A stretch of 28,211 nt of DNA from positions 1-28,211 of IMG/VR virus record IMGVR_UViG_3300047328_000028; one strand, given 5' to 3'. This document shows positions 1 through 28,211 of this stretch, one piece after another; position 1 is the stretch's first letter; the number at the start of each line of letters is the position of its first letter. This DNA is from a virus. Under the pieces are notes generated by a model. That model made no database searches. It worked only from the letters and a program-made list of their open reading frames with translations, and was not told the origin of the DNA. Position numbers and translations under genes: made by a program.

Positions 1-1069
1 TGTCCTTATTGATGCCGGCGAACGGGTCGTTAACCAGCACAATCTGGTTCGGCAGCCACAACGCTCTGGCACTGCCCGCCCGCCAGTCCAGCACCCGGTA
101 ATTCAGCGTGGTGCCCATGCCCTTAGCCACCCGCAAGCCCCAATCAGCCTGTTGCTGTACGGTGGCCGCACCGCTTTGTGTTTTCACCTGGCGCACACTC
201 GGCCGGTAGCGGGTAATTTCCGGGTCAATCGCATGGCCTGTCATCAGCGTGGAAACGCTCTCGGTGGTGGTGTCGGCGGTGGTGGTGTCGATCGGAAAGC
301 TCAAACCTGATCGCGGGTCCGTCGCCGGCACAAAGGCTGGCTGCTGGCTGCTGCGCGTCACGGTTTTGGAGGTCTGGCCTTTGACATAGTAATCCGAAAA
401 TCTCTGCGCCCAGGAGCTTTTAATCCCGCCGCCCTGAATGTTGCCCGGCCTGGTCAGGCTCGCCGGTCCGCGCGTCACGCCGCCCCGCGTCAGCAGCAAA
501 TTCCCCACCCCATCGCTCACCACCAGCAACGCTGATTGCCTGGCGGCTTTCTCAATGGCACTTAGCGCCAGCTCATCCACCTCGATGCCGAACAGCGGAA
601 ACGTGCCGCCCACATCCACATCCGTGCGCGCGCCGATGCCGAACGGCTTGGTGATCATCTGCGCGATCTGCAACGGTGATTGATTCCGAAACTCCACCGG
701 CCCGTTCGGCGCCGCCGCGCAATCCACCAAATCCCCGGTCACGTCCCGGCCGGTGATGCTGCAGGTCAGCGCATCAGCCTCCCAGGTCGCATCCACCTCA
801 TCGATAAAGCCGGTCAGCACCACCGTGCCATCGATGGCGAGCGTGCATTTCTGCCCGGCCAGCACCTGCGGGAAGGCGGGCATGCTGTCGATATCGGGTG
901 AGATCGCGGCGGCCTCCCGCCCGGCATCCCGGTAGGTGACTGAAAAACTGCCGGCTATATCGCGTAAATTGCGCGAGACGTTCACCGAGACAAAGCGGGA
1001 GAGCATGTGCCCGTTCACGCTCATGCTCACGCGCCTGGTCGCCGTGGCGGCGGGCAGCTGGCCGCTCAC
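1..1069 (-). CDS. P: Mu gpP-like baseplate hub / tail protein (3' end cut by window)
   Basis: Reading leftward from a GTG at 1069, the frame stays open to base 1 (356 codons visible), so the C-terminus lies outside the window. The N-terminus carries a short repeat-like stretch, VSVNVSRNLRDIAGSFSVTY (about residues 29-48), then a CTLAIDGTVVLTGFIDE strand pattern typical of gpD/gpP-type hub proteins, in which a beta domain contacts the tail tube. The gene follows N and a small gene, as P follows N in Mu. The GTG start overlaps the stop of the small upstream gene as GTGA, which suggests translational coupling. In Mu-like phages this protein forms the central hub of the baseplate below the tube. 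The assignment rests on both sequence pattern and gene order; I could not align the missing end. Confidence 0.85.
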   Translation of the reverse strand, partial: MSGQLPAATATRRVSMSVNGHMLSRFVSVNVSRNLRDIAGSFSVTYRDAGREAAAISPDIDSMPAFPQVLAGQKCTLAIDGTVVLTGFIDEVDATWEADALTCSITGRDVTGDLVDCAAAPNGPVEFRNQSPLQIAQMITKPFGIGARTDVDVGGTFPLFGIEVDELALSAIEKAARQSALLVVSDGVGNLLLTRGGVTRGPASLTRPGNIQGGGIKSSWAQRFSDYYVKGQTSKTVTRSSQQPAFVPATDPRSGLSFPIDTTTADTTTESVSTLMTGHAIDPEITRYRPSVRQVKTQSGAATVQQQADWGLRVAKGMGTTLNYRVLDWRAGSARALWLPNQIVLVNDPFAGINKD

Positions 1070-1230
1070 CGTGCCACCGAATTTTTCACCTGCTCGGCTT
1101 TCTGGCGGGCCGCGTCTTCGGTTTTGGTTGCCCACAGCATCACGGACTTGCCGGCGCGGTTGATAATGCGCACCTGCCACGGCCATTTCAGCCCCGGCTT
1201 ATGCACCACATGCACCGATGATGTGCTCAA
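1066..1230 (-). CDS. small hypothetical protein between N and P
   Basis: A 54-codon frame fills the space between N and P exactly. It starts at TTG 1230 (TTGA overlap with the stop of N) or at GTG 1215 (49 aa), and ends with GTGA overlapping the P start. A GAGG lies about 10 nt upstream of the TTG. The protein is basic, with a WPWQVRIINRAGKSVMLW core and a lysine/glutamate-rich helical end. I do not recognise a family. The two-sided stop/start overlaps are the best evidence that it is translated as part of the tail operon. Its place next to the hub gene suggests a tail-assembly or structural helper, but that is inference only. Confidence 0.6.
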   Translation of the reverse strand: MSTSSVHVVHKPGLKWPWQVRIINRAGKSVMLWATKTEDAARQKAEQVKNSVAR

Positions 1231-2504
1231 TTATTCAAAACCTCTATCGCACCTGGCGGCACCAAAGCCGGGTGGAAAATATCGTTCCGGGCAATCAAAT
1301 CCTGGTAGGTGGCATACACATCGGCCGGGTTGTCGCCGCTGATATATTGCGCCAGCAGCCAGGCATTGCTTGCGGTAGCGATATGGATGGTCACCACCGC
1401 CGGCAGCCGGCCGATCAGCGCGTTCAAATCCGCTGCTAACGCCGCCTTAAGCCCGACCAAATCCCGCCATACGGGGGCGGCGTTCGCGGGGTCGGTTTGT
1501 GCCGCCGTGGCGGCCGCCGCCACCGCCGCGTCGATCGCGGCGTATAATATCGCGGCTTGCGCCTCGGCCGCCTGCTGGCTGTCGTAAATAATATTCGCCG
1601 CCGCCGCCACCGCCTGGGCGATAATCACCGCCTGCATCCCCGCCGCGATCGCCGGCGCCGGCGCTGCACTGCTGGTGCTGGCGGCAATGCCCGGTATCGC
1701 CGCCAGCAGTGCCGCCACGGTATCGGCGGGGTCCGCTGGCGTTGCCGGCGTGGTGATGCCCCCGGCCGCCACGGCGGCAGGCAGGGCTGGCGTGCAGGCC
1801 CCCGCCATCGCCACCGGCACGGCCACCAGCTGTGCCGCCGTCATCACCGCCCAGCCGGCACTCGGCGCGGTGGTGGGGGCGGCAAGCAAGGCGAGGCTGG
1901 CGGACGCCGCGGCGGCAATTTCGGTCGCACTGCCGGGCACGGCGGCAATGGCGGCGCTGAACACCGTGGCGGCGGTTTGCAGGTAATTCTGCACATAGCC
2001 GAACGCGCCCAGCGCGTTCACCAGCGGGCTCATTGCATTGGCCAGCCAGTTTTGCGCATCCGCCGTCACCGCATCGAGGCTCGTTTCCAACTGGCTGAGC
2101 GTATCCAGCCCCGGCTGTTGGCTGGCCACGTAGGGCAGCACCTGCACCTCGAACCGCGCCACCCGCAGCTCGTTGGCCGCCAGGGTGATGCGCGGGCGCT
2201 GGCCAGGCGCCAGCACCACCTGAAAACTCCCCAGCCACGGGTGCACCAGCGTATAAGGCCCGGCCGAGCGGAACACGCCGCGCAAAACCCGCGTCTGGGC
2301 AATATAATCATCGCCCACCAGCAGGCCGCGCAGCGCGATCGGCCCGTCATCGGCGCCTAAATCCTGGAAGGACGCGTCATCCAGCCCGGGATACAAAAAC
2401 CGCTGCACCCGCCGGCCCACTTCCTGCGAGGTATCCACCACATAAAACGGCACCCCGCCAAAGGTGGCTGTCAGCAGGGTGGAATAGAGGCTTTGAATAT
2501 CCAT
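1227..2504 (-). CDS. N: DNA circularisation protein N-like tail/baseplate protein (Mu gpN)
   Basis: This is a 425-residue protein with the N-terminal signature of the phage DNA circularisation N family: TATFGGVPFYVVDTSQEVGR near residues 12-31, FLYPGLDDASFQDLG, then VGDDYIAQTRVLRG and YTLVHPWLGSFQVV at about 84-97. In Mu, N is needed for tail assembly and is also linked to circularisation of injected DNA; structurally it belongs to the tail-tube/baseplate junction. After residue 130 the sequence becomes extremely alanine-rich for about 220 residues, with little other identity, then returns to normal composition near PVWRDLVGLKAALAADL. The ATG overlaps the tape-measure stop by one base (TGATG). 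Gene order tape measure-N-P matches Mu. Confidence 0.9.
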   Translation of the reverse strand: MDIQSLYSTLLTATFGGVPFYVVDTSQEVGRRVQRFLYPGLDDASFQDLGADDGPIALRGLLVGDDYIAQTRVLRGVFRSAGPYTLVHPWLGSFQVVLAPGQRPRITLAANELRVARFEVQVLPYVASQQPGLDTLSQLETSLDAVTADAQNWLANAMSPLVNALGAFGYVQNYLQTAATVFSAAIAAVPGSATEIAAAASASLALLAAPTTAPSAGWAVMTAAQLVAVPVAMAGACTPALPAAVAAGGITTPATPADPADTVAALLAAIPGIAASTSSAAPAPAIAAGMQAVIIAQAVAAAANIIYDSQQAAEAQAAILYAAIDAAVAAAATAAQTDPANAAPVWRDLVGLKAALAADLNALIGRLPAVVTIHIATASNAWLLAQYISGDNPADVYATYQDLIARNDIFHPALVPPGAIEVLNN

Positions 2505-4210
2505 CAGGGCGCGCCGAGCACATTGCCCTGATTGATTTTCACGTTCACGCCGGGCGAGGCAGGCGCGCCCATACTGCTTGGCGCACCGGTGACGCCGCCA
2601 GCGGCCGTTACATTGCCGGATTTATCGACATTCACATTCAGAGTGATCGGGATGTTGAAGGCGTTCGACCCCGGTGACATTGCATTCAAATTCGCCTGAG
2701 ACGGGGCATTATTGCCGGCCAACAAACCAAATGTATTTTGCCCGTAAAGCCGGTCTAGATACGTCACAAACGTATCGATGTTTTGCATGCCACCCGAGTC
2801 ACCTTGGATCGCAGTTTGAAAATTCTCATCAAGAAAGCTCGGCTGAACCTTAAGCAACGACGACGACATCGTTTTAAAGCCAGGCATAACATTCCCGTGT
2901 ATGTCTTTTTGATCATCGTAGTTTTGCTCAAGCGCGAGCATCGCTCTCGCCGCGCTTAAATTATGAAAAAGTGATTTGAAAACTTCCATCTCATCGGTCG
3001 GCGACATGCCTTGGGCGCCGAGCTGATGCATATAATCGACCATCGCCGTCAGTGGGTCGACTCCCTTGTCGCGCTCCTCATTAAAGTATGCGGGAATATC
3101 CAAAGGTTTGATGTGATATTTATCGAAAATATCCATGATGTTCGCACCGAGCAAATCCTTCGAACGCTGCGTGCGGTCAAAAAATCGGGACGCTGTCGGT
3201 GAGGTCATATAGCTGAGAAGCTCATTCATGTCCGTCACCGTCTGGGCCGAATCAGGCTCGCCGCGCCGCGCAGCTTCGAGTGCTGCCGCAGCAGTGGCCT
3301 CGCCTTTAAATCCGGTATCGTGCATCAGCTCGAACTGCGAAGCGATAGCTGGTAAACCAGGGACAAAATCCTGAAAATAAAAATGCCCCATATGCGTTGC
3401 AGCACCTAGCATCGCGATGCCACGGTTCAGTTCCTCGCCTGGGATTTTGAATTGCTCATATAGGTTGAACAAAGGCTGCGTAAGCTGGTCAATTGGGGTG
3501 TTGTAGGCCGTCGACGCCTCTGATAGCGGCCCCATCATCTGATCAACAATTTGCTTCGGCAAACGCTGCTGGATTAGACCGACATAGGCATTCTCGATGT
3601 CATCGACATTGCCGCGGCTGAGATAAGCCTGATTATAGCTTTCGTGCATAATATTCTTGGCCTCAGCCAGCGCCGCGCTGTCCTCTAGCCCTTCCATCCG
3701 CGCGCCGGCCAAAGCAGTTTCCTGAAATTTTGCATAGGACTGTTCGCCGCTCCAACCAGCCATCGCGCCGATCGAGGCGATGATGAATTCACCAACCGGA
3801 TTATGCTCGGGCTCGACACGCTTGCCGCCACCCTGCGTATCCATATAAGCCTGCTCGGATGATTGCGATGCCTGGCCGGAACCGGCAGCCGCGCCAGCGA
3901 TTGAAGGCACCTGAATATCTGCAATCGCCGTCCTCAGCTCACCCACCTTGGTTATATCGCCATCGATCGCCACGCCAATACCATCAATGGAGGTGATGAC
4001 AGTTTGCACCTCTGTATCAACGCCGACGAAGCCGCTCGCCAGATCAGCGGGCACAACCAATTTCGACAGGTTTTCGTTCAAGGTGCCGAGCAGCTTATTC
4101 ATCTCGCCCAGCGTGCCATCCAGCGCGCCAAATTCCTGCCGGATTTCATCCAGCCCGGCGCTCATTTCGTTGCGTAGTTTCAGGGTGAGTTCGGCGACCA
4201 GATCATCCAT
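2504..4210 (-). CDS. tail tape measure protein
   Basis: This 568-residue protein lies between the tail chaperone and N, the fixed place of the tape measure gene in Mu-like phages. The N-terminus (MDDLVAELTLKLRNEMSAGL...) is helical with heptad-like leucines, then a glycine/alanine-rich stretch near 108-120, a long helical middle, and a C-terminal beta-like NIPITLNVNVDKSGNV segment at about 519-534. The length is close to the Mu tape measure (about 600 aa), so a tail of roughly Mu length is expected if the usual length rule holds. The middle of the gene (about 2700-3900) is visibly poorer in G+C than its neighbours and uses many A/T-ending codons, a sign of a separate origin or relaxed composition. 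The start ATG lies 2 nt after the TAA of the chaperone's frameshifted extension. Confidence 0.85.
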   Translation of the reverse strand: MDDLVAELTLKLRNEMSAGLDEIRQEFGALDGTLGEMNKLLGTLNENLSKLVVPADLASGFVGVDTEVQTVITSIDGIGVAIDGDITKVGELRTAIADIQVPSIAGAAAGSGQASQSSEQAYMDTQGGGKRVEPEHNPVGEFIIASIGAMAGWSGEQSYAKFQETALAGARMEGLEDSAALAEAKNIMHESYNQAYLSRGNVDDIENAYVGLIQQRLPKQIVDQMMGPLSEASTAYNTPIDQLTQPLFNLYEQFKIPGEELNRGIAMLGAATHMGHFYFQDFVPGLPAIASQFELMHDTGFKGEATAAAALEAARRGEPDSAQTVTDMNELLSYMTSPTASRFFDRTQRSKDLLGANIMDIFDKYHIKPLDIPAYFNEERDKGVDPLTAMVDYMHQLGAQGMSPTDEMEVFKSLFHNLSAARAMLALEQNYDDQKDIHGNVMPGFKTMSSSLLKVQPSFLDENFQTAIQGDSGGMQNIDTFVTYLDRLYGQNTFGLLAGNNAPSQANLNAMSPGSNAFNIPITLNVNVDKSGNVTAAGGVTGAPSSMGAPASPGVNVKINQGNVLGAP

Positions 4211-4211
4211 C

Positions 4212-4367
4212 TTAAGCCCCCTTCAAACGCTCATTCAGGGCGGCATTGGCCGCCAGCCAGAAGCTCACCTGGTCCAAATCCATCGCCTCGATCTCGCCCG
4301 GCGGCCAGTGATAAATCCTGGCGAGCAACGCCAGGATCAGCGGCCAGTCGGCTGGCCAGGCGCTATA
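4212..4367 (-). CDS. -1 frameshift extension of the tail assembly chaperone (long-form C-terminus)
   Basis: From the T7 run at 4367-4373 the -1 frame reads 51 codons to a TAA at 4212-4214, just before the tape measure ATG at 4210. A slip after F135 gives ...RFFYSAWPADWPLILALLAR... and then IYHWPPGEIEAMDLDQVSFW, giving a 186-residue long form. The W-x-P-x-E-I-x-x-M-x-L-x-x-L/V-x-x-W pattern resembles C-terminal extensions of other tail chaperones (the T part of lambda gpGT). No ATG or GTG opens this frame near the slip site, so expression by frameshift is the simplest reading. In Mu the equivalent shift is -2; here the open frame requires -1. Confidence 0.75.
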   Translation of the reverse strand, partial: YSAWPADWPLILALLARIYHWPPGEIEAMDLDQVSFWLAANAALNERLKGA

Positions 4368-4771
4368 AAAAAACGCACCACCTTCAGGGCGGTTGCAATG
4401 TCCTGCGCATCCATTGCGTCATGCACCAGGCGCGCGCGGGCAATCGTCAGGCCGGTGGAACATGCCAGCATCTGTGCCGCGGAATCATCCACCGATGCAT
4501 TGCGGATTTCCCGCATATGCTTGCCGTTCAACCGGTGCAGATGCAGCTCAGTGTAAGGCTCATCGGTAATTTTGCCTGTGCTGTCTTTCCATTTCAGCGC
4601 GAATGGAAATTCCAATGTCAGCACAAAACTGCCATCGCCCTGCGGCACCGCATTGGCGGGAAAATCGGCGGGGAGCGAGACGGATTTCTCGCTCCCCGCA
4701 TCTTCCTGCGGTAGCTGTGCGGGGGGTTTATCTTGTTCGTCGTGGATCACTTCCACGCTGCGAATGCTCAT
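4337..4771 (-). CDS. tail assembly chaperone, short (zero-frame) product, Mu gp41-like
   Basis: This 144-residue acidic protein is encoded between tail tube and tape measure. It contains VLTLEFPFALKWKDSTGKI and EPYTELHLHRLNGKHMREI, a tail-chaperone-like pattern of a strand-rich N-terminal half followed by helices. In most tailed phages this position holds a pair of chaperones made from one start by programmed frameshifting; the short form and the extended form bind the tape measure and recruit tube subunits. Codons 133-135 are CGT TTT TTT, creating a T7 run (4367-4373), after which the zero frame ends at 4337 while the -1 frame stays open. The start ATG overlaps the tail tube stop as ATGA (4768-4771). 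Confidence 0.8.
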   Translation of the reverse strand: MSIRSVEVIHDEQDKPPAQLPQEDAGSEKSVSLPADFPANAVPQGDGSFVLTLEFPFALKWKDSTGKITDEPYTELHLHRLNGKHMREIRNASVDDSAAQMLACSTGLTIARARLVHDAMDAQDIATALKVVRFFIAPGQPTGR

Positions 4772-5145
4772 GAGATCAGCTCAACCGCTTCCTGGCCCGC
4801 CCATTTGGCCGAGACGTTATTGCCAGCACCGCCCTTGGCGGAAATATCGCCCTCCAAAAATGCTGAGGGGCTGGTGAAGGTCTGGCCGGTATCGCATTTA
4901 ATCTGCATTTCGGAACCGTTAAGCGCCTTCAATGCGGCTAGGCTCATGCCCGCCGTAAGCGGAAAGCTGGCGCTCAGCTTAAACGGCATGAACTCACCAG
5001 CTTCGGTCACCTGCCGCCCGGCAACGACCGGTTTGCCGACAATGCCGCCGGGGCTGAAGGTCGCACCCGTAGCCACCGAAAGTTTCACACCACCCCAGAT
5101 CAAATCGATAATCCCGAGCGATATCGCGTTTGAACCTGCTGCCAT
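4768..5145 (-). CDS. M: tail tube protein (Mu gpM-like)
   Basis: A 125-residue protein directly follows the sheath gene, as M follows L in Mu. The sequence is mostly short beta strands with glycines: GIIDLIWGGVKLSVATGATF, GGIVGKPVVAGRQVTEAGEF, then CDTGQTFTSPSAFLEGDISA. This fits the small Mu-type tube proteins (about 118 aa in Mu), which polymerise as hexameric rings inside the sheath. The ATG at 5145 has a good AAGGAG site 8 nt upstream, and the gene ends in an ATGA overlap with the chaperone. It is probably strongly translated, as expected for a multi-copy structural protein. The start choice is firm because of the ribosome site. Confidence 0.85.
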   Translation of the reverse strand: MAAGSNAISLGIIDLIWGGVKLSVATGATFSPGGIVGKPVVAGRQVTEAGEFMPFKLSASFPLTAGMSLAALKALNGSEMQIKCDTGQTFTSPSAFLEGDISAKGGAGNNVSAKWAGQEAVELIS

Positions 5146-5156
5146 TATTTTGCTCC

Positions 5157-6695
5157 TTAACCGTTCGAGATAAATTCAAGGCTGCCAGCCAGCACGGTCA
5201 AATTGCCCATGATCTGTATCTGGTTGCGCGAATTCACCCGGTTGCCGTCATTCGCATCGATTACGAAGGTGGAGTTGGCCGCCGTCACGGCTGAATTCTG
5301 AATCCAGCCATTCTGCTCATACACCTTGCTCCGCGCGGACCAGCTGGCCTTGAGCATACTTGGTGTCACCACGTTCGAGGCGTAATTCGCCGCGATCGAG
5401 CCATCCACCGCCAAATTATTGCGCGGGTATAACAGCCCCACGTAATTGTCCCAGTCATAGCGCACCCGCGTCGGCACCTTCACCGCCTGCAAATCAAACC
5501 AGGCATTGTTCGGCACGTTGCCGGGGTCATACCGGTAGCTGCAAGTCGTCCGTTCCAGATACATATTGCCGGCACTGTCGGCGTAATAGGTGGAATGCCC
5601 GGCCACCAGCAGCTGCTCGCGCTGCAGCGACGTAAACTGGTCGCCCTGCGCGGGGGCGGTAATCCCCGGCAGCTGCACCGTCTTCAGCTGCAACGCCGGC
5701 TGTTGAGCGGTCTGGTAGCAGCAGGCACCGGCAAACGCGGCGGCGGTTTTCCAGCTTGGCACCAGCGGGTTCTGCACCGGCAGAACGCTGATATATTTGC
5801 AGTTCGGCAGGAACGCCAAAGCGGTGCCGTAAGTCGCGGAAATGCTCACATAACCCTGCACGTCCAATTTGCTCATCCCCATGTAGCGGGATGTTGCCCA
5901 GGCGTTGAACGCGGCAATATTGGTCGAATCTGTCCACGGGAAGGCCACATCCGTGTACCAGGTGGAAACCAGGTTGGAGAGCGCGGTGGCAATGCTCGCG
6001 GCCGGGTCGGTCGCCCCGCCAGCCATTGCGGTAATCGCCACCGTAATGCCGGGCGGCGTCATCTCGCCGGCGCTGGCATTCAGGCGAATATCCACCTGGT
6101 TGCCTAGCGTGCCCTTGTTCCCGGCCGTCAGGCTCACGGTTGCCGCCCCGCCAGTGTAGGCCGGCACCAACAGCGGAATTTGTTTGAAGCCAGGCTGCGC
6201 CTGCAACTGCAAGGCCGCATATAAATTCGCCGCCACGGTGGCCGCGGTGTCACCCAAATTAACCGCAACCGGCACCCGCACGCTGCCGAAATACACAACC
6301 AGCGTGCCGGCGGCCGTCGCGGTGCCGGAAATCACCACCGCACCCGCGGCGGCCGCGGCGCCTGCCGCATCCGAGATCCCGATCGCATCCATCGGCGTGT
6401 AGGGGTTGGCGTTAATCCAGGCATCGCACATATCCGCCGCCATCGATCCGGCGCCGAACAACCCCTTGGCCTGGGCCTTTGAGTTGATCTGGTACACGGC
6501 ACCAGGCGTTGCCGTGCCGGTGGAATACATCTGCCCCATCACCAGCCCGCGTGCGGGGAACGGCAGCACCGCGTTTTCGTTGATCGCGGGCTTGACCTCC
6601 ATATAGGCGCCGGGCACCCGCCAGGTGACGGGAATTTCAACAAAGCTGGGCGCCGATGGTGTGAGTGCGCTGGTGCCTGAAAGTGCCTGAGACAT
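5157..6695 (-). CDS. L: contractile tail sheath protein (Mu gpL-like)
   Basis: This 512-residue protein begins with a family-like stretch, APSFVEIPVTWRVPGAYMEV (about residues 14-33), then VLPFPARGLVMGQMYSTG and a glycine/alanine-rich variable middle (110-240). The C-terminal half holds VAGHSTYYADSAGNMYLERT and a DLQAVKVPTRVRYDWDNYVG stretch typical of the conserved sheath core. Mu gpL is 495 aa, so the length fits. It forms the contractile outer tail layer, proving the myovirus morphology. It is flanked by the DUF2635-like gene upstream and the tube gene 11 nt downstream. A GAAGGG lies upstream of the ATG at 6695. Confidence 0.93.
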   Translation of the reverse strand: MSQALSGTSALTPSAPSFVEIPVTWRVPGAYMEVKPAINENAVLPFPARGLVMGQMYSTGTATPGAVYQINSKAQAKGLFGAGSMAADMCDAWINANPYTPMDAIGISDAAGAAAAAGAVVISGTATAAGTLVVYFGSVRVPVAVNLGDTAATVAANLYAALQLQAQPGFKQIPLLVPAYTGGAATVSLTAGNKGTLGNQVDIRLNASAGEMTPPGITVAITAMAGGATDPAASIATALSNLVSTWYTDVAFPWTDSTNIAAFNAWATSRYMGMSKLDVQGYVSISATYGTALAFLPNCKYISVLPVQNPLVPSWKTAAAFAGACCYQTAQQPALQLKTVQLPGITAPAQGDQFTSLQREQLLVAGHSTYYADSAGNMYLERTTCSYRYDPGNVPNNAWFDLQAVKVPTRVRYDWDNYVGLLYPRNNLAVDGSIAANYASNVVTPSMLKASWSARSKVYEQNGWIQNSAVTAANSTFVIDANDGNRVNSRNQIQIMGNLTVLAGSLEFISNG

Positions 6696-6698
6696 CGC

Positions 6699-6965
6699 TT
6701 AAGTTCCCTTCGCCGTTCTGGGTGTCTTCGCCTCGGCCGCATCGCCGGCCGCCGGCGCTTCAGCAACCGGCGCATCAGCAACCGGCGCATCAGCAACCGG
6801 CGCCGGCGGCTCGCCCACCACCAAATCGCCAATCTCGATCAGCCGCTCCACCTCCAGCGTGCGCGACACATAGCCGCCCAGTCCGGGGACAGACCCGCCG
6901 CCCGGAATCGGCAGCGGAACTGCGCGGCCAGGCCCAACGGTGACGAAAATCTTCTCGTTAAACAT
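6699..6965 (-). CDS. DUF2635-like small neck/tail protein (Mu gp38-like)
   Basis: An 88-residue protein begins at ATG 6965, which lies inside the last codons of the upstream gene. The first half, KIFVTVGPGRAVPLPIPGG followed by VPGLGGYVSRTLEVERLIEI and GDLVV, resembles DUF2635, the small protein placed just before the sheath gene in Mu-like phages. The second half is low complexity: three near-identical APVADAP/APVAEAP units encoded by 15-nt DNA repeats, ending in a basic AKTPRTAKGT tail. DUF2635 members are usually only about 50-60 aa, so the repeat tail is an addition. Position (gp37-gp38-L order) supports the call more than sequence identity. The exact role is not known. Confidence 0.7.
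   Translation of the reverse strand: MFNEKIFVTVGPGRAVPLPIPGGGSVPGLGGYVSRTLEVERLIEIGDLVVGEPPAPVADAPVADAPVAEAPAAGDAAEAKTPRTAKGT
6761..6803. repeat. 15-nt tandem repeat, nearly three copies
   Basis: The unit CAGCAACCGGCGCAT occurs at 6761-6775 and 6776-6790, and a third copy starts at 6791 and diverges after about 12 nt. It lies inside the DUF2635-like gene and encodes Ala-Pro-Val-Ala-Asp repeats. The near identity of the copies at all codon positions suggests recent slippage expansion. Confidence 0.85.
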
Positions 6966-7569
6966 TCGGATTGATCCAATCGGATGTGGTGAAATCAGTG
7001 GAACCGGCGCCAGCCGGCCAGTTCCAGGTCTCGGAATTTTCCTCAAACAAATTCAGCGCCGGCGGCGTGATCGTCTCCGGTAAATCCAGCGTCAGCGGCA
7101 CGGAAAAATTAATCGCGATCAGCGCGCTGTCTTCGCCGAACTCATCCGGGGCGATGTTGCTGCAGCTCTCAACCAAAGCCGTGCCGGTATCGCAGTTAAA
7201 ACCGTGCAGCAGGCTCATCGCGGTGGTCGCCAGCAGCGTCACGCCCGGCCCTTGCGCGTCGCCGTAAAACAACACGCCGGGGGAAATATTGCTCCGCCGC
7301 ACCGCCACCACCAAAGTCCATTTTGACTGCCCGATCAGCGGCGCGCGGCCGTTGGCCACGGTCGTTATGCCGCCAAACCCAAGCCCGATGAACGGCTGGT
7401 TGAACTGCGTCAGCTTGCTCCAGGCCGCCTTGTCCAGCTTGCCCGGCAGAAATTTGAACTGGAACAGCGAAGGCGGAAAGCCCAGCTGCAACTGCGCCTG
7501 GATGGCATTGGCAATGTTGGCCAGCGGGCCGGGAAACAGCGGCGCCACGGTTTGCACGGCCTGGCTCAC
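6958..7569 (-). CDS. DUF1834-like tail terminator/neck protein (Mu gp37-like)
   Basis: This 203-residue protein follows the gp36-like gene and precedes the DUF2635-like gene, the exact Mu order gp36-gp37-gp38. It starts with LANIANAIQAQLQ and contains WTLVVAVRRSNISPGVLFYG followed by a LLATTAMSLLHGF helix, matching the gp37 pattern of an N-terminal helix and a central strand pair. Proteins of this family are thought to be tail terminators or tail completion proteins in Mu-like phages. The GTG start at 7569 overlaps the gp36 stop (GTGA), indicating coupling. The last four codons overlap the next gene's start. C-terminal residues beyond 150 (NLFEENSETWNWPAGAGSTD) look variable. Confidence 0.8.
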   Translation of the reverse strand: MSQAVQTVAPLFPGPLANIANAIQAQLQLGFPPSLFQFKFLPGKLDKAAWSKLTQFNQPFIGLGFGGITTVANGRAPLIGQSKWTLVVAVRRSNISPGVLFYGDAQGPGVTLLATTAMSLLHGFNCDTGTALVESCSNIAPDEFGEDSALIAINFSVPLTLDLPETITPPALNLFEENSETWNWPAGAGSTDFTTSDWINPNV

Positions 7570-8066
7570 GGCCAGCCACCGCCGCCGCCATTGCCGCCGG
7601 CCCAGCTATCGTAGCAGCCGCCGCCGGACAGGCCGCCATAACCGGTCGCCTCATTGCCATCGCCAAACATCGGCGTGCGGCTTTGCGTGGTGGCAAAACT
7701 CTCATCGCCAGGCGCGGCTTCTTCCAGCCCCAGCACCACCCGGCCATCGGCGATATCGCGCAGCCAGCGGATGGTATTGTCCCGCTCCTTAACAGTCTGC
7801 TCGGCCGGCTGGCGCTGGCCGCCCAGGCCCATCTGGTAGCGCGCCAGCATCATGCAGGCGGTGTTCACCTCGGGCGGGGCCACATCAAGCGGCACCCGGT
7901 AGCGTTTGCGCAAATAGCTGTCGATCATCGCGGTCGCGGTATCCAAGGCCGCCTGGATGAAGGGCGCCACAATCACCGTCGCCGGCGTATTGTCCGGGGT
8001 GGAAGCGGCAATCATTTCCGCCTCGCCGAACTGCAGCACCATGTCATCCACGCTGGCGTAGGACAT
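7566..8066 (-). CDS. DUF1320 head-tail connector protein (Mu gp36-like)
   Basis: This 166-residue protein starts SYASVDDMVLQFGEAEM and continues with IQAALDTATAMIDSYLRKRY (about 55-74), a strong match to the DUF1320 pattern in which a helix carrying D-S/A-Y-L-x-x-R-Y is followed by VPL and a proline. It then has a helical MMLARYQMGL and a VKERDNTIRWLRDIADG helix. DUF1320 proteins are structural relatives of head-tail adaptors such as HK97 gp6 and lie at the neck. The C-terminal 40 residues are glycine-rich (GYGGLSGGGCYDSWAGGNGG) and probably disordered. The gene starts 3 nt after the upstream stop and ends with GTGA coupling to gp37. Confidence 0.9.
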   Translation of the reverse strand: MSYASVDDMVLQFGEAEMIAASTPDNTPATVIVAPFIQAALDTATAMIDSYLRKRYRVPLDVAPPEVNTACMMLARYQMGLGGQRQPAEQTVKERDNTIRWLRDIADGRVVLGLEEAAPGDESFATTQSRTPMFGDGNEATGYGGLSGGGCYDSWAGGNGGGGGWP

Positions 8067-8069
8067 GGC

Positions 8070-8342
8070 TTAAGCTTTCGCGCCCTTCGCCGGTTTTTTC
8101 TCGGGCGCAGCCGGCTCATCGGTCTTTAGCTGCTCATCGCGCGCCGCCAGAAACTCATCCAAATTATCCAATGTCAGCGGCGTTCCCACCACCACCGTTA
8201 GCAGCTTATCATTCAGCATCTGCTCAAAATGCTCACGGTCGAAATGATCGAGCGGAAATGCCTTCGAGCCGGTGATGAATTCCTTGCCTGCAAACCGGTG
8301 CGGAGACGCGGAGGCAACAACGATCTCTGGTTTCATAATCAT
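8070..8342 (-). CDS. FluMu gp35/HI1506-like protein
   Basis: This 90-residue protein lies between the major capsid gene and gp36, the place of gp35 in Mu. The core MKPEIVVASASPHRFAGKEF followed by FPLDHFDREHFEQMLNDKLL fits the N-terminal domain seen in Haemophilus FluMu-type proteins (a G/A-hydrophobic-R-AG motif followed by a helix and a short LTVVV strand). The end is lysine/alanine/proline rich (EKKPAKGAKA) and probably flexible. ATG is possible at 8342 or, two codons later, at 8336. It is preceded by a strong hairpin, so its expression may be lower than that of the capsid gene. The function in particles is not established. Confidence 0.7.
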   Translation of the reverse strand: MIMKPEIVVASASPHRFAGKEFITGSKAFPLDHFDREHFEQMLNDKLLTVVVGTPLTLDNLDEFLAARDEQLKTDEPAAPEKKPAKGAKA

Positions 8343-8361
8343 CCCATAAGGTTTTAGGTTT

Positions 8362-8391
8362 CATGCGCGGCCGGCTTTCCGGCCGCGCATG
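8362..8391. terminator. perfect 13-bp hairpin between capsid and gp35-like genes
   Basis: Bases 8362-8374 (CATGCGCGGCCGG) are the exact reverse complement of 8379-8391, leaving a 4-nt loop; on the transcribed minus strand the loop reads AAAG. It starts 26 nt after the capsid stop codon. No T-run follows in the direction of transcription (AAACCTAAAACC), so it is not a standard Rho-independent terminator. A 3' RNA-stabilising structure or partial attenuator that raises capsid over downstream expression is the likelier role. Confidence 0.6.
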
Positions 8392-8417
8392 CGTTCAGTC
8401 AGGCAGCCGTCGTCGGG

Positions 8418-9326
8418 TTAGACGATCCAGCGGTTCTCCACTGCCTTCGCCAGACCCTGGAATGAGTTCGGCGTCAGGTTGGAGGTCAGCAGCGGGTCGT
8501 AATCGCGCTCACAGTAGGCCCGCGCGGTCGGGTACAGGCTGGACGGCACCACCAGGTGCGTTGGCGTAATGCCCATCGGGCTGCCATCCGGGCGCTTCCA
8601 GGCGGCCATGGCGGCACGCGCCGCCAGCAGGTTTGCCTGGTTCAGCACCGCATCTGAGCGGTAGATCAGCTGGTAGAGCCCGTAACCGGCAGCGCACCGC
8701 CCATCGGTGCCCCACTGGAATTCATTCTTGTCGAACACGTTGGGGTCGGTCAGCGAGAATCGCGGAATAATCGCAAACGGCCGGCGCGTTTGAAAAATAA
8801 AGGGCTTCAAAACATGGCTGTTATCGATCAGGTACCAGCTCGGGTTGCCGCTGCCTGCCTGATAATTTGAAATCGTCGTCGTCGAAACGGTGTTTGGAAA
8901 CGCCATATGTGTGGTGGAGAAAAAATTCTGCCCATCCACCGCTAACTGCGCATTGCCATTTTTCAGCAGCGTGGCGATCAACTTGTCCGGGAGCACCGCG
9001 GCGTCCTGCCCCAACTGGCCGGCGGCCGGGCCGAGCAACGTATATTTATCATCCTCGATTTGCTCGCGCCGCACACCGATCGTTTCTTCAAACGTTTCGT
9101 TGGTGATCGAGAAGGTCTCAAGGCTGAGCGAATTGACCACACGCTCGCCGAGCCACCGGCGTAAACCGCCGAGCATATCAAGGCGTGGGTAAACCTCGGA
9201 ATCGCCGGTTGATTCAACCTCCAGCGAAAACAGCTTGTAGATGCTGGGCGCGGTGTAGAGCTGTTCATTGAACCGCGCATTGACCGAGTTATTGAGGGTC
9301 TGCAGATTTGGAAAGGAAATATCCAT
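8418..9326 (-). CDS. T: major capsid protein (Mu gpT-like)
   Basis: This 302-residue protein is nearly the same length as Mu T (about 305). It begins PNLQTLNNSVNARFNEQLYT and continues with the family-typical SIYKLFSLEVESTGDSEVYP, MLGGLRRWLGER and ETFSITNETFEETIGVRREQ (about 72-91). The latter matches the gpT pattern in which a long beta hairpin is followed by an E-D-D-K/T region. It also carries IYRSDAVLNQANLLAARAAM. The protein builds the icosahedral head shell. The gene follows protease/scaffold and a decoration-type gene and is followed by a perfect hairpin. The start ATG 9326 is 4 nt after the previous stop. Confidence 0.93.
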   Translation of the reverse strand: MDISFPNLQTLNNSVNARFNEQLYTAPSIYKLFSLEVESTGDSEVYPRLDMLGGLRRWLGERVVNSLSLETFSITNETFEETIGVRREQIEDDKYTLLGPAAGQLGQDAAVLPDKLIATLLKNGNAQLAVDGQNFFSTTHMAFPNTVSTTTISNYQAGSGNPSWYLIDNSHVLKPFIFQTRRPFAIIPRFSLTDPNVFDKNEFQWGTDGRCAAGYGLYQLIYRSDAVLNQANLLAARAAMAAWKRPDGSPMGITPTHLVVPSSLYPTARAYCERDYDPLLTSNLTPNSFQGLAKAVENRWIV

Positions 9327-9329
9327 CGA

Positions 9330-9761
9330 TTAATGCCCCGAAAGTTGAACGCAAGGCAGGCCGGACTGCTGATCGATCCCGATCAGATAGCCGACAATGC
9401 CGGTGAAGCCTGAGCCTGGCTGGGTCATCGTGAAGGTCCCGTCATCGGACGCATACACGGGCGAATTGATGTTGGCGGTGGTGGCGCCGGTGACATTCAC
9501 CATCACCTCATCGGTGAAGGCGGTGATAAGACCAGGCGCCGCACTCATCGCAGCACCGCCAGCATTATTGTAACCGCCCTGCGCCATGCCGACGAACTTG
9601 CCGGCCGAGCCGATGGTCTGGATGCGCCCCACATTGCCGGCCGCATTCACCAGTATCAGCGACCCGGTATAGATGACCTCGGCCGCCATGATGCCGTAGG
9701 CGAAGGCGTAGCCGCGCGGGTTGCCGCGCCGCGCGATGGTACTATTCCCGGTCAACGCCAT
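9330..9761 (-). CDS. capsid decoration/cement-like protein
   Basis: This 143-residue protein sits between protease/scaffold and capsid. It contains glycine-spaced strands: PRGYAFAYGIMAAEVIYTGS, LILVNAAGNVGRIQT, KFVGMAQGGYNNAG and VMVNVTGATTANINSPVYAS. The pattern (x-x-G-x-L-x-x-x-x-x-G, then F-x-G-x-A, then V-x-x-x-G-x-x-x-x-x-x-x-V-Y) is that of DUF2190-type capsid cement proteins, which clamp the outside of the shell. In Mu itself this slot is occupied only by Z and T, so this is an addition seen in some Mu relatives. The start ATG overlaps the stop of the protease gene (TAATG). Without an alignment the decoration role is inferred from pattern and position. Confidence 0.65.
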   Translation of the reverse strand: MALTGNSTIARRGNPRGYAFAYGIMAAEVIYTGSLILVNAAGNVGRIQTIGSAGKFVGMAQGGYNNAGGAAMSAAPGLITAFTDEVMVNVTGATTANINSPVYASDDGTFTMTQPGSGFTGIVGYLIGIDQQSGLPCVQLSGH

Positions 9762-10267
9762 TACGCGGCACTCCCTTCAGTGGTGGCAGCCTTTTTCTTG
9801 GCCGCCATATATTGCTCTTTCGTGATCCCCATCTTCTTGATGATCGCCTCGTCGGCCGCGCTCATCATCTCCGTGTCCGTTTCCGGCTCGGACTCATGGC
9901 GGGTGGTGCGGGTGCCGCGGGCGGCGTGGATGCTCGGCAGCCCGTTCACAATCGTCTCGGTGCCGGCGGCATCCGCCACATGCATCGCGATGAACTGCGC
10001 GCGCGATGATACCAAAGGCTTGCCGGCCTTGATCGCGGCGTCGATGAAGGCGGTGGCCTTCTCGGTCTTGGTCTGAGCCTCCATCGTGTCGATCCGCGTC
10101 TGCAGCGCCACAACGGTCTCGGCCGGCACGGTCACCTTCCTCAGCTGCTCCAGCTCGGCTTTCAGCCGGGCACTGTCCGCCACCGCCGTTTGCAGCGCGG
10201 TCAGCACGGCTTCGTCTTCCACGGTCCCGGCAATGCCGAGCGCCGTGCAAATCGCTAATTTGTCCAT
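9761..10267 (-). CDS. Z: nested scaffold protein from internal start (Mu gpZ-like)
   Basis: Within the protease gene an in-frame ATG at 10267 (beginning MDKLAICTALGIAGTVEDEA) has a GAGGG site five nt upstream, a better ribosome site than that of the full-length gene. It would produce a 168-residue protein covering only the helical scaffold half, with ALQTAVADSARLKAELEQLR heptads. In Mu the scaffold Z is made exactly this way from the 3' part of I. I therefore list it as a separate product sharing the same stop. The protein would fill the prohead during assembly and be removed by the protease. Expression from this start is inferred. Confidence 0.6.
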   Translation of the reverse strand: MDKLAICTALGIAGTVEDEAVLTALQTAVADSARLKAELEQLRKVTVPAETVVALQTRIDTMEAQTKTEKATAFIDAAIKAGKPLVSSRAQFIAMHVADAAGTETIVNGLPSIHAARGTRTTRHESEPETDTEMMSAADEAIIKKMGITKEQYMAAKKKAATTEGSAA

Positions 10268-10720
10268 ATGTCCCTCAGGTTTGGCCGAGTGCATCGTCTG
10301 CAGCTGGGTCAGGTTTGGATTGTTGGTGAGTGCGGCGCTTTTTATCAGCACAACGGTGCCGTCTTTCGTGTGCGTAAAAACCGGGCTGATGCCCTTGTAG
10401 GATTTATCGGTCATCAAAGCCTGGCCGGCGGCGTTCCACTCAACCCGCCCCCAGATGCCGTCATCGCGGGCTTGCATGCCCACAATCCAGCCGCGCGCCG
10501 GCGATGCCCCGCCAACCGTTGCGGCCAGCTGGGTGGAATGGTTTTCATCCAACGGCAGCTTGCCCGCCGCCATCGATGCCTCGATCACTTTCGCCGGGTT
10601 CACCAGCTTGTACGGCCCGCGCCCGTCCACGCCCTTAAAAGTACCGGCCGGCATTAAATGCACCCATTCGGGTACATCACCGCCGGCCGGCAACATCAGG
10701 GTATGGGAGGAAACGTCCAT
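9761..10720 (-). CDS. I: prohead protease with C-terminal scaffold (Mu gpI-like)
   Basis: From ATG 10720 the protein has 319 residues. The N-terminal half matches the Mu I protease: PEWVHLMPAGTFKGVDGRGP near 17-36, then LPLDENHSTQL with the likely catalytic His at 61, GASPARGWIVGM, GIWGRVEWNAAGQALM and YKGISPVF (Ser at 112). It is expected to cleave scaffold and itself during head maturation. After about residue 150 the protein changes to a helical, charged scaffold region with coiled-coil character. An in-frame GTG at 10756 would add 12 residues, but it abuts the palindrome at 10757. The same arrangement (GTG at the palindrome, ATG 36 nt on) recurs at lysozyme, so I prefer the ATG. There is no Shine-Dalgarno site before it. 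Confidence 0.88.
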   Translation of the reverse strand: MDVSSHTLMLPAGGDVPEWVHLMPAGTFKGVDGRGPYKLVNPAKVIEASMAAGKLPLDENHSTQLAATVGGASPARGWIVGMQARDDGIWGRVEWNAAGQALMTDKSYKGISPVFTHTKDGTVVLIKSAALTNNPNLTQLQTMHSAKPEGHMDKLAICTALGIAGTVEDEAVLTALQTAVADSARLKAELEQLRKVTVPAETVVALQTRIDTMEAQTKTEKATAFIDAAIKAGKPLVSSRAQFIAMHVADAAGTETIVNGLPSIHAARGTRTTRHESEPETDTEMMSAADEAIIKKMGITKEQYMAAKKKAATTEGSAA

Positions 10721-10756
10721 GGCCAGGACAATGCCGGGCAGCACAACCACCCGCAC

Positions 10757-10772
10757 GCTAAACTAGTTTAGC
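10757..10772. promoter_or_regulatory. late-activator operator upstream of protease gene (PI-like)
   Basis: GCTAAACTAGTTTAGC is a perfect 16-bp palindrome. It lies exactly 36 nt upstream of ATG 10720, the same spacing as the copy before lysozyme. A CATTGT at 10728-10733 (minus strand) could be a weak -10 element, placing the dyad centre about 34 bp further upstream, where Mu C binds relative to its promoters. No good -35 is visible. Mu has its late promoter PI at this gene. Confidence 0.7.
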
Positions 10773-10984
10773 GGCACGGCATGGTTGCGGCGTGAATGGC
10801 GGTGGGGTGCGCCCACGATAGCCCCGCCAGGGCGCGCCAGGAAGCCTTAAACCGCACCCACGTAAAAAACGACCTAGGAAGGCCGTACAGGGCATACATG
10901 CCTAAGCTGGGCAGTTATAGCGAACTTGGGTTATAATATGCCTTAAGGCTTGTCAGTTTTTGATTTAGGGGCTGATGAAATGGG
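10773..10984. promoter_or_regulatory. intergenic control region with several repeats
   Basis: This non-coding stretch, the longest in the window (with the palindrome, 228 nt), separates the XRE gene from the protease gene. It is more AT-rich than its surroundings at 10860-10985. It holds a direct repeat GTTATA at 10914-10919 and 10930-10935 (16 nt apart), the palindrome GCCTTAAGGC (10940-10949), GGCATACATGCC (10891-10902) and a third GCCTTAA near 10845. A minus-strand CTGACA lies 15 nt from TATAAC, too short for a good sigma-70 promoter. These may be binding sites for the XRE protein encoded next door; that is inference. Confidence 0.4.
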
Positions 10985-11530
10985 TCACAGATCGCCGTAA
11001 AATAATTTGCGGCCGGCGGCGAGGTTTTGGAAAAATTGTGCCTCGGCCCTCTCCTCTGGCGTCATCTTAGCCAACCTTCGCTTTTCAGCCAAAGCAATCT
11101 GGGCCGCATCCGGCACTCGCCCGCCCAATGGGTGCGTCAATTTTACATCTGTTTGTCGGGTATCATTTACTTTATGTTGTGCATGGCGAAGCGCAGCTTC
11201 TTCGACGGACAGGAATATACCCGGATAGCCGGCGCAAGGCGTAAGCGCGTCAAGATCAACATCAAACCCATTCATCCCCAGCAAATATTCAACCGGTACA
11301 CCCAAAGCGTAGGCGATTCGACGCAAAGCATTCTCGTTGGGCAGTGTACGGCCGCGCTCCCATTTCACCACCGAAGGCTGCGAACATTCCGCCCACCGCG
11401 CTAGATCGATTTGGCTAATCCGCCGCGCCACCCGAACGGCCTTAAGGCGGCGCGCTATCTCCTGCGCTTTCGCGATGGGGATTTTCACCCCATCGCGAAA
11501 AGCCGAAGTCTTTCGGTAGGCAAGATGCAT
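10985..11530 (-). CDS. XRE-family helix-turn-helix regulator
   Basis: This 181-residue protein has a clear Cro/CI-type DNA-binding domain at about residues 25-85: ARRLKAVRVARRISQIDLAR, then WAECSQPSVVKWERGRTLPN and NALRRIAYALGVPVEYLLG. The rest (90-181) is a charged region without a recognised effector or oligomerisation domain; it ends with PEERAEAQFFQNLAAGRKLF. The repressor of Mu-like phages normally sits beyond gene A, so this gene between G and I is not in the repressor position. It lies next to an intergenic region with several repeats upstream of the head operon. It may tune late transcription, or be cargo. It starts at ATG 11530, overlapping the previous stop (TAATG). Confidence 0.85.
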   Translation of the reverse strand: MHLAYRKTSAFRDGVKIPIAKAQEIARRLKAVRVARRISQIDLARWAECSQPSVVKWERGRTLPNENALRRIAYALGVPVEYLLGMNGFDVDLDALTPCAGYPGIFLSVEEAALRHAQHKVNDTRQTDVKLTHPLGGRVPDAAQIALAEKRRLAKMTPEERAEAQFFQNLAAGRKLFYGDL

Positions 11531-11778
11531 TAATTCACCCTCCTCTCAACGGCGGCGCGGGCGATGTTTTGCGCGCCCACGGCATCGTCGATCGCGTCGA
11601 ACACCTCGGCGCATTCATTCAGCACCAGCGTCAACCCAAAAATCCCGGCTTCCGTCAGCTCAAGAAATTCGCCCCGGCCGGAAGCGCCAAACAAATCAAC
11701 CAGCATCTTAAGCTTGGCGCTGGCCTGCGCCACAGTCGTCTGGTCAACCTGGGTCTCGTCATTCGTAATTTTCGGCAT
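11530..11778 (-). CDS. small hypothetical acidic protein
   Basis: An 82-residue protein starts at ATG 11778, with GTGAG 8 nt upstream; the frame is open further upstream, but that part looks like non-coding sequence after G. It contains VAQASAKLKMLVDLFGASGR and FLELTEAGIFGLTLVLNECA, two amphipathic helices, the latter with an acidic end, EVFDAIDDAVGAQNI. I do not recognise a family. It is coupled to the XRE gene by a TAATG overlap, so the two form a small unit inserted between G and I relative to Mu. The helical, four-helix-like character and the pairing with a regulator suggest a regulatory partner, with low certainty. Confidence 0.65.
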   Translation of the reverse strand: MPKITNDETQVDQTTVAQASAKLKMLVDLFGASGRGEFLELTEAGIFGLTLVLNECAEVFDAIDDAVGAQNIARAAVERRVN

Positions 11779-11859
11779 TTTATATCTCACTTTGCTTTTG
11801 AAGGCATGGTTCCGCGCGACAACCGCGCGAAGCCGGGAGTTCAAAACTGCAAGTGGCAA

Positions 11860-12375
11860 TTATCCGGTGATCAGCCGCGCCATGAAATCGGTGGTCAGCG
11901 CGATGATCTCCTCGGCATCCTCGGCGCTGATGCCAAGATACGGCCGCGCCGGTACGGTGACGGATTGCACCACCATCTCCCTCACCCCGCCCAGCCCCAG
12001 TTTGAAGTACAGCGCCCGCGCATTCTTCGGCACGATGGTGGCGCCGAACTGGTGCACGGCGGCATAGATCATCGGGCTGCCCCAGCGCACCACGGAAGCA
12101 CCGGTGCGAAAATTCATGCTTCGCTGCAGCGTGCCAGAGAGTGTGAGGATATTATAGCCACCGCCCTTAAGGCTCGCATAGGCCGGGTTTAACGCCGCCC
12201 ACGGGATGCCATCAGGCGCGGTTTCGCTTTGGAAGCGCCTTTGCGTGCTGGCCACGCCATATTCGCCGATCTGCCGCAGCAGCGGCCCATCCTCGCCCAG
12301 CCCCAGCTCCAGCCGGTCCAACGCGCCAAGTATCGCCGCGTCGTCGAACGTGACTTCCCAGGCAGCGCCGGTCAT
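11860..12375 (-). CDS. G: virion morphogenesis protein (Mu gpG-like)
   Basis: A 171-residue member of the phage virion morphogenesis family (Mu G). Signature parts are LLRQIGEYGVASTQRRFQSE at 31-50, the DGIPWAALNPAYASLK segment, LTLSGTLQRSM, then MIYAAVHQFGATIVPKNARAL and a final ARPYLGISAEDAEEI. The Y-A-x-x-H-Q-F-G and R-P-(Y/F)-L-G-(I/L) motifs are the best-known features of this family. In Mu, G is needed for joining heads and tails. The start ATG at 12375 overlaps the stop of a possible 33-codon frame (ATGA). Position after F and before I matches Mu. Confidence 0.92.
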   Translation of the reverse strand: MTGAAWEVTFDDAAILGALDRLELGLGEDGPLLRQIGEYGVASTQRRFQSETAPDGIPWAALNPAYASLKGGGYNILTLSGTLQRSMNFRTGASVVRWGSPMIYAAVHQFGATIVPKNARALYFKLGLGGVREMVVQSVTVPARPYLGISAEDAEEIIALTTDFMARLITG

Positions 12376-12473
12376 TCTATAAAGCTTCCGGGTGCGGTGT
12401 GAGAACGGCGATATTCAGCACACCGCGGGCCGTAGCAATACGTGCCGATTATGGGGTTTCTTGCTGGCCCCAT
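12372..12473 (-). CDS. possible 33-residue micro-ORF with two inverted repeats
   Basis: The 106 nt between F and G hold a 33-codon frame (ATG 12473, TGA 12372-12374 overlapping the G start as ATGA) encoding a Cys/Arg/Tyr-rich peptide with TYCYGPRCAEYRRSHT. No ribosome site is seen. The same DNA contains an 8-bp inverted repeat, GCGGTGTG at 12394-12401 and CACACCGC at 12419-12426, and ATGGGG/CCCCAT at 12451-12456 and 12468-12473. The overlap favours a translated leader for G; the repeats favour an RNA structure. Either is uncertain. Confidence 0.3.
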   Translation of the reverse strand: MGPARNPIIGTYCYGPRCAEYRRSHTAPGSFIE

Positions 12474-12481
12474 CACCGCAC

Positions 12482-13654
12482 TCATTTCCCCAGCCTTTTG
12501 ATCAAAGCCGCCACGCCGCCCGCCAGGGCCTGGCGCTTCTGATATTTTTTCAACGTCCGCAGCCGCGCCGCATGAAACGTTTTTACAAACAGCTCATCGC
12601 CATCAACATTCTTCAAAATCACCGAGGCAACGATATGTCCCGCCAGGCCGACCAGCCTGATGTGGCGCTCACCCTCATCATAGATCGCGAACGGGTGTTT
12701 TATCAGCTGGTCAAGACCCTCGTAATTCTTAACCGTTAATTCCGGGTGCCGCTTGTTCTGTTTCACCAGCGTGTCTTTTGACAGCAGCGCAATCTTGGTT
12801 TTGGCCCCCAGCAGCTTCATGGCCTGGTCGTTCAACGTCCCCACCTGCACCGCGCCGCTGGGTGCGCTCATGAATTTCTGCAACGCCGCCGGCGGCACGG
12901 CCGTCGCACCTGGCTGCGCCAGCACCGGCGGCGCCGCGCCGATCGGCTTGACCCTCGGTGCGCTCACCGGCGCTTTCGCCCAGGCCCGCCCTGGGTTGCC
13001 AACAAAGCCGGGGTCAACGCCGGCCGGGTATTTCGTCACCACACCGGTCGTGCGGTCCTTGTATTCCTGCCATTGCAGCTGCGGGCTGTCGCAAAGCCGT
13101 TTGCCTTGCCGCGCGATCAGACGCTCGTTGGTGGAAATCACAATGCAATGGCAGCCCCAGCCGTTCGGCGGGTAGCAGGTGGCCCAGAACGGGTCATCGG
13201 CCCGCAGCACCATGCCGCTCCACGCCACATGCTGCAGCCTGGGGTTCGGGCAGTTCACATGCACATATTCCCAGTAAGGGTAGGCCGCCAGCACATCCGG
13301 GTCGGTCATCTGCGCGTAGCGGCCGGCGGCAAAAGCGGTGGCCAGGTTGGTGTTGTATATAATCTTCGCGCGCCATTCGGCTTTGCCGGTGTGGCTCCAG
13401 CCGTGTTTTTTCACGATCGCGTCGAAGTCCTTGCGGAATTCGCCAAAGCTGGTGCCCTGCGAGATCGCCTTGTCCACCGCACCCCGGAAATCTTTGATCA
13501 GCGCCTCTTTCGTCGCACCCGCCACCGCGAAGCTGCGCGTATGCGCGTCATCCATCACCGTGGTCCAGTGCGCGGAGGGCATTTCGGTTTTCTGCCGGAA
13601 GTAATCCACCGCCTCGGTGAACGGCAGATTCACGGCACTGGCGGTATCGGCCAT
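12482..13654 (-). CDS. F: Mu gpF-like minor head protein with C-terminal PBECR2-like nuclease domain
   Basis: This 390-residue protein has two parts. Residues 10-180 are the Mu F head morphogenesis domain: AVDYFRQKTEMPSAHWTTV, a helical FRKDFDAIVKKHGW, RAKIIYNTNLATAFAAGRYA, and the cysteine-rich end ATCYPPNGWGCHC. After a Pro/Ala linker (225-262), residues 270-378 hold ALLSKDTLVKQNKRHPEL, then VASVILKNVDGDELFVKTFH, which fits the PBECR2 family, a Barnase/EndoU/colicin-type nuclease fold found at the C-terminus of many phage F proteins. Such domains are thought to be delivered with or processed in the virion. The ATG has a GAGGA site six nt upstream. The head role is secure; nuclease activity is unproven. 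Confidence 0.9.
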   Translation of the reverse strand: MADTASAVNLPFTEAVDYFRQKTEMPSAHWTTVMDDAHTRSFAVAGATKEALIKDFRGAVDKAISQGTSFGEFRKDFDAIVKKHGWSHTGKAEWRAKIIYNTNLATAFAAGRYAQMTDPDVLAAYPYWEYVHVNCPNPRLQHVAWSGMVLRADDPFWATCYPPNGWGCHCIVISTNERLIARQGKRLCDSPQLQWQEYKDRTTGVVTKYPAGVDPGFVGNPGRAWAKAPVSAPRVKPIGAAPPVLAQPGATAVPPAALQKFMSAPSGAVQVGTLNDQAMKLLGAKTKIALLSKDTLVKQNKRHPELTVKNYEGLDQLIKHPFAIYDEGERHIRLVGLAGHIVASVILKNVDGDELFVKTFHAARLRTLKKYQKRQALAGGVAALIKRLGK

Positions 13655-13657
13655 GAT

Positions 13658-13849
13658 TTATCCTCGCGCCAGCTCAACGGCCTTTTTGCAGGCTATGAGC
13701 TGCGCCAAATACCGTTCAGCGTAAAACCGCTCCTCGATCTTTTGACTCCAATCCAGAGTGGACAACCGGCTCTGCACTTTTAGAATTTCCTCTCCGAGCA
13801 ATCGCGGCAAGCAGCCGGAATCCCAGTCAGTGACTCTAATCGCAATCAT
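13658..13849 (-). CDS. small hypothetical protein between portal and F
   Basis: A 63-residue protein begins at ATG 13849, with GCAGG nearby upstream; a GTG at 13864 would add five residues. The sequence IAIRVTDWDSGCLPRLLGEE is followed by a basic helix, KVQSRLSTLDWSQKIEERFY and AERYLAQLIACKKAVELARG. No family is recognised. The tight fit between portal stop (13868) and F start (13654) supports it as a coding gene. The C-terminal half is predicted helical. Its local base composition is a little more AT-rich than the neighbouring genes. Confidence 0.6.
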   Translation of the reverse strand: MIAIRVTDWDSGCLPRLLGEEILKVQSRLSTLDWSQKIEERFYAERYLAQLIACKKAVELARG

Positions 13850-13867
13850 CGCTGGCCTGCCCACAGC

Positions 13868-15535
13868 TTACGCCCTCGCGTGCGGGGCAATCTCATCCAG
13901 CAACGCCGCTTGGCCGGCGATGTTCGCCAGCGCCATGCCCTGCATCAGCGCGGTCTGGAAGGCGTGCGTGTCCAGCTCCAGCTTCGCCAGGCGCTCAGCC
14001 AGGTCCGGCAAGTCCTTCGCCTCCTCAAAACATTGCTTAACCTGGCCGGTCATTCCCGCCAGCGCGCCTTGCGCATCGCGCGCCAGCCGGTCTTCCAGCG
14101 CCTCCAGCACGTCGCCGGCTTGCGGCGTGTGGCGGGACAGAAGCTTGCCGAACATCCCCACCATCAACACCCGCTCATCGGAATTCGGGTTGATCTCCGG
14201 GTGCGGGTTGGCCTTCGGGTTCAAATCGGCTTTCACCAGCGGGTTGCCGTTGGCGTCTTTCGCAACCGGCGGTGCTGCGGCCGGCGGGCCGATCACATCG
14301 TCGCCCGCCTCCGGCGGTTCCAGCTGCAGCCGGTCATAAATATCTGCGGTTTTTACCTTGAACCCAAGTGGCCCCAAATCCGCCACGGCGGCAATCACAT
14401 CGCTCAGCGGCACTTTTTCCTCGGTGCCGATTTTTATCGTCGGGTATTTATCCTGCGGCCCGAAGGTGAACGCGATCATCGGCTCGATGATCTGCCGGTT
14501 AATCCCCCCGGCCAGCAACCCGCCATCGAATTTTTCAACATCCTGCTCGGCCGCGCGGTGTTCCTGGCCCACCGCATGGCCGCCTTTAATCGCGTCCGTG
14601 CCGGCGGTGCCGCCCAGCACCAGTTTGGAAACCTCGTAATTCAGCCAGTTGGCGCGGCCCGTAAACAGCTCGGCGCCGTTCACCGCCCCCTTCGCCTCAA
14701 CGAACTCCATCTCCATCGATTTTGGAATAATCGCGGCCAGGTCTCCGGCAATGCCGCGCACCGCCCGCCACAAGGTGCGCTTGTCATTCTCCGATGCTTC
14801 CGGCCCATAACGCCCCAGCCGCACCGGCAGCCCGTAGCCTTGCACAAACAGCGCCCAGTCTTTCAACGTGAATGTGCCATACAGCCACAGCCACGCCACC
14901 ATGCGGGTTAAGCCGCTGCGCACCGGGTTGCCGGACTTGGAGGCATGCACGTGCAGCAGGAATTTATGCGGCGCCAGGTCGGCAAAGCCGCCGGTCACCC
15001 GCTCACGAATGGTTTGCCCGTCTTTCCAGCTCACTTCAAAATCGCGCTGGTTGCGCCACAGAATTTCCGCCGGCCGCACGCTGCCTGGCTGCACATCCCA
15101 CATGATTTCATTAACCGAATAGCCCTTGCCGATGCCGTCGGTAATGTCGAACATCGCGCGGTCCAGCACGCCGCTATCCAGCCAGTCCCGCACAAAATCC
15201 GCGTGTTTTTCGCCATCCGGCAATTTCGCCGCCTTCACGGTCACCGGCAGCAGGCTCACCTGGCGGCGGCGCTTGCTCAGCACGGATGAGTAGTGAACAT
15301 ACAGCTCCTCAATTTCCTCGGCGATGATGAACCAGTCCCGCGTCTGGCCCATATCGGCGGCGCGGATAATCGCCCCCAGCCGGCCAGGGTCCACGCCGAA
15401 CGCCAGATTGCCGACAAAGGGTTGCCGCACGGACATTGATGACGGCGCCGCGATAGGCGATTTCAGCCGCGCGATTTCCCACGCGGCAATCGGCGCGCCG
15501 AATTGGTCCACCAGGCCGCTCACATCATCCGCCAT
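13868..15535 (-). CDS. portal protein, DUF935 family (Mu gp29-like)
   Basis: From ATG 15535 this is a 555-residue protein; an upstream in-frame extension to 15595 exists but lies inside the preceding gene. Family features include PIAAPSSMSVRQPFV, LGAIIRAADMGQTRDWFIIA, EEIEELYVHYSSVLSKRRRQ (about 72-91), GIGKGYSVNEIMWDVQPGS, and LFVQGYGLPVRLGRYGPEAS. The E-L-x-x-x-Y-x-x-x-L-x-x-R-R stretch and the W-x-x-F-x-x-x-Y-G-x-P-x-R-x-G-type segment are characteristic of DUF935 portals. The protein forms the dodecameric DNA gate at one head vertex and docks the terminase. The C-terminal 130 residues are an Ala/Asn/Pro linker followed by helices. The 11-nt overlap with the upstream gene suggests coupling. 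Confidence 0.92.
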   Translation of the reverse strand: MADDVSGLVDQFGAPIAAWEIARLKSPIAAPSSMSVRQPFVGNLAFGVDPGRLGAIIRAADMGQTRDWFIIAEEIEELYVHYSSVLSKRRRQVSLLPVTVKAAKLPDGEKHADFVRDWLDSGVLDRAMFDITDGIGKGYSVNEIMWDVQPGSVRPAEILWRNQRDFEVSWKDGQTIRERVTGGFADLAPHKFLLHVHASKSGNPVRSGLTRMVAWLWLYGTFTLKDWALFVQGYGLPVRLGRYGPEASENDKRTLWRAVRGIAGDLAAIIPKSMEMEFVEAKGAVNGAELFTGRANWLNYEVSKLVLGGTAGTDAIKGGHAVGQEHRAAEQDVEKFDGGLLAGGINRQIIEPMIAFTFGPQDKYPTIKIGTEEKVPLSDVIAAVADLGPLGFKVKTADIYDRLQLEPPEAGDDVIGPPAAAPPVAKDANGNPLVKADLNPKANPHPEINPNSDERVLMVGMFGKLLSRHTPQAGDVLEALEDRLARDAQGALAGMTGQVKQCFEEAKDLPDLAERLAKLELDTHAFQTALMQGMALANIAGQAALLDEIAPHARA

Positions 15536-15746
15536 TGTCTTTGCTTTCGGTTTGCCGCACGTCGCACGCGGCCAGGCGTTTATCGATCTCGGCATTCACC
15601 GCCGCCAGGCGCTCAACCGCGGCATCCCGGGCATCGCTATAGGCGGCCATGCCGTCCACATACTCGGCCGCCTGGCGCTGCTGCGTCGCCGCCCCCAGCT
15701 CCAGCGCCAGCTCGGCAAAGCTCATTTCGGCGAACGGCTTGTTCAT
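15525..15746 (-). CDS. small helical hypothetical protein
   Basis: A 73-residue protein that starts at ATG 15746 (TGATG overlap with the previous gene) and ends inside the portal start. It is almost entirely helical by composition: AELALELGAATQQRQAAEYV, then DAAVERLAAVNAEIDKRLAA. Heptad-like leucine/alanine spacing suggests a short coiled coil. No family recognised. Its location between terminase and portal, together with two other small genes, marks an accessory cluster absent from Mu. It ends in a polar DVRQTESKDNGG tail. Confidence 0.65.
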   Translation of the reverse strand: MNKPFAEMSFAELALELGAATQQRQAAEYVDGMAAYSDARDAAVERLAAVNAEIDKRLAACDVRQTESKDNGG

Positions 15747-15922
15747 CAGACGGTTTTGACAATGCGGATCAGCCGCACCGCGAATTCCGCCAGCTCGGCA
15801 ATCTGGCGCTCATTCGGGCCGTTATCGTCAACCGTATCGGCATTCGCATTAACCCACGCCAAAAACTCGCGGCCCAGGCCGGTCAATTCCAGCTTAGCCG
15901 CGTTCAGCAAATCATCCATCAT
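15746..15922 (-). CDS. small hypothetical protein (58 aa)
   Basis: An open frame of 58 codons runs from ATG 15922 (a second ATG follows at 15919) to TGA 15746-15748, whose last base on the transcript is the A of the next gene's ATG (TGATG). Its start overlaps the stop of the previous gene. The translation contains LLNAAKLELTGLGREFLAWV, then NERQIAELAEFAVRLIRIVK, two amphipathic helices joined by an acidic loop (NANADTVDDNG). No family is recognised. The perfect fit between two overlapping neighbours makes a real gene likely despite the size. Confidence 0.65.
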   Translation of the reverse strand: MMDDLLNAAKLELTGLGREFLAWVNANADTVDDNGPNERQIAELAEFAVRLIRIVKTV

Positions 15923-16215
15923 AGTCCCATCTCCTGCACAATCGGGTCATGTGGCGGCAGCTTGGGCGCGATCGTCGCCGGCATCAGCCGCCGGTGGGTC
16001 CACGCCATCGCCTTCAACCGCTTCAAATCATCGGCGCTGGGCAGGCCGCGCATCACATTAATTTGTGTGTCCAGCCGCGCCACCAGGCGCCATTCGTTCG
16101 GGGTTAAATGCGCCCTTAAGCCGCGCAATTTATCCACCGTCAGGCCCAGCAATTTCAGCTCGCACAACCGCATCCGCGCCGCGTCGTCATCGGTCTCGGC
16201 CACGTCATAGGCCAT
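15919..16215 (-). CDS. hypothetical protein after large terminase
   Basis: A 98-residue protein begins at ATG 16215, inside the last codons of the terminase gene; longer upstream readings of this frame are antisense-like and Arg-rich, so I reject them. It contains RMRLCELKLLGLTVDKLRGL, LTPNEWRLVARLDTQINVMR and LPSADDLKRLKAMAWTHRRL, then a conserved-looking proline end, PKLPPHDPIVQEMGL. The middle looks like a helical bundle. I do not recognise the family. The 11-nt overlap with the terminase gene suggests translation coupled to it. Confidence 0.65.
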   Translation of the reverse strand: MAYDVAETDDDAARMRLCELKLLGLTVDKLRGLRAHLTPNEWRLVARLDTQINVMRGLPSADDLKRLKAMAWTHRRLMPATIAPKLPPHDPIVQEMGL

Positions 16216-17080
16216 GATAAACCCTCCGTCCCATCGTGGGGAAAATGCCGCCGCGCTCGCTGTCCCGCTGCGCCTCGTCGGCCTCTTCGGCTGTCTGCGC
16301 CCAGCCGGCATAACCCATGTTCGCCGCCGCCAGCGCGGCCGGCGCGCCCTCATAGCCATACATCTCAGGCTCGGCCCGGGATGCCGCCACCGCCAAGGCA
16401 CTCGCCACCGCGCTATCGCCGTGGCGTTTTTTATCTCTCTCGCCGGTGCGCTCCTCGGGTATCCGTCCCACGCCGCGGATCAATTTCACCAGCCGGTGGT
16501 CATCCAGAATGTCGCGGTCGCGCGGGATCACGATCATTCCGTCTTCAAAATCGGCTTTCCAGCGCGGCATATTGTCGCGGTACCACGGCTCGTTCAGCAT
16601 CACCGCTTCCACCCGCTCGCCATATTTTTGCAAGGCGGCCTCGGCCAAAAACCCGCCATTGCCGGTCGCGTCAAACTTGCCGGCGCGGAACAAGGGCAGC
16701 CGGTCGATAATATAAAAAACAATCTGTTTTTGCGCGTCATACGGCACGTTGCGCATTTCCAGCACAAACGGCGTGCGCTTGATCAGGCTGCGCTCCAGCG
16801 CCAGCGGCCAGAACACGGACAAATCCCGCTTGCGGCCAAAATCATGCCCGAACACGTGCGGAGTTTTTATATCGAGGCCAGCCAGCACGCCCAGCAATTC
16901 ACGCTCGCAAAAATCCGCGATTTCGGCTTTACGCAAATGCTCGGCCATCATCAAAAAGCTGCCCGGCAAATCCAGCCGCACCACCGGTATGCCATCCGCC
17001 ATTCGCGCCTCGATGACAGCGGCGGACAGGTAAGCGCCGGAGCCGGCCGAGGGCACCACGAACAATTCCTGGTCAAGCAC
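16205..17080 (-). pseudogene. large terminase, C-terminal (nuclease) part, out of frame with N-terminal part
   Basis: Open frame from about 17080 to TGA at 16205. It resumes the family at DQELFVVPSAGSGAYLSAAV and carries the nuclease half of a Mu gp28-type terminase: VFGHDFGRKRDLSVFWPLAL with the expected metal-binding Asp of HDFGR, RTPFVLEMRNVPYDAQKQI, KFDATGNGGFLAEAALQKYG (second acidic site), and ERDKKRHGDSAVASALAVAA (third Asp). All nuclease landmarks are intact. It could only be made separately from a GTG at 17080 without an evident ribosome site. In the intact family this follows the motor domain in a single chain of about 500-560 residues. Whether any active enzyme is produced is doubtful. 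Confidence 0.8.
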
Positions 17081-17727
17081 ACGCGCTGGTACAGCCCATC
17101 CGCCAGCGCTTCATCGAATGTGGTGCGGCCGATATAATAGGGCAGGCGGCCGCCACGAATATCCTGCACCAGCTGGTTGAACGGGTTGGCGTCGCCGTCA
17201 TGGGTGGAAATAATCACCACCTTGCCGCCCCAAATCAGCAGCGCGAAGGCGGCCTTCATCACGCCCGGCAGATCATCATGGAACGCCGCTTCGTCGATAA
17301 TCACCAGGCCCTGCATGCCGCGCAGAGATCGCGGCACGGATGGCAGCGCCAGCACCTTGAAGCCGGAGGCAAACGTCACCCGGAAGGCTTTGATGTCTTT
17401 CTCCGGGCGGTCCGGGTCGGTGAAAATTTCCTCTTCCACCTCGCGGGCCGCCATGCCCAAGGTCTTCGCCCATTCGCCCACGTAATCGATAAACTCGCGG
17501 GCCATCTCGAGGTTGTAGCCAATATATAAAACATCCTGCCCGCCGGCATCGCGCACTGATGATGCTGTCAGCACGGCTTGCGCGCCCATCGCCCAGGAAA
17601 ACCCGGTGCGGCGGGATTTTTCCCACACCACCACGGCGTTTTCATCAACAGCCGCCATCAGCTGTTGCTGGTACGGCAGATAAACCGCGGGCAGTTCCGC
17701 CAGGCGCTCCATCACATCACTTGCCAT
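16951..17727 (-). pseudogene. large terminase, N-terminal (ATPase) part, frameshifted
   Basis: Starts at ATG 17727 (overlapping the previous stop by 11 nt) or ATG 17712. The motor domain of a Mu gp28-like terminase is clear: LPYQQQLMAAVDENAVVVWE, the Walker A variant KSRRTGFSW, VLYIGYNLEMAREFI, FRVTFASGFKVLALPSVPRS, the LRGMQGLVIIDEAAFH Walker B with catalytic Glu, and WGGKVVIISTHDGDANPFNQ coupling motif. Family similarity ends at DGLYQRVCL (about 17074); after that the frame encodes unrelated residues to a stop at 16951. About 25 residues usually found here (a W-S-x-E-A-E-x-x-W-R-type helix) are missing between this half and the nuclease half. I read this as an internal deletion of 3n+1 nt. 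Confidence 0.8.
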
Positions 17728-17890
17728 GATAGGTCTCGGCGCAGTTCCAGCCGCGCAGCCAGGCACAGTAACTATCGCTGCCGACATGGTACGGGTTATC
17801 GGCGCGGCGCTTGCCTTCCACGAACGCCTCGAAGCCTTCATCCTCGGCCAGCGTGGTAAGCAGCGCTTTCGGCAGCGGGCGCGCGCTCAT
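17717..17890 (-). CDS. ribosome modulation factor-like small protein
   Basis: A 57-residue protein from ATG 17890 to TGA 17717-17719. It overlaps the GcrA-like stop (ATGA) and the terminase start. Residues 22-51 read AFVEGKRRADNPYHVGSDSY, then CAWLRGWNCAE, matching the Rmf pattern G-(x)n-N/C-P-Y-(x)n-W-x-x-G-W. E. coli Rmf (55 aa) blocks mRNA-binding parts of the 30S subunit and drives 70S dimerisation in slow growth. Small Rmf-like proteins are also found in alphaproteobacterial phages, with no proven role. Here it could affect translation during infection, but inference only. It fills otherwise empty DNA between two genes with overlaps at both ends, so it is likely real. Confidence 0.7.
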   Translation of the reverse strand: MSARPLPKALLTTLAEDEGFEAFVEGKRRADNPYHVGSDSYCAWLRGWNCAETYHGK

Positions 17891-18372
17891 CATGCCGCCT
17901 GCCGCGCCAAATGCCCGTCAACGGGTTTGGCGCCATAGCTCGCATACGCCTCGGCGCAATGCGCCCGGCAATAGGGTTTGCCGGGCTCGCTCGGCTCGTC
18001 GCAATAGCGGAATGTCGGCGTGCGCGGCGTGCCGATCGGAAAGCAGCACGGCTCGGATTTCAACTTTCGCGTTGGCGCCGGCGGCGGCTCCGGCGCCAGC
18101 CTCTCATTCGGCTCGGCCTTTACCTGCGCCAAATTTTTCAGCGTCGTTTCGCGCGCCGCGATCGTTGTTGGCCTGGCATATCGCACGCCATCGCCGCGGC
18201 GTATCGGTGAGGGCCGGGAAGGCAGCCCAAGCCGGTGCGCCCGCCCAACGAGGGAATTTTTGCTCAAGCCCATCGCCTCGCCGATCGCCGCCGTGGGCAG
18301 CCCTTCGGCCCATAATTTGCGCAGTTCGTCATCGCGCTCCGGCCAGCATGAAGTGTGTCTGCCCTTACCCAT
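17890..18372 (-). CDS. GcrA-family cell-cycle regulator homologue
   Basis: This 160-residue protein has both parts of the GcrA family. N-terminus: CWPERDDELRKLWAEGLPTA (9-28), AIGEAMGLSKNSLVGRAHRL and GLPSRPSPI, the homeodomain-like helix-turn-helix. C-terminus: CCFPIGTPRTPTFRYCDEPS and EPGKPYCRAHCAEAY (109-143), the part that in Caulobacter GcrA binds sigma-70. The variable linker is Pro/Lys/Glu rich. Host GcrA activates genes at methylated GANTC sites with sigma-70, so this copy could redirect host or phage transcription. It is placed in the packaging region between the 81-aa gene and the Rmf-like gene, overlapping both. The family is essentially alphaproteobacterial, giving the best clue to the host. 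Target genes are unknown. Confidence 0.9.
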   Translation of the reverse strand: MGKGRHTSCWPERDDELRKLWAEGLPTAAIGEAMGLSKNSLVGRAHRLGLPSRPSPIRRGDGVRYARPTTIAARETTLKNLAQVKAEPNERLAPEPPPAPTRKLKSEPCCFPIGTPRTPTFRYCDEPSEPGKPYCRAHCAEAYASYGAKPVDGHLARQAA

Positions 18373-18610
18373 GTCCGTGCTCCGGCCCGGCCAGCAGGGC
18401 GTTATAGCGAATGGTGCGGTCCATCGCCTCCAGCATCGGCTCCAAATAGCCGGTCTGCGTGCAGCTGCTGGCCAGCTGCCCCAGCTGCGCGCAGGCGCCC
18501 AGCATCAAAGCCCGCAGATCCACGCCCTCGGCCTGGCGCTGCAAAAAGAACTGCCGCAGCATTTCGCTTTCATGAATCGAGGCGTCATCGGGAAGAAACC
18601 GCTCACTCAT
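18365..18610 (-). CDS. hypothetical protein between small terminase and GcrA-like gene
   Basis: An 81-residue protein from ATG 18610, overlapping the small terminase end (ATGA) and ending inside the GcrA-like start. It is mostly helical: DASIHESEMLRQFFLQRQAE, VDLRALMLGACAQLGQLASS, then YLEPMLEAMDRTIRYNALLA. It ends with a His/Gly-rich PEHGHG tail. No family recognised. Being locked between two overlapping neighbours supports translation. A helper for terminase assembly is conceivable from position only. Confidence 0.65.
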   Translation of the reverse strand: MSERFLPDDASIHESEMLRQFFLQRQAEGVDLRALMLGACAQLGQLASSCTQTGYLEPMLEAMDRTIRYNALLAGPEHGHG

Positions 18611-19176
18611 GATTTCACTCCAAAAATTTTCGCCTTGATCATATCCACCGTCGCGGCGGAAAACCCGTTTTCCTTGGCCACACTTTCCACCGCCACCACC
18701 GCCTCGGCCCGCGCCTTGTCGGCCGCGCGCTTTTCCGCCGCCACCAAAAATTCCACATTGCTCTTGGATGCGCGGCCCAGATGGTCCAGCGCCTTCGCCA
18801 GCATCATAATCCCTTCCGGGTCACCCTCGGTTGCCAGCTTGCCGTATTGCGCCACCGCTTCGCCGTCCGCGCTGCGCATGAACAAATCATTCACCGCGCC
18901 ATGCAGCAGCTCGATGTTCAGCCTGGCCGCCTTGCTTTCCGGCGCATCACCCAGCTCGCGCACCAGGGCCTCCGCCACATCGCGCGAACGCCGCATTTTC
19001 TCGGCGATTTTATCAAAACCCTTGACATGCCGCCCGAGCGCGGAACGGCTCACCTGCGTGCGCATATCGGCTAAATGCGCGAGAATCTCATCAATCGTAT
19101 GGCCGCTTTGCCGCAGCTGGCCTATCGCGGCACGGATTTCCGCCGGCAGTTTATCGATGGATGATGGCCTCGCCAT
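18607..19176 (-). CDS. terminase small subunit, DUF3486 (Mu gp27-like)
   Basis: This 189-residue protein has the N-terminal DNA-binding part of DUF3486: RPSSIDKLPAEIRAAIGQLR, then QSGHTIDEILAHLADMRTQV and SRSALGRHVKGFDKIAEKMR (about 43-62). A helical region with LNIELLHGAVNDLFM and GIMMLAKALDHLGRASKSNV follows, matching the family's oligomerisation half. Length agrees with Mu gp27 (about 190). It recognises phage ends and loads the large subunit for headful packaging. It is preceded by the gp26-like gene. Overlaps at both ends fit a compact operon. Confidence 0.93.
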   Translation of the reverse strand: MARPSSIDKLPAEIRAAIGQLRQSGHTIDEILAHLADMRTQVSRSALGRHVKGFDKIAEKMRRSRDVAEALVRELGDAPESKAARLNIELLHGAVNDLFMRSADGEAVAQYGKLATEGDPEGIMMLAKALDHLGRASKSNVEFLVAAEKRAADKARAEAVVAVESVAKENGFSAATVDMIKAKIFGVKS

Positions 19177-19475
19177 CAGGCAAGCCCGATGCGCGCAACG
19201 CCGGGGTGGTCACGCCCTTGCGCAACCTCCTGGCCGGCCGCCTTTAGATGCGCAATCCAAAGCTCGCCCACATGCGCCGGAATTTTCTCGGCGCGGATCA
19301 GCCCATGCTCATCGAGGAACGCCAAATCCGCGCGGATCAGCTCACGGGTCGGCAAATGGCCAAACTGCTCGCACACCTGTTTCAGCACGGTCTCGTTGGC
19401 GGAATATCCGCTCTCATCCAGCGCCTGAAGAATAATGCGCCGGCGGTTGGCGGCCTGAATCTCAACCATGCTCAT
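19176..19475 (-). CDS. Mu gp26-like winged-helix phage protein (VpaChn25_0724 type)
   Basis: This 99-residue protein reads MVEIQAANRRRIILQALDES, then ANETVLKQVCEQFGHLPTRE and LIRADLAFLDEHGLIRAEKI. The order helix, LKQVCEQFGH, D-L-x-x-L-x-E-x-G-L and a final V-A-x-x-G-R-x-H-P-G-V-x-R motif is that of the ArsR-like winged-helix protein found in many Mu-like phages next to small terminase. Exact function is not known; a DNA-binding role in packaging or regulation is plausible. It ends overlapping the small terminase start. The final GRDHPGVARIGLA is family-typical. Confidence 0.85.
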   Translation of the reverse strand: MSMVEIQAANRRRIILQALDESGYSANETVLKQVCEQFGHLPTRELIRADLAFLDEHGLIRAEKIPAHVGELWIAHLKAAGQEVAQGRDHPGVARIGLA

Positions 19476-19837
19476 GTGCGTTTGCCACCTTCGATTTCGT
19501 TCTGCACCAGCATCTGCAGCATGTTGTTCGCGGCCGTTAATTGCTGGTGAATGCCAACCATTTCGCCCAGCATCCTGGAGCCTTGCTGCTCGACCGCGCC
19601 GATACGGTTGAACATTTCATCAGCCTTGGTGGCAGTGAGCAGCGTTGAGATTTTTTGGTTAACGCCATCAACACTGATCTCAACTTGGTCGATGCGCCCG
19701 CCCATCGCATTATGCTCAGCCCGCGTCACGAAGCTTGCCTGCATTCTGTAGATGAACATGCCACCAAGCCCGTTGGCGATGACAAGAATAACGCCGAGAC
19801 ATTCCGCAATGGCTTGCCAATCACCTGAATTCAGCAT
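19472..19837 (-). CDS. DUF2730-like membrane/coiled-coil protein (Mu gp25-like)
   Basis: A 121-residue protein with an N-terminal membrane segment (about 10-30, IAECLGVILVIANGLGGMFI) and a long helix with heptads, RIDQVEISVDGVNQKISTLL, ADEMFNRIGAVEQQGSRMLG and MVGIHQQLTAANNMLQMLVQ. That architecture, and the position just upstream of the gp26/gp27-like genes, is typical of DUF2730. The family's function is unknown; the inner-membrane anchor with coiled coil has led to suggestions of a role in lysis or packaging. It follows the Rz1-like gene with a 1-nt gap. Confidence 0.75.
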   Translation of the reverse strand: MLNSGDWQAIAECLGVILVIANGLGGMFIYRMQASFVTRAEHNAMGGRIDQVEISVDGVNQKISTLLTATKADEMFNRIGAVEQQGSRMLGEMVGIHQQLTAANNMLQMLVQNEIEGGKRT

Positions 19838-19838
19838 C

Positions 19839-20129
19839 CTATTTCCCAGCCGGCGCAGTCTCGATCACGGCGATCGAGGAGACGGTATCCCGGCAATCCT
19901 CCCCGGCCGCCTCGAGGCGTATGATAAAATCACCCACATCCTTCTGAGTTTTTATCGTCCCCAAAATCGGCGCCGGCGCGCATGTCAGCAAAGCGGATGG
20001 AACGGTCACGCGCTCCTCGATATAGCGCGTCTGCACCGGCGGCGCCGGCGCCGCGCACCCGGCCAGCAGCACCGCCGCCAGCACGCCCACGCTCAGCAGC
20101 TGCAAGGCTATCAGCGCGCTACGCCGCAC
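19839..20129 (-). CDS. Rz1-like outer-membrane spanin lipoprotein
   Basis: From GTG 20129, with a GGAGG six nt upstream, this is a 96-residue protein. An N-terminal signal (RRSALIALQLLSVGVLAAVL) ends in a lipobox, LLAGC, cysteine at residue 25, followed by proline-rich APAPPVQTRYIEERVTV. This is the architecture of the outer spanin subunit Rz1, which is lipidated in the outer membrane and binds Rz to fuse the two membranes in the last step of lysis. The mature part, about 70 residues, is longer than lambda Rz1 and has a second Cys pair (TCAPAP and DCRDT). An ATG 45 nt upstream is possible, but lacks the ribosome site. It does not overlap the Rz-like gene. Confidence 0.75.
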   Translation of the reverse strand: MRRSALIALQLLSVGVLAAVLLAGCAAPAPPVQTRYIEERVTVPSALLTCAPAPILGTIKTQKDVGDFIIRLEAAGEDCRDTVSSIAVIETAPAGK

Positions 20130-20457
20130 GGGGCACCTCCGGCCAGCGCCAGCCGGAATTCGCGCAATGCACACCGTTAGCGAACAGTTCGTCCGGCAAC
20201 CGGCAAGCCGAGGAGCGCGCGGCGATCTGGCCGTCGCCGAAGAACACCGTCAGGTTCACGCAATCATCACCCCACACCTGCGTGATTATCGCGGGGTGCC
20301 AGCGAGAGCCATTAACGCCCTGAGCTTTTGCGCCATGTTCGAGCAGTAATTTCGATCTCTCCTCATAAGTCAGATCGATTTTACCAAAACGACTGCCGTC
20401 AATAGCCTCAAAATCGCCTTCATAATAATGCACAATCCGTCCGATCGTCGCTTTCAT
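20119..20457 (-). CDS. hypothetical protein in lysis cassette, between spanin genes
   Basis: A 112-residue protein starting at ATG 20457, overlapping the Rz-like stop (ATGA). It begins TIGRIVHYYEGDFEAIDGSR, then RWHPAIITQVWGDDCVNLTV, FFGDGQIAARSSACRL, and ends GWRWPEVPRAA. The pattern G-R-I-V-H-Y-...-W-H-P-A-I-I-T-x-V-...-V-N-L-x-V-F-x-D-G-...-W-x-W-P is shared by small phage proteins of unknown role in many tailed phages. No signal peptide or membrane segment is seen, so it is likely cytoplasmic. Its place splits the spanin pair, which is unusual. Confidence 0.7.
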   Translation of the reverse strand: MKATIGRIVHYYEGDFEAIDGSRFGKIDLTYEERSKLLLEHGAKAQGVNGSRWHPAIITQVWGDDCVNLTVFFGDGQIAARSSACRLPDELFANGVHCANSGWRWPEVPRAA

Positions 20458-20852
20458 TTGCTCACTCCCTCGCTCGCCGCATAATCGTTGAGAACTTTCC
20501 GCAAATCCGGCGCCACCGGCCCGTCATCGCCCGGTGTGGCGGCCAGCGCGTCATTCGCGGCGGCGGCAGCCATTGCGGCATTGCTTGCCGCCTGGGCGCG
20601 GCCCTGGTGCGCGGCCAACGCGCTATTATTCACCGCATCTTGCGCCAGCATATCCGCGGCGGCTTTTGCGTTCATTTCGCTCGTGGCAAGGGCATCGGCC
20701 TTTTGCTGGCCGGCCAGCGCCAGCTGCGCCTTCAACACCGCCGGCTCTTCAAACCGAAAGCCGGCATAAAACCCAGCCGCGAACACCAGCAAAGCCACCG
20801 CCAGGGTGGCGCCAAATTTCGCCAAATATGGCGCCAGGAATGCGGGAATCAC
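20454..20852 (-). CDS. Rz-like inner-membrane spanin
   Basis: A 132-residue protein with an N-terminal membrane anchor (LAKFGATLAVALLVFAAGFY, about 10-29), followed by a periplasmic Ala/Gln-rich helix, LKAQLALAGQQKADALATSE, and ending PDLRKVLNDYAASEGVSK. Type II topology with coiled-coil periplasmic part is the architecture of inner spanins. Start is a GTG at 20852 overlapping the previous stop. The helix is exceptionally alanine-rich (AAMAAAAANDALAA). It pairs functionally with the Rz1-like lipoprotein downstream. Assignment rests on architecture and location. Confidence 0.7.
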   Translation of the reverse strand: MIPAFLAPYLAKFGATLAVALLVFAAGFYAGFRFEEPAVLKAQLALAGQQKADALATSEMNAKAAADMLAQDAVNNSALAAHQGRAQAASNAAMAAAAANDALAATPGDDGPVAPDLRKVLNDYAASEGVSK

Positions 20853-21064
20853 GGTCCGTCCTTTCTGGCCCTAAAGCCCATGCCCGCCAGCGTGGCACCC
20901 ATCACCGCACCAGAGCCGATGCCGAAGCCTTGCGCATCGAACGGCGTGTTGGTCAGCTGCGCATGCACGGTTAAAAAACAAAACGTCAGCACAAGAATGA
21001 TCGAGAGCACCGACTGCTCATCCAACTTGCCGTCAGGGCTCTCGATCAGCTCAAGCAGACGCAT
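20849..21064 (-). CDS. small membrane protein, holin candidate
   Basis: A 71-residue protein with one clear membrane segment (SVLSIILVLTFCFLTVHAQL, about 18-37) and a second weak glycine/alanine-rich stretch (GIGSGAVMGATLAGMGF, 48-64), with a basic end RARKDGP. Two short hydrophobic segments with a charged C-terminus fit a class II holin. It lies directly upstream of the Rz-like gene. The lysozyme has no export signal, so a holin must exist; this gene, the 71-aa GAT-repeat protein and the 196-aa membrane protein are the candidates. I rank this one first because of size and position. Confidence 0.55.
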   Translation of the reverse strand: MRLLELIESPDGKLDEQSVLSIILVLTFCFLTVHAQLTNTPFDAQGFGIGSGAVMGATLAGMGFRARKDGP

Positions 21065-21084
21065 CGCGTTATTGTCTTTCAGGC

Positions 21085-21300
21085 TTAGAGAATGCCGAGA
21101 CCGAAATGTAAGCCGAGGAAAATCGCCGCCGTCGCGGCGGCGCTGCCAATCGCAATCGCTTTCGGGTGCGTCTCGAAAAATGTCAGCTCCTTGGCTTCAA
21201 GGGCGGATGCATTGGCGCCGATCGTGGCGCCGATGCTGGCGGGTTTGGTTGCGGCACCAGTGGCGCCCGTAGCTCCGGTAGCTCCTGTCGAACTGCTCAT
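21085..21300 (-). CDS. small membrane protein with Gly-Ala-Thr repeats
   Basis: A 71-residue protein from ATG 21300, with GGAGAG four nt upstream and an ATGA overlap with the previous gene. The N-terminus contains three Gly-Ala-Thr triplets, SSSTGATGATGATGAATKPA, encoded by 9-nt near-repeats around 21254-21285. A charged stretch (ASALEAKELTFFETHPK) and one C-terminal membrane segment (AIAIGSAAATAAIFLGLHFG) follow. It is a possible holin or antiholin in the lysis cassette. I do not recognise a family; the Gly-X-Y character resembles short collagen-like linkers. A 20-nt gap separates it from the next gene. Confidence 0.6.
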   Translation of the reverse strand: MSSSTGATGATGATGAATKPASIGATIGANASALEAKELTFFETHPKAIAIGSAAATAAIFLGLHFGLGIL

Positions 21301-21887
21301 AAAACTCTCCATGATGCGGCGCTTGGGTTGATCGTCATCGCGATCACTACGAACGCGGCGCCGAGAAGCGCGCCCGTAAACACTTCGCCCCATTCCTGCC
21401 CTTCCGCGAATTTCGGAACCGCCGGCCAGGGCAATCTTGCCAGCAAATAACAGGGGGCAAATCCAACACCGCACGCCAGCAGCCAGGCGCCGATACGCCA
21501 GTCAAACCAGCCATAAAGCAACGCCAGCGGCGCCATGCAGCACAAGCCGCTCTCAGCCATGCCGATAAAATCATGCGCGGTCGTTCCGGCCTTAAAGCCC
21601 AGCAGTTGCGGCAGCCAGCGCTTCCATGAAGGTTCAGGTCTGCCGGAAACCGGCAACCCCATCCCCTGAAACGGCCCCCAGCCGCCGATGCAAATGCCGA
21701 TGAACAGCACCGGCACGCCAGGAGCAAACCACATCACCGGCAACAGCCCAGCCAACATTGCCCGCAAAGCCCGCGCAGCGTCCGAGCCAAAATTCAATCC
21801 GGTGATGCTGGTAAACGCCCCACCGCCCAGCCGCCACACAAAAGCCCCGGCGAGTGCTGCCAGAAAGATGATGAAACAATCCATCAC
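21297..21887 (-). CDS. polytopic membrane protein in lysis cassette
   Basis: This 196-residue protein has four or five hydrophobic segments: FIIFLAALAGAFVWRLGGGA (4-23), LLPVMWFAPGVPVLFIGICI, LCCMAPLALLYGWF, WLLACGVGFAPCYLLARL and GEVFTGALLGAAFVVIAMTI. Between them is a conserved-looking GWGPFQGMGLP and a W-K-R-W-L-P-Q-L-L-G stretch. It begins inside the lysozyme stop codon area (ATGA) and ends overlapping the next start. Family unknown. Location suggests a lysis or membrane role (for example a holin or superinfection-exclusion protein), without proof. The segment count is by eye. Confidence 0.65.
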   Translation of the reverse strand: MMDCFIIFLAALAGAFVWRLGGGAFTSITGLNFGSDAARALRAMLAGLLPVMWFAPGVPVLFIGICIGGWGPFQGMGLPVSGRPEPSWKRWLPQLLGFKAGTTAHDFIGMAESGLCCMAPLALLYGWFDWRIGAWLLACGVGFAPCYLLARLPWPAVPKFAEGQEWGEVFTGALLGAAFVVIAMTINPSAASWRVL

Positions 21888-22420
21888 GCCACCAGCCCGG
21901 TCATATCAAGCTGGCCGGTAAACACTTGCGCTTCCAGCTTGCGGCGCTTCACCAGCCCTGGCAGAGGCTTGCCGCTGCCATACACCCAGTATGGAAACTG
22001 CAACGCCATGCCGGCGAAATTTCCCGCCAGCAGCATTTTGTACATGGTGGAATGGGTGCCGGATTTGAGCCAGACGAAGCCATCTTTCACGCCCGGCTTG
22101 CCGGGCCCCACATTGTTCATAAAGCTGGTCAGCGCGCCCAGCTGGTCACCATTCAGCAGCATCGGCGCATAGGCCATCACCAGATCGCACGATCCGGTTA
22201 AATCGGCCTGCAGCATCGCATCCGCCTGCGCCCGGCTGATCACATCGCCGGGCTTCACCGGCAGCCCGTTCAACCGGGTGGAACCGCGACCGATCGTCCA
22301 GGGCTCGCCGCCTGTTCCGGGGTCCGGGTAGGCTTCCAGCTCGCAGCCTTCGCAGGCATTGGCAATGCCCGTCGCCTGGGCAATCGCGCGCGCGATAATG
22401 GTTTGGGGGTATTGCAACAT
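21884..22420 (-). CDS. lysozyme/endolysin, GH24 (T4 lysozyme-type)
   Basis: From ATG 22420 this is a 178-residue endolysin. The catalytic region reads ACEGCELEAYPDPGTGGEPW then TIGRGSTRLNG: Glu24, then Asp33 (8 residues on) and Thr42, the E-D-T triad of GH24 with three extra residues in the loop before the Thr. It later has ISRAQADAMLQADLTGSCDL and LNGDQLGALTSFMNNVGPGK, both typical of this family. It cleaves the MurNAc-GlcNAc bond in the cell wall. There is no signal peptide or SAR anchor, so release needs a holin. A GTG at 22456 would add 12 residues, but it abuts the palindrome; spacing conservation with the protease gene favours the ATG. No ribosome site precedes it. Confidence 0.92.
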   Translation of the reverse strand: MLQYPQTIIARAIAQATGIANACEGCELEAYPDPGTGGEPWTIGRGSTRLNGLPVKPGDVISRAQADAMLQADLTGSCDLVMAYAPMLLNGDQLGALTSFMNNVGPGKPGVKDGFVWLKSGTHSTMYKMLLAGNFAGMALQFPYWVYGSGKPLPGLVKRRKLEAQVFTGQLDMTGLVA

Positions 22421-22456
22421 GGCAGGATCATTGAACGGTCCCGGCACGTGCGGCAC

Positions 22457-22472
22457 GCTAAACTAGTTGAGC
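22457..22472. promoter_or_regulatory. late-activator operator upstream of lysozyme (Plys-like)
   Basis: GCTAAACTAGTTGAGC matches the palindrome at 10757-10772 with a single mismatch (T to G at position 12). It lies just after the Mor/C-like gene ends (22478) and 36 nt before lysozyme ATG 22420. The next four bases of the minus strand (GTGC) are also identical at both copies. In Mu, the late promoter Plys sits between C and lys. Confidence 0.7.
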
Positions 22473-22477
22473 GTTGA

Positions 22478-22822
22478 TCATTCGAACGCGAACGATCTTT
22501 GTTCTGCAACTTTGCCCTTCTCGCCGCGATATTTGTAATACGCGGCTTCGGTGCAAGCGGCCAGCTTGGCAATCTCGACAGGTCTTAGACCACGCCGCTC
22601 GTAAATTTCAAAACGCTGCCGCCGCGCCATCGGCACGGCGATAAAGCTGCCGCCGAAATACTGGAATAGCAAGGCAAAGCCGGAATCGCCCAGCAGGTCG
22701 CGCAAAATATGTTTTTCCGGAAACTCCTTCGGCACGTCCACGCGCCTGCCGCCATAGGCTTCCACCAGTTTCAAGGTGGCATCCTCACCCAGCAGCTCGA
22801 GCAGGGCGGAAAATTCACTCAC
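22478..22822 (-). CDS. Mor/C-family transcription activator
   Basis: This 114-residue protein fits the Mor family: TLKLVEAYGGRRVDVPK at about 16-32 (the dimerisation strand with the family's Y-G-G-x-x-x-x-V-P motif), HILRDLLGDSGFALLFQYFG, then a helix-turn-helix at 77-100, RGLRPVEIAKLAACTEAAYY. In Mu, Mor turns on the middle promoter and C turns on the late promoters lys, I, P and mom. Only one such gene is visible here, so it may serve both roles or be the C equivalent. It starts at GTG 22822 (GTGA overlap with GemA) and is followed by the palindrome that I propose as its operator. Confidence 0.88.
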   Translation of the reverse strand: MSEFSALLELLGEDATLKLVEAYGGRRVDVPKEFPEKHILRDLLGDSGFALLFQYFGGSFIAVPMARRQRFEIYERRGLRPVEIAKLAACTEAAYYKYRGEKGKVAEQRSFAFE

Positions 22823-23328
22823 CGTTTCTTGTCGCCTGCGGGCTTGTACTCAACCGGCGGCAGCCCGGCCGGCCGGCGCCGCATTTTCACAACGCCCTTG
22901 GTTTTATGCTCGGCCGCGCGTTTGCGCTGCTCGCGCGCAAGCCAGGCTTTCAACCCCTCGATCACCAAATTGGCATCCTCCGGGTTCAAAAACTCCGGCG
23001 CGTCCTGGCCGGTTTGCCGCCGCACGAAGCTGCGCAAAGCGGTGTGCGAATGGTCGGTTAAATACGGCTTAAGGTCGCCCCAAATACCGTAAATCATGCG
23101 CACATAGGCTTTATCGGAGCGTTTATGTTTCGCCGCCTCGGCGGTGAAGCCCAGCCGTTTGAACTCGGCAATCACCGCCTCCAGCTGGGCGGGCGTGCAG
23201 GTGGCGGCGCTGTCCTGCCCCGCCACCCGCATCAGCATCGCCCGGTAGCTGTCATCCTCCAGGGCAAGCTGTTTTTTGGCGATATGGATTTTCGCCAGCA
23301 TCGCCCGGCGCTCCGGCTGCACGCTCAC
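22819..23328 (-). CDS. gemA: GemA-like protein (DUF1018, Mu gp16)
   Basis: This 169-residue protein starts with RRAMLAKIHIAKKQLALEDD, YRAMLMRVAGQDSAATCTPA and QLEAVIAEFKRLGFTAEAAK, then MIYGIWGDLKPYL and FVRRQTGQDAPEFLNPEDAN, the landmarks of the Mu GemA/DUF1018 family. In Mu, GemA modulates host gene expression and DNA supercoiling, and decatenates or relaxes replication coupling during infection. Here it sits just upstream of the activator gene, as gemA precedes mor in Mu. It has overlaps with both neighbours. The final 30 residues are basic and variable. Confidence 0.92.
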   Translation of the reverse strand: MSVQPERRAMLAKIHIAKKQLALEDDSYRAMLMRVAGQDSAATCTPAQLEAVIAEFKRLGFTAEAAKHKRSDKAYVRMIYGIWGDLKPYLTDHSHTALRSFVRRQTGQDAPEFLNPEDANLVIEGLKAWLAREQRKRAAEHKTKGVVKMRRRPAGLPPVEYKPAGDKKR

Positions 23329-23819
23329 GCTTTTATGCCTTGCCCGCGCAGCACATCGGCATGGCTGGGTGCGCCCAGTTTGAAGGGCGCGCCAGGCATT
23401 TGTGCCACCGCTGGCTGCTGCGCTGTTTTACCCAAGGCCCACCCTGGCAGATCGATAACGATGCTTTGATCAGCGATCATGTACGAAACCGCACGCAATG
23501 GTTGCACAGCCGGCGATTGATTCTGCAACCCGGGGATGCGCACAATTAATCTTTGGGCTCTGCCCGCCGGTTTTTTTAAAAAGAAAGCGCCATTGCGGGA
23601 AATTCGCAATTTGCCCGCATCCGTTCCGGCCCCCAGCCCCACCGAGACCGTTTGCCCCTTGGCAACCCAGGGTAACCCCAGCGCCGCCGGCGAAAAATAC
23701 AGGGTAATCCAACGCTGGAATCGCCCGCCCGCTTTATTGCAGGAAATGCCGACCACAATGGATTTTGCCGCACTGCCCTGGTCGGCTCGTGCCGCCGGCA
23801 GAAGCTCGGTAAAGCTCAT
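23325..23819 (-). CDS. hypothetical early protein
   Basis: From ATG 23819 (ATGA overlap with the previous gene), this is a 164-residue protein. It contains KSIVVGISCNKAGGRFQRWI, TLYFSPAALGLPWVAKGQTV, SVGLGAGTDAGKLRISRNGA and FFLKKPAGRAQRLIVRIPGL: a beta-rich N-terminal two-thirds, then a flexible Pro/Ala end, AQQPAVAQMPGAPFKLGAPS. No family recognised. Its end overlaps the GemA start. Early-block position suggests a host takeover or anti-defence role, which remains speculation. Confidence 0.65.
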   Translation of the reverse strand: MSFTELLPAARADQGSAAKSIVVGISCNKAGGRFQRWITLYFSPAALGLPWVAKGQTVSVGLGAGTDAGKLRISRNGAFFLKKPAGRAQRLIVRIPGLQNQSPAVQPLRAVSYMIADQSIVIDLPGWALGKTAQQPAVAQMPGAPFKLGAPSHADVLRGQGIKA

Positions 23820-24028
23820 GGCGTTACCCCCCCCCATCCCGCGCGCGCAAACTGCATGCCAACAGCCGCAACGGCCGCCACCAGCGCCCAGGCCGCGGTT
23901 GCCAGCACCACAACCACCACCAGCCACGGCAGCCGCCGCGTGGGCGTACTCAGCCGCCGCTCAGCCGGGTTGAACACGCCATATTGCCGCGCCTGGGCCA
24001 CCCGCCAGCCATCTCGCCCCGGCGCCAT
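23816..24028 (-). CDS. small single-pass membrane protein
   Basis: A 70-residue protein starting at ATG 24028, which shares its A with the Gam stop (TGATG). A cytoplasmic basic N-terminus (PGRDGWRVAQARQYGVFNPA, TPTRRL) precedes one long membrane segment, PWLVVVVVLATAAWALVAAV (33-52). It ends GMQFARAGWGGVTP. No family recognised. The positive-inside charge predicts N-in orientation. It is coupled to genes on both sides. Confidence 0.6.
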   Translation of the reverse strand: MAPGRDGWRVAQARQYGVFNPAERRLSTPTRRLPWLVVVVVLATAAWALVAAVAAVGMQFARAGWGGVTP

Positions 24029-24567
24029 CACACCACCTCTTCGAGAGAGGTTTCGAACGGCACGATCACGAATTCCTCGGACTGCGTGATCGTGATGCCT
24101 GGAATGTTCGCAACCGCCGCCGGCTCGGCCAGCATCGCCTCCTTGTTCGGTTCTTCCTTCACCCGGATGAACCGGCCCAGCCCGCGCACATACAAAGCCG
24201 CCAGCACCGTCTCAATGCTACGAATTTTCACCGATGGCGGTGTCACCCGCCAGCGCACCTCGCCGGAGGCGAAGGATGCGGTTTTCACCTTGCCGCCCTC
24301 GGTCAGCGCGTCGCGGTTCGCCTCGCACCAAATCTGCACGCCTTCGCGCATCTCGGCGATCACCCGGTTATGCGGCTCCGCTTCCAGCTCATAGCGTTCT
24401 TTGATCTTCGCTATCGCATCGTTCATGTCCGCCTCGATGCGCGTCTTGTACCGCTGGCTGGTGCCGATCACTGCGATCGCCTGTATCACCTCTTCGCGGT
24501 TTTGCGGCACGAACCCGGCGCGCGCCTGGCCCTTTATCAACTCGCGTTTTTTTGGTTTCGTCGTCAT
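24028..24567 (-). CDS. gam: Gam-like host-nuclease inhibitor (Mu Gam)
   Basis: From ATG 24567, with AGGAGA six nt upstream, this is a 179-residue Mu Gam homologue. Family sequence is strong: FVPQNREEVIQAIAVIGTSQ, IEADMNDAIAKIKERYELEA, GVQIWCEANRDALTEGGKVK, then EVRWRVTPPSVKIRSIETVL, ALYVRGLGRFIRVKEEPNKE and a final ITQSEEFVIVPFE. Gam binds double-stranded DNA ends as a Ku-like dimer, protecting phage DNA from RecBCD-type nucleases. Length and order of motifs fit the Mu protein (174 aa). The first 60 codons also encode the end of an overlapping frame. Confidence 0.95.
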   Translation of the reverse strand: MTTKPKKRELIKGQARAGFVPQNREEVIQAIAVIGTSQRYKTRIEADMNDAIAKIKERYELEAEPHNRVIAEMREGVQIWCEANRDALTEGGKVKTASFASGEVRWRVTPPSVKIRSIETVLAALYVRGLGRFIRVKEEPNKEAMLAEPAAVANIPGITITQSEEFVIVPFETSLEEVV

Positions 24568-24754
24568 CAACTATCTCCTGTGAAATATTGCCTTCAAGAA
24601 CTTTCGAATTTGCTATTTTTACGTGGTAGACCCACTGCATTTCAGAAATCTCCCGGCAGCGCGGGCAGGCATCGATGTCATCGATCGTCACAGCGCCTGG
24701 GCGGGTGCGGGTATTCAAACAAACCTCGCAATCGCCCAGGGTAATCAGATGCAT
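24389..24754 (-). CDS. putative CxxC/CxxC zinc-ribbon protein overlapping gam
   Basis: A 121-codon frame starts at ATG 24754, overlapping the stop of the previous gene. The N-terminal 60 residues look real: MHLITLGDCEVCLNTRTRPG, then DDIDACPRCREISEMQWVYH, giving two C-x-x-C pairs that could bind one zinc. The last 60 residues lie inside gam in another frame, are Arg/Asp/Gly-rich, and look like the by-product of the gam sequence. A run of seven A (24547-24553, T on the plus strand) lies at the start of this overlap, and a +1 slip there would join the zinc-ribbon part to Gam. Without that, the 181-nt overlap is unusual. The N-terminal part fills a region otherwise without a gene. Confidence 0.55.
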   Translation of the reverse strand: MHLITLGDCEVCLNTRTRPGAVTIDDIDACPRCREISEMQWVYHVKIANSKVLEGNISQEIVDDDETKKTRVDKGPGARRVRAAKPRRGDTGDRSDRHQPAVQDAHRGGHERCDSEDQRTL

Positions 24755-25089
24755 TTACCAAGCAGCGGCACGGGCTTCGCCTCGCCGGGCAGCTTCATCA
24801 CCAGCTTCACGATCGCACTTTCCTGCATTGCCAGAACGGCTTTCAGCTCGGCGATCTCTTTCTCGGCATCGGCCTTCGCTGAAACATCCGTCAGCGCTTC
24901 GACGCACGCATCCAGCAGCTCGGCGGTGATATAAACCGGCCGCATGCTGCCATCCGGGTTCTGCAGCGGCAGCGTGATGTAGGAAAATTGTACATAGCCC
25001 GGCAGCCCATTATCCCGCGCCCTTTGCTCGCAAAGCAGCGCATGGTCGCGCCACCCCGCCATCACTTGCGCCGCCTCGTCGCGCTTCAT
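24745..25089 (-). CDS. hypothetical early protein
   Basis: A 114-residue protein from ATG 25089. It contains AAQVMAGWRDHALLCEQRAR, GYVQFSYITLPLQNPDGSMR, PVYITAELLDACVEALTDVS, then a heptad-rich helix, AEKEIAELKAVLAMQESAIV. It looks like a small globular protein with a C-terminal coiled coil. No family recognised. It overlaps both neighbours (ATGA type), and forms part of the early cluster between B and gam. Its role is unknown. Confidence 0.65.
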   Translation of the reverse strand: MKRDEAAQVMAGWRDHALLCEQRARDNGLPGYVQFSYITLPLQNPDGSMRPVYITAELLDACVEALTDVSAKADAEKEIAELKAVLAMQESAIVKLVMKLPGEAKPVPLLGKCI

Positions 25090-25325
25090 GCCAGCCCACC
25101 ACGCAGCACGCGCAAACCCTCCGAGATATGCACTGGCGTTCCCGATGCGGTCGCATCAAAGCAAAGCCGCGCCGCCCCCAGCGTGCGGAAATCGCGCGCC
25201 ACGGTGCCAAACCGCACCACGAACTTTCCGGCCTCGTAGGTCAGCGTGATGCTGCCATTGCCCAACACCCGCACCTCGCGAAACCCGCAAGCCAGCTGGT
25301 GCTCATTCGGCCGGTTGGCGCTCAT
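25086..25325 (-). CDS. small hypothetical early protein
   Basis: A 79-residue protein from ATG 25325, overlapping both neighbours. The sequence CGFREVRVLGNGSITLTYEA, then KFVVRFGTVARDFRTLGAAR, suggests a compact beta sheet with alternating hydrophobic residues; the end is ISEGLRVLRGGLA. No family recognised. The gene fits the dense early operon, and both start and stop are fixed by overlaps. Function unknown. Confidence 0.6.
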   Translation of the reverse strand: MSANRPNEHQLACGFREVRVLGNGSITLTYEAGKFVVRFGTVARDFRTLGAARLCFDATASGTPVHISEGLRVLRGGLA

Positions 25326-25519
25326 GGCCGCACCTCGTGCCAGGCCAAAATATCGTCATATCGCGGGAATTGATTCTGAGCCTGAACAGCTCGCGAGAGT
25401 TCAACCAACCTATCCAATGAAAAACTGTTTTTAGCGCTCATGAACAGCTCGCCGGGCGGCATGTAGCCGGACTGATAAACAGTAAAAACCGGCGTCTCCA
25501 CCAAGATTCTCTGGCTCAT
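25322..25519 (-). CDS. small hypothetical early protein after B
   Basis: A 65-residue protein from ATG 25519, overlapping the B stop (ATGA) and the next start. Sequence: MSQRILVETPVFTVYQSGYM, FMSAKNSFSLDRLVELSRAV, QAQNQFPRYDDILAWHEVRP. It combines a short beta hairpin and a helix. No family recognised. Base composition is slightly more AT-rich than the genes around it. In Mu the ner gene lies before A, so this is not Ner. Confidence 0.6.
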   Translation of the reverse strand: MSQRILVETPVFTVYQSGYMPPGELFMSAKNSFSLDRLVELSRAVQAQNQFPRYDDILAWHEVRP

Positions 25520-26511
25520 GGCTGCGCCTCCTGCCCGCCGGAAAGCCGCGTATAAGCCGCCTCTAAATGCGCCTTGCTCAGCGCCTCCTCGGCGCCCATC
25601 GCCAGCATTCTGGCCACCCGCAGCGTCTTCACCATGCCGCGCAAAGCCCCCGGCTTACCCGCCACGAATTTCAGAACTTTGCGCTGCTCCTCATCGGCAA
25701 TATCGGATGCATCCAGCATCGCCTCGATGTCTTTTTGGGTGCTGCGCGCCACACTCACCCGCATGCCCACGCGGGAGAATATCTGCGCGAACTTTGCATT
25801 GCGCCCGCCACCATCAATCTGTTTCCAAACCTCTTCATTTCCCACCAGGGCCATGCCCACCTCGGCGCGGTCATGCACGCTCCGCAACTGGTCGATCGCT
25901 TCCGGCTTCAAATGCTGCGCCTCATCGATGATGATCAGCGCCTGGCTGTTCTTCAGCTTCAGCGTAATCGCGCGGGAAACCCGGTATGAAGCCGTCTCCG
26001 GAATGCTCAACGCCTCCCGCAGATACTCCATCATCGCGTAGGATGATGAGAGCGAAGGCTCGGCCGTCAGCACAAACACGTTCGGGTGCGTGGCTTTGTA
26101 ATGCGCGCAGGCGGAGGATTTACCCACGCCGGCGCCACCGGAAACCACCACCAGGTCGGGCATCGCCTGCGCATGCTCGAACGTCGCAAGAATTTTTTTC
26201 GCTGTGCGGGTGTGCACAAACGCCACATCCGCCGGCATCGCCGCCTTATGTCGCGCAAAGCTCTGCTCGCTCGTCAACCAGGTGCGTACCTTCTCGTCGA
26301 TCTTCTGGTTATCGCCGCGGTATTTGCCGCCCAGCCAGGCGGTGAAGGTGCTCTCACCCACACCCGCCACCTGAGAAATCGCCTTGTAGCTGGAGGAATT
26401 TGCGGCCACGTAATCGCGCACCGCTTGGCGCAAATCAACACCTTCCGGCAAGCTGGCAGCCTCTGGTACCGGGAATGCTTCGTCTAAACTAGTCGTTGTC
26501 TTATCAAGCAT
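25516..26511 (-). CDS. B: transposition target-selection ATPase (MuB-like)
   Basis: This 331-residue protein has an N-terminal helix-turn-helix (about 40-65, YKAISQVAGVGESTFTAWLG), then an AAA+ core: Walker A at 125-133 (GGAGVGKSS), Walker B at 191-200 (ALIIIDEAQH), sensor Asn225 in VGNEE, and Arg248 (IFSRVG) as likely arginine finger. MuB forms ATP-dependent filaments on target DNA, delivers target to the MuA transpososome and stimulates strand transfer. The C-terminal AAYTRLSGG helix resembles the DNA-binding end of MuB. An AGGAG site lies 9 nt upstream of ATG 26511. It follows A with a 27-nt gap. Confidence 0.93.
   Translation of the reverse strand: MLDKTTTSLDEAFPVPEAASLPEGVDLRQAVRDYVAANSSSYKAISQVAGVGESTFTAWLGGKYRGDNQKIDEKVRTWLTSEQSFARHKAAMPADVAFVHTRTAKKILATFEHAQAMPDLVVVSGGAGVGKSSACAHYKATHPNVFVLTAEPSLSSSYAMMEYLREALSIPETASYRVSRAITLKLKNSQALIIIDEAQHLKPEAIDQLRSVHDRAEVGMALVGNEEVWKQIDGGGRNAKFAQIFSRVGMRVSVARSTQKDIEAMLDASDIADEEQRKVLKFVAGKPGALRGMVKTLRVARMLAMGAEEALSKAHLEAAYTRLSGGQEAQP
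26484..26493. promoter_or_regulatory. partial copy of the late-operator sequence inside gene B
   Basis: CTAAACTAGT is identical to the left ten bases of the palindrome core found at 10758-10767 and 22458-22467, but the right half diverges (CGTTG). It falls in codons 7-10 of B. Chance alone could produce one such 10-mer in a 28-kb window only rarely, but the site also encodes protein. A weak binding site for the same activator is possible. Confidence 0.35.
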
Positions 26512-26538
26512 TTTTGCTTCTCCTTGTTGATGGACGGC

Positions 26539-28211
26539 TTAGTAATTCGGGCTGGAATTATCCTCCGCCTGGCGCACGAGGCGCAGCCCCTTGGCGAAAT
26601 TCGCATCGAACGCATCCTCATCGGCCTCCGGCATGGGCGCAGGCTTCATCGCGAGGTTGCCGTTGAACATCGGCCGGATAATCTTGGCTTCGGGTTTCTC
26701 GGGCTCGGTGGATTTCACCTGCAGGCGCACCAGCTCGGCGAGCGACATGGCGCGCTCGGCCTCCAGCATTTCGCGGTTGGCGCGCTGCCACTGGTTGCGT
26801 TTGGCGGCATGTTCGCGCGCCGCATTGGTATCGGCAAAGCCCGCGGCCTCCAGCAGCTCGGCCACACAAATCAACGTGCCGTCCTGCGCATACACGGCCA
26901 GGTCATCGTGCAAATTCTCAGGATCAAACCGCAACGTCAGCGGCCGGCCGCGATGCTCCAAGAGCTTCTCGTTCCAGTATCGGTTTCCCTGAAAATGTAT
27001 CGCGCCGTCCAGGCGGCGCGGTTTCACCGCTTCGGCCATCAGCATGCACATCCGGTATTGCTCGGGCGATGCCTTGCGGATCAGCGATGTCGCATAGGAT
27101 GCGTTGAACACGTCGCGGAACGAGAATTTGCCGCCGCACACTTTGGTGCGCCTGCCTTCGCGGTCATTATGTTTGAAAATCTCGGCGTCCACGATGGCGA
27201 TAAAGTCATCAATCGGTATGGCGCGGCTGCCGTAATTCTCCGGCTTCGCATCGATATTATTGCCGGTATAAGCCCCTTCAAAGGCCGGGTGTTTGGCAAT
27301 CCGGTCGGCAAAATCCTTAAACCCGCGCTCAATCGGTTTGGCCTGGCCATGGTAGGGTGTGGTCCAATGCACCTCGGTGCCCAGCACGGTCATAATGCCG
27401 TCCGGCTCTTCCTCTTTCACCTTGAAGCGGTAGCGGTTGGGTATGCCGCCTGTCAGCCACTTCGAAGCAAAGGCCCGGCCATTATCCAGGTAGCAATGGT
27501 CGGGGATGCCGTAATTCATCACCATGTCGCCATAGGCCAGACGCACGGAATCTTTGTTCTCGCTGCGCGCATGCCGCCAGGAGAGGAACATGTTGGAATA
27601 TAAATCCTGGAACGCCACGGTCAGCGGCCGGCCGATTTTCCCATCCGGCCATTTCACAAACACATCCCATTTATGGCCGTCCGCGTTCACCGCTTCCAAT
27701 GCGTGGAACATCGAGCGGTCACGCTCTTGGGCGGGGTACATCGCCTTGGTGGCATCGCGCCCGCGCCGCGCCAGCATCAGCACCGCCTCGGGGATTTCAT
27801 CAACCCGGCGCCACAGCGTGCGTTTATTCGGAATCGCCCAGCCATCGCGCCGGGCAATCGCAACCGTGCGGTCATAGCACGATGTCAGGCTGGGCTCGGA
27901 GGCGCGCAGGTAATCCGTGCGGAACGCATCCCAGAACCGCTCATCGATCTCAACGCGCTTACCACCGCCACCGCGCGGCGCTGGAACCAACGCCGGCAGC
28001 CAGTCGCTGCGCGGCACACCGCGCACCAGCTCCAGCCAGTTATGAATCGTCGCCACCGTCACGTCGCGCTCGTTGGCGATCGCGCGGATGGCAGGCCCGC
28101 GGCCTAGGCGGCGGCAGAGCGACTCAATCCGAGTCAGCGTCTCCATCCGCTCAACCGCTCGGTCCTTCAAATTCGCCGGCAGCGTCTCATACCAGGCCCA
28201 TGCAGCCGCCC
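26539..28211 (-). CDS. A: Mu-type DDE transposase A (5' end cut by window)
   Basis: The frame stays open through the right edge (AWAWYETLPANLKDRAVERM), so an internal TTG at 28170 is not the true start; 556 codons are visible. After the N-terminal DNA-binding helices (MuA I-beta/I-gamma type, RIESLCRRLGRGPAIRAIAN), the catalytic core is complete: Asp164 in AVNADGHKWDV, Asp229 in HCYLDNGRAFA and Glu281 in AKPIERGFKDF (numbering from codon TTG 28170). Spacings of 65 and 52 are close to MuA's 67 and 56. The C-terminal region has a beta barrel-like part (LTLRFDPENLHDDLAVYAQD) and a final helix for B interaction. It cuts and joins phage ends in replicative transposition. All three catalytic residues are intact. 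Confidence 0.96.
   Translation of the reverse strand, partial: AAAWAWYETLPANLKDRAVERMETLTRIESLCRRLGRGPAIRAIANERDVTVATIHNWLELVRGVPRSDWLPALVPAPRGGGGKRVEIDERFWDAFRTDYLRASEPSLTSCYDRTVAIARRDGWAIPNKRTLWRRVDEIPEAVLMLARRGRDATKAMYPAQERDRSMFHALEAVNADGHKWDVFVKWPDGKIGRPLTVAFQDLYSNMFLSWRHARSENKDSVRLAYGDMVMNYGIPDHCYLDNGRAFASKWLTGGIPNRYRFKVKEEEPDGIMTVLGTEVHWTTPYHGQAKPIERGFKDFADRIAKHPAFEGAYTGNNIDAKPENYGSRAIPIDDFIAIVDAEIFKHNDREGRRTKVCGGKFSFRDVFNASYATSLIRKASPEQYRMCMLMAEAVKPRRLDGAIHFQGNRYWNEKLLEHRGRPLTLRFDPENLHDDLAVYAQDGTLICVAELLEAAGFADTNAAREHAAKRNQWQRANREMLEAERAMSLAELVRLQVKSTEPEKPEAKIIRPMFNGNLAMKPAPMPEADEDAFDANFAKGLRLVRQAEDNSSPNY

Follow-up and report, generated by a model that had tools for sequence, protein, structure and literature searches.

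To our knowledge, the activators Mor and C have been studied essentially in phage Mu alone, and the way in which they read DNA is poorly known. In the Mu C system, one small phage-encoded activator acts at a dyad upstream of the -35 element of promoters with weak core elements (PMC4461284), and the Mor dyad in the Mu promoter Pm is 16 bp long, extends from -51 to -36 and is centred at -43.5 (PMC4287176). Leaderless messages are described from Gluconobacter oxydans, where about 5% of the mapped starts or transcripts are leaderless by a criterion of at most 3 nt (PMC5756330).

We have analysed a whole IMG/VR viral contig of 28,211 bases (called the window below), the end of which falls before the tail genes. 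On its minus strand there is a perfect 16-bp palindrome, GCTAAACTAGTTTAGC, at 10757-10772, and a copy with one mismatch, GCTCAACTAGTTTAGC, at 22457-22472. When up to three mismatches were allowed these were the only two matches in the 28,211 bases; shuffled versions of the window gave a mean of 0.02 matches, and two matches were obtained in none of 100 shuffles. One palindrome precedes gene I (head maturation protease) and the other precedes lys (lysozyme), and the features of both regions are as follows.

9761..10720, minus strand: gene I, head maturation protease, 319 aa from the ATG (PF10123, Mu-like I protease, 5e-46)
10718..10720, minus strand: start codon (ATG) of gene I, where transcription is predicted to begin with a leader of 0 to ca. 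3 nt (from homologue alignment and spacing; start predicted from the Mor dyad geometry)
10728..10733, minus strand: -10-like hexamer CATTGT of gene I, 17 bp from the -35-like hexamer and ending 7 nt before the ATG (from the clade alignment)
10751..10756, minus strand: -35-like hexamer GTGCGG, abutting the gene I operator (clade consensus aTGa)
10757..10772, minus strand: putative gene I operator, palindrome GCTAAACTAGTTTAGC (57 distinct I promoters have a palindrome in this position)
21884..22420, minus strand: lys, phage lysozyme, 178 aa from the ATG (PF00959, 4e-26)
22418..22420, minus strand: ATG of lys and predicted transcription start (from spacing and comparison with relatives)
22427..22433, minus strand: -10-like region CAATGAT of lys (from comparison with relatives)
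22451..22456, minus strand: -35-like hexamer GTGCCG, abutting the lys operator (from the clade pattern)
22457..22472, minus strand: putative operator palindrome GCTCAACTAGTTTAGC of the lys promoter (from the motif scan)
22478..22822, minus strand: putative late activator of the Mor/C type, 114 aa, its gene lying between gemA and the lys operator and next to both (PHROG 836, 1.2e-13)
22499..22549, minus strand: predicted recognition helix of the activator, residues 92-108 (from the structure model; covariation with positions 2 and 4 of the half-site is seen at residues 92 and 93)

A preliminary description of this DNA had reported both palindromes, a distance of exactly 36 nt from the end of each to an in-frame ATG (10720 and 22420), the same GTGC after both on the minus strand and no Shine-Dalgarno (SD) site at either ATG. 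A scan of the window confirmed the palindromes, the distances and the GTGC, and no SD-like sequence precedes either start codon. The Mor/C-type gene that it had placed at 22478-22822 is an open reading frame matching the PHROG family of late transcriptional activators. Its central proposal, a pair of late-activator promoters at lys and I, is supported by relatives with palindromes at both places that are matched within a phage, by the covariation of operator bases with the recognition helix of the adjacent Mor/C-type protein, and by the agreement of the 16-bp length and the position with the Mor dyad of Mu Pm (PMC4287176). Its suggestion of a new operator specificity is supported too; the palindromes differ between phages, and the altered specificity is a clade-wide property. 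The search of related Mu-like prophages upstream of lys and I that it had recommended did find palindromes there, but nearly every phage has its own sequence. The third copy before gp46 and the probable lack of leaders (both below) go beyond that description.

We consider it very likely that the palindromes are the operators of the phage's own activator, that they switch on lys and I late with transcription starting at or within ca. 3 nt of the ATG, so that the messages would be leaderless, and that they co-diversify with the activator. The course of events that we infer from the sequences is that the Mor/C-type protein encoded at 22478-22822 would bind both palindromes as dimer operators and, placed just upstream of a weak -35 element, would recruit or activate the host RNA polymerase at the -10-like site 17-18 bp further on. 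Both operons, lys and I, would thereby be turned on in the late phase of lytic growth, and in the relatives a third such promoter would precede the baseplate gene gp46. The first transcribed base would belong to the I or lys ATG or lie no more than ca. 3 nt from it, and the leaderless late mRNAs would be translated without a Shine-Dalgarno site.

The arrangement resembles that of Mu C at Plys and PI, in that the putative late promoters lie directly after the activator gene (lys) and before I, with the dyad upstream of -35 (PMC4461284); sites at two members of the Mu late promoter set (lys, I, P, mom), namely lys and I, are present in the window. In contrast to Mu, the dyad is here a full 16-bp palindrome that varies from phage to phage, the third site of the relatives is found before gp46 and not before P, and lys and I seem to lack the leaders with SD-like sequences that stand before these two genes in Mu. 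The scan for matched palindromes described below found no such pair in Mu, which means that the Mu sites are not of the perfect-palindrome type. With Mor and Pm the locus shares a 16-bp dyad at the matching position (PMC4287176) and an activator gene adjacent to gemA. However, Mu has both Mor and C, while a single Mor/C-type gene was found in the window and in each of its relatives, and the sites are here at late operons. We found no report of perfect, phage-specific palindromes, of a gp46 site, of a single Mor/C-type gene or of leaderless late genes for Mu-like phages in the open-access literature.

Relatives were gathered by portal-protein searches, with I, the activator and the portal gene on one contig, and the named hosts of the related prophages in the genome collection were mostly Acetobacteraceae bins. 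The closest activators found are only 38-57% identical to that of the window, and tblastn of the window activator against phage records gave weak matches only (<42% identity). A search of viral contigs with the window operator pattern returned 83 matches, close to the chance expectation, so the operator letters themselves are not shared among viral contigs. What is shared is the arrangement. Close relatives have a 16-bp palindrome at both places, identical within a phage and different between phages, for example GCTGACATATGTCAGC twice in L004, GCTAGACATGTCTAGC twice in L006 and GCTGTTGCGCAACAGC twice in L008. We compared the 220 nt preceding I with a stretch of 290 nt around the stop codon of the activator gene in a de novo search for matched palindromes, leaving the motif position free, with mispaired (cross-phage) combinations of phages as the null (99% quantile 52, maximum 56). 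The window scored 60 and many relatives 54-64; in a second, later-collected set, 15 of 50 phages scored below 48 and had no clear pair. The clade contains 42 distinct half-sites in 63 phages and, as far as these genomes tell, activator and operators co-diversify and most phage lineages own their operator. A later relative, L297, has an operator that is almost that of the window (GCTAAACGGCTTGAGC and GCTCAAAGGTTTGAGC), and the start of its recognition helix (TEATVYK) is almost identical to that of the window (TEAAYYK).

Some phages of the second set often had pairs of the form GCCCGCC/GGCGGGC, which initially looked like terminators but were retained as operators because the same distance to the ATG is kept. 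The phages TJ1 and KS10 had no convincing palindrome pair; the match in KS10 is an artefact, because its I directly follows the activator gene, so that the two regions searched overlap. Rhizobium phage RR1-B, Rhodobacter phage RC1 and Thiobacimonas phage vB_ThpS-P1 have near-palindromes that match each other at both places, upstream of I and behind the activator gene, although these have their own operator sequences and RR1-B has an I gene with a leader and an SD site. In RR1-B (L181) a long palindrome, GACCGGAACCGAGTTCCGGTC, followed by a T-rich run stands both before I and after the activator gene, and could be an operator together with a terminator of the upstream operon; a -10-like element, GCATGGTC, lies at the same distance, but I has its leader with SD. 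Two genome bins contain two Mu-like prophages each with different operators, L101 and L104 in G002 (CTCCCCGC and GCCCGCAG) and L273 and L274 in G433 (GCCCCCAG and GCCCGCCG), keeping in mind that bins may be mixed. Differing operators within one bin are expected if late switches avoid cross-talk.

The remaining record ends of 12 phages were taken as well, and for 11 of them the sequence extends into the tail region (the stretch from L104 contains only the I copy again). In each of these 11 fuller records the operator of the phage occurs a third time there, on the late strand, and in 10 of the 11 it is followed at +33 to +37 by an ATG that opens a gp46 homologue (PF07409, 9e-22). The window contig ends before the gp46 region, and we predict that a third copy of GCTMAACTAGTTTAGC lies about 35 nt before gp46 beyond its end. 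The third site of L004 (L241, at about 3942) precedes a different gene, not gp46, with a longer leader. Most of the gp46 promoters (L240, L242-L248, L249) also have alternating CG in a conserved (CG)4-5 tract that abuts the upstream side of the -10-like element, as in GCGCGCGCGATAGC; this tract was not seen at I or lys and may matter for DNA melting or the response to supercoiling.

By its sequence, the window protein is probably a distant member of the Mor/C family. Its score against PF08765 (Mor) is 13.4 bits, below the cut-off of 24.9; 29 of 45 clade activators match this profile (best 1e-7), and hhalign of the clade against Mu Mor gave a probability of 83%, over the helix-turn-helix (HTH) only. 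The gene order is that of the family, with gemA (22819-23328, PF06252), the activator (22478-22822) and lys (21884-22420). The structure model (mean pLDDT 92) has an N-terminal domain and a C-terminal HTH formed by helices 67-76, 81-87 and 92-108, which resembles NarL-type and sigma region 4 HTHs (Z 5-6). A Foldseek search of the model against PDB gave nothing with E <0.001, and the solved structure of Mor did not come up, although a Mor-like fold may still apply.

Among 29 activators, residue 92 with half-site base 2 and residue 93 with bases 4 and 5 were among the strongest of about 800 associations tested. E92 goes with C2 in 17 of 17 phages of the first set and in 23 of 23 of the second (40/40), R92 with G2 in 6/6 and R93 with G4 in 11/12 (both sets), the residue pairs having been picked from the about 800 tested in the first set and the second set being mostly E92-C2. 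E-C and R-G are contacts expected of such side chains in HTH-DNA recognition. The distance between operators correlates with that between recognition helices (Mantel r 0.37, p 0.0002), also when the N-terminal domain is allowed for (0.27, p 0.0004). These covariation counts share descent. On a tree of the I proteins R92 changes five times, G2 six times, R93 nine times and G4 ten times. Comparison of phylogenetically independent pairs showed the base either changing together with the residue or staying as it was, never the opposite; the single-position sign tests on the starred branches, each with too few pairs, do not reach 0.05. The operator would probably be read in part by recognition-helix residues 92 and 93.

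In the curated set an in-frame ATG of I follows the palindrome at 35-39 nt in 31 of 31 phages, and in the second set at 33-40 nt in all 28 phages scoring at least 52, compared to only 7 of the 15 low scorers. Over 57 distinct I promoters the distance is 37 nt in 33 cases, 36 nt in ten, 35 nt in eight, 38 nt in four, and 39 and 40 nt in one each. Aligned on the palindrome, these promoters have TG directly after it (T in 45/57, G in 42/57; consensus aTGa), and this TG at the -35-like place explains the GTGC found after both palindromes of the window. Aligned on the ATG, they show an A/T-rich hexamer, cATnnT, at -13 to -8 in GC-rich surroundings (A at -12 in 38/57, T at -8 in 39/57, with T at -11 also part of the pattern). 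The -35-like and -10-like elements are separated by 17-18 bp, and the -10-like sites of the window (CATTGT, CAATGA) are weak. If the A of the ATG is taken as +1, the gene I operator of the window spans -52 to -37, just upstream of the -35-like hexamer, compared to -51 to -36 in Mu Pm. Transferring the Mu Pm dyad geometry (PMC4287176) puts the predicted +1 at 10720 or 10721, that is, on the start codon of I.

These ATGs are conserved starts, because the homologues of both I and lys align from residue 1 of the ATG forms. With the predicted start on the ATG, the transcripts would be leaderless by the criterion of at most 3 nt used in Gluconobacter oxydans (PMC5756330). A G at -3 is present in 45 of 57 I promoters and could be the start instead, which would give a leader of 3 nt. 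All curated I genes start with ATG and their SD energy is at background, with a median of -2.2 kcal/mol at I, compared to -3.0 for randomly chosen positions and -6.15 for the capsid gene T (only medians are compared, as the random-position mean is distorted by windows without any duplex). In the cultured phages RC1 (operator CCACAAACCGTTGTGG) and vB_ThpS-P1 the palindrome lies 37 nt before the I start as annotated by others. At the activator-proximal copies an ATG at 33-40 nt was found in 25 of 57 cases (background 13%), window lys among them, while the other activator-proximal promoters carry a leader, in L106 with a visible SD. The predicted leaderlessness is thus regular at I (and at gp46 in the records checked), not at the activator-proximal promoter. 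The late I and lys messages of the window probably carry no leader. They would resemble the leaderless mRNAs of Alphaproteobacteria in lacking an SD and in starting (here by prediction) no more than 3 nt from the ATG (PMC5756330), but differ in that the trait goes with the late promoters of phages and recurs at homologous genes in many of them. Along other lines, gene I is split in L009 (13856-14818) by an in-frame stop at about 14588-14590, with the upstream operator and ATG intact, and in L098 and L099 some 95 additional residues interrupt the I protease midway along the family profile.

The same palindromes could be activator operators in front of messages with ordinary leaders, with transcription starting upstream or with another start codon, for instance a GTG directly after the palindrome. 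In-frame GTGs do exist there (10756 and 22456) and would give forms of 331 and 190 aa, and both RR1-B, with a comparable operator, and L106, at its activator-proximal promoter, have a leader with SD. However, the homologues align from the ATG and not from the GTG, all of the 57 distinct promoters keep a distance of 35-40 nt from palindrome to ATG, and between the -10-like site and the ATG there are only 7 nt and no SD; we regard this alternative as unlikely. It is also conceivable that the palindromes bind another regulator, a phage repressor or a host protein, as repressor sites for the late genes. Perfect palindromes are typical of repressor operators too, and position cannot separate activation from repression. 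Yet the copies in the window are found only at late operons and none in the early region, they sit where Mor binds in Pm (PMC4287176), and the covariation of their bases with the recognition helix of the Mor/C-type protein encoded next to them involves pairs that make chemical sense (E-C, R-G), all of which makes a repressor role very improbable.

As perfect inverted repeats between operons, in RR1-B even followed by a T-rich run, the palindromes might be thought to act as RNA hairpins, either terminators or processing sites. But no T run follows the palindrome in the window or in most relatives, and terminators would not give a loop-less palindrome, a fixed distance to the -10 element and ATG, and covariation with a DNA-binding helix; we give this explanation even less credit than repressor sites. 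Finally, two copies in one window are a small number, and a chance resemblance might be suspected, but the shuffle test and the dozens of phages in which matched pairs again occupy these two places refute it, and its probability is negligible.

Operators of the phage's own activator thus being the preferred reading, what we infer is a Mor/C-type late switch with a rapidly diversifying specificity and with start codons fused to its promoters. We are inclined to believe, with rather less assurance than for the operators themselves, that leaderless, promoter-fused late genes are a clade-wide trait and that the specificity of the activator has diversified like that of immunity repressors, by a simple residue-base code and in such a way that co-resident prophages do not cross-react. 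With over 40 pairs of activator and operator, all at a single fixed position in the promoter, there is enough material to read the specificity code and to pick orthogonal pairs. Judging from this arrangement, a phage may also be able to join a late promoter directly to the start codon, dispensing with ribosome-binding sites at essential morphogenesis genes, and leaderless translation during infection is directly testable in cultured phages such as RC1. As to what drives the rapid divergence, one testable answer would be the avoidance of cross-activation between co-resident prophages.

Follow-up and report, generated by a model that had tools for sequence, protein, structure and literature searches.

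GcrA is usually described from Alphaproteobacteria. The host protein is described as a cofactor of sigma-70 that binds m6A-GANTC DNA and activates methylated promoters (PMC7403470, PMC3667746). Phage-borne copies are encoded by phiCbK-like phages, in print since 2012 (Gill et al. 2012, PMC3556154), by Agrobacterium phage Atu_ph08, where gp5 is GcrA (PMC6630229), by phiLM21-like Sinorhizobium prophages (PMC12429752) and by a phage linked to the genome of a coral-associated member of the Rhizobiales (PMC11309003). The authors of the phiCbK and Atu_ph08 studies proposed that host replication genes are up-regulated (PMC3556154, PMC6630229).

Here we analysed a window of 28,211 nucleotides (the whole stretch of DNA studied, positions 1 to 28,211 of IMG/VR virus record IMGVR_UViG_3300047328_000028), in which a GcrA-family gene lies in the packaging cluster of a Mu-like phage. 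Its product belongs to the same Pfam family as Caulobacter GcrA (7ye1, 5yiu, 5yix) and shares the two-domain layout and the low-confidence linker. The near-invariant W, R, C and H positions of chromosomal GcrA are kept, whereas the window copy is phage-borne and lacks the host tail (YVRVRDRREDAA-like). The phiCbK gp222 and its relatives are likewise GcrA-family proteins with both domains from phages of an alphaproteobacterium, but the phiCbK genome is over 200 kb and its gcrA adjoins a gene annotated as DNA polymerase I, with no packaging genes among the 10 surrounding features; the phiCbK-type proteins are 31-34% identical to the window copy. Atu_ph08 and the phiLM21-like prophages also carry a phage-borne GcrA but belong to other phage groups, and the available descriptions, on which this comparison is based, mention neither an RMF-like neighbour nor a packaging slot. 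A literature search, with most subscription papers outside its coverage, showed no report of GcrA in a Mu-like phage among the papers listed. Phage-encoded GcrA is already known, and it is the location in the packaging operon of a Mu-like phage, with an RMF-like neighbour, that is unusual.

A GcrA-family gene between the terminase subunits

An earlier note on this DNA had assigned the gene to the GcrA family with both the N-terminal and the C-terminal domain, and this assignment was borne out by Pfam, PDB sequence matches, AlphaFold and VIA-align. Pfam GcrA (PF07750) matched the 160-aa protein with 78.8 bits (E 7.8e-22, cut-off 26.9), and the alignment of residues 12-147 to profile positions 6-149 of 155 covered both ends of the model. 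With phmmer against PDB sequences (E limit 10), there were only 3 matches and every one was Caulobacter GcrA, namely the full-length 7ye1 (E 4.8e-12), the DNA-binding domain 5yiu (1.7e-5) and the sigma-interacting domain 5yix (3.9e-4). The AlphaFold model, built from 31 aligned sequences, had a mean pLDDT of 77.2 and a pTM of 0.39, with confident stretches at residues ~11-50 and ~101-140 (block means 81-96), a low-confidence linker and N-terminal helices at 10-22, 27-34 and 38-48. VIA-align superposed the N-terminal stretch on 5yiu over 47 residues (rmsd 1.6) with Z 6.5, the best unrelated row reaching 5.7, and the C-terminal stretch on 5yix over 39 residues (rmsd 1.9) with Z 4.5, a score that many unrelated rows equalled. 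Foldseek ranked GcrA chains 1-3, yet gave 0 matches at E <= 0.001. Because the domains are so small, the fold match alone is not decisive and the sequence matches carry the case. By sequence and model together, the window protein has an N-terminal helix-turn-helix of the GcrA type (5yiu) and a C-terminal sigma-70-interacting domain (5yix); the 5yix match indicates that the C-terminal domain is present, and the contact with sigma-70 itself is predicted.

Family matches of this kind need to be read with their controls. Over 14 named genomes, Pfam GcrA matched in 2, Caulobacter, as expected, and the archaeon Sulfolobus acidocaldarius, so a PF07750 match alone is no proof of an alphaproteobacterial cell-cycle GcrA. 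The NCBIfam cell-cycle GcrA equivalog NF050816 gave the window protein 58.3 bits, below its 280-bit cut-off; since a chromosomal Acetobacteraceae GcrA, with most of the protein, itself reached just 85.8 bits, this cut-off cannot tell phage from host here. When the phages collection was searched with a host GcrA, 70 records matched, of which 40 were Lactobacillus/Lacticaseibacillus phages, 26 Caulobacter phages, 2 Synechococcus phages and 2 others, and the Lactobacillus/Lacticaseibacillus phages aligned, among the matches listed, through the N-terminal part only. The DNA-binding half is therefore no mark of GcrA, and the window protein has both halves. A GcrA-like helix-turn-helix without the sigma domain seems to occur in these Firmicutes phages, and two Synechococcus phage records, L173 (PP438432) and OM868079, are annotated as having GcrA-like regulators, although their true host may differ.

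Conservation was scored over 53 columns (32 in the DNA-binding domain and 21 in the sigma domain) that are shared by at least 90% of 37 host GcrAs, 4 of the 41 host rows (L121, L123, L124 and L129) having been left out. The window protein keeps 25/32 of the DNA-binding-domain columns and 15/21 of the sigma-domain columns. Among the 13 columns that differ, A40S, V41L and K44R affect the third helix, and W111F affects the sigma domain. Four near-invariant positions of the C-terminal domain, C109, C124, C135 and H138, are kept.

The surrounding genes (Table 1) confirmed the proposed Mu-like packaging cluster, with gp27, large terminase, Mu portal and Mu F, together with MuA, MuB, GemA and Gam; MuA and MuB along with the Mu-type gp27, portal and F identify the phage as Mu-like. 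The gene is indeed situated between the terminase subunits, with the small terminase upstream and the large one downstream.

Table 1 Features of the window, and MT-A70 methylase genes of related loci
Feature	Position	Strand	Evidence or remark
Mu F	12482-13654	-	Pfam
Mu-type portal	13868-15595	-	Pfam Portal_Mu 260 bits
Large terminase, C-terminal part, different frame	16205-17080	-	phrog_5909; profile match
Large terminase, N-terminal part	16951-17841	-	phrog_2 large terminase; profile match
RMF-like (Rmf/CrpP family) protein, 58 aa	17717-17893	-	Pfam RMF 29.6 bits, cut-off 27.9
GcrA-family protein	17890-18372	-	160 aa, ATG start, frame intact; DNA-binding domain ~ residues 9-50, sigma-interacting domain ~ residues 105-145
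81-aa protein	18365-18610	-	Overlaps both neighbours; relatives in L002, L003, L064
Small terminase, Mu gp27 family	18607-19176	-	Pfam Phage_Mu_Gp27 133.3 bits; phrog_426
VpaChn25_0724 family phage protein	19176-19475	-	NCBIfam NF050184 76.9 bits, cut-off 65
Lysozyme	21884-22456	-	
Mor-like late transcriptional activator	22478-22822	-	phrog_836, E 1.2e-13
GemA	22819-23328	-	
Gam	24028-24570	-	
MuB	25516-26511	-	Pfam Phage-MuB_C 72 bits
MuA transposase	26539-28170	-	Pfam DDE_2 209 bits
MT-A70 adenine methylase	L003:8576-9157		Terminase slot; Pfam 92.9 bits
MT-A70 adenine methylase	L004:4657-5247		Terminase slot
MT-A70 adenine methylase	L055:2780-3370		Upstream of small terminase
MT-A70 adenine methylase	L064:4300-4902		Upstream of small terminase

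The genes from the small to the large terminase are tightly packed. The 81-aa gene shares 4 bases with the small terminase and 8 with gcrA, the gcrA stop overlaps the RMF-like gene by 4, and the RMF-like gene also overlaps the likely start of the large terminase at 17727. These overlaps, downstream of a Mor-like activator, make late co-expression from one message likely; they leave zero intergenic space for a separate gcrA promoter, although one may lie within a gene. A promoter scan of 16000-28211 found 2 against 3.9 expected, and a tRNA scan found 0. The Mor-like gene was assigned by its PHROG match, Pfam Mor giving it just 13.4 bits (cut-off 24.9), and in view of its presence we rejected GcrA as a substitute for the Mu late activator. 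The RMF-like neighbour reached neither NCBIfam cut-off (Rmf_CrpP 27.8, cut-off 28; RMF equivalog 20.9, cut-off 40), and the 81-aa protein had no match in Pfam or PHROG at E 0.1 or in NCBIfam at E 0.01. Among loci with a large-terminase match, a large terminase in two pieces, as in the two frames here, was seen elsewhere only in L059, and the split means that the genome may be decayed or contain a sequence error. The reading frame of MuA runs off the end of the contig, which therefore contains neither the MuA N-terminus nor the early promoter region.

Recurrence of gcrA in related phages and their hosts

Relatives were collected by scans with the small terminase and portal and then with an alignment of 18 small terminases, and L224 was added from the GcrA scan. 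We defined 80 distinct relatives using the C-terminal 150 residues of the small terminase, from the best 80 of 212 confirmed viral matches plus 10 genome matches. The large terminase was in view in 75/80 and at least 6 kb upstream of the small terminase in 53/80, so that absences cover only part of the relatives. On this base of the best 80 of 212, gcrA was located between the small and large terminases in 5/80 rows, which represent 4 distinct phages: the window, L002, the L007 group (L007, L008, L009, L033 and others) and L010. The gcrA of the L007 group is identical in the 5 loci compared, one of which is a prophage contig from the Acetobacteraceae MAG bog_937, and L022/L024 were tallied separately, the small terminase being cut, though their gcrA is identical to that of the group. 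In another 5/80 rows (L035, L055, L056, L114 and L224; best 80 of 212), gcrA was found upstream, in the early region, where it follows MuB or sits between MuB and Mor. It overlaps the MuB end by 4 bases in L056 and L035; in L185, where the small terminase is out of view, the overlap is 1 base or 4 according to which start codon is used. Since gcrA recurs in the slot of L002, the L007 group and L010 as well as in early regions, it has been either kept or repeatedly acquired.

The Mu-like phages L035, L055, L056, L114, L185 and L224 thus also have a GcrA-family gene, but one that is presumably expressed early. The proposal that GcrA appears late is therefore a sound inference for the window, from the gene overlaps and the Mor-like activator, and does not hold as a general rule. 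Unlike the window copy, those of L035, L056 and L114 have a strongly diverged C-terminal domain; of the 21 host-like sigma columns, L018/L056 and L035 keep 9, L114 8 and L185 12. Given how many host-like sigma columns these other Mu-like copies have lost, contact with sigma is not necessarily a general feature. Side by side with these counts, the MuB-adjacent copies with the strongly diverged C-terminal domain include L056:4569-5216 and L035:5006-5632, and the GcrA-family protein of L055:5094-5924 apparently has two tandem helix-turn-helix domains before the sigma domain (two Pfam GcrA stretches).

Other cargo was found at the same sites. Like gcrA, genes for MT-A70 adenine methylases occupy the slot in some relatives and the early region in others (Table 1). 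An RMF-like gene was in the slot of 13/80 rows, including 5/5 rows with a slot gcrA (best 80 of 212), and as every slot-gcrA phage falls within the RMF-bearing group, the rows show no independent association of gcrA with RMF. When Pfam was run on six of the ten or so slot RMF-like genes besides that of the window, 2 reached the RMF cut-off, 3 fell below it and L007 had no match (E 0.1); the L002 gene, scored separately, was likewise below the cut-off. The RMF, MT-A70 and p81 profiles were built from these same loci, which makes weak RMF matches in non-Mu phages uncertain. In two non-Mu contigs (L181:3662-4940 and L182:6317-7607), gcrA closely precedes the gene for a GapR-like protein whose C-terminal end resembles RMF, and the L181 protein scored below the NCBIfam cut-offs.

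Beyond these relatives, 96 stretches of viral contigs were confirmed when a GcrA alignment served as the query, and most of the best 80 of 96 GcrA loci, which were kept, had no Mu-like gene by profiles. The same kind of scan with the window GcrA alone gave 46 stretches with 0 confirmed. In the phages collection, the window GcrA matched 2 records at 27% identity and the L056 GcrA none, and a megablast of one flank of L118 found no match.

The closest phages are phages of Acetobacteraceae-like Alphaproteobacteria. All 10 genome matches are alphaproteobacterial or just Proteobacteria, with 5/10 assigned to Acetobacteraceae or Rhodopila. By small-terminase identity, the best two are the Proteobacteria MAG L032 (77%) and the Acetobacteraceae MAG L033 (74%), of which L033 has gcrA in the slot and L032 does not. 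These hosts belong to a lineage with GcrA and CcrM-like RAMA-domain proteins, in line with the earlier reading. A GcrA match was found in 9/10 prophage-bearing genomes and in 144/150 genomes of the same family, with additional copies in some host genomes. The RAMA domain, which we take to be a proxy for CcrM, matched in 9/10 prophage-bearing genomes, and of 14 control genomes Caulobacter alone matched.

Divergence of the phage copies and GANTC content

To place the phage copies, we built a quick tree of 117 GcrA rows, for which 13 of 130 distinct rows without the C-terminal Cys/His pattern had been left out, and a more careful 40-row tree, in which L164 was used without its N-terminal extension and the bootstrap had not settled. 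One cluster of 41 rows in the quick tree (SH-aLRT 87) holds 38 of the 41 host-labelled rows, joined by one second copy, by L187 from a non-Mu phage and by the host-type L185 gene; the host-labelled rows outside it are L123, L129 and L149. The host cluster of the 40-row tree (90/91) has the second copy L163 inside and L187 outside, with L129 as the host-labelled row outside, and this tree pairs L002 with L010 (92/79) and the MuB-adjacent L018 with L035 (100/98). The window GcrA lies outside the host chromosomal cluster in both trees and was not grouped in either the 117-row or the 40-row tree with chromosomal GcrA of the host lineage. The phylogenetic comparison that had been called for therefore separates the window copy from host GcrA with moderate support, but gives its own branch no supported place. 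As far as the alignments go, the GcrA copies of Mu-like phages appear with moderate support to fall outside the host chromosomal cluster, on long and poorly resolved branches. We rejected a recent capture of gcrA from the host, the Mu-phage copies being outside the host cluster. The contig of prophage L185 has both a host-type gcrA in its flank (1536-2081) and a phage gcrA after MuB (9474-9956); the former, wrongly labelled MuPhage in both trees, falls among the host genes and probably belongs to the chromosome flanking the prophage.

The four slot copies may share one history. In an AU test on 72 of the 117 rows, from which long-branch and distant rows had been removed, a single clade of the window, L002, L007 and L010 was not rejected (p 0.622), nor was the slot clade with L027 added (p 0.338), and the tree that held the four slot copies together was 11.65 log-units better than the free search. 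A one-residue gap of the window GcrA is common to L176 and the MuB-adjacent L185 copy, which is a weak hint. The window GcrA is 39-46% identical to host chromosomal copies and 36-46% to other slot copies, and its highest identity among the 117 rows is to L176, a non-Mu phage contig (49-52%). Between the window and L042, L178 and L046, gcrA is 45-46% identical, the RMF-like gene 43-46%, Mor 39-55%, the small terminase 74-76% and the portal 69-72%.

The earlier note had also proposed checking whether phage promoters carry GANTC sites, and the counts do not support this. The window contains 31 GANTC against 77.4 expected from dinucleotide shuffles (ratio 0.40, z -5.1), which gives GANTC the lowest observed/expected ratio among 16 palindromic pentamers. 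With synonymous codons shuffled in the 27 coding genes, 23 were observed against 41.1 (sd 5.0), and 0/200 shuffles were as low. Only 1/30 sites lay between genes against 2.0 expected (simple gene caller), so no excess was seen, and intergenic GANTC in 17 other loci, tested one by one, showed no enrichment (lowest P 0.12); the early promoter region is outside the contig. Being depleted and not enriched intergenically, the sites do not support phage promoters as GcrA targets. The next most depleted pentamer was GGNCC (87 against 187.6 expected, 0.46, z -7.6), which may point to restriction or methylation at GGNCC in the hosts.

Host DNA showed the same avoidance, with 177 GANTC against 404 expected in 37 host loci (observed/expected 0.44); a first count over 44 loci (0.43) had included prophage stretches and was repeated on the 37. 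Avoiding GANTC as host DNA does, the phage looks adapted to the host m6A system. Mean observed/expected was 0.34 in 4 loci with a slot gcrA, 0.22 in 4 with an early gcrA and 0.17 in 21 without gcrA in view, and an explanation of GANTC content by the presence of gcrA was ruled out, since close relatives without it (L043, L044 and L032) have 0.36-0.48. Near the start of the F gene there are four GANTC in 213 bases (13627-13832), three of them in 13655-13867; 122/3000 uniform placements were as tight, a mild signal noticed post hoc, and the portal-to-F gaps of L002 and L010 contain none.

Candidate roles of the phage GcrA

With slightly less than even confidence, we read the window gene as a real phage-adapted GcrA paralogue that is made late and acts on host transcription. 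The protein would be produced with the packaging proteins under the Mor-like activator. Its C-terminal domain would bind domain 2 of host sigma-70 and its N-terminal domain would bind DNA, probably m6A-GANTC, so redistributing host RNA polymerase among host promoters. By the simplest route, it would add to or displace host GcrA at methylated cell-cycle promoters, and the infected cell could be held replication-competent and non-dividing during head filling. The RMF-like partner, if ribosome-binding, would act on translation in the same late window. Judged from sequence, such a host takeover is plausible, and competition with host GcrA or an altered use of sigma-70, as had been envisaged for a phage copy, is possible.

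The domains of the protein bear directly on whether it could instead be a dominant-negative competitor, which would occupy the sigma-70 site or methylated DNA without activation and thereby switch off host GcrA-dependent genes, for example in replication control and division. The altered residues of the third helix and the W111F change agree with this, and the L018/L056 and L035 copies, which keep the DNA-binding domain while the C-terminus is diverged, look as expected of a DNA-site blocker; the window copy, however, retains the larger part of each domain and all four of the near-invariant Cys/His positions near its C-terminus, and we consider such a competitor unlikely. Equally improbable in our judgement is that gcrA is a passenger, an accessory moron that was caught in a changeable slot and is selected weakly or not at all in this phage. 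Close relatives do differ in what the slot contains (gcrA, MT-A70 methylase, RMF alone or none of these), gcrA is far less similar to its counterparts in L042, L178 and L046 than the small terminase and portal are, and the large terminase is split in the contig. Against these points, the frame of gcrA is intact with both domains kept, its divergence is like that of the RMF-like gene and within the Mor range, and its base composition is similar to that of the neighbour genes (GC3 0.739).

The GANTC counts bear on a role at the phage's own promoters, by which GcrA would make phage transcription depend on how far phage DNA has been methylated or replicated, responding, for instance, to accumulating hemimethylated or unmethylated copies. 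A Brevundimonas prophage-like operon is reported as GcrA-dependent in one study (PMC7987155), Mu-like replication would be expected to alter the methylation state of phage DNA, and the mild, post hoc cluster of four GANTC in 213 bases lies around the F gene start. The phage already has a Mor-like late activator, though, and GANTC is depleted without intergenic enrichment in the window or the 17 other loci, is absent from the portal-to-F gaps of L002 and L010, and is depleted also in 21 relatives without gcrA in view; the early promoter region lies outside the contig, and a published scan of alphaproteobacterial phages found predicted GcrA sites without positional bias (PMC9437464). We regard this role as decidedly unlikely. 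Returning to a late paralogue directed at the host, a broader and still more doubtful extension would make the terminase gap of Acetobacteraceae Mu-like phages a swap slot for late host-takeover effectors, where an m6A-transcription module (GcrA or MT-A70) and an RMF-like factor would together retune host transcription and translation during packing.

If the protein works, alphaproteobacterial phages would reach the methylation-read transcription programme of the host at two points, early and late. The phage copies also constitute a natural set of GcrA variants, some of them diverged in the sigma domain, with which the functions of the parts of GcrA could be dissected. The pairing with an RMF-like gene, in a slot common to MT-A70 methylases, offers a concrete and testable gene set.
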